DNA of 50,493 nt from Acetobacteraceae bacterium (lineage in GTDB: Bacteria; Pseudomonadota; Alphaproteobacteria; Acetobacterales; Acetobacteraceae): positions 1 to 50,493 of the forward strand of contig JANWJK010000303.1 in assembly GCA_025452005.1 (NCBI GenBank), written 5' to 3'. The position numbers and the translations under genes were made by a program. Shown in pieces: positions 1-50,493 of the stretch. Below the pieces are notes generated by a model, which was not told the DNA's origin, did no database searches, and saw only the letters and a program-made list of their open reading frames with translations. Each line of letters opens with the position of its first letter. Position 1 is the first letter of the stretch.

Positions 1-1102
1 GCTTGGCGTCGCGCAGCAGCCGCCCCGTCGGGTAGTCGTTGATATAGCCGTTGCCGCCAAGACACTGGATCGCCTCGAGCGCCATCCACGTCGCCTTCTC
101 CGCCGCATAAAGAATTGCGCCGGCGGCGTCCTTGCGCGTCGTCTCGCCGCGATCGCACGACTTCGCCACCGTATATACATACGCCTTGGCGGCGTTCATC
201 GTGGTGTACATGTCGGCGAGCTTGCCCTGCATGAGCTGGAACTCGCCGATCGCCTGGCCGAACTGCTTGCGCTCGTGCACATACGGCACCACTGCGTCCA
301 TGCAGGCCTGCATGATACCGAGTGGCCCCGCCGCCAGCACAGCCCGCTCGTAGTCCAACCCGCTCATCAGTACGCGCACGCCGTCATTGATACGACCCAG
401 CACGTTGTCCTCCGGGACCTCGCAATTGTTGAACACCAGTTCGCAGGTGTTCGATCCTCGCATGCCAAGCTTGTCGAGCTTCTGCGCGGTGGAGAAGCCG
501 GCAAAACCCTTCTCTATGACAAATGCGGTGATCCCCTGCGGTCCCGCCTGAGGGTCCGTCTTGGCATAGACCACCAGCACATCGGCGTCCGGCCCGTTGG
601 TGATCCACATCTTCGAGCCATTGAGGAAAAAGCGGTCGCCGCGCTTCTCCGCCCGCGTGCGCATGCCCACGACATCCGAGCCGGCGCCGGGCTCGCTCAT
701 CGCCAGTGCGCCGACATGCTCGCCGCTGATCAGCCGTGGCAGGAAGCGCCGCCGCTGTGCCTCGCTGCCGTTGCGGCGGATCTGGTTGACGCACAAATTT
801 GAATGAGCACCATACGACAGGCCGACCGAGGCAGAGGCGCGCGAGATTTCCTCCATCGCCACGACATGCTCCAGATAGCCCATGCCGGCGCCGCCGTATT
901 CCTCCTCGACCGTGATGCCGAGTACGCCTAGCTGGCCGAACTTGCGCCATAGATCCATCGGGAAGTTGTTGTCGCGATCGATCGCCGCGGCGCGCGGAGC
1001 GATTTCGCCGGCGGCAAAATTCTGGACGGCGTTGCGCAGCATGTCCGCGGCCTCACCCAGGTCGAAGTTCAGGCCGGGAAGCCGGTTCGGTAATAACGCC
1101 AT
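1..1102 (-). CDS. ivd: Isovaleryl-CoA dehydrogenase (C-terminus outside window)
   Basis: This flavoprotein would oxidise isovaleryl-CoA to 3-methylcrotonyl-CoA in leucine degradation, passing electrons to ETF. The frame is open from the ATG at 1102 to the window edge (367 codons); the last residues and stop lie outside. The translation carries the acyl-CoA dehydrogenase signature [11 protein letters not shown], the flavin-side [10 protein letters not shown] segment and, near the edge, the C-terminal [19 protein letters not shown] block typical of this subfamily. Glu252 in GLDYERAV sits where isovaleryl-CoA dehydrogenases keep their catalytic base, which separates it from short-chain dehydrogenases with the base further downstream. 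It diverges from the ThDP enzyme across 90 bp. Family is certain; substrate is inferred from these motifs. Confidence 0.9.
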
Positions 1103-1192
1103 CCCGGAACAATGGCCGACCCGGTGCGGGCCGCCAAGTGAAACCTGCTCGATCCTGGTGTATCGTCCGGCGATCCGAGGGAGGGAACAGGG

Positions 1193-2932
1193 ATGACAGT
1201 CGAGCGCATGCTGACCGAGGAAGAGCCGGCGGCCGACCTCGTCGGACGGGTGCTACAGGAAGCCGGCATCGAGTATGTGTTCGGCATCTCCGGCGGCCAC
1301 ACCGGGCGCATCGTCTCGGGCCTGCGCAAGTACCAGAACTCACTGCGCATGGTGCTGGTGCGGGAGGAATCTCTCGCCGGCGTGATGGCCGAGGTTTATG
1401 GCCGACTGACGCGGCGGCCGGGCGTGATGATCGGGCAGGGGCCGTGGGTGCTGGGCAACGGTCTGATCGGCACGATGGAGGCCTTCCTTTCCAGCTCGCC
1501 GATGCTGCTGCTGACCGACTTCTCCGATTCGCCACCGTTTCATCTGCACGCACCGTATCAGCAGGCGACTGGCGACTACGGGAGCTGGGACGCCCGGCGC
1601 GCGTTCAGCGGTGTGACCAAGCAGGTGGTGCAGGCGCTTACCCCGATCGCCGCGGTGCAGGGGACGCAGCTTGCGATCAAGCATGCGTTGTCGGGGCAGT
1701 GCGGTCCGGTGGCGGTGCTGTTCGCAATGGATTCGCTGTCCGGTACGGTGGGACCGGACTCGCAGCCGGGGCTTTACCCCACGCGATACTATTTGCCTGC
1801 ACCGCCACCGGCGGCAGATGCGGCGCGCGTGGCCGCTGCCGCGCAGGCGTTGCTTGCAGCGCAACGGCCCGTCGTGATCGCCGGCAACGGTGTCCGCATC
1901 GCACAGGGCTACGACCAACTCGCCGCGCTGGCCGAGGCGGCAGGGCTGCCGGTGGTGACGACAGCCGCGGGCAAGGGCTGCTTCGCCGAAACCCACAGTC
2001 TGGCGTTGGGGGTATTCGGCACATTCGGCACCGAGGCGGCGAACGCCTGTGTCGCTGAGGCCGACCTCGTGCTGGCGGTCGGCACGAAGCTCGGGCCCAG
2101 CGATACCGCCTGGGAGAACCGCGACCTGCTGGATCCGACGCGCCAGACCTTCATCCAGATCGACATCGAGCCACGCAACGCGTCCTGGACATTCCCGGCC
2201 GAACACGTGCTGCTGGGCGACGCCGCGCAGGTCATGCAGCAGATACACGATGCGGTCGTGCAGCATGCGGCGGGGCGCCGCGACGCCGGCAAGGCGAGGG
2301 TGGCCAGGTGGCGCGAACAGAAGGGGTATTTCAACTCACCTGGATATTTCGCGGACGACCAGCCGATCCTGCCGCAGCGGGCGATCGGCGAACTGATGCG
2401 CCACCTGCCGGACAACGCCATCGTCACCTGCGACGCTGGCGAGAACCGCATCATGATGACGCACTTCTATCAGACGAAGCAGGCTGGCGGCTTCCTCCAG
2501 GCGGCGGGCTCTGGTCCGATGGGCTTCGCCATTCCCGCGGCACTCGCGGCGAAGCTGGTGCATCCCGATAGGCCGGTCGTGGCGGTGTGCGGCGACGGCG
2601 GGTTCGCAATGACGATGAACGGCCTGATGACCGGGATCGAGCAGGACATCCCGATCATCAACGTCGTGTTCAACAACCAGGCGCTTGGCTGGGTGCTGCA
2701 CGGCGGTGGCCCGTTCGCGGCGGAGTTTGCCGACTTCGATCACGCGGCGATCGCCCGCGCCATGGGTTGTCAAGGCGTGCGCGTCACCGATCCGGCGGCG
2801 CTCGGTCCGGCGTTGCGCGAAGCGTTGAACGCGCGCGTGCCTACCGTGATCGATGTGCGGACCTCGCTGGCGCAATCGTTCGCCGATATCACGTCGCCGT
2901 TGGCGGTCGCCGCGTCACCACGGAGGAGGTAG
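1193..2932 (+). CDS. ThDP-dependent enzyme, acetolactate synthase/benzoylformate decarboxylase-like
   Basis: A 579-residue enzyme with the three-domain ThDP plan: N-terminal pyrimidine-binding domain (about 15-190), central Rossmann-like domain (about 215-345) and C-terminal diphosphate domain (about 400-565). The ThDP/Mg motif begins at GDG 467-469 and ends at the Asn pair 494-495. Glu59 in VREESLAG aligns with the Glu that activates the cofactor; the usual HE pair is EE here. No acetolactate synthase small subunit is adjacent, so branched-chain biosynthesis is unlikely, and a 2-keto-acid decarboxylase or carboligase is a better guess. The start is the ATG after GAGGGAACAGGG. The true substrate is unknown. 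Confidence 0.85.
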
Positions 2933-2942
2933 CCGCGCAGTG

Positions 2943-2974
2943 CGTCACGGCGGGGACCAGGCCCCGCCATGACG
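2943..2974. terminator. GC-rich inverted repeat between convergent genes
   Basis: Arms CGTCACGGCGGGG and CCCCGCCATGACG are complementary except at one position and enclose a short loop. The element fills the 54-bp gap between the stops of the ThDP enzyme and the alpha/beta hydrolase, so it is well placed as a two-way transcription terminator. There is no T-tract, so a palindromic intergenic repeat is the alternative. Confidence 0.5.
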
Positions 2975-2986
2975 GTCGAGCAGCGG

Positions 2987-3841
2987 TCAGACGGCAATGT
3001 ACCGATGGAAGAACGCCGCCGCCGGCGCGAACGAGCCGGCGCCCGCCTTCTTCGCATTGTCGACATACAGCAGATCTATCTCGCCGCCCGCCTTGCGGTA
3101 GTTGTTCACGAACCGCTGCGGCTCATGTTCCGGGCCCGCATAATCGGGATCATGATAATCGTGCACGATGTCGGGCTGGCCCTGGAGCCACAGCGCCGGC
3201 GGCGTCTGCACCTTCTCACCCCGCTCCAGCAGCAGGATCGGGTTGCCCTCGGCCATCGCCGCCTCGTTCTTCCAATACGTCTCGTGCCGCTGCGGGATGC
3301 TGCCCACCCATGCCGGCGGATTGGCCGAATCGCGCGCCTTCAACGCATGGCGATAGCGCGACAGAGGGCTGATCACCGGCCACAGCATCGCCACCGCGCG
3401 CACCGTCGCATCGACCGACGGCGCCGATGACGGCAACTGGATTGCCGCATAGCGCGGATCGTTCGGCCGCATCGCTGCCAGCATGCCAAGATGCCCGCCG
3501 CTCGATTGGCCGGCGATGCCGACCAGGTCGGCACGCGTGTTCAGTTCGGACGCATGTGCCTTCACCCAGCGGATCGCGTAGTTGATGTCGGCAAGCGACG
3601 TCGGATAACCGTCTTCCGCATGGCGGAAATCGATCGCCATCACCGCGAGACCGGCGCGCGCGAAGCCCTCGGCGTAGATCTGGCACTCGTTCAGATCGCC
3701 GTTGCACCAGGCGCCGCCATGCACCTCGACGATCGCCGGGAATGGCCCCTTGCCCTGGGGCTTGAACAGCCGCGCCATGAATTTGCGGTCGCCATGGCGG
3801 AGATATTCGACGTCCTGCGTGGTGTATTCGTGGGTCGGCAT
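2987..3841 (-). CDS. Alpha/beta hydrolase (BD-FAE/carboxylesterase-like)
   Basis: A 284-residue cytoplasmic hydrolase, last gene of the Rieske-Lin0512 cassette, starting 14 bp after the preceding stop. HGGAW at 41-45 is the oxyanion-hole motif of the HSL/BD-FAE group, and GQSSG at 111-115 is the nucleophile elbow with Ser113. Acidic residues in the QGQPDIVHDYHD stretch can supply the acid. The C-terminal block that should carry a Gly-x-x-His catalytic histidine reads AKKAGAGSFAP instead; the only later histidine is at about 279. The esterase fold is clear, the substrate unknown, and activity may depend on a displaced histidine. Confidence 0.85.
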   Translation of the reverse strand: MPTHEYTTQDVEYLRHGDRKFMARLFKPQGKGPFPAIVEVHGGAWCNGDLNECQIYAEGFARAGLAVMAIDFRHAEDGYPTSLADINYAIRWVKAHASELNTRADLVGIAGQSSGGHLGMLAAMRPNDPRYAAIQLPSSAPSVDATVRAVAMLWPVISPLSRYRHALKARDSANPPAWVGSIPQRHETYWKNEAAMAEGNPILLLERGEKVQTPPALWLQGQPDIVHDYHDPDYAGPEHEPQRFVNNYRKAGGEIDLLYVDNAKKAGAGSFAPAAAFFHRYIAV

Positions 3842-3855
3842 TGGACTTTCTCCCT

Positions 3856-4209
3856 CTACCTGGGGTTAGCCTGCGGCAGATCGAGGCGGACCGCAACGGC
3901 GGCCGAGGCGATCACCGCCACGTCGCTGGAGGTCTCATCCGGAACGTCCAGCCCGCCCTTCACCACATTGACGGTCACCTCGCCGTGCGGCAGCGACGCC
4001 TTCACCGCGGCCAGGTCCACCTTCGCCGGCTGCTGCACGCCGATGGTGACCTCCACCTGCATGCGCCGTGAGTCGAGACCGAAACTGCGGATGAAGCTCA
4101 GCGAGCTGTGATGCAAAGCGTCCTGTACCGCGCGGAGAGCCGCCTTCGTGTAGTCGCCGCCATGCAGGTCGTTGCCGCTGCCCATCTCGAGAATGATGCG
4201 TTTTGCCAT
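3856..4209 (-). CDS. Lin0512 family protein, copy A (canonical motif)
   Basis: A 117-residue protein of the Lin0512 family (TIGR02058/PF09585 as I recall it), whose function is unknown. Residues near the N-terminus read GSGNDLHG, matching the invariant GxGxDxHG motif of the family, followed by GDYTKAA. The middle has the VEVTIGVQQPAKVD segment and a LPHGEVTV strand shared with its neighbour. The start is the ATG at 4209, 11 bp after the stop of copy B, and the gene ends 14 bp before the hydrolase, so all are probably one transcript. Two copies side by side suggest a heteromeric complex. Linkage to a ring oxygenase suggests a catabolic step, but that is inference. Confidence 0.8.
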   Translation of the reverse strand: MAKRIILEMGSGNDLHGGDYTKAALRAVQDALHHSSLSFIRSFGLDSRRMQVEVTIGVQQPAKVDLAAVKASLPHGEVTVNVVKGGLDVPDETSSDVAVIASAAVAVRLDLPQANPR

Positions 4210-4220
4210 GGTCGGACCCC

Positions 4221-4559
4221 TCAGACATCCAGCCGCACGACGGCGGCGGCATTGGCGATCACGGTGGAATTGGTGCCGGCGTCGTTGGGTATTTCCAACC
4301 CGCCCTCCACCACGGTCACCGTTCCCGTGCCATGCGGCAGCACAGCCAGCACCTGCGCCTTGTTCACCAGCGCAGGCTTCGGCACGCCGATGGTGACCTC
4401 GACCCGCATGGAGTCCACGTGCAGGCCGACAGCATCCGCGATGCTCAGCGAGTTGTGCCACAGCGCGTCGCGCAGCGCCCGAACCGCCGCCTTGGTGTAG
4501 TCGGCGCCGCGGATGTCGGTGCCCATGCCGATCTGTAGGACCATGCGTTTCCAGGCCAT
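4221..4559 (-). CDS. Lin0512 family protein, copy B (His-to-Arg motif)
   Basis: A 112-residue paralogue of copy A with the same architecture: the ADYTKAAVRALRDAL helix, the VEVTIGVPKPALVN segment and LPHGTGTVTVVEGGLE. The family motif reads GMGTDIRG, so the normally invariant His is Arg while the glycines and Asp remain. The start at 4559 follows the strong ribosome site AGGAGGAG. The gene lies 57 bp behind the Rieske oxygenase. The substitution suggests that one subunit of a pair has lost, or changed, a catalytic or metal-binding role. Membership in the family is well supported; role is unknown. Confidence 0.78.
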   Translation of the reverse strand: MAWKRMVLQIGMGTDIRGADYTKAAVRALRDALWHNSLSIADAVGLHVDSMRVEVTIGVPKPALVNKAQVLAVLPHGTGTVTVVEGGLEIPNDAGTNSTVIANAAAVVRLDV

Positions 4560-4616
4560 TCGGCTTTCTCCTCCTGATGTCGTCAGCGCGATACGCCCGC
4601 GCACGCCCTCCGGTCG

Positions 4617-5897
4617 TCACACCGACGTTGGCGCCACACCCGGCCGGGCCGTCAAGGCGTCGCGCGCACTTTCGGCGAACGCGGCATCGCGTGGCAGCAC
4701 CACGGCCGCCGAACGCACGCGATGCGTCGCCGGGTCGGTGCCGGGTGGTGGCTCGCCCTTCTCCAGCGCGCGCGCCGCGCGCAGCAGCCGTTGCCGCGCC
4801 ATGATGATGCCGTTGTCGGTCGAGAGCAGATGCTCGCGCGAGCGGTCCATGATCGGCCCCATGCTTTCCTGTAGCGAGGCGTCCTGCATTGCGATGCCCG
4901 CGACGCCGCTATAGGCCGCGCCTGCCTTCTGCGCCGCACGGTCCATCAGGTAGTCGTTGTCCCGGTTGGCAACCGGAATATAGGTGCCGGGTATCGTGCG
5001 CGTGTGGATGCCCTTGCCGTCGCGCATCGCCTGCACCTCGGCGGCGGTGAGCGCACGTGTCGGATGGTAGTCGAAGCTCCAGGCCCAGCAGTTCTCGTCG
5101 TCGATCGGAATCCAAAAATGTCCGTGCACCGGATGGTTGCCACGCGGCGGGATCATGGTGAACGAAGGCATGCACCAAGGCGTGATCCGCCAGTAGTAGC
5201 CATCCTCGGCATTGCGCCGCGCGCCGATGAACAGCCCAGCCGGCTGGTCAACCACCTGGAACACCGGGCTCGTGTCGCCCATGTTGTACTGGTTGCCGCG
5301 CGAGCCGACCATCAGCGGATCGTTCCGTAATCCGTCGCGATGCAGCCACGACACATGGCTGGAATCGATGCCGCCCTCCATCGCCTGAAGCCAGTTGCAG
5401 TATTGCAGCCGCTTCGAGGTATAGGTCTGCTCCGGCGACACCATGGCGAACTCGAATTCCGGCAGCCCCGGCCGATGCTCCGTCGGTCCCATATAGGTCC
5501 ACAGCACACCGCCCCGCTCCACCAAGGGATACGATCGCAGCTTGATCATCGCGCGGAACCCGCTCCTCTCCGGTTCGGACGGGATTTCCACGCATTGACC
5601 GGTCACGTCGTATTTCCAGCCATGATAGGGGCAGCGCAGCCCGCATTCCTCGTTGCGGCCGAACCACAGCGACACGCCGCGATGCGCGCAGAATTCGTCG
5701 AGTAGCCCGTAGCGTCCCTCGGTGTCGCGGAACGCGATCAGCCTCTCCGACAGAAGCTGCACGCGCACCGGCGGGCAATCGTTCTCCGGCAGCTCTTCGG
5801 CCAACAGCGCCGGCACCCAGTAGCGACGAAACATCTCACCCATGGGCGTCCCCGCACCGGTGCGGGTCAGCAGGTCATTTTGTTCCTTGCGAAGCAT
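4617..5897 (-). CDS. Rieske non-haem iron oxygenase, phthalate-dioxygenase type
   Basis: A 426-residue oxygenase alpha subunit that would hydroxylate or demethylate an aromatic or related compound using electrons from a separate reductase. The Rieske cluster ligands are Cys70-x-His72 and Cys89-x2-His92. The mononuclear iron site shows Asp178, His181 and His186 in GGIDSSHVSWLH, and the later MQDASLQESMGPI block holds the acidic ligand expected in this group. The ATG at 5897 is chosen because GGAGG lies 5 bases before it; an in-frame ATG at 5909 overlaps that site. A longer frame upstream only reads through a palindromic repeat. No reductase gene is adjacent. Confidence 0.9.
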   Translation of the reverse strand: MLRKEQNDLLTRTGAGTPMGEMFRRYWVPALLAEELPENDCPPVRVQLLSERLIAFRDTEGRYGLLDEFCAHRGVSLWFGRNEECGLRCPYHGWKYDVTGQCVEIPSEPERSGFRAMIKLRSYPLVERGGVLWTYMGPTEHRPGLPEFEFAMVSPEQTYTSKRLQYCNWLQAMEGGIDSSHVSWLHRDGLRNDPLMVGSRGNQYNMGDTSPVFQVVDQPAGLFIGARRNAEDGYYWRITPWCMPSFTMIPPRGNHPVHGHFWIPIDDENCWAWSFDYHPTRALTAAEVQAMRDGKGIHTRTIPGTYIPVANRDNDYLMDRAAQKAGAAYSGVAGIAMQDASLQESMGPIMDRSREHLLSTDNGIIMARQRLLRAARALEKGEPPPGTDPATHRVRSAAVVLPRDAAFAESARDALTARPGVAPTSV

Positions 5898-6206
5898 CGT
5901 TGCCTCCATCGCAAAGCTTGAAGACTCTAACACGGAAGGAGCGCGGAGGACCACTGGAGGGTCACGGGAGCTCAGGCGAATCGGTGAATGGCCGATAGTT
6001 CGGGTTGTCCTGTCATCGCGAGGAGCGCAGCGACGCGGCAATCCCCATCGATGGGGATTGCTTCGCTTCGCTCGCAATGACAGCAAGAACCGCAGATCTT
6101 CACGCGTTCACCCGATTGCCCTGCACGCGAGTCCGAGCTGCTCGCACTCCAATGTTCCAAGGCGTTTCCCCGTGTTAAGAGTCTCGCGCACCGAGCGAGA
6201 GGTTCG
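5898..6206. other. Divergent intergenic region with palindromic repeat
   Basis: This 309-bp gap separates the Rieske oxygenase and the GFA-family gene, which are transcribed away from each other, so both promoters should lie here. It contains the repeat at 6011-6082. Outside that I see no convincing gene and no clear -35/-10 pair. Confidence 0.6.
6011..6082. repeat. Palindromic intergenic repeat, copy 1
   Basis: The two outer arms begin TGTCATCGCGAGGAGCG and end CGCTCGCAATGACA; the centre is the palindrome AATCCCCATCGATGGGGATT. It belongs to the same family as the copies at 15966-16072 and 32778-32820, as shown by the shared TGTCATTGCGAGGAGCGAAG-like arm. Read through, the element gives an AKRSNPH peptide that falsely extends the Rieske frame. 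A REP- or MITE-like element is the likely nature. Confidence 0.75.
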
Positions 6207-6629
6207 ATGTTTCACACCGGCGGCTGCCATTGCGAGAACATCAAGGTCAGGCTTCGGCTCGCCAAACCGCCGGAGCAGATGCCGCTGCGCTCGTGCTCCT
6301 GTTCCTTCTGCCGTTCGCACGGCACGCGTACAATTTCAGACCGCGACGGCCTCGTCGAGATCGCCGCCACCGACTGGTCGCTGGTGGAACGCTATCGCTT
6401 CGGCTCGCGCACCGCCGACTATGTGCTCTGCCGCCGCTGCGGCGTTTATGTCGGCGCGGTGTGCGAAACCAGCAGCGGTTTGCGCGCCGTGGTGAATGTG
6501 AACTGCCTGGACGACCGCGCCGCATTCACGCAGGCACCCGCCGCCCCCGACTATGACGGCGAAACCACCGACGCACGCCTCGACCGGCGTGCGACCAACT
6601 GGATGCCAGCGACCGTTATTGCCGGGTGA
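6207..6629 (+). CDS. GFA/CENP-V family zinc-binding protein
   Basis: A 140-residue protein of the family named after glutathione-dependent formaldehyde-activating enzyme. Zinc ligands are visible as Cys7 and Cys9 (GGCHC), the cluster Cys30/Cys32/Cys35 (CSCSFC) and the pair Cys75/Cys78 (CRRCG), which is the full family set. Most members have no demonstrated substrate, so formaldehyde or glutathione chemistry should not be assumed. The start ATG follows GAGAGG. The gene stands alone on the plus strand, diverging from the Rieske gene and ending 4 bp before the convergent ATPase gene. Confidence 0.85.
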   Translation: MFHTGGCHCENIKVRLRLAKPPEQMPLRSCSCSFCRSHGTRTISDRDGLVEIAATDWSLVERYRFGSRTADYVLCRRCGVYVGAVCETSSGLRAVVNVNCLDDRAAFTQAPAAPDYDGETTDARLDRRATNWMPATVIAG

Positions 6630-6633
6630 TCCG

Positions 6634-7605
6634 TCAGTGCCTCGCCTGATCGTACAGATGGCACGCCACGAACCGATCCCCCACCTGCGCGAGCGCCGGC
6701 TCCTGTTGGCCGCACACCGGCATGACCTGCGGACAGCGCGGATGAAAGCGGCAGCCTGACGGTGGGTTCAACGGGCTCGGCACCTCGCCCGCCAACAGGA
6801 TCTCCTCGCGCCGTTCGTCCGGATGGCTGGGCAGCGCCGCGGAGAACAGCGCTGCGGTGTAGGGATGTTTCGGTGCGCGTGCGAGCGTCTGCGCATCACC
6901 CACTTCGACGATCTTGCCAAGATACATCACAACGATCGTGTGGCTCATGTGCGCCACCGCGGCGAGGTCGTGCGCGATGAATAGATACGACAGCCCCAAC
7001 CTGTCCTGAAGATCGCGCAACAGGTTCAGGATCTGTGCACGGATCGACACGTCGAGCGCCGATACCGGTTCGTCCAGCACGACCAGTTTCGGCGATAGCG
7101 CCAGGGCCCGCGCGATGGCAATGCGTTGCCGCTGGCCGCCGGAGAACTCATGCGGAAACAGATCGGCCGACCGCTCCGGCAGTCCGACCAGATCGAGCAG
7201 CTCCAGCACTCGCCGGCGCACTTCGCCCGAGGTGACGGTTTCGTTCGTGACCAGCGGTTCGGCGATGATGTCGCTGATGCGCATGCGCGGACTCAGTGAC
7301 GCGAACGGGTCCTGGAACACCGCCTGGACCGACTTGCGATAGTGGCGGCGCCCCGCGGGATCGAGTTCCTGTAGGTCGCGTCCCTCGAAGCGGATACTGC
7401 CTCCGGTCGGTTCTTCCAGTCCCAACACCAGCTTCGCCGTCGTGGTCTTGCCGCAGCCGGACTCGCCAACCACGCCAAGCGTCCGGCCGCTTTCGATCGA
7501 GAACGAAATGTCGTCGACCGCGCGCACGACCCCACGGCTGCCACTGAACAGCCCGCGGCGCGCCTGGAAATGCTTGGTCAGTCCCGCCGCCTCGAGCACC
7601 GGCAT
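6634..7605 (-). CDS. Peptide-type ABC importer ATPase (DppF/OppF-like)
   Basis: A 323-residue ATPase that would help power uptake through the two permeases upstream. Walker A GESGCGKT is at about 47-54; the ABC signature FSGGQRQR, Walker B VVLDEP and the HDLAAV switch histidine follow in order. The C-terminal oligopeptide extension with GCRFHPRCPQ and a further Cys (ACHLYDQ) is typical of OppF/DppF. Its ATG shares one base with the stop of the preceding ATPase (TGATG), which implies translational coupling. It is the last gene of the seven-gene importer operon. Confidence 0.93.
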   Translation of the reverse strand: MPVLEAAGLTKHFQARRGLFSGSRGVVRAVDDISFSIESGRTLGVVGESGCGKTTTAKLVLGLEEPTGGSIRFEGRDLQELDPAGRRHYRKSVQAVFQDPFASLSPRMRISDIIAEPLVTNETVTSGEVRRRVLELLDLVGLPERSADLFPHEFSGGQRQRIAIARALALSPKLVVLDEPVSALDVSIRAQILNLLRDLQDRLGLSYLFIAHDLAAVAHMSHTIVVMYLGKIVEVGDAQTLARAPKHPYTAALFSAALPSHPDERREEILLAGEVPSPLNPPSGCRFHPRCPQVMPVCGQQEPALAQVGDRFVACHLYDQARH

Positions 7606-8660
7606 CAGGCGGCTCCGCTCTGCATGGCCACACTCGCCAACCAGCAGCGTGCCGTTCGGCCGCCTTCCAGATTGAACTCGGGCGGCGTCTCCTTGTGGCA
7701 GCGATCGAATGCAGCCGGACAACGTGCGGCGAACGAGCAGCCACGCGGCAGCGACGAAAGGTCCGGCGGCTGGCCCTCGATCGCGGTCAGGCGGTTGCGG
7801 TTGTCGGTCATGCGCGGGATCGAGTTCAGCAGGGCCTTCGTGTAGGGATGCGCCGGCGCGTTGAAAATACGTGAGACCGGGCCGGATTCCACGACGCGGC
7901 CGGCGTACATCACAACGAGCTGGTCGCACATCTTGGCGACGATGCCGAGGTTGTGGGTGATGAAGATCAGTGCCAGCCCGTGTTCGCGCTGCAGATCGCG
8001 CAGCAAGCTCAGGTACTGCGCCTGGATCGTCAGATCGAGGCTGGTGGTCGGTTCGTCGGCGATCAGCAGGCGCGGCTCGCACGCAATGCCGATCGCGCCG
8101 ACGATGCGCTGCCGCATGCCGCCCGACATCTCATGCGGAAACTGCGTCACGCGCGTCTCGGGCGACGGGATACGCACCGCCTTCAGCAGATCGCACGCGC
8201 GACGCCAGGCCGCGGCCCGCCTGGTTCCCTCGTGCACCCGGATCGGCTCACCGACCTGGTTGCCGATGGTGAACAGCGGATTGAGCGACGCCATGGGGTC
8301 CTGAAGGATCATGGCGATGCGCTTGCCGCGCACATGCCGCATCTCGGTGTCGGTCTTGCGCACCAGGTCTTCGTTCTCGAACCACATCTGGCCGCTGACG
8401 ATCTGCGCCGCTGGCGGCAGCACGCGCAGGATGCTCAGCGCCAGCGTGCTTTTGCCGGACCCCGATTCACCGACGATGCCGAGGGTTTCGCCGGCGCTGA
8501 TGCGTAGCGACACGTCGTCCACCGCGCGTACGACGCGGGTGCCCTGCGCCGAGACGTAGTGGGTGGATAGATTGTCGATCTCCAGCAGCGGGCGGTTTGG
8601 CGTCGCCGCCACACCGCGCCTCGGATCAGAGCTGACGGAGCTGAGGGTCGAGTTTGACAC
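7605..8660 (-). CDS. Peptide-type ABC importer ATPase (DppD/OppD-like)
   Basis: A 351-residue ATPase paired with the DppF-like protein. Walker A GESGSGKST, signature MSGGMRQR, Walker B LLIADEPT and switch region ITHNLG are all present, and the C-terminus has the OppD-type GCSFAARCP cysteine block. The longest start is a GTG at 8660, which overlaps the permease gene by 35 bp. A GTG at 8612, just after the permease stop and preceded by GAGG, is an equally good start and would remove 16 poorly conserved residues. Confidence 0.92.
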   Translation of the reverse strand: MSNSTLSSVSSDPRRGVAATPNRPLLEIDNLSTHYVSAQGTRVVRAVDDVSLRISAGETLGIVGESGSGKSTLALSILRVLPPAAQIVSGQMWFENEDLVRKTDTEMRHVRGKRIAMILQDPMASLNPLFTIGNQVGEPIRVHEGTRRAAAWRRACDLLKAVRIPSPETRVTQFPHEMSGGMRQRIVGAIGIACEPRLLIADEPTTSLDLTIQAQYLSLLRDLQREHGLALIFITHNLGIVAKMCDQLVVMYAGRVVESGPVSRIFNAPAHPYTKALLNSIPRMTDNRNRLTAIEGQPPDLSSLPRGCSFAARCPAAFDRCHKETPPEFNLEGGRTARCWLASVAMQSGAA

Positions 8661-9519
8661 GGAGCCAGTCCCCCAGGAGGTTTGCGGAAAGCACCATCAG
8701 CATGATGCAGCAGCCAGGCAGCACGGTGAGCCACCAGTAGCCCACCATCAGTCCCTGCTTGCCGTCGGACAGCATCAATCCCCAGGCCGGCTTGGGCGGC
8801 GGGACGCCGACGCCGAGAAACGACAGCGACGCCTCGGTGACGATGACCACGCCGAGCATCAGCGTCGCCAGCACGATCGCCGAGTTCACCACGTTGGGCA
8901 GGATATGGCGCCGCATGATCGTCGCTTTCGAACAGCCCGCGACGATGGCGAGGCGGACGAACTCGCGTTCCTTCAGAGACAGCACTTCGCCGCGCACCAC
9001 GCGCGCGTAGCGCGTCCAATAGACCAGACCGAGTATGATGACGATATTCCACATGCTCGGGCCGACGATGGCGGCGAGGAAGATGGCGAAGGTCAGCGCC
9101 GGCAACGCGAGCCACGCGTCGGTGATACGCATGATCACCTGGTCGGCCCAGCCGCCCAGATAGCCTGCCAGGATGCCCAGAACGGTGCCGACGACGCCGG
9201 CGAAGATCACCGCGGTGAAGCCTACCACCATCGAGACCCTGGCGCCGAAGATCAGCCGTGACAGTACGTCGCGCCCCAACTGGTCGGTGCCAAGGATGTG
9301 GTCCATGGTCCCGCCGGTCTGCCAGAACGGCGGTTTGAAGCGCGCTGTCAGGGCGCCGACCTCCGGATTATGCGGCGCCAGGACGTCGGCGAAGATAGCC
9401 ATGAAGGCGATGACGGCCAGGATGATGATAGGGATCATCGGCAGATCGCCCAGCCGGCTCGCCGCCGAACGTGTCGATACCGACGGTGGAAGGACGATGG
9501 TCTCGCTTGACATGCTCAT
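8626..9519 (-). CDS. Peptide-type ABC importer permease (DppC-like)
   Basis: A 297-residue inner-membrane permease. After a short polar N-terminus there is a membrane helix (about 30-50), the family periplasmic loop with LGTDQLGRDVLSRLIFGAR, then further helices and the EAA-like coupling loop REFVRLAIVAGCSKATIMRR, which docks on the ATPases. The chosen ATG at 9519 lies 5 bp behind the DppB-like stop, with GGAGAAG upstream; an ATG two codons later is also possible. A longer upstream frame is only read-through of the preceding gene. Confidence 0.93.
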   Translation of the reverse strand: MSMSSETIVLPPSVSTRSAASRLGDLPMIPIIILAVIAFMAIFADVLAPHNPEVGALTARFKPPFWQTGGTMDHILGTDQLGRDVLSRLIFGARVSMVVGFTAVIFAGVVGTVLGILAGYLGGWADQVIMRITDAWLALPALTFAIFLAAIVGPSMWNIVIILGLVYWTRYARVVRGEVLSLKEREFVRLAIVAGCSKATIMRRHILPNVVNSAIVLATLMLGVVIVTEASLSFLGVGVPPPKPAWGLMLSDGKQGLMVGYWWLTVLPGCCIMLMVLSANLLGDWLRVKLDPQLRQL

Positions 9520-9524
9520 GGCTG

Positions 9525-10445
9525 TCACTTCTCCAGTCGGATGCGTGGATCGATCACGGCGTAGACGACATCGACCAGCAGGTTCACCACCACGATCATG
9601 GTGCCACCCATGATCACGATGCCCTGCACCACCGGGAAATCGCGGAAGCTGATACCTTCGTAGAGCAGCCGCCCGACGCCGGGCCAGGCGAACACGGTTT
9701 CCACCACGACGGCGACGTTGATCATCAGGACAAGATTGATCCCGGCCAGCGTCACCACCGGGATCAGCGCGTTCTTGAACGCGTGCTTGCCGATCACCCA
9801 CGACTGCGGCAGGCCCTTAAGCCGCGCCAGCTTCACGTATTCCGAGCCGAGGACCTCGAGCATCGACGATCGCGTGAGGCGCATGTGTGCGGCGGCGAAA
9901 TACCATCCCAGTGCGAAAGCCGGCATGAGGATGTGCAGCACCCCTCCGGACCCCGAGGACGGCAACCAGCCGAGATACACCGAGAACAACAGGATCAGCA
10001 CGAGGCCCACGAAGAACGAGGGCAGCGACAGACCCAGCAGCGCGAACAGCTTGCCCGCACTGTCCCAGAAGCGACCGACGCGCACCGCTGCGAGGATGCC
10101 GGTGGGAATGCCCACCGCCAGCGAAAACGCCATCGCCACCAGTGCCAGCAGAAGCGAATTCGGCAGCCGGTCGAAGTAGAGGTCGAGCACCGGCGTCTGG
10201 TAGTAGAACGACTGGCCGAAATCGCCGCGGAGCAGGCTCATCATGAACAGGCCGTACTGCGCCCAGAGCGGCTTATCGAGGCCGAACTTGTGATGGATTG
10301 CCGCGATGTCATCCTCGCTGGCGCCAGGTTCCACCAGCAGCGCCGCCGGATCACCGGTGACGCGGACGAAGAAGAAGATGGTCAGGGACAGTACCAGCAG
10401 CGAGAGCAGCGAATAGCCGAGCCGCCGTGTGACGAACTGCTTCAT
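9525..10445 (-). CDS. Peptide-type ABC importer permease (DppB-like)
   Basis: A 306-residue permease with the DppB-type N-terminus (MKQFVTRRLGYSLLSLLVLS) whose first helix is followed by a large periplasmic domain and a further membrane region. The coupling loop contains EYVKLARLKGLPQSWVI. It starts 11 bp after the third binding-protein gene and ends 5 bp before the DppC-like gene, so the five transporter components are one transcription unit. Together with the DppC-like protein it forms the channel. Confidence 0.94.
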   Translation of the reverse strand: MKQFVTRRLGYSLLSLLVLSLTIFFFVRVTGDPAALLVEPGASEDDIAAIHHKFGLDKPLWAQYGLFMMSLLRGDFGQSFYYQTPVLDLYFDRLPNSLLLALVAMAFSLAVGIPTGILAAVRVGRFWDSAGKLFALLGLSLPSFFVGLVLILLFSVYLGWLPSSGSGGVLHILMPAFALGWYFAAAHMRLTRSSMLEVLGSEYVKLARLKGLPQSWVIGKHAFKNALIPVVTLAGINLVLMINVAVVVETVFAWPGVGRLLYEGISFRDFPVVQGIVIMGGTMIVVVNLLVDVVYAVIDPRIRLEK

Positions 10446-10456
10446 GACGATGCCCT

Positions 10457-12001
10457 CTATGCGCTCTTCAGCGTGATGTCTTCGTAGGGGGCGGTATAGA
10501 CGAAACCCTTGATCAGGCCGAAGCCGGATTCCGCCAGCCGCGGCCCGACGCCGCTGATGAACGCAAGCTGCCAGATCGACACGTACATCGTCCGGTCATC
10601 GAGCAGGTGCTGCATCTTGGTCAGGATCGCCGCACGCTTGGCACGGTCCAACTCCACCGCCTGTAGCGGGAACAGCTCGTCGATCTCGGGGTAGCTGCCA
10701 TAGGCGTAGTTGCCGCCTTTGACAACGAACTCCTCCAGCCGCGTTGCGGCATTGCCGAACGCGCCGGACGCGCCCTGGATGATGTTCTTGTACTTCTTGT
10801 CGGCATAGCCCTTGAAGAACGCTGCGCGCTCCAGCGGCCGCAGCTTGGCGCGGATGCCGACCTCGCCGAGGTAGTTGATCACTGCCTCGCCGAGATTCGC
10901 GTAAGCCGCATCGCAGGTATAGAAGCCGGCATCGAAGCCGCCGGGATGGCCCGCCTCGGCAAGAAGCTGCCGCGCCTTGTCAGGATCGTACACCGGCGGC
11001 GCCAGCTTCTCGTAGAACTCGAAATTCTCCGGAATGACACTGCCCGTGATATGCGAATGGCCGAGCGTCAGCGCCTTGTTGATCGTGTTGTAGTCGAGCG
11101 CGAACTTCGTGGCCAGCCTTACCCGCTGGTCGTGCCACGGCGACTTCGGGTCCCACTGCTCGGGGAAATACATGTAGTAAGGCGCCGATCCGACCGTCGG
11201 CCGCAGCGTCAATCCCGGCGTACGCTGCAGCTCTTCCGCCAGCTCCGCACGGATCGAATAGGCGATATCCACCTCGCCGTTCTTGAGCGCGGCGAGCCGT
11301 GTCGACTCGTCGGGAATCACCTTCATCACGATCCGCTTCACGCTCGGCGTCTTGCGCCAGTAGCCGTCGAACGCCTCCATCACCAGTTCGATGCCCGGCG
11401 TGAACGAGACAAACTTATACGGCCCCGCGCCGATCGGCGCCTTCTTGAACCCGTCCTCGCCGACCTTTTCCACGTACTTGCGCGGCACGACCCAACCCGC
11501 GCCCGACGCAACGGTATAGAAGGTGATGAAATCCGGCCATGGGTTCTTCAGCTTGAACACGACACGCTGCGGATCGGGCGTCTCGACCGCCGCCACACGC
11601 TCCTTCAGCAGGCCATGCGCCGCGCCGCGATAGCGCTCGAAGGAGAACTTCACGTCATCGGCGGTAACCGGTTCGCCGTTGTGGAACTTCGCACCTTTGC
11701 GCAGCACGAACTCGTAGCTCAGTCCGTCCTCGCCGGCTGACCAGGATTCCGCCAGCGACGGCGATGGGTTGCCTTGCGGCATCGGCTTCGCCACCGCGTC
11801 GTGCAGCGCGTACAGCACCATGAAGGGCGTGATGATGCCGGCCGTCTCGGCCGGGTCGAGCCAGGTTGGAGCGAGCGTGATATGCACGCCCACGGTGAGC
11901 TGGCCCGAAGGCGCAGCTGCCTTCGCCGGGCGCACCGCGCCCGCTGCCATGCCCAGTGCGGCAAGCGCCAATACGTCGCGTCGCCGTGTCGTCACCGTCA
12001 T
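10457..12001 (-). CDS. Peptide-type ABC substrate-binding protein, paralogue 3
   Basis: A 514-residue family-5 solute-binding protein. The N-terminus TRRRDVLALAALG followed by a hydrophobic stretch and AKAAA fits a twin-arginine signal peptide with cleavage near residue 29. The mature part has the family landmarks KFHNGEPVTADDVKFSFERY and PIGAGPYKFVSFTPG. It is the third of three tandem relatives and lies directly before the permeases. Ligand is unknown: the family binds peptides, nickel, opines, sugars or xenobiotics. Confidence 0.93.
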   Translation of the reverse strand: MTVTTRRRDVLALAALGMAAGAVRPAKAAAPSGQLTVGVHITLAPTWLDPAETAGIITPFMVLYALHDAVAKPMPQGNPSPSLAESWSAGEDGLSYEFVLRKGAKFHNGEPVTADDVKFSFERYRGAAHGLLKERVAAVETPDPQRVVFKLKNPWPDFITFYTVASGAGWVVPRKYVEKVGEDGFKKAPIGAGPYKFVSFTPGIELVMEAFDGYWRKTPSVKRIVMKVIPDESTRLAALKNGEVDIAYSIRAELAEELQRTPGLTLRPTVGSAPYYMYFPEQWDPKSPWHDQRVRLATKFALDYNTINKALTLGHSHITGSVIPENFEFYEKLAPPVYDPDKARQLLAEAGHPGGFDAGFYTCDAAYANLGEAVINYLGEVGIRAKLRPLERAAFFKGYADKKYKNIIQGASGAFGNAATRLEEFVVKGGNYAYGSYPEIDELFPLQAVELDRAKRAAILTKMQHLLDDRTMYVSIWQLAFISGVGPRLAESGFGLIKGFVYTAPYEDITLKSA

Positions 12002-12014
12002 CTGCCGTCCTCCG

Positions 12015-13586
12015 CTAGGTGCTCTTCAGTGTCAGGTCTTCATAGGGCGCCGTATAGGGGAACCCTGCAATCCGGTCGAAATTGGACTCGCCGACGCGAG
12101 GTCCGACGCCATTGATGAATGCAAGCTGCCAGAGATGCGTGCCGATGACCCGCTCATAGAGGATCTCCTGCATCTTTGTCAGGATTGCCGCACGCTTGCC
12201 GTGGTCCAGCTCGACCGCCTGCTGCTCGAACATCGCGTCGAGATCGGGGTAGTTGCCATAGACGTAGGCACCGCCCTTCACGACGAAGGTCTCGAAGCGC
12301 GTCGCAGCGTTGCCGAACGAGCCGCTGCCCGCCTGAATGATGTTCTTCAGCTTCTTGTCCATGAATTGCTGATTGAACGAGACGCGCTCCAACGGCCGCA
12401 GCTTCGCGTTGATGCCCACCGCACCCAGGTAGTTGTTCGTCGCCTCGGCCAGGTTCGCGTACGAGCTGTCGCAATTGTAGAAGCCGGCATCGAAACCATC
12501 CGGGTACCCGGCGGTGGCCAGAAGCTGCTTCGCCTTTTCCGGATCGTAGACCGGCTCGGGCGGCTTCCAGAAGAATTCGAAGTTGTCCGGAATCAGGCTG
12601 CCATGGATGCGCGAATAGCCCGCGGTCAGCGCCTGGTTGATCGTCTTCAGATCGAGCGCCAGCCGCGCCGCCTGCCGCACACGCACGTCGTGCCAGGGCG
12701 ACTTCGCATCCCACTGTTCAGGGAAATACAGCCAGAACGGCGACTGGATGACCACCGGCTTCAGCGTCAGCCCTGGCGTCTGCCGCAGCTCCGCTGCCAG
12801 CTCTCCGCGGATGGAGTAGGCGATGTCGACCTCGCCATGCTTCAAGGCGGCCAGCCTCGTCGCCTCTTCGGGGATCACCTTCAACACCAGCCGTTTGACA
12901 CTGGGCACCTTGCGCCAGTAGCCCTCGTAAGCCTCCAGTACCAGTTCCACGCCGGGCGTGAACGACACGAATTTGTACGGTCCCGCGCCGATCGGCGCCT
13001 TCTTGAAGCCGTCGTCGCCGACCTTCTCGACGTACTTCTTCGGCACGACCCAGCCGGCGCCGGTCGTGGCGGCATAGAAGGTGAGGAAGTCCGGCCACGG
13101 GTTCTTCAACCTGAATGTGACGTGTCTTGCGTCCGGCGTTTCGACGGAGGCGACCCGGTCGTGCAGCGGTCCCTTGGCGGCACCATGGTAGCGCTCGAAG
13201 GAGAACTTCACATCCTCCGCTGTCACCTTCTCGCCGTTGTGGAACGTCACGCCATCGCGCAGCACGAAGCTGTAGGTCATGCCATCTTCGGTGGCCGACC
13301 AGGATTCAGCCAGGCTGTGCGCCATCAACTCGCCGGGCATCGGCTTCAGCACCGCATCGTGCAGCGCATAGTAGATCATGTAGGGCGTGACGAGCGACGG
13401 CGTCTCGGCGGGATCGAACCAGGTCGGCGCCAGGGAGATGTGCACCGCATAGGTCAGTTGGCCGGAAGCAGCGGCTACTGCTGGGCGCACGCCGGCGGCC
13501 ATACCAAGGGCTGCGAGCGCGAGAAGCTCGCGCCGCGTCGGAATAAGCCCGTTGCGACCGGGCGCGGACGTCACGTCGCGTTGCAT
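12015..13586 (-). CDS. Peptide-type ABC substrate-binding protein, paralogue 2
   Basis: A 523-residue paralogue with signal PTRRELLALAALGMAAG and an Ala-rich cleavage region, again Tat-like. It shares with both neighbours the FHNGE, FSFERYHGAA and PIGAGPYKFVSFTPG blocks and the C-terminal PYTAPYEDLTLKST ending. The ATG at 13586 follows GGAGGCAGG. Spacing is 19 bp from the gene before and 13 bp to the gene after. It probably feeds the same permease with a related ligand, or extends the range of ligands; that is inference from the layout. Confidence 0.93.
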   Translation of the reverse strand: MQRDVTSAPGRNGLIPTRRELLALAALGMAAGVRPAVAAASGQLTYAVHISLAPTWFDPAETPSLVTPYMIYYALHDAVLKPMPGELMAHSLAESWSATEDGMTYSFVLRDGVTFHNGEKVTAEDVKFSFERYHGAAKGPLHDRVASVETPDARHVTFRLKNPWPDFLTFYAATTGAGWVVPKKYVEKVGDDGFKKAPIGAGPYKFVSFTPGVELVLEAYEGYWRKVPSVKRLVLKVIPEEATRLAALKHGEVDIAYSIRGELAAELRQTPGLTLKPVVIQSPFWLYFPEQWDAKSPWHDVRVRQAARLALDLKTINQALTAGYSRIHGSLIPDNFEFFWKPPEPVYDPEKAKQLLATAGYPDGFDAGFYNCDSSYANLAEATNNYLGAVGINAKLRPLERVSFNQQFMDKKLKNIIQAGSGSFGNAATRFETFVVKGGAYVYGNYPDLDAMFEQQAVELDHGKRAAILTKMQEILYERVIGTHLWQLAFINGVGPRVGESNFDRIAGFPYTAPYEDLTLKST

Positions 13587-13605
13587 CGACCTGCCTCCGT
13601 TGCTG

Positions 13606-15177
13606 CTATGTAGTCTTCAGCGCGAGTTCCTCGTACGGCGCCGTATACGGGAAGCCCGGGATGTGACCGAAACTCGATTCCGCAACCCGTGGGCCCGTGC
13701 CGTTGATGAAGGCGAGCTGCCAGATCGGTGCGAAGATCGCCTTCTCGTGCACCATCTGCTGCATCTTGTGCAGGATCGCCTCGCGCTTTGCGTGATCGCC
13801 TTCGGATGCCTGCGTCGGGTAGAGCGCGTCGATGTCCGGGTAGCTGCCATAGGCGTAGGCGCCACCCTTTACAGCGAACTCCTGGAGCCGCGTCGCGGCA
13901 TTGCCGAACGCACCTGAAGACCCCTGGACGATGTTCTTGAACCCCTTGTCGCCGTAGCCCTTGTAGAACGCGGCACGCTCCAACGGACGCAGTTTGGCGC
14001 GAATGCCGACCTGTCCCAGGTTGTTGAGCACGGCCTCGGCAAGGTTTCCGTAGGATACGTCGCAGGTGTAGAAGCCCGCATCAAAGCCACCCGCGTAGCC
14101 GGCGGCGCTCAGCAGCTCCTGCGCCTTGGCCGGATCGTACACGGGTGCAGGCGGCTTCCAGTAGAACTCGAAGCTTTCCGGGATGATGCTGCCGGTGATC
14201 AGCGAATGCCCAAGCGTCAGCGCCTGGTTGATCGTCTTGTGGTCGATCGCCAGTGCGGCGGCCTGACGCACGCGCTGGTCATGCCACGGCGACTTCGGAT
14301 CCCACTGGTCGGCGAAATACAGCCAGAACGGCGACTGGATCACGGTGGGCCGCAGCGTCAGCCCTGGCGTGCGCTGCAATTCCTCCGCCAACTCGGCGCG
14401 GATCGAATAGGCGATATCCACCTCGCCGCGCTTCAATGCCGCCAATCGCGTCGCCTCGTCCGGAATCACTCGCAGCACCAGCCGATTTACGCTCGGCGGC
14501 CTGCGCCAATACTGCTCGAATGCCTCGAGCACCAGTTCGACCCCAGGGGTGAACGAAACGAATTTGTACGGCCCCGCGCCGATCGGCGCCTTCTTGAAGC
14601 CGTCCTCGCCGACCTTTTCAAGGTACTTCTTCGGCACGATCCAGCCGGCGCCGCTGGCCTCGGAATAGAACGTCAGGAAGTCGGGCCACGGGTCCTTCAG
14701 TCGGAAGCGCACATGCTGCGGATCGAGTGCCTCGACCGCCACCACGCGCTCCTTCAGCAGGGCGTGTGCCGCGCCACGATAGCGCTCGAAGGAGAATTTG
14801 ACGTCGTCGGCCGTCACCGGTTCGCCGCTGTGGAACAGCGCTTCCTTGCGGAGCACGAAGTCGTAGCTCAGCCCGTCTTCCGCCACTGACCAAGACTGCG
14901 CCAGACACAGTGCATGCGGCTGGCCGGGCATCGGCTTCACCACGCCGTCGTGCAGCGCATAGAGCAGCATGTACGGCGTAATGATCCCCTGTGTCTCGGC
15001 GGGATCGAACCAGGTCGGCGCCAGCGAGATATGCACGCCGTAGACAAGCTGCCCCGCCGCGCCGGCCGCCAAGGCCACGCGGGCGCCACCGCCAATCGCC
15101 GCCGATGCGGCAAGCGCGAATACGTCGCGGCGTGAAATCCAAGCGTTACCGGCGGGCGTGCGTCCGAACAGCCTCAT
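13606..15177 (-). CDS. Peptide-type ABC substrate-binding protein, paralogue 1
   Basis: A 523-residue binding protein, first gene of the importer operon. The start at 15177 is supported by GGGAGG a few bases upstream; the frame is open further back but without a family-like sequence. The signal has ISRRDVFALAASAAIGG, a twin-arginine form. The mature protein carries FHSGEPVTADDVKFSFERY and PIGAGPYKFVSFTPG, and it resembles paralogue 3 more closely by eye (for example in the ITGSIIPESFEFYWKPP and AAFYKGYGDK regions). A 67-bp gap separates it from the GT2 stop, so a promoter may lie there or transcription may continue from upstream. Confidence 0.93.
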   Translation of the reverse strand: MRLFGRTPAGNAWISRRDVFALAASAAIGGGARVALAAGAAGQLVYGVHISLAPTWFDPAETQGIITPYMLLYALHDGVVKPMPGQPHALCLAQSWSVAEDGLSYDFVLRKEALFHSGEPVTADDVKFSFERYRGAAHALLKERVVAVEALDPQHVRFRLKDPWPDFLTFYSEASGAGWIVPKKYLEKVGEDGFKKAPIGAGPYKFVSFTPGVELVLEAFEQYWRRPPSVNRLVLRVIPDEATRLAALKRGEVDIAYSIRAELAEELQRTPGLTLRPTVIQSPFWLYFADQWDPKSPWHDQRVRQAAALAIDHKTINQALTLGHSLITGSIIPESFEFYWKPPAPVYDPAKAQELLSAAGYAGGFDAGFYTCDVSYGNLAEAVLNNLGQVGIRAKLRPLERAAFYKGYGDKGFKNIVQGSSGAFGNAATRLQEFAVKGGAYAYGSYPDIDALYPTQASEGDHAKREAILHKMQQMVHEKAIFAPIWQLAFINGTGPRVAESSFGHIPGFPYTAPYEELALKTT

Positions 15178-15244
15178 TGCGCCTCCCTCGTGGCCCTTTG
15201 TTCCGCGAGCCTTGCATCCACTGTAGGCGAGCCATGCGCCTGCG

Positions 15245-15964
15245 TCACCCCCTTTCAGCGCCCGCCAGCGCAATCCGTGCAATCGTCAGGACGATGCGCC
15301 AGCCGGCTCGAATGCTGCCGCCCAGCGTGCCGGCCACCTTCGAGCTGCCGCCGGCGCGACACCGGTACGGCACCGGCAGTTCCAGGATCCGCAGGCCGGC
15401 GCGCGCCGCCTTCATCTGCATTTCGATGTTCCAACCGTAGGTGGTCTCGCGCATGTCGAGCCGGGCCAAGGCCTCGCGGCTGATGGCGCGAAAGGCGCAC
15501 ATGTCGGTGTAGCGGACCGCGTACAACCAGGACATCAGCCACCCCGCCAGACGTCCGGCAAGTACCTGGTGCCAGCACATCGAACCTGGTTCGCGTTTCC
15601 CTCGCACGCGCGAGCCAATGACGAAATCATGAGTGCCGGCGCGGATCGGCGCCACCAGCTCATCCGCCAGGTCGGCACGATCCGCGCCGTCGCCGTCAAG
15701 GAACAGGATGATGCCACAGCCCTCGCCCGCCGCCGCCGCGCCGGCGGCACAGGCGCGGCCGTAGCCTCGCTCCGCCAAAGTCACGACGCGCGCGCCGGTG
15801 GCACGTGCGATTGCCGCGGTTCCGTCGCTACTGGAGCTGTCGGCGACAATGATCTCGTCCACCACGGAGCGCGGAAGAGCCGCGATGGTGCCGGCGATCG
15901 TATCTGCCTCGTTGAGGGTCGGGATGACGGCAGCGACGCGGGTCAACGAGAAGGCCCGCGCCAA
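15245..15964 (-). CDS. GT2 glycosyltransferase, polyprenyl-phosphate hexose synthase type
   Basis: A 239-residue cytoplasmic family-2 glycosyltransferase. VAAVIPTLNEAD opens the GT-A fold, LFLDGDGAD is the metal/nucleotide-sugar DxD region, and the DMCAFRAISREAL, TYGWNIEMQMKA and GGSSKVAGT blocks match the group that makes dolichyl/undecaprenyl-phosphate sugars. I see no C-terminal membrane helices. The longest start is a TTG at 15964, right at the edge of a palindromic repeat; the fold would still be complete from a TTG about five codons later. It is the last gene of the eight-gene redox/glycosyl run, with the 107-bp repeat between it and the radical SAM gene. Confidence 0.87.
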   Translation of the reverse strand: MARAFSLTRVAAVIPTLNEADTIAGTIAALPRSVVDEIIVADSSSSDGTAAIARATGARVVTLAERGYGRACAAGAAAAGEGCGIILFLDGDGADRADLADELVAPIRAGTHDFVIGSRVRGKREPGSMCWHQVLAGRLAGWLMSWLYAVRYTDMCAFRAISREALARLDMRETTYGWNIEMQMKAARAGLRILELPVPYRCRAGGSSKVAGTLGGSIRAGWRIVLTIARIALAGAERG

Positions 15965-15965
15965 T

Positions 15966-16072
15966 TGTCATTGCGAGGAGCGAAGCGACGAAGCAATTTC
16001 CAGCCAGTTCCCCACTGGCATCAGCGCCACTCGGCTGGGGATTGCTTCGTCGCTTTGCTCCTCGCAATGACA
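15966..16072. repeat. Palindromic intergenic repeat, copy 2
   Basis: Two 32-bp arms, TGTCATTGCGAGGAGCGAAG onward (15966-15997) and the complementary 16041-16072 arm ending CTCGCAATGACA, differ at a single position and flank a 43-bp centre. It fills most of the space between two co-oriented genes (radical SAM stop at 16117, GT2 start at 15964), so the transcript would form a large hairpin there. Confidence 0.85.
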
Positions 16073-16116
16073 GGTTTCCTCCGCGCAATCCCGGCGCCGC
16101 ATGTCGGATTCCACAG

Positions 16117-17163
16117 CTAAAGACTCCACCGCATTCCGCATCCCGCACACGGCCGCGGCGGCGTTTCGCTCAGCAGCCCGGCGCGGAAGTCCTGGTATGC
16201 CGAACCGTTCCAGATCTCGCGCAACGTCTGCTGTGTCGCGTCGCCCAACGTGTAGCTGTCGTAGCCGCGCGCGGAGAACGGTGCCATGCAGCACGGCAGC
16301 GCGCGGCCGTGTGCCGTAAAATACATCAGCGACCACGGCCGGCGGCACGCCGACCAGGGCTGTGTCTCGTCCTGCCGTTTCAGGCTAAGGCCGGGCTCGG
16401 TCGCGCCGGATGCATCCAGCGTGATACCCAGATCGCGCGCCAGCGCCGCGGCAACCTCGATCGCGCGCGACTCATCGGCGCGCAGCGTCTCGAACAGCGA
16501 TGACTCGGGCCGTGCCAGGCCGTAGCCCGTCTCGTCATAGACCAGCCGCTGCAGGTACACCTCCCGCACGCCCATCGACGCAGCAAGCCGGACGAAGGCA
16601 GGCAGCTGTTCGATCGTCTCCTTCAGTCCGGTAAGCCACAGCGACACGCGCGGCGAAGCGGCACCGGTCGCACGCTGCAATTCGGTGAACCCGCGCACGT
16701 TGCGCACGATACGCTCGAAGAAATTCTTCCCGCGCACCGCAAGGAACGTCTTCGCATCCGCGGCATCCAGCGAAACGCGCAGCTCGTCCAGCCCGGTATC
16801 GATCATCGCCTGATACTTTTTCGGCGACAGCAGCGTGCCATTGGTATTGAACAGCACGTACACGCTTCGGTCCTTCAGGTAACGGATCATCCGCGGCAGG
16901 GACTTCACCATCATCGGCTCGCCAACGCCGTGCAGCACCACGCGCGCAACATCCGGTACCTGATCGACGATCGAGGTGAACAGCTCCCAGCTCATGTCCG
17001 CCGGCGGCTCAAGCGCCTCGAAGGTGCGCGGGCAGGTTTCGCACAGCAGGTTGCAGCGGTTGGTCACCTCGAGGTACAGGCACACTGGCGGCGCCGCGGC
17101 TTCGGTTCCGCGCGTCGTCTGCACGGCCTCGAAATAGCGGCGCGGATCCTTGACCACGGTCAT
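16117..17163 (-). CDS. Radical SAM/SPASM domain protein
   Basis: A 348-residue radical SAM enzyme. Cys37-x3-Cys41-x2-Cys44 binds the SAM-cleaving 4Fe-4S cluster, followed by the GVGEPMM and FNTNGTLL strands of the partial TIM barrel. The C-terminal third has a SPASM-like cysteine set (SACRRPWS, LPCCMAPF, PCAGCG) for auxiliary clusters. SPASM proteins modify peptides, proteins or small molecules; no precursor peptide is seen nearby. Its ATG shares ATGA with the stop of the preceding membrane transferase. It does not show the ArsS arsenosugar architecture as I recall it. Substrate is unknown. Confidence 0.9.
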   Translation of the reverse strand: MTVVKDPRRYFEAVQTTRGTEAAAPPVCLYLEVTNRCNLLCETCPRTFEALEPPADMSWELFTSIVDQVPDVARVVLHGVGEPMMVKSLPRMIRYLKDRSVYVLFNTNGTLLSPKKYQAMIDTGLDELRVSLDAADAKTFLAVRGKNFFERIVRNVRGFTELQRATGAASPRVSLWLTGLKETIEQLPAFVRLAASMGVREVYLQRLVYDETGYGLARPESSLFETLRADESRAIEVAAALARDLGITLDASGATEPGLSLKRQDETQPWSACRRPWSLMYFTAHGRALPCCMAPFSARGYDSYTLGDATQQTLREIWNGSAYQDFRAGLLSETPPRPCAGCGMRWSL

Positions 17164-18509
17164 TGTGCCCTCCGTATGGCCTGTCGCGGCGCTGGCAACC
17201 CGCGGCAGAGATCGATCGCCGCGAGGATCACGGCTGGAACATACACGGCGCCGGGCACTGCGAGATACTCGAAGGCGCCATGCGCCAGCAGTGGCGCGGC
17301 AGCCAGCATCCACAACACACTCGGCAACGGCGCAAGACAGGCGAGCGGCGCGAGCCAGCCGAGGTACCAGGGATAGTGTGGCGACAGCGCGACCAGAAGG
17401 ACGCCGCCCAGGATCACCGCCTGGCGTGCCTGCAACAGCACGCGCGGGCCTGCCGCTGCCGGCAGCGGGCCTGAAAAAACCATGCGAGCCGCCAGCGAGC
17501 CGAGCACGGCCAGCAGAAGTGCGAGGTAGACCTTCGATGCCCAGGCTGGAAGCGGCGTGACGTTCGCAAGAATCTGCAGCAGGAAGATGCCGCTGCCGCT
17601 GGCCAACCCTTCCTCGGAGAAATAGCCGGGCAGATAGCCGAGTACCTGAGGACCTATCAGCGAATAGGGCAGATAAAAGACGACCAGCGTCACCGCGAAC
17701 GCGATCGGCAACCGCCGGTCGGGCGGCCGCCAGAACGCTGGCAGTACCACAGCCGGCAGGAACTTCGTCAGTGCCGCCGCGGCGAGCACGACACCGGTCC
17801 AGAACCGACGCCCACGCACCGCAAGCAGCAGCGCCAGGGCCAGCAGACCAGCCGCCGCGCCATCGATGTGCGCATTGCCCGCGAACTCCCAGACCGTCAG
17901 CGGCAGCCATGCATAGATCAGCAGTTCCGCCGGATCGCGTCCGGCGACGCGGAGCAGCGCGATCAGCGCCCCGATCGCGAGCGCGTCGAACGCCGCAATC
18001 ATCAGCTTCATACCGAACACGCCCGGCGTCAGCGCCGCCGCCAGCGCGAAGATCGCCTGGGCGGCCGGCGGATACACCGTGCGTGCGGAATCGGCACGGT
18101 TCATGTGCTGATACACCGCCTCGTCGCGCAGAAAGGCGAGCGCATCATCGGCCGGCAGGTAGCGGTACGGGTTGATGCCGGCGAGCTGCACGCGGCCATC
18201 CCACACATACCGGTAGAGGTCGGACGACAGCACCGGCGGTGCCGTCAGGGTCAGCAGCCGCATCGCGGCCGCGACACCGAGTACCAGCCAGATCGCTCGT
18301 GGCGGCAAACGGCCGCGGCGGACGATGGCGACGGCGAGCAGCCACAGCGCGCCGGCGATGCAGAGACTGGCGACAAACGCCGCCAACCGCGTCTCATCGG
18401 CGAGGCCGATCGGCTGCCAGTCAAGCAACGCCAGCCCGCCCGCGACCAGCAGCACAAGCAGCACGCCGATCGCGGCGAGCATCGTCAGGCGACGCGCCGG
18501 ATCGGTCAT
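17160..18509 (-). CDS. Integral membrane glycosyltransferase (GT87/mannosyltransferase-like)
   Basis: A 449-residue multi-pass membrane protein with about ten hydrophobic segments. The first large loop contains SSDLYRYVWDGRVQLAGINP, a form seen in polyprenyl-phosphate-dependent hexosyltransferases, with acidic residues that could be catalytic. FLPAVVLPAFWRPP and SPHYPWYLGWLAPLA also fit that group. The ATG at 18509 forms ATGA with the upstream stop, and its own stop forms ATGA with the radical SAM start. A longer frame upstream lacks support. It could use the lipid-linked sugar made by the GT2 protein; this is inferred from context. Confidence 0.83.
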   Translation of the reverse strand: MTDPARRLTMLAAIGVLLVLLVAGGLALLDWQPIGLADETRLAAFVASLCIAGALWLLAVAIVRRGRLPPRAIWLVLGVAAAMRLLTLTAPPVLSSDLYRYVWDGRVQLAGINPYRYLPADDALAFLRDEAVYQHMNRADSARTVYPPAAQAIFALAAALTPGVFGMKLMIAAFDALAIGALIALLRVAGRDPAELLIYAWLPLTVWEFAGNAHIDGAAAGLLALALLLAVRGRRFWTGVVLAAAALTKFLPAVVLPAFWRPPDRRLPIAFAVTLVVFYLPYSLIGPQVLGYLPGYFSEEGLASGSGIFLLQILANVTPLPAWASKVYLALLLAVLGSLAARMVFSGPLPAAAGPRVLLQARQAVILGGVLLVALSPHYPWYLGWLAPLACLAPLPSVLWMLAAAPLLAHGAFEYLAVPGAVYVPAVILAAIDLCRGLPAPRQAIRRAQ

Positions 18510-19246
18510 TGCGCGGCGAGACTCATGCGCCCGCGCAATCCGTTGCGTTCGATCCATGCGTTGGTGGCCGGCGCGCCGTAGCCGCCATCTGCTCCGGCGA
18601 CGAGCCTGTCCAGTGAAGCCGCGTCATCCACGTCGTACCATGTGGCCAGCGTGACGGCAGCCAGGCCAAGCGCCTCCGCCCTTGACAGCGTCGCCGCAGC
18701 GACACCGTCCGTGCTCCAGGCGATGTCGGCGAACAGGTGCGCGTGAGGTTGTTTCATGCCCAACAGGTAGTAGCCGCCGTCGTCCGCCGGACCAAGTACA
18801 ATTCGATCGCCGGGTGCCAACAGCGCGCGTGCCGCTGCGACCAGTGCTTCGGTCGGTAACGTAGGGCTGTCGGAGTTCACCAGGCAGACAGCGCCGAAGC
18901 CCATTGCGAACAGCGCCTGCGCCGCATGCAGTAGGCACCGGCCGAAACCTCGGACGTCCGGCGGCATCGCCGGTGACCCGTCAGCGAGGACCAGGCCGGT
19001 ACCGGCTGCCAGATGTCCGGAAAGGCTTGCCTCGTCGCCTGCCGGCGCATAGGCGATGAACCCATCGATCGGCACGGTGCGCGCGGCCAGCGCGATGTTC
19101 TCGGTGATGTCGCGTAGGAACGCCGCACTCAGTGCCGCGGCCTGCGCGGGCCGAAGTGGCGGGCACAGCCGTGTCTTCGCCCGGCCAGGCAGCGGCGCCT
19201 TCGCCATGACGCCCATCGCGCACCTGGCTCCGCGGTCCACGCTCAA
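18506..19246 (-). CDS. DUF2064 protein (TIGR04282-like nucleotidyl/glycosyltransferase)
   Basis: A protein of up to 246 residues with a nucleotide-diphospho-sugar transferase fold. VMAKAPLPGRAKTRL near the N-terminus, VNSDSPTLP in the middle and GPADDGGYYLLG later are the family landmarks. The name given to TIGR04282 refers to arsenosugar synthesis, but no arsenic methylation gene is here, so that role is not supported. The longest start is a TTG at 19246 overlapping the previous stop as TTGA, in line with the other 4-base overlaps; the ATG at 19216 would also give a complete domain. Confidence 0.85.
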   Translation of the reverse strand: MSVDRGARCAMGVMAKAPLPGRAKTRLCPPLRPAQAAALSAAFLRDITENIALAARTVPIDGFIAYAPAGDEASLSGHLAAGTGLVLADGSPAMPPDVRGFGRCLLHAAQALFAMGFGAVCLVNSDSPTLPTEALVAAARALLAPGDRIVLGPADDGGYYLLGMKQPHAHLFADIAWSTDGVAAATLSRAEALGLAAVTLATWYDVDDAASLDRLVAGADGGYGAPATNAWIERNGLRGRMSLAAQ

Positions 19247-19947
19247 ATACCGCTGAACCAGTTGTAACCGCGATCGGTCCAGTAGCCTCGCGGCTGCTTA
19301 TCGGTCACATAGATCGCAGTGACGAATTTCGGGTTCTTGAATCCAAGCTTCGTCGGGATGCGGATCTTGAAAGGATAGCCATATTTCTGCGGCAGGATCT
19401 CGTCGGACAGACGGAATGCCATCAGCGTCTGCGGATGAAGCGCGGTCGGCATATCGATGCCCTCGTAATAGCCGTCGGCGCACTCGAAACCGACATAACG
19501 CGCAGTTGTATCGGCACCGATCCGCTCCAGGAAGCTGCGCAAGGGCGTGCCGCTCCACTTGCCGATCATGCTCCAGCCCTCGACACAGACATGACGCGTA
19601 ACCTGGCTCACCTGTGGCAGCGCATAGAGATCATCGATGGTCCAGGGCCGCTTGTTGTCGATCCTTCCGGCAAGCTGCAAGCGATAATCGGCAGAATTGA
19701 GGCGCGGTGCCTTCTCCGGTCCGTACCACGCATTGTAACGGAAATCCTTCACCGCCATCGCGTCGGGGAACTCCGGCGCCAGGCGGCTCCGACCGAAGAT
19801 CGCCGCCTGCACCTTGTCGTTCCATTGCGAGAAGCGTGCCAGTACGCGCTGCACCGAGTCATGATCGCTGAGGTCGCAACCGGCGAGCAGCGTCAACGCG
19901 CCGAGCGACAGGCCGCCGCGCAGCATGGGGCGTCTGGCGAGTGTCAT
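19243..19947 (-). CDS. YedY/MsrP-like molybdopterin oxidoreductase with lipoprotein-type signal
   Basis: A 234-residue molybdopterin-dependent oxidoreductase of the sulfite-oxidase fold. Cys121 in RHVCVEGWS is the expected molybdenum thiolate ligand; GTPLRSFLERIG, ADGYYEGIDM and the FKIRIPTKLGFKNPK segment follow as in YedY. The N-terminus has an ARRPMLRGG motif, a hydrophobic core and LLAGC with Cys24, so it looks like a Tat-exported, lipid-anchored periplasmic enzyme. It overlaps the cytochrome b start region and the DUF2064 gene by 4 bases each. Substrate may be a sulfoxide or another oxo-compound, but is not shown. Confidence 0.87.
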   Translation of the reverse strand: MTLARRPMLRGGLSLGALTLLAGCDLSDHDSVQRVLARFSQWNDKVQAAIFGRSRLAPEFPDAMAVKDFRYNAWYGPEKAPRLNSADYRLQLAGRIDNKRPWTIDDLYALPQVSQVTRHVCVEGWSMIGKWSGTPLRSFLERIGADTTARYVGFECADGYYEGIDMPTALHPQTLMAFRLSDEILPQKYGYPFKIRIPTKLGFKNPKFVTAIYVTDKQPRGYWTDRGYNWFSGI

Positions 19948-20621
19948 GGAAGCTTCTCCGAAGCATCCGCGTGGCGAAGTTCGGTGGCACGACCCACCAC
20001 CATGGCGAGCAGCGTACGAGGCACGATCAGCGTAAGGCCGACATGGACCAGCAGGAAGAAAACGATACCCGCCATCACGAGGAAGTGCACCAAGCGCGCG
20101 CCTTGGAATCCGCCGAACATCAGCTCGAGCGGATAGGTCTGTACCGGCTTCCAGATCGCGATGCCGGACAGGATCATCACCGCGACCGCGGCGAGCGCTC
20201 CCCAGTAGGCGGCCTTCTGCACGGCGTTGTACTCGCCGAGCCGATGCTCGAGCCGGAAACGCAACGCCGCGATCATGTCGTGCGTGACGGTGCGCGGGCC
20301 GACCGGCAGGAAGTCGCGCCGGAAATGGCCGGTGACGATGCCCCAGACCACGAACAGCACGTAGGCGACGAACAGGGTCCACATAGCGGCGAAGTGCCAG
20401 GCGATCGCCGTGGCGACGCCGGGATCGCCGTGACGGGCGAGCGAGGCCTCGCCATCGCCGCCAAGCGTCGCCCATTCCGGGAACGTCAGGAAAGCGAAGA
20501 TCGGGCTGGCGTTGTAGATGCGCCAGCCGCTGCCGATCATGATCAGGATCGACAGCGCCATCACCCAGTGCAGGATACGGCGCGACAGCGGATGACGTTG
20601 CTCGTCGTAGATCGGTGTCAT
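19944..20621 (-). CDS. Membrane cytochrome b (b561-type), electron partner of the molybdoenzyme
   Basis: A 225-residue membrane protein with four main hydrophobic segments. Candidate haem-axial histidines sit in the first helix (RILHWVMAL), in IAWHFAAMW and in the last helices (LVHFLVMAG, LLVHVGLT). This is the cytochrome b561/hydrogenase-type b subunit layout, not the ferric-reductase-like MsrQ usually paired with MsrP. It overlaps the molybdoenzyme gene by ATGA, so it most likely moves electrons between the quinone pool and that enzyme. Confidence 0.87.
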   Translation of the reverse strand: MTPIYDEQRHPLSRRILHWVMALSILIMIGSGWRIYNASPIFAFLTFPEWATLGGDGEASLARHGDPGVATAIAWHFAAMWTLFVAYVLFVVWGIVTGHFRRDFLPVGPRTVTHDMIAALRFRLEHRLGEYNAVQKAAYWGALAAVAVMILSGIAIWKPVQTYPLELMFGGFQGARLVHFLVMAGIVFFLLVHVGLTLIVPRTLLAMVVGRATELRHADASEKLP

Positions 20622-21337
20622 GCGATCGGCTCCATGCCTGCTGCCGCGAGCATATCCGTGGCGTCCTTGCTGGCCAGGAATGCGACAAAACCCTCGGGAT
20701 TCGGCCGCCGCGCCAGGCGCGTGACCGATGCCGCGTACAGCAAAGGAATCTGCACCGCGACGGGCACCGGCCGAATGACGATCAGTCCATCAGCCGCGCG
20801 GACGTCGGTCATGTACAGCAGTCCGCCCTGCGCGGATCCGATGGTGAGCAGAAACGCAACTTCGTCTGTATCGACGGCGCCAAGCGTTCGGTTTGGCCTG
20901 ATGTCGAGACGCGCCAGCAGTGCCGGGCCATCGATATCGGATGCCGGCGACGGATCGGGTACGGCGAAGGTGCGGTCGGTGGACGCCGTACCTTGCGGTC
21001 CGGCGATCACCAACGGATTGCGCCACTGCGCGCGCACAGCCGCAGAGACGACGCCGGCCTTCGCAGCCTGCTCCAGCGTCGTCGTCGTGGTGACCACGAT
21101 GTCGTTCTGAATGTCGCGCACCAGTTGCGGCAGGATCAGGCCGGGACCGGTTGGAAAAACGAAGACGCGCACACCGGATCGCGCCTTGTAGGCAGCGGCA
21201 ACCTTGCGCAGCGCCGGGGCGAGCGCGGTGTCGCAGGAGACGGAGAGGTCCACGGTGTCCGCCAGAGCGGACGAGCCGACGGCAGCCAGCGCCAGCAATG
21301 GCAGCGCGCGACGCCGGATGGTCATCGGACGGGCCAT
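20618..21337 (-). CDS. Orphan ModA/PstS-like periplasmic binding protein
   Basis: A 239-residue exported protein with a twin-arginine-like start (TIRRRALPLLALAAVG, cleavage after SALA). The mature part resembles the molybdate-binding group: SCDTALAPALRKVAAAY, then VFVFPTGPG and NPLVIAG. No ABC permease or ATPase accompanies it in this operon. It ends in ATGA with the cytochrome b start and begins directly after the DoxX-like stop. It may bind an oxyanion for the molybdoenzyme or act as an accessory redox-substrate carrier; both are guesses. Confidence 0.75.
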   Translation of the reverse strand: MARPMTIRRRALPLLALAAVGSSALADTVDLSVSCDTALAPALRKVAAAYKARSGVRVFVFPTGPGLILPQLVRDIQNDIVVTTTTTLEQAAKAGVVSAAVRAQWRNPLVIAGPQGTASTDRTFAVPDPSPASDIDGPALLARLDIRPNRTLGAVDTDEVAFLLTIGSAQGGLLYMTDVRAADGLIVIRPVPVAVQIPLLYAASVTRLARRPNPEGFVAFLASKDATDMLAAAGMEPIA

Positions 21338-21940
21338 TCATTTCACCCATGACAAGACGGCGGATGAAGCCGCGACGCCACGGTGCCGCGGCAGCGCATC
21401 GGCACCCAGCACGCGGCCCGGCGGATCGATGACGAACCACGCCTGGATCATCACCAGGAACATGTAGGTCCACGGCCACTCGTTATCCGCGGAATATAGC
21501 CCGAGCCACAGGTTGAGCCCCATCAGCAGGCCCAGCAATGCACCCGCGCGGGAAAGCAGCCCCAGCAGCAGCGACACGGCAATCGCCAGTTCCACCAGAT
21601 AGACCAGGGGACCGAACACGGCGAGATTGGGCAACACGATGTCGCGCACCAGCGCGCCCTGCAGCGCGATCGCGGCGTGGTCCGCCTCCTGCTGCATCCA
21701 GAACTTCAGGCCGTCGAAATTGGGCGGCACCTTCCACAGGGTCTGCTGCCACCACATTGCGCCCATCAGCATCCTGAGAGCCCAGACGCCGATGTTACGC
21801 GGCGAGCGCTGTGCGGGATCGCGTCGCCATACCAGCATGGCCGTGACGATACTGGCCAGTAACAGCAGCCAGAACACCGGCGTGAACCAGCCTGGCTGGG
21901 TCAGGAAATGGGCGGCGTCGTGCAACGGGTTCGGCCGCAT
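21338..21940 (-). CDS. DoxX-like membrane protein
   Basis: A 200-residue protein with about four membrane helices. After a short N-terminus and a first helix (FTPVFWLLLLASIVTAML), the region RMLMGAMWWQQTLWKVPPNF and the two helices around YLVELAIAVSLLLGLLSRAG are DoxX/DoxD-like, as in thiosulfate:quinone oxidoreductase small subunits and MauE relatives. The ATG at 21940 follows GGGGAGACATGCC. It is the first gene of the run of eight, immediately followed by the ModA-like gene. Family assignment rests on the hydrophobic pattern and a few residues, so it is moderate. Confidence 0.72.
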   Translation of the reverse strand: MRPNPLHDAAHFLTQPGWFTPVFWLLLLASIVTAMLVWRRDPAQRSPRNIGVWALRMLMGAMWWQQTLWKVPPNFDGLKFWMQQEADHAAIALQGALVRDIVLPNLAVFGPLVYLVELAIAVSLLLGLLSRAGALLGLLMGLNLWLGLYSADNEWPWTYMFLVMIQAWFVIDPPGRVLGADALPRHRGVAASSAVLSWVK

Positions 21941-22038
21941 GGCATGTCTCCCCTGATTCTGGCTCCGGCCACCTGAACGGTGGTCTCGCGACACCGGCGG
22001 ACGTTACAACCCGGATGGGCGGCCCGACAGGAGACGGC

Positions 22039-22839
22039 ATGGGCGAGCGCGACGAGGCACCGAACCCTCTGGCAGCGAAGACATACGACGCGCCGTCGGT
22101 GTTCCTGCCGGAGAATCTGCTGCGTGAGGCACGCCGTCAGCGTGGGCTGCCGGAAGCGCCGGTGCCAGCGGTGTGCGCACTTGACCCGGACGGCGACGTC
22201 GTGCGGGCGCTGCGGGGGGCCGGGCAGTCGCGGCCGGCGAAGGGCTGGGCCTGCTATCACACCGAAATGGATGTGACGGAGCATGCGGGAATCACTGTGG
22301 GGATCGTGGGACTCGCGGTAGGAGCACCATTCGCGGTGCTGGTGGCGGAGCAGTTGTTCGTCTCCGGCTGCAGGCTGCTGCTCAGCGTGACCTCGGCCGG
22401 TCAGGTCGTTCCAATGGGGCCGACACCATATTTCGTGCTGATCGACCGTGCGTTGCGCGACGAGGGGACCAGCCATCATTACCTGCCGCCGTCGACCTTG
22501 GCTGCGGCGGATGCCGCGCTGGCGGATCGTGTCTGGCCGGCGCTCGCCACGCTGCGGGTCCCGGTGCATCGCGGCACGGCCTGGACCACCGATGCACCGT
22601 ATCGGGAAACCGAGGATTCGATCGCCGTGGCCCGCGCATACGGTGCGCTCGCAGTGGAAATGGAGGCCGCGGCGCTCTACGCATTCGCTCGGGCGCGGCA
22701 GCGCGACGTGCTGTGTTTTGCGCACGTGACCAACAGGATGGCCATCGACGAGGGCGACTTCGAGAAAGGTGAGGCAGATGGTGCACGGGACTCGCTCGAC
22801 GTGATCGCTGCGGCCGCGCGTGCCTGTGGTTACGCATGA
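22039..22839 (+). CDS. Purine/uridine nucleoside phosphorylase
   Basis: A 266-residue PNP/UDP-family phosphorylase for salvage of nucleosides with phosphate. The signature VEMEAAALYAFA contains the Glu-Met-Glu ribose-binding motif, and HHYLPPS, RGTAWTTDAPYRET and the final helix fit the family. The ATG is set at 22039 because CAGGAGACGGC directly precedes it; the same frame is open 24 bp further back. It diverges from the DoxX-like operon over 98 bp and is followed by a GST-like gene after 18 bp. Base preference cannot be told from the sequence by eye. Confidence 0.85.
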   Translation: MGERDEAPNPLAAKTYDAPSVFLPENLLREARRQRGLPEAPVPAVCALDPDGDVVRALRGAGQSRPAKGWACYHTEMDVTEHAGITVGIVGLAVGAPFAVLVAEQLFVSGCRLLLSVTSAGQVVPMGPTPYFVLIDRALRDEGTSHHYLPPSTLAAADAALADRVWPALATLRVPVHRGTAWTTDAPYRETEDSIAVARAYGALAVEMEAAALYAFARARQRDVLCFAHVTNRMAIDEGDFEKGEADGARDSLDVIAAAARACGYA

Positions 22840-22857
22840 CACGAGAGGGACACGCTC

Positions 22858-23439
22858 ATGCTGAGGTTGTACTTCGCGCCGGGCTCAAGTGCGATGGCGG
22901 CGCACATCGCGCTGCACGAGGTGGGCGCGACATTCGAGAGCCGGCCGCTGTCGTTTCATAGGAAGGAGAACCGCACGCCGGAGTATCTTGCGATCAATCC
23001 GGAAGGCAAGGTGCCGACGCTGGTGATCGACGGCCGCGCTCTGACCGAGGTGGCCGGCATTCTGTTCTACCTGGCGCGACGCTTCCCGGAGGCTGGCTTG
23101 CTCCCGAGGGACGATAACGAGGCGGAGGCGCAGGTTGTGTCCTGGATGTCGTTCATCGCGGCGACCGTGCATCCGGCGCGGCGGCAGGGACCTGAGCGCA
23201 ATCGGTCAGTATTCACCGTTGCGGAACACCGGCTCGGCGGGCTGGAGTGGGCGGTTGGACGTTATTCTATCGCCGACATCCATCTGTTCCGGCTGTTCTG
23301 GCGGTTCCGCGGCTCGCATGACCCGGCGCCCGGCGAGTTCCCGCAACTGACGGCGCATTACCACCGCATGATGGCGCGCCCGGCGGTACGCAAGACGATC
23401 GAGATTGAGGCTGCGATCGGCTACGAGCTGCCGGCGTAG
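22858..23439 (+). CDS. Glutathione S-transferase-like protein
   Basis: A 193-residue protein with a thioredoxin-like N-terminal domain: LRLYFAPGSSAMAAHIALHE, with a Ser near residue 10-11 as candidate glutathione-activating residue, and the cis-Pro motif NPEGKVPTL. The helical C-terminal domain contains YSIADIHLF, matching the conserved N-capping Asp region. It is slightly short, with a reduced stretch near PARRQGPERNRS. It shares a likely transcript with the nucleoside phosphorylase and ends 3 bp before a convergent gene. Conjugation substrate unknown. Confidence 0.87.
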   Translation: MLRLYFAPGSSAMAAHIALHEVGATFESRPLSFHRKENRTPEYLAINPEGKVPTLVIDGRALTEVAGILFYLARRFPEAGLLPRDDNEAEAQVVSWMSFIAATVHPARRQGPERNRSVFTVAEHRLGGLEWAVGRYSIADIHLFRLFWRFRGSHDPAPGEFPQLTAHYHRMMARPAVRKTIEIEAAIGYELPA

Positions 23440-23442
23440 TGG

Positions 23443-23865
23443 TCAGAAGGCTCCGCAGACCGGGTGGACCGTGGTGCCGACGGACTGCTGGTGAAACCGC
23501 GTCCGGTAGGCGTCCTTGATCGCAGCGATCGCAGCATCGCCCGCCGGAGTGTCGGGCAGCGCCACGACGATGACCTTGGTCCGCTCTCTGCCGATGCGAT
23601 GCGTGGTCGGGTTCATCCACTGTCCGTCCGCATCGTACGCGGTGAACCCGGCAGGCAGATGCGATGTGACCACCTGCGCGGTGAATTCCGCCCACTCCTG
23701 GTCGGTCACAGACGCGCGGCCGAAGAACAGCGCGTACTCCAGCATCGGTTCTCCGCCGAGGCGACCGCACGGTAGCGGTGCCGGTGCCTGGCTGCATCCG
23801 GTTGTGGTCAACCCGACACAGCATGTAAAAACGCGCAGGGCGCCGGCGACATCGCGCAGGTTCAT
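23443..23865 (-). CDS. DUF3574 family putative lipoprotein
   Basis: A 140-residue protein. The N-terminus has a hydrophobic stretch ending TTGC (Cys24), a weak lipobox, so it may be an outer- or inner-membrane lipoprotein. The rest matches what I recall of DUF3574: YALFFGRASVTDQEWAEF, LPAGFTAYDADGQWMN and the ERTKVIVVALPD strand. Function is unknown for the family. It diverges from the sugar-importer operon across 71 bp and converges with the GST gene with 3 bp between stops. Confidence 0.75.
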   Translation of the reverse strand: MNLRDVAGALRVFTCCVGLTTTGCSQAPAPLPCGRLGGEPMLEYALFFGRASVTDQEWAEFTAQVVTSHLPAGFTAYDADGQWMNPTTHRIGRERTKVIVVALPDTPAGDAAIAAIKDAYRTRFHQQSVGTTVHPVCGAF

Positions 23866-23873
23866 CGGACCAG

Positions 23874-23891
23874 TGTAGCCGAATTGCTACA
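23874..23891. promoter_or_regulatory. Candidate operator palindrome before sugar importer
   Basis: TGTAGC and GCTACA are perfect 6-bp inverted arms around a CGAATT centre, itself close to symmetrical. The element sits 46 bp before the binding-protein start, in the divergent intergenic region shared with the DUF3574 gene. Position and symmetry fit a repressor site such as those of LacI-type regulators, but no regulator gene is adjacent, so this is a candidate only. Confidence 0.4.
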
Positions 23892-23936
23892 ATGCGCCGC
23901 CAGGAATATCCTCGGGGCAACCGAGGGGCGTTCATC

Positions 23937-25229
23937 ATGAACAGGTGGTTCGGCTTACGCTGCATCCTTGCTGTCGCGCTGTTGGCCGTCATGGCGGCGC
24001 CACGAACGGCGGCGAATGCGGAAGACGTGACGCTGACCGTCTGGTCGCATGAGGCAGACGAGGACGCGAAGGTCGCATTCCGCGAGCTTGCCGCGCGCAA
24101 CCTCGAGAAGGCGCATCCCGGCGTTACCGTGAAGATCACCTGGTTCGAGAAGAACCCGTTGTTGGCAGCGCTCAAGACCGCGCTGCCGGCGGGCCAGGGT
24201 CCGGACGTCCTGTATGTCGAGCCGGATTGGACCGAGTATGTCGAGGCCGGCTACCTCGAGCCGCTCGATAACCTGGTGAACTGGAACAACATCGAGCCGT
24301 GGGCAAGACAGGTTTGGATGCACAACGGCAAGACCTATGGCATTCCGCAGGAGGCCTATACCAACGAGATCTATTACAACAAGGACCTGCTGAAAAAGCT
24401 CGGCGTCGAGCTGCCGGCGAACGCGCAGTTCACCCAGGCGCAGTTCCTCGATCTGGTGAAGAAGGCAAGGGCCGCCGGCATCACGCCTATCGCGCAGGGC
24501 GTCGGCGATCGTCCGTTCCCAGGCGCCTACATCGTCGGCGAAGCCCTGCTCCGCAAGCTCGGCAAGGACGATTACCGCAAGCTGTGGACCGGCAAGCTTT
24601 CCTTCGAGGATCCGCGCGTCGTCGAGGTGTTCAAGTGGGTGAAGGAACTGGTCGATGCTGGCGCATATCCGAAGAACTTCATGACTCTCAAGCTGGGCGA
24701 GTCGCACTACTATTTCTACACGCGACCTCTGGCGTTGATGTTGCCGATGGGAAGCTGGTACACCGGCCGTGCCTTCGTGCCGGAGGATAAAGGTGGGCAG
24801 CCGAAGGATTTCCCGCTCGGGATCATGCAGTTTCCGGCGATGGACGGCGGTGCCTGCAATCAGTGCAAGACATCCGCGATCGGGGCGAGCTTCGCCATCA
24901 ATGCGGCGAGCAAGCACAAGGAGCTGGCGGCACAGTTCCTCGATGCGATGTCCACGCCCGAGATGGGCAAGATGTGGATCGAGACGATCTATCTGCAGAC
25001 CGGCATCAAGGCGGACGTGAAGCAGTTCAGCGGTCCGCACGCCGCGTATTTCACGGAACTGATGGAGCGCCAGAAAGGCACCGACTACTTCATCGGTGGG
25101 CCGCGCGACCTGGTGCAGGGTCAGTGCAAGGACAGCTTTGCCCAGGTGACGAACAGCGCGTTCCCCGGTGGGCTCCTGCCGGTCGATCAGGCGGTGAAGA
25201 TGATGAACGCCGCATGCTACAAGGGATAG
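23937..25229 (+). CDS. Sugar ABC importer substrate-binding protein (family 1)
   Basis: A 430-residue periplasmic binding protein of the MalE/UgpB type. A Sec signal (RCILAVALLAVMAAP) ends near ANA-ED at residue 28. Family landmarks include VTLTVWSHEADEDAK, KTYGIPQEAYTNEIYYNKDL and the late NAASKHKELAAQFLDAM region. The ATG at 23937 is preceded by GAGGGGCG. It is the first gene of a four-gene importer. Ligand is probably a sugar, polyol or glycerol-phosphate-type compound; the exact one cannot be read from the sequence. Confidence 0.9.
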   Translation: MNRWFGLRCILAVALLAVMAAPRTAANAEDVTLTVWSHEADEDAKVAFRELAARNLEKAHPGVTVKITWFEKNPLLAALKTALPAGQGPDVLYVEPDWTEYVEAGYLEPLDNLVNWNNIEPWARQVWMHNGKTYGIPQEAYTNEIYYNKDLLKKLGVELPANAQFTQAQFLDLVKKARAAGITPIAQGVGDRPFPGAYIVGEALLRKLGKDDYRKLWTGKLSFEDPRVVEVFKWVKELVDAGAYPKNFMTLKLGESHYYFYTRPLALMLPMGSWYTGRAFVPEDKGGQPKDFPLGIMQFPAMDGGACNQCKTSAIGASFAINAASKHKELAAQFLDAMSTPEMGKMWIETIYLQTGIKADVKQFSGPHAAYFTELMERQKGTDYFIGGPRDLVQGQCKDSFAQVTNSAFPGGLLPVDQAVKMMNAACYKG

Positions 25230-26143
25230 GGAGCCGAGGCCGGCGTGAGATCGACGCGCGCCGCGCCGCCCCCGCAACCCTGACCCTGTTCCTCGCTCCC
25301 GCGCTGCTGCTCTATGCCGGGTTCACCATCTATCCGGTGATCCGCACGTTCTACAACAGCGTGCAAACAATCGGGCCGCAGGGTCAACAGCACTTCGTCG
25401 GCTTTGCCAACTTCTCCGCGCTGCTACAGACCGATTTCGTGTTCTGGAAGGCAGTCGGCAACACAGCGCTGTTCACCATCGTTGCGACGATCGCCGACGT
25501 GTTCGGTGGGTTGCTGCTCGCTCTTGTACTGTTCGCACGCGCGCCGCTCGCACCGCTGCTGCGCATCGTCTGGTTCACGCCTGTGCTGATGTCCTACGTT
25601 GTCGTCGGCATCATCTGGGTATGGATCTACGACTACGACTGGGGCCTTGCCAACCAGGTCCTTCGCGCCATCGGACTTGGCGCCTTCGAGCAGTCCTGGC
25701 TCGGCGATCCGCACACCGCGCTCTGGTCTGTGATGGCGACCCACGTGTGGAAGTGGCTCGGCTTCAACATGATCATCTTCCTCGCCGCGCTCTATGCCTT
25801 GCCCGGCGAGGTGCTCGGCGCGGCCGAATTGGACAACTGCGGCTGGGCGGCGAAGCTGGTCTACATCATCATCCCGATGCTGCGGCCGACTGTCGTCAAT
25901 CTGCTGGTGCTGAGCTTCATCGGCAAGATGATGGTGTTCGACCTGATCTGGATCATGACCGGCGGCGGCCCGCTGTGGTCAACGGAAACCGTGTCCACCT
26001 ACGTGTACAAGCGGGCATTCGACTGGAACACGTTCGATCTCGGCTATCCGTCGGCGGTCGCGGTGCTGTGGTTCATCATCATCCTGGCATTCATCGTTCT
26101 GATGACACGGCTGCTGCGCCAGCACGATCGGCTTGAATTCTAG
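25214..26143 (+). CDS. Sugar ABC importer permease 1 (MalF/UgpA-like)
   Basis: A 309-residue membrane permease with six predicted helices beginning at TLTLFLAPALLLYAGFTIYP. The EAA-type loop is GEVLGAAELDNCGWAAKLVYI, which binds the ATPase. The only suitable in-frame ATG before the first helix is at 25214, giving a 16-bp overlap with the end of the binding-protein gene; the frame is open much further upstream but only as an overlap of that gene. Ribosome site is weak, so coupling to the previous gene is likely. Confidence 0.9.
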   Translation: MLQGIGSRGRREIDARRAAPATLTLFLAPALLLYAGFTIYPVIRTFYNSVQTIGPQGQQHFVGFANFSALLQTDFVFWKAVGNTALFTIVATIADVFGGLLLALVLFARAPLAPLLRIVWFTPVLMSYVVVGIIWVWIYDYDWGLANQVLRAIGLGAFEQSWLGDPHTALWSVMATHVWKWLGFNMIIFLAALYALPGEVLGAAELDNCGWAAKLVYIIIPMLRPTVVNLLVLSFIGKMMVFDLIWIMTGGGPLWSTETVSTYVYKRAFDWNTFDLGYPSAVAVLWFIIILAFIVLMTRLLRQHDRLEF

Positions 26144-26147
26144 CCGA

Positions 26148-26960
26148 ATGTGGCGGCGCACCCCGCTCCTGCTCTTCGTGCTGCTCTACACGGTGGTAAG
26201 CGGCGGTCCGTTCATCTGGGTCGCGGTCATGTCGGTGCGAACGACACCGGAGATCTTCGCAAGCCCCTATGCGCTGCCCTCCCGCTTCCATTGGGAAAAA
26301 TTCGTCCAGGCCTGGGCGCATTCCAACTACAGCACCTACTTCTGGAACAGCATCATCGTCGTGTCGACGGCAGTGGTTCTGATCACCATTTTCGGCGCAA
26401 TGGCGGCGCACTGCCTGGCCCGCTACCGGTTCCGCGGCAACCGCCCTATCCGCTTCCTGATCCTGTCGGGGATGATCCTGCCGCCGCAGCTTCTCATCCT
26501 GTCGCTGTTCCAGATCCTGCTCGACTATCACCTCTATAATACTTTGACCGGCCTTATCCTGGTCTATGTTGCCGGGCACCTGGCTATGACTGTCTATATC
26601 CTCGAAGGCTTCTTCGCCCAGATTCCTCAGGATCTGTTCGATGCAGCGCGCATGGACGGCTACGGCGATTTCGAGATCTTCTGGCGTATCACCTTGCCGG
26701 TCGGCGCACCCGCGCTGTTCACCACTGTTACGCTCAATTTCATCGTCCTATGGAACGAGTTTCTCTACGCGGTCGTGCTGCTCACCGAGGATGACAAGCG
26801 CACCCTGCCTCTCGGCATCATGCACTTCATGGGCAGTCATCAACTCGACGTCGGCATGGTGGCGACAGGCCTGATGATCGCAATCACCCCGGTGATCGTG
26901 CTCTACGCCCTCTTCTCCGACACGATGATCAGAGGCATGACCGCCGGAGCCGTGCGCTGA
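26148..26960 (+). CDS. Sugar ABC importer permease 2 (MalG/UgpE-like)
   Basis: A 270-residue permease, partner of permease 1. The N-terminal helix LLLFVLLYTVVSGGPFIWV is followed by the MalG-type loop, and QIPQDLFDAARMDGYGDFEIF is the EAA coupling motif. The ATG at 26148 is preferred over a TTG at 26133 that overlaps permease 1. Neither has a good ribosome site. The stop shares one base with the ATPase start (TGATG). Confidence 0.92.
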   Translation: MWRRTPLLLFVLLYTVVSGGPFIWVAVMSVRTTPEIFASPYALPSRFHWEKFVQAWAHSNYSTYFWNSIIVVSTAVVLITIFGAMAAHCLARYRFRGNRPIRFLILSGMILPPQLLILSLFQILLDYHLYNTLTGLILVYVAGHLAMTVYILEGFFAQIPQDLFDAARMDGYGDFEIFWRITLPVGAPALFTTVTLNFIVLWNEFLYAVVLLTEDDKRTLPLGIMHFMGSHQLDVGMVATGLMIAITPVIVLYALFSDTMIRGMTAGAVR

Positions 26961-28063
26961 TGGCCGTGGTTGCGATCGACGGCCTCGGCAAGCGCTATCC
27001 CGGCAGCAGCGAGCCAGCGGTCGAGGACTTCACCCTGACGATTGGCGACGGCGAGTTCATGGTGCTACTCGGCCCGTCCGGCTGCGGCAAATCATCGGTG
27101 CTGCGCATGATCGCCGGCCTCGAGCCGATCACCACGGGCACGATAGCGATCGACGGCAGGGTAGTGAACCAGGTTCCGGCCAAGGAACGCGACATAGCGA
27201 TGGTGTTCCAGTCCTATGCCCTCTATCCGCACATGGACGTCTTCAACAATCTTGCCTTCGGTTTGCGGCGGCGGAGTGTGCCCGCGGCAGAAATCGACCG
27301 GCGGGTCAGGCAGGCGGCCGACAAGCTCGGCCTCACGCCATATCTCCGGCGCAAGCCGCACGCATTGTCAGGCGGGCAGCGGCAACGTGTTGCGCTGGGC
27401 CGCGCCATCGTGCGCGAACCCAAGGTGTTCCTGTTCGACGAGCCGCTGTCGAACCTGGACGCCGCGCTGCGGGTTTCGACGCGCAACGAGCTGATCCGGC
27501 AGCAGCATGAGATCGGCATCACGACCATTTATGTCACGCACGATCAGGTCGAGGCGATGACCATGGGCCATCGCATCTGCATCATGGACAAGGGCGAGGT
27601 CGTCCAGATCGGCGCGCCGCTCGAGGTCTATCGCAGCCCGGCCAATACCTTTGTCGCACGGTTTCTCGGCAACCCGCCGATGAACCTCGTGCCGATCGAA
27701 CTTGGCCAGTCCTCCGGGCGGTTGGGAAACGTCGATATTCCCCTACGCTCGTGGTCCCCGCGTGCGCTGGGGCACGCGCGCACCGTTCTGCTCGGCATTC
27801 GCCCCGAGGATCTGTACGAAACGCCCCCACGTCCCGGCGACGACCTGGTACCGATCGCCATGCAGGTCAGCGCGGTCGAGCCGCTCGGCGCCGAGACGCT
27901 GCTGGTGCTGACGCTCGACGATGGCACGACGGACATCATCGCACGCGTCGGGCGCGACACGCGCCTCCGCATCGGCGAGCGCGCCACCGTCCTGCTCGAC
28001 ACGACGGCGGTCCATCTTTTCGACCCGACGACGACGCGCGTGATTCCACGTGACCTGCCGTAA
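26960..28063 (+). CDS. Sugar ABC importer ATPase (MalK/UgpC-like)
   Basis: A 367-residue ATPase. Walker A GPSGCGKSS, Q-loop region MVFQSYALYPHMDV, signature LSGGQRQRVALGRAI, Walker B VFLFDEPLSNLDAALR and switch THDQVEAMTMG are all in order. The C-terminal 120 residues form a TOBE-type regulatory domain with LLGIRPEDL. It completes the importer. Its TAA is immediately followed, without any base between, by the stop of the convergent gene. Confidence 0.95.
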   Translation: MAVVAIDGLGKRYPGSSEPAVEDFTLTIGDGEFMVLLGPSGCGKSSVLRMIAGLEPITTGTIAIDGRVVNQVPAKERDIAMVFQSYALYPHMDVFNNLAFGLRRRSVPAAEIDRRVRQAADKLGLTPYLRRKPHALSGGQRQRVALGRAIVREPKVFLFDEPLSNLDAALRVSTRNELIRQQHEIGITTIYVTHDQVEAMTMGHRICIMDKGEVVQIGAPLEVYRSPANTFVARFLGNPPMNLVPIELGQSSGRLGNVDIPLRSWSPRALGHARTVLLGIRPEDLYETPPRPGDDLVPIAMQVSAVEPLGAETLLVLTLDDGTTDIIARVGRDTRLRIGERATVLLDTTAVHLFDPTTTRVIPRDLP

Positions 28064-29641
28064 TCAGACGCGACGCGCGCCCCAGAACAGCGGGAAACCG
28101 TCAGGAATGCCATCGACGGTGTTCTGCCAGGCCATCGGCTGATACCAGATGCCGACCGGCAGATGGGGCACATCGATCCAGCACTGGCGCTGAATGTCGG
28201 CGGCGATCTGCTTCTGTGCCGTGACGTCGGGCGCATCGACCCAGGCGGCGCGGAGTTCCTCGATGCGAGGGCTGTTGGTCCAGCCGAACCACGCCTTCTC
28301 TCCGGTGGTGCGCAGGAAGTGCAGCAGCGGTGTCTGCATGTCGAGGCCGTTGGCGGTGGTGAACAAGGCACTCCAGCCGCCCTTGTCCACCGGCTCCTTG
28401 TTCTCGCGCCGCACGATCGCCGTGCCCCAGTCCAGCACCTGGACATCGAGGTTGAAGCCGGCCGATTTCAGCATTTCGGCGCCGACATCGGCCATCGCCT
28501 TGCGGTAGTGCGGATCCTGCGGCGCGAGCAGCACGGTCCTTTCGTTGTTGTAGCCGGCCTCCTTGATCGCCGCGCGCACCTTGGCGATATCGCGCGGGCG
28601 GTTCAGCACGTCCATGCCCGCGTCCGAGGCCATGTCGGTGCCCGGCGTGAAGATACCGACACCGGCACGCCACATCGCTGGGTCCTCACCGGCAATGGCG
28701 ATCATGTAGTCCGACTGCACCACCGCTCCCAACAGCGCGCGGCGGATCGCCGCGTTGTTGAACGGCGGCTGCAGGTTGTTCATCTTCATGAAACCAAGCG
28801 TGCCGTTTCGATCCTTGATCTCAACCTTGATCTTGCCGGTGCGCTTCAGTACCGGCAGCAGGTCCGCGGTCGGCAGTTCCCACCAGTCCATCTCGCCGGA
28901 CTGCATCGCACTGGCCGACGTGCCATCGTCGGGGCTGGTGTGCCACTCGACACGCTCGAAGTGAACCACCTTGCCGCCGGCGGTCCATCCGGTGGTCTTT
29001 TCCGCGCGCGGCTGATAGCGGTCGAACTTGGTATAGACGGCGAGCGAACCCGACACCCACTCGTCGGCCTTGAAGCGGAACGGACCGCTACCGACCATTT
29101 CGCTGACTGCCTTGAACGGGTCCGTGCTGGCCAGGCGCTCCGGCATCATCGCGCAGATCGGCGTGGAGATCTTGCCGAGCGCGTAAGGCAGGATCTGGAA
29201 CGGTCGCTTCAGGCGGAACCGGATCGTCTTGTCGTCGATTGCGGCGAGTTCGTCGGTGCGAGCCATGAGCAGGCTGCCGATGCCGTCGCGCACCGCCCAG
29301 CGGCGGATCGAGGCCACGCAGTCGCGCGCCAGCACCTTCTCGCCATCGTGCCAGAACAGCCCGTCGCGCAGGGTCAGCTTCCAGCGCTTGCCGTCGTCTT
29401 CGACAGTGAAGCCGTCCAGCATCTGCGGCTGGATCTGGTAGGCGCTGTCCATGCCGAACAGCGTGTCGAACACCATCATGCCGTGGTTGCGCGCGGTGTA
29501 GACGGTGGTGGCGATCGGGTCGAGGATCGTGAGGTCGGACTGCGGAATGAACTTCAGCGGCGCGGTGGCGGCGGCGCGCGAGATCGAGGGCGCTGCGAGA
29601 ACGGCAGCAGTTCCAGCCATGAACGTACGGCGCCGAATCAT
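28064..29641 (-). CDS. Peptide-type ABC substrate-binding protein, orphan
   Basis: A 525-residue family-5 solute-binding protein with a Tat-like signal (MIRRRTFMAGTAAVLAA). Landmarks include FIPQSDLTILDPIATTVYTAR, LFWHDGEKVLARDCVASIRRWAVRD region and a late GGWSALFTTANGLDMQTPL segment, which is characteristic of a subgroup distinct from the three tandem binding proteins at 10457-15177. No permease or ATPase gene is next to it, so it must share a transporter encoded elsewhere. It ends back-to-back with the sugar ATPase. Confidence 0.91.
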   Translation of the reverse strand: MIRRRTFMAGTAAVLAAPSISRAAATAPLKFIPQSDLTILDPIATTVYTARNHGMMVFDTLFGMDSAYQIQPQMLDGFTVEDDGKRWKLTLRDGLFWHDGEKVLARDCVASIRRWAVRDGIGSLLMARTDELAAIDDKTIRFRLKRPFQILPYALGKISTPICAMMPERLASTDPFKAVSEMVGSGPFRFKADEWVSGSLAVYTKFDRYQPRAEKTTGWTAGGKVVHFERVEWHTSPDDGTSASAMQSGEMDWWELPTADLLPVLKRTGKIKVEIKDRNGTLGFMKMNNLQPPFNNAAIRRALLGAVVQSDYMIAIAGEDPAMWRAGVGIFTPGTDMASDAGMDVLNRPRDIAKVRAAIKEAGYNNERTVLLAPQDPHYRKAMADVGAEMLKSAGFNLDVQVLDWGTAIVRRENKEPVDKGGWSALFTTANGLDMQTPLLHFLRTTGEKAWFGWTNSPRIEELRAAWVDAPDVTAQKQIAADIQRQCWIDVPHLPVGIWYQPMAWQNTVDGIPDGFPLFWGARRV

Positions 29642-29711
29642 CCCTTGGTCCTTCCTGGGCTTTTTGCACCGGAAATCTCGGCGGTCCGGATTGCGCTGTA
29701 AAGCTCACGGC

Positions 29712-30920
29712 TCAGTCTTGTCGCCGGAACAGCACGAGTGCCGCGGCCACCAGTTGCAGCGCGATGCAAAGCGCGATCGCTGCGTCGTAGGAACCGGTGG
29801 CGTCGCGCGCCAGGCCCAACAGCGTCGGTCCGAACGCCAGAGTTGCCTGCCCCACCATCGAACTCAGCCCGATCGCCACACCGAACGAATGCGGCGGGAA
29901 CTCGCGCTGCACGATCAGCGCCGGCAGCGTGATGACATTCCCGACCGAAAGTCCGAATACCACGCTGCCGATGTAGAGCGCCTCCGGTCGGTCCGGCATC
30001 GCTAGCATCAACGCCAGTCCCGCAGCCTGTGATGCGAAGCTGGCAGCCGATGCGGCGCGTTGATTGACCCGGTCGATCACCGGAGCGAATGCGAGCCGTC
30101 CGCCTGCCGCCGCGATCGCGGTGGCGGCGATGGCAATCCCGGTGCTGTCGCTGCCAAGGTGGGGCAGCAGGAACGCGACCTGGTGCACGATGAAGCCGAC
30201 CTGCGCCGCCAGCGCCAGGGCAAACGGCAGCGCGACACTCCAGAAATGCAGGCTTCGCAGCATATGCCCCGACGAATGCCTGTCCACGCCTGCCGCCGCC
30301 TGCTCCCGCACTGCCACGCGTCCCACGCCGAACATCACGATCGGCAGCAGGATCGCCAGCGTGGCCGGCACGAGCAGCAGCACCGCCTGTTCGAGTCCCA
30401 TGCGGTGCACCAACGCCACCAGCAAGGGGGTGATGGTGAAGCCGCCGGCACTGGCGCCGTTCAGCGCCAGGCTGAGTGCCAGGCCACGCCTGCGGTCGAA
30501 CCAGTACGCCAAAGTCGTGGCGATCGCCGTGATGGTGGTCGCGGCCCAGCCGGCCGCCATCACGATACCGCAGACATAGAGCTGCCACGGCGCCTGCGCG
30601 CGGCTCATGCCGATGACGCCGATCCCGAGAACGATCGCGCCCGATGCGAGCAGCAGACGCGGGCCAAGCAGCTCGATGGCACGGTGTACGCGCGTAAGCA
30701 GCACCGCGCCGACGAGGTAATAAACCGTGGTCGCCGAGGCGATCAGCGAGGCCGGCCAGCCGCGTGTCTGGTGCAGGTCGGCGAAGTAGACCGACTGGCC
30801 GTAGAAGCCGAAGCCCCAGGCGAAGACGGCGGTGCAGAAGCAGGCCAGCACAACGGACCAGCCGCGGCGAAATTCGCCCGCTGGAGCTTCAGTGGATGCA
30901 GCGACAACGATCTGGCTCAT
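29712..30920 (-). CDS. MFS transporter, monocarboxylate-type
   Basis: A 402-residue major-facilitator protein with about 12 hydrophobic segments. GWSVVLACFCTAVFAWGFGFYG opens helix 1; the loop YWFDRRRGLALSLALNGAS between helices 4 and 5 is typical of the MCT/OFA-like branch. The start MSQIVVAAS at 30920 is preferred over an upstream in-frame start that would run into the control region. It diverges from a LysR regulator, a common pairing for a transporter controlled by its neighbour. Substrate is probably an organic acid, by family only. Confidence 0.88.
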   Translation of the reverse strand: MSQIVVAASTEAPAGEFRRGWSVVLACFCTAVFAWGFGFYGQSVYFADLHQTRGWPASLIASATTVYYLVGAVLLTRVHRAIELLGPRLLLASGAIVLGIGVIGMSRAQAPWQLYVCGIVMAAGWAATTITAIATTLAYWFDRRRGLALSLALNGASAGGFTITPLLVALVHRMGLEQAVLLLVPATLAILLPIVMFGVGRVAVREQAAAGVDRHSSGHMLRSLHFWSVALPFALALAAQVGFIVHQVAFLLPHLGSDSTGIAIAATAIAAAGGRLAFAPVIDRVNQRAASAASFASQAAGLALMLAMPDRPEALYIGSVVFGLSVGNVITLPALIVQREFPPHSFGVAIGLSSMVGQATLAFGPTLLGLARDATGSYDAAIALCIALQLVAAALVLFRRQD

Positions 30921-31001
30921 GTGCCGCAAGCTGGGATGCGCCGCCGCATGCCGCAAACGATTCCTGATGGCGGGCTCGGTTGAGAAATTCTATCCTGAGC
31001 C
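30921..31001. promoter_or_regulatory. Divergent control region of MFS and LysR genes
   Basis: This 81-bp region holds two direct copies of TGCCGCAA (30922-30929 and 30949-30956, 27 bp apart) and a perfect inverted pair ATGCG-CCGC-CGCAT at 30936-30949 between them. LysR proteins usually bind such divergent regions at paired sites. The repeats are the best candidates for that contact, though short GC-rich matches can arise by chance. Confidence 0.4.
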
Positions 31002-31925
31002 ATGCCCGGTCTGCCGCCGCTCAACGCCCTGCGCGCCTTCGAGGCCGCCGCCCGCCATCTCAGCATGAAAGAGGCCGCCGCCGAATTGTCCGTGACGCCG
31101 GGCGCGATCAGCCAACTGGTGCGTGGCCTGGAAGCGCGGGTCGGCACCCAACTGTTCCGCCGCGGGAACCGCTCGCTGGTACTGACCGAGGCGGGGCAGA
31201 CCTATTCCGCCCCGATCCGCCACGCGTTCCGCCAGATCGGCGAGGCGACGCGGCGGCTTCAGGCGCTGCCCAACGCGGGCGTGCTGACGGTCAGCGCGCC
31301 GCCCGCCTTCGCGGCATCGTGGCTTGTGCCGCGGCTCGGCCGGTTCCGCGCGCGGCATGCCGATATCGAGCTCAACATCGCCACCACCCGCGGCCTGGCG
31401 AATTTCGCTGCCGATGGGGTTGATGTGGCGATCCGCCACGGTCTCGGGCGCTATCCCGGCCTGCGTTGCGATCGGATCGCCGGAATCGCCATGATACCGG
31501 TGTGCAGCCCACGGTTTCTTGCCTCGCTGAGCGAACGGCCGCTGCACCCGGTGGATCTGCTCGGGGCGCGGCTGCTGCACGACGCGGAGCGGCAGGACTG
31601 GGCATTGTGGTTCCAGGCGCAGGACGTCACCGACATCAGCCATGCCGTGTCGAGCGGCATCAGCTTCGACGACCAGACGCTGCTGATCCGCGCGGCGGCG
31701 TCGCATCAGGGCATCGCACTGGTGACCGAGACGCTGGCGCGACCGGAACTCGAGCAGGGCGGTCTCGTGCGCGTGCTGGATGTGGACTGGCCGCAGGAGT
31801 TTGCCTATTGGCTGGTGGGGCCGCGCGCCACGGCGGACCAACCCAAGATCGTGGCCTTCCGCGACTGGCTGATCAGCGAGAGCGCCCGTCCAGCCACGCG
31901 AGCAGCGCGGGGCCGAACACCTTGA
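31002..31925 (+). CDS. LysR-family transcriptional regulator (GcvA-like)
   Basis: A 307-residue regulator. The winged helix-turn-helix occupies about residues 5-63 (LNALRAFEAAARHLSMKEAA, then VTPGAISQLVRGLE), followed by the linker helix and a periplasmic-binding-like effector domain starting at LTVSAPPAFAASWLVPRL, the form seen in GcvA and AmpR relatives. It is transcribed away from the MFS gene and probably controls it. Its last 53 bp overlap the 3' end of the convergent DUF3445 gene. Confidence 0.92.
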   Translation: MPGLPPLNALRAFEAAARHLSMKEAAAELSVTPGAISQLVRGLEARVGTQLFRRGNRSLVLTEAGQTYSAPIRHAFRQIGEATRRLQALPNAGVLTVSAPPAFAASWLVPRLGRFRARHADIELNIATTRGLANFAADGVDVAIRHGLGRYPGLRCDRIAGIAMIPVCSPRFLASLSERPLHPVDLLGARLLHDAERQDWALWFQAQDVTDISHAVSSGISFDDQTLLIRAAASHQGIALVTETLARPELEQGGLVRVLDVDWPQEFAYWLVGPRATADQPKIVAFRDWLISESARPATRAARGRTP

Positions 31926-32775
31926 GGCTCTTGTAGTGCACGGTCGCCTCCGGCAGCGCACGCACCGCCTCGGCAAGGCGCGATGCGGCCAATGGCGTCG
32001 TGATGGCACGAGCGAGCGCATAGGAGTGCACGCGGATGCCGAACAGGATGGCGCCCGATTGCGGCAGGCGCCGCAGCGTCTGGCGCTCGACGCGCAGATA
32101 GAGGCGATCGCCGGCATTGTCCGCCGTGATTGCGGCATTCTGCTCCACCCGCCACTTGCCACCCGGTTGAAACATCGCCGAGTCGTCGAGCACCGACCAG
32201 TTGAGTCGCGATGCGATATGGCCAGGCTTCACCTTGGCCATGAAGCGATCGACCGGCGCGGCGAGGCGTTCGGCATAGTGGGGCACCGGTCCGTGCACCA
32301 GGACCAGCGGCTTGCCCAGCTTTTCATGCAGTCGCCAGCGACTGGGGAAGCAGAGCACGGCGGCAGTGAACAACGGGCCACCATCACTCTGCTGGATGAT
32401 GCAGAGATCCTCCTGCACCAGCCGGCCGGCCAGTTCCAGCGGATCGCAGGGCAGGGTGGCAAGATCCCATGTCTCGCCCGTAAGGCCGTTGTGCAGCGTG
32501 TCGCCGTCGCGCGTGAACCACTGGGCGGCGTGCAGCGTCAGGTTGGCGACAAGTTCGCGCAGCGTCTCCGCTCGGGCCGCATCGGAGATTGGCAGCGCAC
32601 CGAACACATCGCCGTGCTGCTCACGCAGCAGCCGGCGTCGCTCCGCCATTTCATCGGTGTAGCGTTCATCGATCTCGAACCAGGCGCTCTCGGGCACCGT
32701 GGTGAGAGCCATCGCCATGCGATACGGCCCGCTCTCGAACGGCAGGTACCTGGCCTCTGCTGGTGGCGGCGTCAT
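31873..32775 (-). CDS. DUF3445 protein, haem-dependent oxidative N-demethylase-like
   Basis: A 300-residue protein of the DUF3445/HODM family. Landmarks are YLPFESGPYRMAMALT at the N-terminus, LVQEDLCIIQQ and CFPSRWRLHEKLGKPLVLVH in the middle, and NWSVLDDSAMFQP, RVERQTLRRLPQSGAILFGI further on. Characterised members use haem b with a PAS-like fold to demethylate secondary amines such as dimethylamine; partner reductase subunits are not present here. The ATG at 32775 lies right beside a repeat arm. The gene overlaps the LysR gene tail to tail by 53 bp. Confidence 0.85.
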   Translation of the reverse strand: MTPPPAEARYLPFESGPYRMAMALTTVPESAWFEIDERYTDEMAERRRLLREQHGDVFGALPISDAARAETLRELVANLTLHAAQWFTRDGDTLHNGLTGETWDLATLPCDPLELAGRLVQEDLCIIQQSDGGPLFTAAVLCFPSRWRLHEKLGKPLVLVHGPVPHYAERLAAPVDRFMAKVKPGHIASRLNWSVLDDSAMFQPGGKWRVEQNAAITADNAGDRLYLRVERQTLRRLPQSGAILFGIRVHSYALARAITTPLAASRLAEAVRALPEATVHYKSLKVFGPALLAWLDGRSR

Positions 32776-32777
32776 GG

Positions 32778-32820
32778 TGTCATTGCGACAAGCGAAGTGA
32801 CGAAGCAATCTCCGGCCAGT
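32778..32820. repeat. Palindromic repeat family, single arm, copy 3
   Basis: This segment begins TGTCATTGCGACAAGCGAAG and continues to GACGAAGCAATC, matching one arm of the repeat at 15966-16072 with a few changes. The opposite arm is not present, so this looks like a decayed or half element. It starts 3 bp before the DUF3445 start codon and therefore occupies that gene's leader. Confidence 0.65.
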
Positions 32821-33034
32821 GTGGCACGTCGGCCGGCAGGAGGCGATGGCGCGGTGGAAGCTGAAGGGACCTTGCGCCTGATGGCCCGGCCGGGTAGCTC
32901 AAGGTCCGCCAATACTGGTAGAATGATTGTGGGGCTGTCGGCCCTGGCCCATAGAGTGAAGCACCCGTAAGGATTGTATCCACTCCCGCTCGTCTCAGAC
33001 CGTCGGAATGCGCTCGGACATGGATACAGGTACA

Positions 33035-34495
33035 ATGCGTGCCACTACGCGAGATTGCACCATATGGGTCGATGTCGAGGATCTCTTCCAATATGCGTCC
33101 GCGAACCCACGGCCGAGCGGGGTTCAACGGCTCGTGTTGGAGATCCTGCGTGTGCTGCCCGATCGTGCGCGGCTGAATCCGCGAGGGCCACGTATCGCCT
33201 TCGTTCGCCACACGTGGGACGATGCTTTGATCCGTGAGATACCGTTCGACAGCGTGGAACGGCTCTTTGAGGAATTGTCCAGCGGTGAAACAACACGACG
33301 TGCCGAAGCGGCGCGAACGCCGGTGGCCGCAGGCCTTATAACCCGCGCCCGCCGGTGGATGATTCATTCTATCCAGCGGATGCCGCCGGAAATCTCAAAT
33401 CCCCTGCTGCAGGCTGCGGTGCTGCAGGTCGCAGCAATACGACATGCCAAAACGTTGCTGACCGGCTCGGCTCTGCCGACACAACATCGGCATAGAGCAG
33501 AAACATCCGCGACAGCTCCATCAAGCGTGCGGTTGGCAGCACAGTCCGGTGACATTTTTCTGATCCTGGGAGCCGCATGGACGCGACCGCAATATGGTTT
33601 GTTGCTGCAGCAAGTACGCGAGCAATATCGGCTGGAACCCTGGGTCTTGCTGTACGACCTGATTCCATTGCGGCGACCGGAGTGGTGCGTTGCGGAGTTG
33701 GTGGAGAGTTTCACAGCCTGGCTGACAGCAACTCTGCCGCAATGCCGCAAACTATTCGCGATCAGCCGTGCTACCGCGACCGATGTCGAGATGTATGCGC
33801 GTGAGGTCGGCATCAATCTGGCCGGTCCTGTAGAGCCGGTGCCGATCGGCACTGGATTTGGACTGGCGACCCCTCACAGGGAGCAAATGGAGATTCGTCC
33901 CCGGGGACTACCGGCGCACGGCAGCTATGCGCTGTTTGTCTCCACCTTGGAGGCCAGAAAGAACCACATGCTGTTGTTCCGGTTGTGGCGCCGACTGCTG
34001 GCCGACCTGCCACGGGACCGCGTACCGACTCTGGTCTTTGCCGGACGCGTGGGCTGGCTGGTGGCCGATCTGATGCAGCAACTTGAAAACGCTGAGTGGC
34101 TGGGTGGCAAGATCCGCCTGATACGCGATCCTTCGGACGCAGAGTTGCTGGCCTTGTACGCCGGCTGCCAATTCACTCTTTTTCCATCGCTGTTCGAGGG
34201 ATGGGGACTTCCTGTCACCGAGAGCCTCGCGCTCGGGCGACCCTGCGTCTCGTCCAATGGCACGTCTCTGCCCGAAGCGGGCGGCGACCTGGCGCGCTAC
34301 TTCGACCCGGAGAATCTCGATGATGCTTATCGCGCCGTGCGCGCGGTGATCGACGACCCCAGCGATCTGGCGGCGTGGCGTGATCGGGTGGCGCGCGACT
34401 TCCGCCACGTCCCATGGAGCACTACCGCTGACGCGATCCTCGCGTCTTACATGTTACCCGAAGCGTCGCGGTCAGCGTGCGAAGCCGTGAAATGA
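33035..34495 (+). CDS. Family 1/4 glycosyltransferase, tandem copy 1
   Basis: A 486-residue GT-B glycosyltransferase. The N-terminus TIWVDVEDLFQYASANPRPS followed by GVQRLVLEIL is typical of transferases in surface polysaccharide loci. The C-terminal domain has VSTLEARKNH, FPSLFEGWGLPVTESLALG (the EGWGLPxxES nucleotide-sugar site) and SLPEAGGDLARYFDP. The ATG at 33035 aligns best with copy 2; in-frame ATGs at 33008 and 33020 are alternatives. The first 900 bp look richer in A/T than the surroundings, hinting at transfer. Acceptor and donor are unknown. Confidence 0.88.
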   Translation: MRATTRDCTIWVDVEDLFQYASANPRPSGVQRLVLEILRVLPDRARLNPRGPRIAFVRHTWDDALIREIPFDSVERLFEELSSGETTRRAEAARTPVAAGLITRARRWMIHSIQRMPPEISNPLLQAAVLQVAAIRHAKTLLTGSALPTQHRHRAETSATAPSSVRLAAQSGDIFLILGAAWTRPQYGLLLQQVREQYRLEPWVLLYDLIPLRRPEWCVAELVESFTAWLTATLPQCRKLFAISRATATDVEMYAREVGINLAGPVEPVPIGTGFGLATPHREQMEIRPRGLPAHGSYALFVSTLEARKNHMLLFRLWRRLLADLPRDRVPTLVFAGRVGWLVADLMQQLENAEWLGGKIRLIRDPSDAELLALYAGCQFTLFPSLFEGWGLPVTESLALGRPCVSSNGTSLPEAGGDLARYFDPENLDDAYRAVRAVIDDPSDLAAWRDRVARDFRHVPWSTTADAILASYMLPEASRSACEAVK

Positions 34496-35913
34496 GCGAC
34501 CGTCCGTATCCCACGTTGTGGATGGATGTGGATGACATACTCGACTACCTGGCGCGCCATAGCCGACCAAGCGGGATCCAGCGGGTTGCCTTTGAAATAG
34601 CCGGGGCACTCCGACGTGTGGACGGTGGTGGCTGTGACCGGGTGAGGTTCGTGCGCCGTCGCGACGGTCCGCAAGATATCGTGACGGTGGATTGGGAGCG
34701 CCTGGCAGCGAGGTTCCAACTGGTCGCCAATCCCAGGCGCGATGCTACGTCGTCTCGCACTGTCGGTTCCACGCATGGCCCCAACGCAACGTCGCTGCCG
34801 CCTGGTACCAGCAGGCTACAGATCCTTACGGCAGTCCTGGCGACCGAGGCGCAGGTGCTGCGTGCGTTGGCTCGCGTGGCCGGCGCTATCGGGTCGAAAG
34901 CAGTCGCTGTCGTGCAGCATCTGATCGCCCCAGGGACGGCAGCAGAGCCGGATGGCGCTCCCCTGCGGGAGCTGGCTATGCCGGGTGACGTCTTGGTCGT
35001 ACTCGGCTCGCCCTGGCAGCGTCGCGACTATGTCCAGACCATCCGATGGGTGCGGGATGACCTGCGGATGCGCTTCGCACTTCTGATCCACGACATCATC
35101 CCAGTGCGCCGACCGGAGTGGTGCGATCCTGCTGTTGTAAGCGCTTTCCTCCATTGGCACGGGACGACGCTGCCACTCGCTGACCAGGTCTTCACGAACA
35201 GTTGTGCGACGGCCGATGATGTCGTCGCGTGGACGCGGGAAATGGGAATAGCCTTGCCCGGTGCAGTACAGCCTGTCCCGATGGGCACCGGGTTCGCCCA
35301 TGATGACGCATCCGGCAGCGTTCCCCCGGCATTTCCGCATCTGCCGGCACGCGGCAGCTATGCGCTGTTCGTCTCCACCCTGGAAGCCAGAAAGAATCAC
35401 ATGCTGCTGTTCCGGGTGTGGCGCCGACTGCTGGCCGATCTGCCACGGAACCGCGTACCGACGCTGGTCTTCGCCGGGCGCGTAGGTTGGCTCGTCGCCG
35501 ATCTTATGCAACAGCTCGAAAACGCTGATTGGCTCGGTGGCAAGATCGTCTTGGTACGCGATCCTTCCGATGCAGAGTTGCTGTCTCTGTACGATGGCTG
35601 CCAATTCACCCTCTTCCCATCGCTTTTCGAGGGCTGGGGACTGCCTGTCAGCGAGAGCCTCGCGCGCGGGCGTCCCTGCGTCTCGTCCAACCGCGCGTCT
35701 CTGCCCGAAGCGGGGGGTGACCTGGCCAGTTACTTCGACCCGGAGAATCTCGAGGACGCCTATCGCGCGGTACGCGTGGTGATCGACGATCCGGTCTATC
35801 TGAAAGCGTGGCGCGAGCGCGTGGCGCGCGACTTCCGTCACGTCCCATGGGAACACAGCGCCGACGTGATGCGTCGGGCTCTTAATGCGCTCGAAGCAAA
35901 TCTGGCCTGCTAG
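34492..35913 (+). CDS. Family 1/4 glycosyltransferase, tandem copy 2
   Basis: A 473-residue paralogue of copy 1, starting at the ATG that overlaps the previous stop as ATGA, so the two are translationally coupled. It opens with TLWMDVDDILDYLARHSRPS, then GIQRVAFEIAG. From GSYALFVSTLEARKNH (35353 on) to DFRHVPW it is almost the same as copy 1: I count about 18 differences in roughly 163 residues, while the N-terminal halves are clearly different. This suggests a shared donor sugar with different acceptors. Its TAG overlaps the stop of the convergent CoA-transferase gene. Confidence 0.9.
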   Translation: MSDRPYPTLWMDVDDILDYLARHSRPSGIQRVAFEIAGALRRVDGGGCDRVRFVRRRDGPQDIVTVDWERLAARFQLVANPRRDATSSRTVGSTHGPNATSLPPGTSRLQILTAVLATEAQVLRALARVAGAIGSKAVAVVQHLIAPGTAAEPDGAPLRELAMPGDVLVVLGSPWQRRDYVQTIRWVRDDLRMRFALLIHDIIPVRRPEWCDPAVVSAFLHWHGTTLPLADQVFTNSCATADDVVAWTREMGIALPGAVQPVPMGTGFAHDDASGSVPPAFPHLPARGSYALFVSTLEARKNHMLLFRVWRRLLADLPRNRVPTLVFAGRVGWLVADLMQQLENADWLGGKIVLVRDPSDAELLSLYDGCQFTLFPSLFEGWGLPVSESLARGRPCVSSNRASLPEAGGDLASYFDPENLEDAYRAVRVVIDDPVYLKAWRERVARDFRHVPWEHSADVMRRALNALEANLAC

Positions 35914-37130
35914 ATCACGCCCTTCGCACGCAACTCCGCCAGCGCCGCCGCACTCAGCCCCAGCCGTTCCCCCAACACCGCATTGGTGTGCTCCCCCAGA
36001 AGCGGGGGCGGTATGCGGTAATCCGGCGGAGTCTCCGACAGCCGCACCGGATTGGCGATCACCTTCACCGTTTCGCCCGATCCATGTGTCATCTCGCGCA
36101 CCACACCGCGTGCCACCACGTGCGGGTCGGCGAACACCTCCGACAGCTTGTTGATCGGCCCGCAGCCGATCTTCAGCGCCTCGAGCCGCTCCACCCACCA
36201 GCCGGTTTCTTGCTGCTGCATCACCGGCGTCAGCGTATCGGTGACCAACTGCCGGTTCTCCACGCGTGCCGCATTCGTGGCGAAGCGCGTGTCCTCCAGC
36301 AGATGCGTCAGCGCGAACGCTTCGCAGAACCGCTTGAATGTCGGATCGTTGCCGATCGACAGTACGATGTGCCCATCCGCGGTCGGAAACACCTGATACG
36401 GCACGATATTGGGATGCTGGTTGCCCAGTCGCTCCGGGTTCTCGCCGGTCGCCAGGTAGTTCATGCCCTGGTTGGCCAGCCACGCCACATGCGTATCCAG
36501 CATGCCGATATCGATCTGCTGCCCCTGCCCGGTCGCATCGCGATGACGCAGCGCGGCGAGGATGCCGATGCAGCCGTACAGCCCGGCGAACAGGTCCGCG
36601 ACCGGCACGCCAACCTTCTGCGGCAGCCCGTCCGGCTCGCCGGTCAGGCTCATCACGCCGCCCATCGCCTGGATCAGCGAATCATAACCGGGCCGTGGTG
36701 CGTACGGCCCGGTCTGTCCGAACCCGGTGATCGAGCAGTAGATCAGCCGCGGATACTTTTCATGCAGCCCCTCGTACCCCAGCCCGTATTTCGCCAGCGC
36801 GCCGACCTTGAAGTTTTCCACCAGGATGTCGCACTGCGCGATCAGTTGCTGCGCGATCGCCTGACCCTCAGGCCGCGCTATGTCCAGCGTGACCGAACGC
36901 TTGTTGCGGTTCACCCCCACGAAATATGCGCTCTCCTGCGTCCCCGGCATGTAGGGCGGCGCGAAGCCACGTGTGTCGTCGCCGGCACCGGGCCGTTCGA
37001 TCTTGATCACGTCGGCGCCGAGGTCGGCCAGCATCTGCGCACAGGTCGGCCCCGCAAGGACGCGTGTCAGATCGAAAACGCGCAGCCCGCGAAGTGGTCC
37101 GGTGGATTGCGCGCCAATGGGGTCACTCAT
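35910..37130 (-). CDS. Family III CoA-transferase (CaiB/BaiF)
   Basis: A 406-residue enzyme that would move CoA between carboxylic acids. LRVFDLTRVLAGPTCAQMLA and DLGADVIKIERPGAGDDTRG are family hallmarks; Asp179 in VADLFAGLYG occupies the catalytic-aspartate position of formyl-CoA transferase, and DILVENFKVG, GFGQTGPYAPRPGYD and GQQIDIGMLDTHVAWLAN follow as expected. The gene diverges from an MFS transporter across 80 bp; the two probably take up and activate the same acid. Its TAG and that of the convergent glycosyltransferase share the sequence CTAG. Confidence 0.93.
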   Translation of the reverse strand: MSDPIGAQSTGPLRGLRVFDLTRVLAGPTCAQMLADLGADVIKIERPGAGDDTRGFAPPYMPGTQESAYFVGVNRNKRSVTLDIARPEGQAIAQQLIAQCDILVENFKVGALAKYGLGYEGLHEKYPRLIYCSITGFGQTGPYAPRPGYDSLIQAMGGVMSLTGEPDGLPQKVGVPVADLFAGLYGCIGILAALRHRDATGQGQQIDIGMLDTHVAWLANQGMNYLATGENPERLGNQHPNIVPYQVFPTADGHIVLSIGNDPTFKRFCEAFALTHLLEDTRFATNAARVENRQLVTDTLTPVMQQQETGWWVERLEALKIGCGPINKLSEVFADPHVVARGVVREMTHGSGETVKVIANPVRLSETPPDYRIPPPLLGEHTNAVLGERLGLSAAALAELRAKGVI

Positions 37131-37210
37131 GCCGTCTCTCCAGCTTGTCGGGACACAATCGAGGGTCCATATCGGCCGCCTCGCTTATACCCCCGGAGGA
37201 GACGCCGGCA

Positions 37211-38458
37211 ATGCCGGACATCATGGTGCCGCAGCGCGCGGCCAGTATCGAGAGCCGCGCGTCGTGGGTCGCCGCCTGCGTCACTCTGGCCATCCTGTCG
37301 ATTTCCTACGGCGCACCTCTGCTGGTCGTGGTCGGCCTGAAGCCGATCCAGGAGGCCCTGGATACCGACCGTTCAGTCGTGGCGCTCGCCGGTGCACTGG
37401 TTTGGATGGGCACCGGCCTCGGCGGCATCATGATGGGCTGGCTCGCCGACCGCATCGGCATCCGCTCGACCGTCATGATCGGCGCGGTGATGATGGCGGC
37501 CGGTCTCGCGTTGTCGGCCGCCGGCAGCGTGTGGACGCTCTATGTCGGACATGGACTGCTGATCGGCTTGGTCGGGAATGGTGCGATCTTCGCGCCGCTG
37601 GTGATCTACGTCACCCGCTGGTTCGATCGCCGCCGCGGCTCCGCGCTGGCGCTCATCTCATCCGGCCAATACATCGCCGGCATCGTCTGGCCGTCGGTGT
37701 TCGAGCGTGGCATCGCGTTGTATGGGTGGCAGACGACGATGCTCGCGTATTCGGCAGTGGTCATTGCGATCATCGTGCCGCTGGCACTGTTGTGCCTGCG
37801 CCCCTCGCCGGAAGCGTACGCGACGCATGCGCTGTCCGCGGATCCCCGCAAGGGCGCACCGGTCCTCGGCATGCCGCCCAATCTGGTGCTCGCGCTGATC
37901 TGTGTCGCGGTATTCTTCTGCTGCATCCCGATGGCTGTGCCCAACGGGCATCTTGTGGCCTTTTGCAGCGACCTTGGGATCGCGCCGACGCACGGCGCGG
38001 CGATGTTGTCGGTGCTGCTGGCCTGCGCATTCATCAGCCGGCAATTCTGGGGGATGCTTGTCGATCGCGTGGGTGGGCTGCTCGCCGTCATGGCCGGATC
38101 CGCGTGTCAGGCGGTGGCGATCGGTGCTTTCCTGCTGACGCAGAACGAGGTGGGGCTGTTCGCCGTCTCGGCCGCGTTCGGTCTCGGTTTCTCGGGTATC
38201 ATTCCATCCTACGTCGTCGCGATCCGTGAGCTGTTCCCGTCATCCGAGGCGGCGTGGCGCGTCCCGATATTCTTCTTTCTCGGCATGTCGGGCATGGCGT
38301 TCGGAAGCTGGCTGGCCGGCGAGCTGTATGACCGGTTCGGCTTTTATGCGCCGGCGTTCGCGGTGGGTGTCGTCTTCAACGTCGCCAACCTTGTGGTGAT
38401 CGGCTTCCTGGTGGCGCGACAAAGAGGCGACCAAAGGCTGGCTTACGCCTTTCGCTAG
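37211..38458 (+). CDS. MFS transporter, monocarboxylate/oxalate-formate type
   Basis: A 415-residue transporter with about 12 membrane segments. The loop YVTRWFDRRRGSALALISSG between helices 4 and 5 places it with MCT/OFA-like proteins, as does the other MFS gene in the window. The ATG at 37211 follows GGAGGAGACG; a longer frame upstream overlaps the divergent CoA-transferase and is rejected. Pairing with a CaiB/BaiF enzyme suggests carboxylate uptake. Its TAG overlaps the next convergent stop in a CTAG. Confidence 0.88.
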   Translation: MPDIMVPQRAASIESRASWVAACVTLAILSISYGAPLLVVVGLKPIQEALDTDRSVVALAGALVWMGTGLGGIMMGWLADRIGIRSTVMIGAVMMAAGLALSAAGSVWTLYVGHGLLIGLVGNGAIFAPLVIYVTRWFDRRRGSALALISSGQYIAGIVWPSVFERGIALYGWQTTMLAYSAVVIAIIVPLALLCLRPSPEAYATHALSADPRKGAPVLGMPPNLVLALICVAVFFCCIPMAVPNGHLVAFCSDLGIAPTHGAAMLSVLLACAFISRQFWGMLVDRVGGLLAVMAGSACQAVAIGAFLLTQNEVGLFAVSAAFGLGFSGIIPSYVVAIRELFPSSEAAWRVPIFFFLGMSGMAFGSWLAGELYDRFGFYAPAFAVGVVFNVANLVVIGFLVARQRGDQRLAYAFR

Positions 38459-39111
38459 TGTGCCTGCTCCGCCGCCGACGCAAGGCCGAGTAGCCGGGAA
38501 TTCGCTATCGTCTGGAGCTCGTCTTGCGATAGCGCTGTCCCGGCATCGGAGGCATCCGAGCTCACGATGCCGAGCATCAGCGAATTGGCCCGGGTATTGT
38601 CCTTGAGACCGAATGCATGACCGATCTCGTGCTCCAGAACCCCGCGCGCACCATGGGTATTCTTGAGCAGCTCCTGGTTGGACTTCTGGCTGACGAAGAT
38701 GATCGGGTCGATCTCATCGCCTACGCGCAGGCAAAGTCCGCCCTCCAATCCAGGAGAATCGAACTCCGGCACATAGAACACATGCAGTCCGCCAAGGTCG
38801 GTCCAGTTCTTTATCGCGGCCCAGACTTCTGTGGTGAACCTGCCGGAGGGATCCTGCACGGTCATCGGGCGCTCAACCTTGCTGGCGGCGCCGGCCGGCA
38901 GGTCGTGGTCGAATTCCTTGGGCCCGCCGGTGAGCGCCAATTTGCCATCCGTGCCAAGAATGGCCTTTGTCTGATCCCGGTTCAGAGTGAACTTCCTCGT
39001 CCTGAACGTCAGAGGTACACCGACGAACACTTTCTCCGATCTATGGAAATCCTTGGCCGTCGTATCGGTGACGCCATGCACGATCGTCAGCCAGACATTG
39101 ATTGCGGGCAT
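38455..39111 (-). CDS. Putative metzincin-type zinc metalloprotease
   Basis: A 218-residue protein with HEIGHAFGLKD at 161-171, which is the extended HExxHxxGxxD zinc motif with Asp as third ligand, as in snapalysin-like metzincins. NSLMLG at 176-181 can provide the Met-turn (Met179). The first 150 residues contain a strand-rich region with FYVPEFDSPGLEGG and no recognisable propeptide. I see no signal peptide, so it is either cytoplasmic or exported by a dedicated system. Substrate unknown; activity is inferred from the motif. Confidence 0.72.
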   Translation of the reverse strand: MPAINVWLTIVHGVTDTTAKDFHRSEKVFVGVPLTFRTRKFTLNRDQTKAILGTDGKLALTGGPKEFDHDLPAGAASKVERPMTVQDPSGRFTTEVWAAIKNWTDLGGLHVFYVPEFDSPGLEGGLCLRVGDEIDPIIFVSQKSNQELLKNTHGARGVLEHEIGHAFGLKDNTRANSLMLGIVSSDASDAGTALSQDELQTIANSRLLGLASAAEQAH

Positions 39112-39243
39112 GACTCATTCCCTTCGGCGGATCGCTGCGCTGTAGCGCCGCAGTCATACCCGCCGATTCGGCGGCGCTGACAAGCGATCGCTTTTCATCG
39201 TGCCCAGGAAGGAAATTCATGCACCGTGCGCGCACGGCTGGAT

Positions 39244-39564
39244 TCAGCGACGGTCCCGGTCCGTCCGGGTGTCGGAACCGCGCTCACGCGCTCTCGCATT
39301 GCGCACGCGCTGGAGGTCTTGTTGTCCCTCGACGGCCTTGAAGTGTGAATCGGCGGCGCGTATGTCCGCCTTGACCGCCACCATCTGAGGCTCGCTGACC
39401 GTCCGCTCCTGGCCGTCGCCCACGCGCTTGACGCGATATTGGCAGACGTTGGTCTCGGCTGGCAGCCTGCGGGAGATCGTATGGATGTCGGAAGGGCTGC
39501 TCTCGGCATACCGGTCGAGCGTGAGCCGCACGCGATCACCCACGGCAAATTTATGTGAGACCAT
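39244..39564 (-). CDS. Hypothetical small basic protein
   Basis: A 106-residue protein I do not recognise. It begins SHKFAVGDRVRLTLDRYAES, a pattern seen in small SH3-like barrels, has a central YRVKRVGDGQERTVSEPQ segment and a charged Arg/Asp-rich tail that is probably disordered. No signal peptide or helix for the membrane. The ATG at 39564 follows GGAGCAG. It sits between the metalloprotease-like and cold-shock genes on the same strand; the 132-bp gap to the former has no further gene I can see. Confidence 0.6.
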   Translation of the reverse strand: MVSHKFAVGDRVRLTLDRYAESSPSDIHTISRRLPAETNVCQYRVKRVGDGQERTVSEPQMVAVKADIRAADSHFKAVEGQQDLQRVRNARARERGSDTRTDRDRR

Positions 39565-39587
39565 GGCGTCTGCTCCAGCAGGGGAAC

Positions 39588-39612
39588 CCGTCCCCGCATG
39601 ATGCGGGGACGG
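39588..39612. terminator. Strong hairpin after cold-shock gene
   Basis: CCGTCCCCGCAT and ATGCGGGGACGG form a perfect 12-base inverted repeat around a single base; as RNA this gives a 9-bp stem with a 7-base loop. It lies 12 bp past the cold-shock stop on the minus strand and before the next gene. It lacks a T-run, so it could be a terminator, an RNA-stabilising hairpin or an intergenic repeat. Confidence 0.5.
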
Positions 39613-39623
39613 CCGCCGTCCGC

Positions 39624-39830
39624 TCAGGAAGCTTGCAGGTTGACCGCGGAAGTCTTGCCCTGCTGGCCACGCTCGATGTCGTAGCTGACCTTCTGACCTT
39701 CGTTCAATCCGGTCAGGCCGGCCCGCTCCACCGCCGAGATATGCACGAAGACATCCTTCGAGCCATCATCCGGCTGGATGAAGCCATAACCCTTCTGACC
39801 ATTGAACCACTTGACTGTACCTGAAGACAT
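39624..39830 (-). CDS. Cold-shock protein (CspA family)
   Basis: A 68-residue single-domain cold-shock protein that binds single-stranded RNA and DNA. RNP1 KGYGFI at 13-18 and RNP2 VFVHIS at 27-32 are intact, with TVKWFNGQ at the N-terminus. The start at 39830 is fixed by the family N-terminus; upstream codons in frame are not part of the domain. About 169 bp of leader separates it from the preceding gene, room for the structured 5' leader common in this family, though I cannot confirm one. Confidence 0.95.
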
Positions 39831-39940
39831 CACGTCACTCCGGGTAATATCGGCGATCCGCACGCTGCGAACCGTAGTACTTTTCTTCGGAGATGCCGGA
39901 TGCGACGGTGTCGCGAACCTGGCCAAGGACGATCCTGGCG

Positions 39941-39959
39941 AAAAGTGCCGAACTCGGCA
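39941..39959 (-). terminator. Candidate intrinsic terminator behind small exported protein
   Basis: On the minus strand TGCCGAGTTCGGCA can fold into a 5-bp stem with a 4-base loop, followed by CTTTT. It lies about 40 bp after the stop of the 85-residue protein gene and upstream of the cold-shock gene. The stem is short, so confidence is low. Confidence 0.35.
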
Positions 39960-39999
39960 TATGGGGCGCTCGGATCGAATTACCAGGGGGTCATGTGCA

Positions 40000-40257
40000 T
40001 CACGACCCCACGGCGATGCCGGCCCGCACCTCGTTGATCGCCTCGTCGACCAGACGAATTGCCGTCACCCGGTGGCCGCCCTTGTTGGCTTCGGCCACCT
40101 GCAGTTCTGAGCGCGCCCCCTGCAACGCCGACAGGGCGTTCTGCATATGCGGCTGCGCGGCGTAGCTTCCCGCGACGAAACTCGCCGCGGCGACGACGGC
40201 CACCATCGCCATGCCGGCGAGACCGCGCCGGCCGCTCCAAGGGGTCAGGGTTGTCAT
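40000..40257 (-). CDS. Small exported or membrane-anchored protein with KGGHR motif
   Basis: An 85-residue protein. After a basic start ([11 protein letters not shown]) comes a hydrophobic segment ([18 protein letters not shown]) ending near AAQ, either a signal peptide or an anchor. The rest is one or two helices: [20 protein letters not shown] followed by [17 protein letters not shown] recall similar short proteins with a KGGHR-x2-AI-x-LVDQAI pattern in several proteobacteria, with no known function. ATG at 40257 follows GGAGACACCCC. Confidence 0.72.
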
Positions 40258-40412
40258 GGGGTGTCTCCTGCGATATCGCGCGATCATACCGGAACGGCAA
40301 CCTGCGTGTCAGCCCCTTCCGAGCTGCGTGCTCCCCAGCCTTTCGCAAAGTCTTGCCATCGGCCAGCCCATGCTGCCGGCGCCGAACCAGGCCGACGCTG
40401 GCTTGTCGGCCA

Positions 40413-40832
40413 TCAGTCTCCGCCCTTCGCGCCGTCTATATCCTTGAACACCTCGGTGGCGATGCGGAACGCCTCCAGGCAGGCCGGAATGCCGCAATAG
40501 GCACCGATCTGCAACAGGATCTCCTTGATCTCATCGCGTGTCACGCCGTTGGTGAGCGCCGCGCGCAGATGCAGCCGAAACTCCGCGCCGCGATTCAACG
40601 CGGCGAGCATCGTCAGGTTGATCATGCTGCGCGTCTTGCGTGTGAGACCCGGACGCGTCCAGATCATGCCCCAGGCGACTTCTGTGGTCATCTGCTGGAA
40701 CGCCGCATTGAAATCATCGGCGCGGGTGAGCGAACCGTCGACGTAGTCGGCGCCAAGCACGTCGCGCCGGACTTCGAGGCCGCGCTTGAACAGGTCGCTC
40801 TGATACTCCGGTCGGTTGGGGATGTCGGCCAT
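40413..40832 (-). CDS. Carboxymuconolactone decarboxylase family protein (PcaC-like)
   Basis: A 139-residue all-helical protein of the CMD/AhpD superfamily. It matches the PcaC branch: RPGLTRKTRSMINLTMLAAL, then EFRLHLRAALTNGVTRDEIK, then LLQIGAYCGIPACLEAFRIA. PcaC decarboxylates 4-carboxymuconolactone in protocatechuate breakdown, but no other pca gene is near, so the substrate is uncertain. The ATG at 40832 follows GGAGGGCATGCGCG. The 168-bp gap to the divergent gene at 41001 should hold both promoters. Confidence 0.85.
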   Translation of the reverse strand: MADIPNRPEYQSDLFKRGLEVRRDVLGADYVDGSLTRADDFNAAFQQMTTEVAWGMIWTRPGLTRKTRSMINLTMLAALNRGAEFRLHLRAALTNGVTRDEIKEILLQIGAYCGIPACLEAFRIATEVFKDIDGAKGGD

Positions 40833-41000
40833 CGCGCATGCCCTCCAATGAGAGCTCACGACGTTAAAGATCGCCTTTCACGCGGGCAAGCCGCTTGCGC
40901 CGGCAACCCGGCCCGACTGGTCGGCCAAGCGGCTGTTCTCTGCCGTGGGCCGATGCCATGATTTTCCTCCCGCACAACCCGTGCGGCCGGAGACGCAGCC

Positions 41001-41805
41001 ATGGCCGAAACCCCGCGTGTCGCGTACGAAGTGCTTGCCCTTCGCTACGGCATCTTCGACGGGCGCCTGCAGTACCAGAACTACATCATCCCGGACGATC
41101 ACGCCGCACCTGATCCGCTTGACTTCTATGTCTTCGCCATCCGCGGCCAGGGGCGCACCATCGTTATGGACACCGGCTTCAATCCGGTCTCCGCGAAGCG
41201 CCGTGGCCGCGAGCTGCTGCGTACGCCGGCCGAGGCATTGTTGCAGGCGGGCATCGACCCCGCGGAGGTGCCGGATGTGGTGCTGACGCACATGCACTGG
41301 GATCACGCCGGTGGCATGGAGTACTTCCCCAAGGCGACGTTCCATCTTCAGGCCACCGAGATGGCCTACTGCACCGGCCCCTGCATGTGCCAGCCGTTCC
41401 TGCGTCGGCCGTTCGACGTCGACGACGTACAGAGCGCGGTGCGCGCGCTATATGCCGACCGACTGCGCTTCCACGACGGCACCGCCGAGATCGCGCCCGG
41501 CGTAACGCTGCATCTGATCGGCGGACACTCAGGCGGCATCCAGTCGATCCGCGTTCCGACAGAGCGCGGCTGGGTGGTGCTGGCGGGCGATGCCTCGCAT
41601 CTGTGGGGCAACATCCGCAAGCGCATGCCGTTTCCAGTGGTCGTCGATGTGGCACGCATGCTGCTTCGAGATCCTGGAAAGTCTGGCCGATGGTCCTGAC
41701 CACATCATTCCCGGCCACGATCCGCTGATCTTGAAGCGCTTCCCGCCCGAGGCCGGCCACCCCGACACAGTGCGCGTCGATCTGCCGCCGATCGCTCCAG
41801 GGTGA
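41001..41805 (+). pseudogene. AHL-lactonase-like metallo-beta-lactamase hydrolase, frameshifted
   Basis: The first frame (41001-41699) has the metallo-beta-lactamase zinc motif THMHWDHAGG (His97, His99, Asp101, His102), then GGHSGG and LAGDASHLW. It resembles the N-acyl-homoserine lactonase group. Near 41660-41668 the match leaves this frame and continues in the next one as EILESLADGPDHIIPGHDP, ending at 41805. Removing one T from the CTGCTTCGAG stretch would restore one protein of about 267 residues. As read, the product lacks the last zinc-ligand histidine (PGHDP). It is a recent pseudogene or a sequencing error. Confidence 0.8.
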
Positions 41806-41830
41806 TCAGCGTCGAACCCGCAGTCCCGCT

Positions 41831-42199
41831 TCAACCACGCGTCTCGATGTAGATCCCGCCGTCCGCCACTCGCACCGGTATCGGCCGCAGGCGAACGCGC
41901 GCGTCGCCCGGATGGCGCCCGGTGTCGAGATTGAATTCGTAACCATGCCATGGACACACCACGTGCCGCTCCTTGCTGAAACGCAGGCCGCGGCTGGTCT
42001 GGTCCGGCATGATGATTTCCTCGACGCCGTTGAACAGCTTGCCCTGACACACCGGCCCACCGTGATGCGGGCACCGGTTCTCATATGCGACAAACCGGTC
42101 GCCCAGCCGGAAGATACCGACCTCCAGCTCGCCGACCGCAACGATGCGATGCTCGCCATCGGCCAGTTCGCTGGCTGCACCCACCATGATCTCAGGCAT
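41831..42199 (-). CDS. Rieske-type [2Fe-2S] ferredoxin
   Basis: A 122-residue soluble electron carrier. Cluster ligands are Cys43-x-His45 (CPHHGG) and Cys82-x2-His85 (CPWHGYEF). The spacing between the pairs is longer than in the shortest ferredoxins, with a KLFNGVEEIIMPDQTSRGLR insert. GTG at 42202 directly precedes the ATG at 42199; the ATG has GGAG 8 bases upstream. It is third in the amidohydrolase cluster and could feed an oxygenase elsewhere, since none is adjacent. Confidence 0.88.
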   Translation of the reverse strand: MPEIMVGAASELADGEHRIVAVGELEVGIFRLGDRFVAYENRCPHHGGPVCQGKLFNGVEEIIMPDQTSRGLRFSKERHVVCPWHGYEFNLDTGRHPGDARVRLRPIPVRVADGGIYIETRG

Positions 42200-42212
42200 C
42201 ACATGTCTCCGG

Positions 42213-42512
42213 TCACGATCGGGCCACCGGGCGCCCGAACCACATTGCGATATCGAATAAATTCAACTCTGCCGCGCGGATCATCGCGCAGGCGGCCACA
42301 GCGGTCTCGGTCGCGGTGACCTGTTCGCCCTCGAACGGCACGAATTCACCGTCGGCCGCTTCGGCCTTGGCGGCATAGGCCTTGACCGCCACGGTCAGCA
42401 CGCGGCGCAGCGCATCGTCGGGGATCGCGTCGAGGTCGCCGCGCCGGAGTGCGCCGGTCACCTTTTCGCAGAACGCGGTGGCCAGCGCCGTCGCATCGTC
42501 GCCTGCACTCAC
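42213..42512 (-). CDS. Hypothetical 99-residue protein coupled to amidohydrolase
   Basis: I do not recognise this protein. It starts at a GTG that shares GTGA with the amidohydrolase stop and ends 13 bp before the ferredoxin gene. It is predicted to be mostly helical, acidic in the first half (GDLDAIPDDALRRVLTVAVK) and with a C-terminal ETAVAACAMIRAAELNLFDI stretch. No signal peptide, zinc motif or membrane segment is visible. Placement between an amidohydrolase and a Rieske ferredoxin suggests a structural or accessory subunit of that system. Confidence 0.7.
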   Translation of the reverse strand: MSAGDDATALATAFCEKVTGALRRGDLDAIPDDALRRVLTVAVKAYAAKAEAADGEFVPFEGEQVTATETAVAACAMIRAAELNLFDIAMWFGRPVARS

Positions 42513-43774
42513 TTGGCAAGCGCCGGCTCGGGTCCCGGCACCTGCGCCAGCTTGTGCCGCGGCACCTCGAAGCCGAACAGGCGGGCGGCGTTCAGACCCA
42601 GGATGTTGCGCTTTGCCTGCTCGGTCAGGAATGGCAGGTTGGTGATGGTGGTCGGCAGATCGAAGTCCCAGTGCGGCCAATCCGACGCGAACAGCAGTTG
42701 CGTATCCGCCTTGATCGCTTCCATCGTGGCCTGGGCCAGCTTGAGATTGCTGGTCTCCAGCGGTTGGCTGGTGAAGTACATATCCTGGATGTACTCGCTG
42801 GGCCGCCGGCGCAGCATCGGCGCCTCGGACGTCCGCATCATATATTCCGAATCCAGCCGCTGCATCATGAACGACAACCAGGCGAGACCGCTCTCCACCC
42901 AGATCACCTTGAGCTTCGGGAACCGCTCCGGGATGCCGTTGATGATCCAGTTGGTCAGATGGATCATGTTGAAGTAGCAGAACGAGATCGCGTGCATCGA
43001 GATGAAGCGGTTGACCTGCTTCATCGACTCGTCGCCCCAATGGAAGCCCGAGTGGAATGCCAGCGGCTTGCCCGCCGCCTGAAGCGCGGCATAGAGGCGC
43101 ATGTAGCTGTTGTGGTGCACCGGCCGATAGCGCGTCGAGACAACGGTAAATCCGATGACGCCCGGTTCGTCGGCGAACTCCTCGACCACCTCGACGCACG
43201 AGTCGGGGTCGTTGAACGGCAGGTACATCATCGCCTTGATGCGCGGCTCGCGCGGCAGGAGTTCCTCGACCAGCCACCGGTTGAAGGCCCGCCCCAGTGC
43301 CACCTCCACCTCGGCCTGCGGATGCATGCCCAGCAGCAGCATCGGCGTCGGGAACGCCACCGTGTAGTCGATGCCCATGCTGTCCATCGCCCGTCTGGTC
43401 AGCTCGACCTGACGATGCGTGCCCTCACCGGACACCGCCTCCGCCTGCTGCTGCTGGTGCGGGATGCGGCCGAACATGTCCTGGAACGACATGCCGGGCT
43501 GCGCGTTCAGCAGGCCTGGTGGCGAGCCGCCGCGCTCGCGGAACGACTTCGCCGCTTGCCGAAGGTAGTCATTGTCGATGCGGTCGGTGATGTCGGACCA
43601 GAATGCGGTCTCGGTGACGTGCGCATCGATATCGACGATGAAGTAGTCCGTCAGCTTGCGGGCGCTCTTCGCGGCATGCGCGAGCACATCGCGCGTATCC
43701 GACCGTATGGTGATCTTTTCCAGTTCGCGTACCGCCGGGGCGGACGTGGGGCTGTCGCCGCGTGAGCCTGTCAT
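42509..43774 (-). CDS. Amidohydrolase family protein (COG2159 type)
   Basis: A 421-residue TIM-barrel metal-dependent hydrolase of the amidohydrolase-2 group. FIVDIDAHVTE holds the first metal ligands (Asp50, His52); KPLAFHSGFHW provides a later histidine; LLFASDWPHWDFD near the C-terminus is the conserved Asp-bearing end of the barrel. Members decarboxylate or hydrolyse aromatic and related acids. It leads the three-gene unit with a 99-residue protein and a Rieske ferredoxin and diverges from a penicillin-acylase-type gene across 129 bp. Substrate unknown. Confidence 0.9.
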   Translation of the reverse strand: MTGSRGDSPTSAPAVRELEKITIRSDTRDVLAHAAKSARKLTDYFIVDIDAHVTETAFWSDITDRIDNDYLRQAAKSFRERGGSPPGLLNAQPGMSFQDMFGRIPHQQQQAEAVSGEGTHRQVELTRRAMDSMGIDYTVAFPTPMLLLGMHPQAEVEVALGRAFNRWLVEELLPREPRIKAMMYLPFNDPDSCVEVVEEFADEPGVIGFTVVSTRYRPVHHNSYMRLYAALQAAGKPLAFHSGFHWGDESMKQVNRFISMHAISFCYFNMIHLTNWIINGIPERFPKLKVIWVESGLAWLSFMMQRLDSEYMMRTSEAPMLRRRPSEYIQDMYFTSQPLETSNLKLAQATMEAIKADTQLLFASDWPHWDFDLPTTITNLPFLTEQAKRNILGLNAARLFGFEVPRHKLAQVPGPEPALAK

Positions 43775-43903
43775 GGACGTTCCTCGATTGCGTCGGCTTG
43801 CGCGAAAACGCTACCACGCTGCCAATCGCCGTGCCAGCACGCTGACGTTCGCGTCATCGAGGCATGCCTTTTCTTTCGGTCGGCGGTTGGCCACTTTGGG
43901 GTC

Positions 43904-46210
43904 ATGCGCGTAGTACTCCATCGCCTTCGCCGCCTGCTGTCCTGGCTGGTCTTCATCGTGCTCCTGGTGGCGGCGATCGTTACAGGTGTGCTGTGGCTGA
44001 CGCTGCCCCCTCGGTCGCAGCAGGCGCGCATTGCCGGCCTGTCCGGACCCGTCGACATCGGCTTCGACGCCGACGGCATCCCGCGCATCCGCGCCGTCAA
44101 CGACACCGATGCCGCCGCCGCCCTCGGCTTCGTGCACGCCCGCGACCGTCTGTTCCAGATGGAGCTGATGCGCCGCGCCGCTTCCGGCCGGCTGTCCGAG
44201 ATTGCCGGCCCGGCTACACTCGCGCTCGACCGCAGCATGCGTACCTTTGGCCTGCGGCGGCACGCGGTGGCGGAGTACCCGGCGCTGCCGGCCGAGACCC
44301 GTGCCATGCTGGAGGCCTACTCCCGCGGCGTGAACGCCTGGATCGCCGAGCGCGGGCGGTTGAGCGCACCGGAGGCCCTGTTCCTCGGTACGCCTGAACC
44401 ATGGGAACCGGTCGACAGCCTGCTGTGGGGGGAGACTATGGGCCTGTGGCTGTCGCTCAATTGGCGCACCGAGCTGTCGCGTCAGGCGCTCGCCGGGCGC
44501 GTGCCGCAGCAGATGGTCGACGAACTGTGGCCTCCGGCGGGCGGCGCCGGTCGGCCCGAGGCGGCACTGGAACCCGGCTTGCGTCAAGTTGCCGGCGAGC
44601 TGGCCGCCCTGCTGCCGCGGTTTCCGGACCTCTTCACGCTGCCAGGCTCGGCATCGAACGAATGGGCAGTGGACGGCCGTCACACCGCCACTGGAGCGCC
44701 CTTGCTCGCCGGCGATCCACATCTCGCGTTCGGCTTCCCGGCGATCTGGTATCTGGCGCGGATCGAGACGCGCGCCGGTGTGCTCGCGGGCGCCACCGCA
44801 CCGGGCGTGCCTTTCCTGGTGCTTGGCCACAACGGTCACATCGCCTGGAGCTTCACCACCACCGGCGCGGATGTGCAGGACCTCTTCATCGAGACAGCGG
44901 CGGGCGATGGCCAGTACCAGACGCCTGACGGACCGCGCCCCTTCGCCGTGCGCGAGGAGCGTATCAAGGTCCGCGGTGAGCCGGACCAGATCCTTGCCGT
45001 GCGGGAGACCCGCCACGGCCCGGTGGTGAGCGACCTGCGGGGCAGCGGCGGCCCGATCCTGGCCGCGGCGATGGCCAATCTGGCGCCCGGCAACACCGCG
45101 GCTGCCGGCCTGTTCGCGCTGAACCAGGCGCGCGACGTTGACGCTGCGGGCAAGGCCGCCGCCATGATCACCGCGCCGGTGCAGAATCTAGTGGTCGCCG
45201 ACCGGCAGCGTATCGCCCTCTATGTGACCGGCCGCGTGCCGATCCGCCGCGCCGGCGACGGCTCGGCGCCGGTGCCGGGCGACGGCTCGCACGACTGGAT
45301 CGGCTGGGCCTCCGGCGAGCAGTTGCCGCATGTCGTCGCCCCGGCGAGCGGGCGGCTGGTCAACGCCAACGACCGCATCGCGCCATCCGACTTCCCCGTA
45401 TTCCTCGGCCGCGACTGGTTCGGCGACTGGCGCGCCGCACGAATCCGCGAGCTGCTCTCCCGGTCGGATCGCCACACCGCAGGGGACTTCGCCCGCATGC
45501 AGGTGGATGTGCATTCGGGCTTCGCGCGTCAGATCCTGCCAACGCTGCTCGCCGTGCCGGTCACCGAGGACACCGCCCGGCGCGCCCAGGCGCTGCTACG
45601 CGACTGGGATGGCAGCATGACGGCGGACGCGCCGCAGCCGCTGATCTTCAACGCCTGGGTGCACCACCTCTATGGCCGCGTCCTGCAACAGGCCAACATC
45701 TCGGTGGCCGACGGCGGGCCGCTGGCGGAATTCGCCGCATTCGTGCTGTCCCCTGCCGGCGCGCAGTGGTGTGGCGGCGATTGCACCGCCACGCTTCAGG
45801 CGGCACTGGCCGAGGCGGTGAGCGACCTCACCGCCCGCTTCGGCAACGATCCTGCAGGGTGGCGCTGGGGCGAGGCCCATCCGGCCGTTTTCGCCCATCC
45901 GCTGCTGCGCCCGTTGCCCGTTCTGGGCGCGTTCGGCACGCTCTCCATCCCAAGCCCCGGCGACGACACGACGGTCGATCGCGGCGGGCCTGCATACAAA
46001 CAGTTTCAATCGGTGCACGGAGCGGAGTATCGAGGCGTCTATGACCTTGCCGATCTCGACCGCTCGCTGTTCATTATGGCTCCCGGGCAGTCGGGCAACC
46101 TGCTCAGTCGCCATGCGCGCGACTTCCTCACGCGCTGGCGCGATGGCGCCACGATCACCCTCGGCCCGACGGCCGAGGCAACCACTGCAACCATTCGGCT
46201 GATCCCATGA
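43904..46210 (+). CDS. Penicillin acylase family N-terminal nucleophile hydrolase
   Basis: A 768-residue precursor. Residues about 10-32 form a signal anchor or signal peptide, so it is exported. The precursor would cleave itself before Ser251 in GSASNEWAVDG, giving the alpha chain (to residue 250) and a beta chain with Ser251 as nucleophile. Later landmarks are LLAGDPHLAFGFPAIWYLA, VLGHNGHIAWSFTTTGAD and the C-terminal GQSGNLLSRHARDF. Members cleave penicillins or acyl-homoserine lactones, so the natural substrate is open. It overlaps the RDD gene by ATGA. Confidence 0.9.
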   Translation: MRVVLHRLRRLLSWLVFIVLLVAAIVTGVLWLTLPPRSQQARIAGLSGPVDIGFDADGIPRIRAVNDTDAAAALGFVHARDRLFQMELMRRAASGRLSEIAGPATLALDRSMRTFGLRRHAVAEYPALPAETRAMLEAYSRGVNAWIAERGRLSAPEALFLGTPEPWEPVDSLLWGETMGLWLSLNWRTELSRQALAGRVPQQMVDELWPPAGGAGRPEAALEPGLRQVAGELAALLPRFPDLFTLPGSASNEWAVDGRHTATGAPLLAGDPHLAFGFPAIWYLARIETRAGVLAGATAPGVPFLVLGHNGHIAWSFTTTGADVQDLFIETAAGDGQYQTPDGPRPFAVREERIKVRGEPDQILAVRETRHGPVVSDLRGSGGPILAAAMANLAPGNTAAAGLFALNQARDVDAAGKAAAMITAPVQNLVVADRQRIALYVTGRVPIRRAGDGSAPVPGDGSHDWIGWASGEQLPHVVAPASGRLVNANDRIAPSDFPVFLGRDWFGDWRAARIRELLSRSDRHTAGDFARMQVDVHSGFARQILPTLLAVPVTEDTARRAQALLRDWDGSMTADAPQPLIFNAWVHHLYGRVLQQANISVADGGPLAEFAAFVLSPAGAQWCGGDCTATLQAALAEAVSDLTARFGNDPAGWRWGEAHPAVFAHPLLRPLPVLGAFGTLSIPSPGDDTTVDRGGPAYKQFQSVHGAEYRGVYDLADLDRSLFIMAPGQSGNLLSRHARDFLTRWRDGATITLGPTAEATTATIRLIP

Positions 46211-46704
46211 TCTACCGTGCCCCCGCGATCGACGACGCCTGGCTGACCGAAGGCGTGCTGACCCGCCGGGTGTTCGCCTGGTTGATTGATGCGCTACTGA
46301 TCGGATTGATCCTCGCGGCACTTTGGTTCGTGCTGCTGCTGTTCGGCCTGCTGACGCTTGGCCTCGGGCTGCCCCTGCTCGGCGTGCTGCCGTTCGTGCC
46401 GTTCTGCTATCATCTGCTGTTCGTGGCCGGCCCAGGCTCGGCGACGCCGGGCCAGCAGGCACTTGGGTTGGTCGTTCGCCGCGACGACCACCTCGGCCGG
46501 CCGACGCTGGTGCAGGCCTTCGTTTTCACGCTGGTGTTCTACCTCACGCTGGCCGCCACCGGCCTGCTGCTGCTGTTCGCGCTGTTTACCGTACGCAAGC
46601 GCACGCTGCATGACCTGGCGAGCGGCTTGGTCGTGGTGCGGGCGCAGGCGTTGACCCGCGCCCTCGGCTCCTGGAACATGCAGGGCGGATCGCCCTACGC
46701 ATGA
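46207..46704 (+). CDS. RDD family membrane protein
   Basis: A 165-residue membrane protein with three helices. The first helix carries the RDD-type pattern RRVFAWLIDALLIGLIL (Arg21, Asp28), the second includes GVLPFVPFCYHLLFVAG, then a loop GQQALGLVVRRDD precedes the last helix and HDLASGLVV, typical of the family. RDD proteins have been linked to ion or osmotic functions only loosely. It is locked between the acylase and Bpt genes by ATGA overlaps on both sides; RDD-Bpt pairs are known in alphaproteobacteria. Confidence 0.88.
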   Translation: MIYRAPAIDDAWLTEGVLTRRVFAWLIDALLIGLILAALWFVLLLFGLLTLGLGLPLLGVLPFVPFCYHLLFVAGPGSATPGQQALGLVVRRDDHLGRPTLVQAFVFTLVFYLTLAATGLLLLFALFTVRKRTLHDLASGLVVVRAQALTRALGSWNMQGGSPYA

Positions 46705-47483
46705 GTTACAAGCCACCGCGCCGGCCGCAGTTCTTCTACACGACGGCCCCCTTGCCCTGCCCCTATCTGGCGGGACGGACCGAGCGCAAGGTCGTCACCG
46801 AGATCACCGGCCCCGACGCGGACGCGCTGCACGACCGGCTGTCGCGCGCCGGCTTCCGCCGCAGCCACAACATCGCCTACGCGCCGGTGTGCCCCGCGTG
46901 CCAGGCGTGCATCCCGATCCGCATCCCGGTCGCCACGTTCCAGCCGGACCGTACGCTGCGCAGGATCTGGCGGGCGAATGTGCAACTGGAGGGCTTCGAG
47001 GTGCCGGGGCGCGCCACGGCCGAGCAGTTCCAGTTGTTCCAGCGCTATCAGGCGGCGCGCCACGGCGACGGCGACATGGCGACGATGAGTTTTTATGACT
47101 ATCGCGCCATGGTGGAGGATACGCCGATCGAGACCTTCATCGTGGAGTTCCGCGATCCCGACGATCGGATGGTGAGCGCGTGCCTGGCCGACCGGCTGGG
47201 GGACGGTCTGTCGGCGGTCTATTCATTCTTCGCTCCCGCGCTGGAGCGGCGGTCGCTGGGGACGCATGCGATCCTTTGGCTGATCGAGCGGGCGAGGTCG
47301 CTGGGACTGCCGTACGTGTATCTCGGCTACTGGGTGCCGGAGAGCCGCAAGATGGCGTACAAGTCGCGCTTCCGTCCGGCAGAGGTGCTGGCGGGCGGGG
47401 CATGGCGGATGCTGACGGACGCCGACGCAGGCGATGGCGTGGGTGCGGGACGCGAGGCGCTGGTGCCGGAGAGTGCGGACTGA
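46701..47483 (+). CDS. bpt: Aspartate/glutamate leucyltransferase (Bpt)
   Basis: A 260-residue tRNA-dependent transferase that adds Leu to proteins beginning with Asp or Glu, making them N-end-rule substrates for ClpS/ClpAP. FFYTTAPLPCPYLAGRTERK and YAPVCPACQACIPIRIPV carry the conserved cysteines, and SFYDYRAMVEDTPIETFIV, YSFFAPALERRSLGTHAIL and YLGYWVPESRKMAYKSRF are family blocks. The ATG overlaps the RDD stop (ATGA). Length and motifs fit the bacterial family closely. Confidence 0.95.
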   Translation: MSYKPPRRPQFFYTTAPLPCPYLAGRTERKVVTEITGPDADALHDRLSRAGFRRSHNIAYAPVCPACQACIPIRIPVATFQPDRTLRRIWRANVQLEGFEVPGRATAEQFQLFQRYQAARHGDGDMATMSFYDYRAMVEDTPIETFIVEFRDPDDRMVSACLADRLGDGLSAVYSFFAPALERRSLGTHAILWLIERARSLGLPYVYLGYWVPESRKMAYKSRFRPAEVLAGGAWRMLTDADAGDGVGAGREALVPESAD

Positions 47484-48199
47484 TTGGACCGCCGCGGCGT
47501 CAGACGCGGTTACGGGATTTGTCCAGGGCCAAACACGCGCAATAACCTCACGTCACCGGCGGTCTCGTCGCTGCCGGTGTCGGTTGACTTCATAGAGCGC
47601 TCGGTAGCCACCGCCACAGGGTAATTCGCGCATACCCGAATGCCGGCCGACCGGGTTGCGGCAAGGGTGTCCCGCGGCCGGTTGATCGCCGTTCGGATCG
47701 CCTTCAGCCGGCGCCGCGCTACCAGCCCTGAACCTGGTTGAGTGAGCCAGCGGCGGTTCCGCGATGTCTCGGTCCCGGCACCGGACGGCGATTTCGCATC
47801 GATGAACGAGGCCAAGCAGTATGCTGTGCTGTATCCCGGCCGAGCCCGGCGCATCCGGGCGGAGGGCGGCCTGCTGGCGCGGCTCGACTACGGCCCACCC
47901 GAGCCGCACGTCGTCGACGCGATCGTCAACGGCACGAGCCCGATCCTACGCGCGCTCGACCGGGAACCTGCCGTCGGTGCCACGGCATGAGACACCGCAT
48001 CGCGAAGACAAGGGGACGGCCGCGCGACAATGCCGCGATGGAAACCGAACGCTGCGCCGGCGGGTCATGACGGCAATGGATGAACTGCGCTAGCCTTGCC
48101 GTCGGCGGATTGCGCCGGGAGCTGCCGCGGTGCGCGCCGCGCGACAATGAACAACATCCGCGCGGTCCCGGCCGCCGGAGTCCAAGGGAGGGGACGGCG
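47484..48199. other. Sparse region with one possible small gene
   Basis: This 716-bp stretch between Bpt and the last binding protein holds one plausible small frame (47742-47990, listed separately). On the other strand several frames are open but lack a ribosome site or family resemblance. CCGCGCGACAATG occurs twice (48020-48032 and 48137-48149), perhaps by chance in GC-rich sequence. I see no RNA gene or promoter I could defend. Confidence 0.5.
47742..47990 (+). CDS. Possible small hypothetical protein (82 residues)
   Basis: The frame starts at a GTG and runs 82 residues with a strongly GC-biased third codon position, as in the real genes here. The product reads RRFRDVSVPAPDGDFASMNE, then AKQYAVLYPGRARRI and HVVDAIVNGTSPILRAL. 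No ribosome site is clear, and no signal peptide or motif is visible. It could be a true small gene or the remnant of a longer one. Confidence 0.4.
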   Translation: MSQRRFRDVSVPAPDGDFASMNEAKQYAVLYPGRARRIRAEGGLLARLDYGPPEPHVVDAIVNGTSPILRALDREPAVGATA

Positions 48200-49735
48200 A
48201 TGTCGTTGCAACTGTGGAGCCGGTGTCTCGCGCTTCTGTCGGCCTGCCTGCTCGCCGCTACGGCGGCGACCGCCGAGCAGCGGGCGCCTGCGGGCCGCGC
48301 CGTCATCGCCTGGCACGTGACCATCGCGCCGAGCTGGTTCGATCCGTCCAGCGCGCCGCCGCAGATCACGCCGTTCGGCATGATGTATGCGATCCACGAT
48401 GCGCTGGTGCGTCCTTATCCGGGACAGAAGATGGGGCCGAGCCTCGCCGAATCATGGACCGAGAGCGAGGACGGCCTGACCTATGAATTCAAGCTCCGCC
48501 CGAACCTCAAATTCCACAACGGCGATCCGTTGACCACCGACGATGTCGCCTTCAGCTTCGAGCGCTACCACGGCGCGGCCGCGAAGACCCTGCACGAGCA
48601 CGTCAAGCGGGTCGAAATTGTCGATCCGCGCGTCGTGCGGTTCCACCTCGATGCGCCTTGGCCCGACTTCATGACGTTCTTCGGCACCACCGCCAGCGCC
48701 GCCGGCATCGTGCTGCCGAAGAAATACCTCACCGAGATCGGCGACGATGCGTTCAAGCAACGCCCGATCGGCGCGGGGCCGTATAAGTTCGTCTCCACCA
48801 GGCCGGGCATCGAGGTCGTGCTCGAAGCGTTCCCCGACTACTGGCGGCGCGTGCCGAACGTGAAGACGCTGGTGATGCGCAGCGTCCCCGAGGCCACCAC
48901 GCGTGCGCTGATGGTGCAGACCGGCGAGGCGGACATCGCCTACGCGCTCGACGGCCCCGATGCCGAAGGACTGCAGAAGGCGGGTGTCCAGATCGTGGCG
49001 ACCAAGCACGCTTCGATCTTCTGGATCGAGTTCGCCAAGCAGTGGGACCCGAAGTCGCCGTGGCACGATCCACGGCTCCGGCAGGCGGTGAATTTCGCGC
49101 TCGACCGCAAGGCCATCAACCATGCGGCGTGCCTGGATTTCTGCCCACCGGCCGGCGTGATCGTGCCGCGGGTGATGGAGTTCGCCCTGCAGGTCGAGCC
49201 GCCGCCGTACGATCCGGCGAAGGCGAAGCAACTGTTGGCCGAGGCAGGCTATCCCAACGGCATCGATGCCGGCGACTTCGCCGCGATCCCCGGCTTCCCG
49301 ACAGTGGCGGAAGCGGTCGTCAATGACCTCAACGCGGTCGGCATCCGTGTCAGGTTCCGCCAGATGGAGCGCGCGACGTTCTATGCGAACTGGCTGGAGA
49401 AGAAACTGCCGGCGCTCTACATGACGGCGTCGGGCAACTCGGGCAACTCCGGCAGCCGGGTCGAGTCGTTCATCTGGTCGAAGGGCAGCTACGCCAATGG
49501 CGGCTATCCCGACATCGACGAACTGTTCCTGCGCCAGGCCGGCGAGCGCGACAACGCGAAGCGCGAAGCGATGCTGGACCAGATCCAGCAGATGTCGATC
49601 GACCGCGTGATGTTCGCACCGATCATGGACCTGCGCGCGCTGAACGGCATCGGTCCGCGGGTGACGAAGCACACGATCACCGACGTGTGGATGAGTCCGT
49701 TTCCGTCGTACGAGGACATGGAGATCAAGGACTGA
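48200..49735 (+). CDS. Peptide-type ABC substrate-binding protein, paralogue 4
   Basis: A 511-residue family-5 solute-binding protein with a Sec-type signal (LWSRCLALLSACLLAATAAT, cleavage near AEQ), not the twin-arginine type of its relatives. It shares with the tandem trio LKFHNGDPLTTDDVAFSFER, RPIGAGPYKFVS, QWDPKSPWHDPRLRQA and PYDPAKAKQLLAEAGYPNG, so it belongs to the same subfamily although it lies 33 kb away. The ATG at 48200 follows AGGGAGGGGACGG. No permease is adjacent; it may use the importer at 6634-10445. Confidence 0.92.
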   Translation: MSLQLWSRCLALLSACLLAATAATAEQRAPAGRAVIAWHVTIAPSWFDPSSAPPQITPFGMMYAIHDALVRPYPGQKMGPSLAESWTESEDGLTYEFKLRPNLKFHNGDPLTTDDVAFSFERYHGAAAKTLHEHVKRVEIVDPRVVRFHLDAPWPDFMTFFGTTASAAGIVLPKKYLTEIGDDAFKQRPIGAGPYKFVSTRPGIEVVLEAFPDYWRRVPNVKTLVMRSVPEATTRALMVQTGEADIAYALDGPDAEGLQKAGVQIVATKHASIFWIEFAKQWDPKSPWHDPRLRQAVNFALDRKAINHAACLDFCPPAGVIVPRVMEFALQVEPPPYDPAKAKQLLAEAGYPNGIDAGDFAAIPGFPTVAEAVVNDLNAVGIRVRFRQMERATFYANWLEKKLPALYMTASGNSGNSGSRVESFIWSKGSYANGGYPDIDELFLRQAGERDNAKREAMLDQIQQMSIDRVMFAPIMDLRALNGIGPRVTKHTITDVWMSPFPSYEDMEIKD

Positions 49736-49762
49736 GCGAAGCGGACGTCCGCGTCCCGCTCA
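49733..49762. terminator. Palindrome spanning two convergent stop codons
   Basis: TGAGCG and CGCTCA form the outer arms, GCGGAC and GTCCGC the inner perfect palindrome, with small bulges between. The left arm starts with the stop codon of the binding-protein gene and the right arm contains that of the RidA gene read from the other strand. Location and symmetry fit a bidirectional terminator or RNA end-protecting hairpin. Confidence 0.5.
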
Positions 49763-50185
49763 ATCGATCACGGCAATCGCGTTGATTTCGACGAGACAAC
49801 GCGGATCGGTCGCCAGCCGGACGACCTGGACCGTCGTCGTCGTGGGCTTGGCCCCACCGAAATATTCCGCCCACACACGATTGAGCGCGTCCTGATCGCT
49901 GAGATCGGTGACAAAGCGATCGGCGGTGACGATATCGGCAAAGCTTGCGCCGACCGCCTGCAAGCCGCGTTGGAGATTGTCGAGCGCCGCCCGCGCCTGC
50001 CCCTCCATATCCGAAGGCATGGCGTCGAACTCTTCCGGCCGATGCGGATGGTGATGATAGACCGGAGCGGCGGTGACGCCGGCCAGGTAGACGGTTGTCC
50101 CGCCGCGCACCTTGATCGCCGGCGCATAGGGCATCCACAGATCGGGGGCGTCGGGCCAATGCACATGCTCGATGATCTTGGGCAT
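49760..50185 (-). CDS. RidA/YjgF family protein
   Basis: A 141-residue protein of the RidA superfamily, which includes enamine/imine deaminases that clear 2-aminoacrylate. VYLAGVTAAP, ARAALDNLQRGLQAVGASFADIV and the ending TDPRCLVEINAIAVID are the family strands and helix; the Arg of the PRC segment lies near the position of the substrate-carboxylate Arg. A YHHHPHRPEEF insertion and a slightly longer N-terminus differ from canonical RidA, so it may belong to an Rid subgroup with another role. The ATG at 50185 is the family-consistent start. Confidence 0.88.
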   Translation of the reverse strand: MPKIIEHVHWPDAPDLWMPYAPAIKVRGGTTVYLAGVTAAPVYHHHPHRPEEFDAMPSDMEGQARAALDNLQRGLQAVGASFADIVTADRFVTDLSDQDALNRVWAEYFGGAKPTTTTVQVVRLATDPRCLVEINAIAVID

Positions 50186-50493
50186 GGGGCGTCCTTTCGC
50201 GACGTTGACGGGCTGCGCGCCAAGGGCAGCATGAGAAGCGCCCGTAGGGCAAGCGGCCTTGCGGGTACGGGAGCCTTGTCGCCTCGTCCTTGCATTCTTA
50301 CCTTCGGTACATGGGGTGCGGCCGGTTTGAATTGGAACCACGGATGAACACGGATCAGAGGACGAGCCGTCTTATACCAATCCGCGTTGACGTTGACTCT
50401 CCGGGGTTGCGAATCGCTCGGCGCTTCGAATCGATAGCCGCGGGGCGATTGTCGCCCAAGGGGGCATCGGATGAGCGCGGCGATCCCAATCAC
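50186..50493. other. Intergenic sequence at right end
   Basis: No convincing gene is seen in these 308 bp. It contains AACCACGGATGAACACGGAT and CTTATACCAATCCGCG, short sequences of the sort found in dispersed intergenic repeats. A long minus-strand frame crosses it but shows no coding-like composition or motif, and the RidA promoter should be here. Confidence 0.5.

Follow-up and report, generated by a model that had tools for sequence, protein, structure and literature searches.

Organization of the locus

The window, the whole 50,493-nucleotide stretch of DNA that was analysed, carries eight genes on the minus strand between positions 15245 and 21940 (Table 1). Gene coordinates and profile searches bear out the original prediction in the number of genes, their order, their coordinates and the types of junction between them. 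Neighbouring genes overlap by 4 bases at five junctions, four of them ATGA and one TTGA, and at the junction of the DoxX and binding-protein (SBP) genes TGA abuts ATG. The radical SAM (rSAM) and GT2 genes are separated by a 152-base gap, nearly filled by a 40-nucleotide inverted repeat (15966–16005 and 16033–16072, 93% complementary), a repetitive element whose repeat unit is found again at 32779. In most relatives the same two genes share a 4-base overlap, which makes the gap look like an insertion at this locus that probably broke an ancestral overlap. GT2 starts with TTG at the annotated position; a downstream TTG is possible as well.

Table 1 Genes and other features at the locus, with the profile matches that identify them
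Feature	Position	Strand	Evidence
DoxX/DoxD-superfamily membrane protein	21338–21940	−	DoxX profile score sub-threshold; orthologues pass
ModA-like periplasmic binding protein (SBP), no transporter alongside	20618–21337	−	PF13531, 76.2 bits
Cytochrome b561-type membrane subunit	19944–20621	−	PF01292, 89.6 bits (cut-off 30.1)
MsrP/YedY-like molybdoenzyme (MoOx), predicted lipoprotein	19243–19947	−	PF00174, 105 bits; LAGC lipobox
DUF2064, nucleotidyltransferase-like GT-A protein; core; TTG start	18506–19246	−	PF09837, 83.3 bits (gathering cut-off 25.8)
GT87-like GT-C membrane glycosyltransferase; core	17160–18509	−	PF09594, 26.4 bits (gathering cut-off 25)
Radical SAM protein, SPASM/twitch-like C-terminal domain; core	16117–17163	−	PF04055, 56.3 bits, and PF13186, 53.5 bits, both above cut-off
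GT2, polyprenyl/dolichyl-phosphate sugar synthase-like; core; TTG start	15245–15964	−	PF00535, 70.6 bits
Inverted-repeat element between rSAM and GT2	15966–16072		40-nucleotide repeat arms, 93% complementary
Nucleoside phosphorylase/nucleosidase-family protein, transcribed away from DoxX	22015–22839	+	PF01048, 96.7 bits
Divergent intergenic region, 74 bases	21941–22014		Gene coordinates

Terminator-like sites occur in the window at chance level only, and the scan located none between the molybdoenzyme and DUF2064 genes, in line with the proposal that transcription does not stop there. The octet is confirmed, but a ninth gene had been overlooked, a member of the PF01048 family that begins 74 bases from the start of DoxX and runs divergently. 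The region between the two is likely a shared promoter region; a promoter scan of it gave no match to the sigma-70 consensus. Orthologues of the PF01048 gene adjoin the conserved core described below in 9 other loci, with one further weak case, and are absent from many loci, and we regard the gene as a recurrent member of the set. Its product conserves the VEMEAA and D/R motifs. A serine replaces one of the phosphate-binding arginines seen in PNPs, so phosphorolysis is not assured.

A conserved four-gene core

The unit conserved across genomes is DUF2064–GT87–rSAM–GT2, usually with DoxX. These four genes were found at 41 loci of Alphaproteobacteria and one actinobacterium, mostly with the same 4-base overlaps, and since the overlaps from DUF2064 through GT87 and rSAM to GT2 recur across distant lineages they are not due to chance. 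In the actinobacterial relative, Miltoncostaea, the cluster is retained with domain fusions, which join GT87 to GT2 and DUF2064 to a NudE-like NUDIX domain. In Methylobacterium radiotolerans and M. aquaticum the cassette lies on plasmids (L134 and L135). The order and overlaps kept in Alphaproteobacteria, together with the cluster and fusions in an actinobacterium, point to a real pathway.

The DoxX-like gene is the most frequent neighbour of the core, with orthologues nearby in at least 22 of the 41 loci; the window copy scores 18.3 bits against the PF07681 cut-off of 23.6, whereas the orthologues in L035 and L037 reach 29.1 and 26.3 bits. Cytochrome b561 and the molybdoenzyme accompany the core at 11 of the 41 loci, and the SBP is clearly present at 2, with a third case at 27% identity. 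The octet is therefore a lineage-specific build, and what is conserved is the four-gene core, not the octet as a whole. An SBP orthologue lies in L034 and a weak relative in L015; the window protein gives 21.2 bits with the ModA model TIGR01256, below its cut-off of 62.5. The L015 locus has no GT87 gene.

Predicted glycosyl transfer by way of a lipid carrier

The GT87-like protein, whose profile match barely clears the cut-off (the fused relative in Miltoncostaea scores 32.4 bits with PF09594), has about 12 hydrophobic segments. Its AlphaFold model (pLDDT 88) shows a GT-C fold, and its 47 best structural matches consist entirely of GT-C transferases and close kin (PIG-U), with VIA Z values of 24.3 for ALG3, 22.9 for GPI-MT I, 19.2 for ArnT and 17.8 for PimE, and ALG6 within the range 17.8–24.3. 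These GT-C matches use lipid-linked sugar donors. Judged from the model, GT87 is a transferase rather than a flippase, with the predicted fold of the polyprenyl-phosphate-sugar transferases; the membrane protein had been thought to flip or transfer its substrate, and transfer is the part that stands. GT2 scores 125.9 bits with the AglJ model TIGR04182 (cut-off 325), and its solved relatives are DPMS (5mlz), GpgS and ArnC. Relatives of the DUF2064 protein are 3cgx, a putative NDP-sugar transferase, and CofC/FbiD. Because GT2 resembles polyprenyl/dolichyl-phosphate sugar synthases, GT87 has a modelled GT-C fold and the two are fused in Miltoncostaea, the glycosyl half is supported as a coherent lipid-carrier pathway, as the original prediction of a lipid-linked sugar had it.

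The PimE (GT87), ArnC/ArnT and DPMS/ALG3 pathways likewise combine a GT2 enzyme that charges a lipid phosphate with a GT-C transferase that uses the resulting lipid-phosphate sugar, although the GT87 protein here is only 14–16% identical to PimE. We know of no GT-C pathway that has a radical SAM/SPASM protein, DUF2064 and a nucleoside phosphorylase in a coupled operon.

The radical SAM enzyme and its possible substrates

The radical SAM protein is 64–77% identical across Alphaproteobacteria, and its CxxxCxxC motif and auxiliary-cluster cysteines (C273, C291, C292, C339 and C342) are invariant out to Actinomycetota; the C terminus reads CG(L/M)RWSL. Its model, of moderate confidence (pLDDT 71), aligns over the full length with SPASM/twitch enzymes, both the sugar-acting BlsE and DesII and, equally, the peptide-acting SkfB, PqqE and SuiB, so that the fold searches do not separate a sugar from a peptide substrate.

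Radical SAM enzymes are paired with nucleoside-cleaving enzymes in HpnH/HpnG (hopanoids), MqnE/MqnB (futalosine) and the ArsS arsenosugar clusters. As in these systems, the cassette sets a PF01048 protein beside a radical SAM enzyme, with sugar handling downstream. Its proteins are not orthologues of theirs: the PF01048 protein scores 27.6 bits with the HpnG model TIGR03468 (cut-off 187.1), the HpnH score is 36.3 against 225.05, and the SPASM domain sets the radical SAM protein apart from HpnH, MqnE and ArsS.

The NCBIfam name of TIGR04282 would imply arsenosugar or other organoarsenical synthesis, which joins a radical SAM enzyme, a nucleoside phosphorylase, a nucleotidyltransferase and a GT2 in a similar way. 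The DUF2064 protein falls just 1.4 bits short of that model (132.6 against 134), and one Methylobacterium copy bears its name. Against this, ArsS (TIGR04167) exceeds its cut-off in 0 of 21 core genomes, among them the window genome at 74% completeness, by a search that does detect ArsS in one reference genome as a control. No arsM was seen adjoining the core, and GT2 reaches 49 bits where TIGR04283 asks for 182. On the ArsS result the label was rejected, and we give arsenosugar synthesis hardly any credence.

A peptide substrate would suggest a glycosylated, peptide-derived redox cofactor resembling mycofactocin: a small peptide from a gene elsewhere would be modified by the SPASM enzyme, receive sugars from the glycosyltransferases and then serve the redox proteins. 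Mycofactocin itself derives from a peptide, works as a redox cofactor and is glycosylated by MftF (PMC7491314). The SPASM domain, the redox partners within the operon and a fold as near to SkfB, PqqE and SuiB as to the sugar enzymes would all fit. The window operon, however, leaves no space for a precursor gene, its junctions being overlaps or shorter than 155 bases; the neighbourhood screen had a minimum of 70–80 amino acids, which short peptides encoded outside the window operon would escape. None of the families identified by the profile searches is a peptide-binding (RRE) domain, and GT87 is, by its model, a lipid-carrier-type enzyme. A peptide cofactor thus seems unlikely.

A redox pair attached in some lineages

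YedY (1xdq) is the closest solved relative of the molybdoenzyme, whose CVEGW motif (C121, V122, E123, G124, W125) contains the Mo-ligand cysteine, is invariant in 9 sequences and aligns to CVEAW of YedY. MsrPQ (YedYZ) likewise pairs a membrane haem subunit with a molybdoenzyme that has the sulfite-oxidase fold and carries CVE(A/G)W. The cassette enzyme differs in being a predicted lipoprotein of 234 amino acids that scores 94 bits with the MsrP model NF003767, below the cut-off of 207, and its partner is of the cytochrome b561 type, not MsrQ. This cytochrome is paired with the molybdoenzyme at nearly all MoOx loci examined and is its predicted quinol or electron partner.

The two halves of the operon could be unrelated modules brought onto one transcript by chance in certain lineages, with the redox pair acting as a general periplasmic S-oxide or N-oxide reductase that takes no part in the glycosyl pathway. 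The halves do occur separately, and the overlap between the molybdoenzyme and DUF2064 genes is limited to the window and L015, with 3–148-base gaps or an extra gene elsewhere. The core-linked molybdoenzymes, on the other hand, fall into a single clade, which splits into two deep branches and spans several families, and the genome of its sole unlinked member has the core elsewhere; linkage persists in the window's order, in Hyphomicrobiales and on Methylobacterium plasmids. In the window's order the molybdoenzyme is present in 7 of 8 genomes with the core and 26 of 142 without it (p = 1e-4, uncorrected for kinship). We doubt that the modules are unrelated. As the linked copies form one clade, the redox–glycosyl link is real though optional, and the cytochrome–molybdoenzyme pair is a lineage-specific attachment.

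In one genus (g305) the pair is found in 59 of 60 genomes, with or without the core, which is present in 11, so the molybdoenzyme does not need the core; one genome, G088, has the core and no MoOx match. These two cases rule out the molybdoenzyme as an obligate partner, and the joining of redox and glycosyl halves in the original prediction holds for several lineages and the linked clade, with the halves occurring apart in g305 and G088.

The same distribution bears on a role for the radical SAM protein as a maturase of the molybdoenzyme, akin to the tungsten-oxidoreductase maturase family, with the glycosyltransferases serving it. Its best NCBIfam match is indeed such a maturase model (TIGR04317), the two genes share an operon and the linked molybdoenzymes form a clade. 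The match, however, covers the radical SAM half only, at 138.2 bits against a cut-off of 380, and most core loci have no molybdoenzyme; with g305 and G088 added, a maturase role is very unlikely. TIGR04311 is also among the NCBIfam matches of the radical SAM protein.

Other neighbours of the core

Selenium genes stand beside the core in some genomes: a SelD fusion, a selenate-type ABC transporter and a second radical SAM gene in L020, part of this set in L018 and L024, and selA, selB and selD in Miltoncostaea. In the window's order SelD occurs in 5 of 8 genomes with the core and 11 of 142 without (p = 3e-4, uncorrected). A selenium-containing product or cofactor would fit these counts, yet the SelD genes of that order lie outside the cassette, their loci yielded no core genes when searched, and 3 of the 8 core genomes have no SelD. 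None of the 11 core genomes of g305 has SelD; on this ground selenium was rejected as a requirement, and we see little chance of a selenium pathway.

Relatives of Rv1679, Rv1680 and Rv1681, from the mycobacterial Rv1678–Rv1681 module, adjoin the core in g305, L042 and Miltoncostaea, and in g305 the Rv1681-family gene and the core coincide without exception, in 11 of 60 genomes. The family is absent from 150 genomes of the window's order, the window's own included, and the mycobacterial plasmid locus is without the core.

A proposed pathway

Taken together, we propose, at about even odds, that the operon makes a glycoconjugate by way of polyprenyl phosphate and a radical SAM step, and that in this lineage a redox branch in the periplasm has been added. 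The first steps would be cytoplasmic: the radical SAM/SPASM enzyme would modify a small substrate, probably one containing a sugar or nucleoside, and the PF01048 enzyme would cleave an N-glycosidic bond, releasing the adenine of an intermediate or of spent 5′-deoxyadenosine. DUF2064 would activate the resulting sugar phosphate to a nucleotide derivative, GT2 would load the activated sugar onto polyprenyl phosphate, and GT87 would transfer it to an acceptor at the periplasmic face, where DoxX, here with cytochrome b561 and the lipoprotein molybdoenzyme, may reduce or oxidise the product or acceptor. The gene set, its order and overlaps, its cross-phylum conservation, the GT87–GT2 fusion, the modelled GT-C fold and the linked molybdoenzyme clade are supported by the data; what we infer is each catalytic step, which substrate and acceptor are used, which way electrons flow, and that the radical SAM enzyme acts before the phosphorylase and the phosphorylase before DUF2064.

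A bolder version, which we consider a long shot, has S-adenosylmethionine as the source of the glycosyl donor: the PF01048 enzyme would remove adenine from the product of the radical SAM reaction or from its by-product 5′-deoxyadenosine, DUF2064 would make a (5-deoxy)ribosyl nucleotide donor, GT2 would transfer the unit to polyprenyl phosphate and GT87 would attach it outside the cell. If true, this would establish radical SAM chemistry as the source of a new class of glycosylation.

The literature searched holds no description of the operon or its core and nothing on DUF2064 or TIGR04553; one paper mentions TIGR04282 as a flanking gene only, and by titles and abstracts Rv1679–Rv1681 appear as biomarkers or in omics work only. 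Public annotation assigns part of the core to arsenosugar synthesis, a label that the evidence does not bear out. The core is common to bacteria of two phyla and tied to the mycobacterial Rv1678–Rv1681 module, and its copies on Methylobacterium plasmids offer tractable and harmless hosts in which to look for its product.

Conservation of a four-gene core

Loci with the radical SAM gene were gathered from genome sets, genome contigs and plasmids, 41 including the window. The genes for DUF2064, GT87, the radical SAM/SPASM protein and GT2, hereafter the core, lie together in that order in the alphaproteobacterial loci with a long enough contig, except L015, which is without GT87, and L038; most alphaproteobacterial loci also share the 4-base overlaps between core genes. 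In the actinobacterium Miltoncostaea oceani, the core families form a single cluster too, though their order differs. Conservation is highest for the radical SAM protein, with 64-77% identity among Alphaproteobacteria and 46% in Miltoncostaea; GT87 identity is about 34-50% among the loci compared. In L038, the core seems decayed, with the radical SAM gene in distant pieces, GT87-DUF2064 apart and the cytochrome b561 and molybdoenzyme genes retained; GT2 was not found in this rearranged cluster.

The original prediction was an eight-gene operon joining membrane redox and glycosyl-transfer modules. The genes, their order (DoxX-like, ModA-like, cytochrome b561, MsrP/YedY-like molybdoenzyme, then the core) and the junction types were confirmed in the window, but the octet is not a conserved unit; what is kept is the core, smaller but more widespread. 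No sign of a transcription stop, in the form of a terminator-like site, was found between the genes for the molybdoenzyme and DUF2064; across the region, terminator-like sites occur at chance level. The exceptional junction is that of the radical SAM and GT2 genes, a 152-base gap nearly filled by a 40-nt inverted repeat. Most relatives have a 4-base overlap here; the simplest view is therefore that the window's lineage acquired the gap by insertion, the repeat element apparently having entered an ancestral overlap. In L034, these two genes are 162 bases apart.

Features in the window and in other loci
Feature	Location	Position	Strand	Remark
Eight-gene operon	Window	15245-21940	minus	
Palindromic repeat element, CATTGCGAGGAGCGAAGCGACGAAGCAAT	Window	15966-16072		Between radical SAM and GT2 genes
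Further diverged repeat unit	Window	32779-32809		
Three similar tandem oligopeptide/glutathione-type ABC substrate-binding proteins, then permease and ATPase genes	Window	10457-15177	minus	Directly downstream of GT2
PF01048 nucleoside phosphorylase-family gene	Window	22015-22839		Divergent from operon
Rearranged core	L038 (genome G019)	236-10873		
PLP aminotransferase-like protein	L033	11244-12458		N-terminal export-like stretch
PLP aminotransferase-like protein	L134 (Methylobacterium plasmid)	15746-16972		
PLP aminotransferase-like protein	L135 (Methylobacterium plasmid)	15750-16970		
Rv1680-family PhnD-like protein	L063	3964-4842		Seemingly without signal peptide
Rv1678-Rv1681 relatives and adjoining genes	L149 (Mycolicibacterium vanbaalenii plasmid)	5029-12945		
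Methyltransferase-like protein	L059	11271-12029		N-terminal signal-like stretch

Folds and motifs of the encoded proteins

The GT87 model is of high confidence (pLDDT 88), and its first 47 structural matches are GT-C proteins or close kin, with VIA-align Z of 24.3 for ALG3, 22.9 for GPI mannosyltransferase I, 19.5 for ALG6, 19.2 for ArnT and 17.8 for PimE. Among solved structures, GT2 is closest to dolichol-phosphate mannose synthase, GpgS and ArnC. A single 651-residue Miltoncostaea protein combines GT87 (135-347) and GT2 (436-548), which argues that the two act together. DUF2064 retains the KTRL and DGGYY motifs and has as relatives 3cgx, a putative nucleotide-sugar transferase, and the guanylyltransferase CofC/FbiD; its fusion to a NudE-type NUDIX domain in Miltoncostaea suggests nucleotide-diphosphate chemistry nearby. 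The NCBIfam arsenosugar label for DUF2064 was rejected: the protein scores 1.4 bits below the model's cut-off, and ArsS exceeded its cut-off in 0 of 21 genomes with the core (the window genome being 74% complete).

The radical SAM protein keeps CxxxCxxC and five cysteines downstream of it without change as far as Actinomycetota. Its model (pLDDT 71) aligns with SkfB, DesII, BlsE, PqqE and SuiB at Z 18.6 to 20.5, so the fold singles out no substrate class. The molybdoenzyme has an invariant YedY-type CVEGW motif and a lipobox, and is therefore predicted to face the periplasm.

Linkage to the redox genes

Cytochrome b561 and molybdoenzyme genes adjoin the core in 11 loci (the window, L015, L026, L027, L028, L029, L032, L034, L038, L134 and L135). 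In the window's order, molybdoenzyme matches occur in 7/8 genomes with the core versus 26/142 without (p = 1e-4, uncorrected for kinship). Scores from alignment A2, made from linked copies, favour those copies; independent of them, a branch with support 82/80 in a maximum-likelihood tree of 49 molybdoenzymes separates all 11 core-linked proteins and one unlinked from the other 37. The sole unlinked member comes from a genome (G109) with the core on another contig. This grouping makes the predicted redox-glycosyl link look old and kept rather than accidental, yet it is not obligatory: in the genus g305, 59/60 genomes have the molybdoenzyme regardless of the core.

Neighbours of the core

Because many of the loci lie on short contigs, the neighbour counts are minimum values. 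At least 22 loci have a DoxX-like gene near the core, and Miltoncostaea has an annotated DoxX; the ModA-like gene is shared by the window and L034, and a weak relative occurs in L015. Besides the window, nine loci clearly have the PF01048 gene close to the core, and one more has a weak match. Its product keeps the family signature VEMEAA, and an Asn at the catalytic position resembles T. thermophilus PNP; Ser replaces one phosphate-binding Arg, and by this pattern the protein may act as either a hydrolase or a phosphorylase. The ABC substrate-binding proteins (SBP_bac_5 in the single copy scanned) were seen alongside the core in no other locus. The PLP aminotransferase-like protein, also beside the core in L026 and L027, has GntC and VioD as relatives.

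Neighbouring genes in g305 and L042 include relatives of Rv1679, Rv1680 and Rv1681, which flank the core. Within g305, the 11/60 genomes with the core are precisely those with the Rv1681 family (p = 3e-12, uncorrected for kinship); the family is in 0/150 genomes of the window's order, so it is also a lineage-specific attachment. Given its apparent lack of a signal peptide, the L063 Rv1680-family protein may bind a ligand or act as an enzyme in the cytoplasm, not as a transporter part. The L149 group, where CcdA, a disulfide oxidoreductase, a TrsS/Tes-like radical SAM protein and a DVU_1556-type methyltransferase adjoin, is a possible second radical SAM module. The L059 methyltransferase-like protein and its g305 relatives lie between GT2 and DoxX in 12 g305 genomes.

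Selenium genes stand beside the core in L020, as a partial set in L018 and L024, and adjoining it in Miltoncostaea. SelD is enriched in genomes of the window's order having the core (uncorrected for kinship) and missing from all 11 such g305 genomes, which leaves selenium as an add-on at best.

A putative glycosylation route

Fold and family assignments were computed; we infer every catalytic step, product and acceptor. SAM as the source of the sugar donor itself is a quite unlikely reading. The best-supported reading of the core is a lipid-carrier glycosylation route, which a cytoplasmic radical SAM reaction and the nucleotidyltransferase would supply; GT2 would act first on the lipid carrier, then GT87, and a periplasmic redox step would follow as an optional addition.
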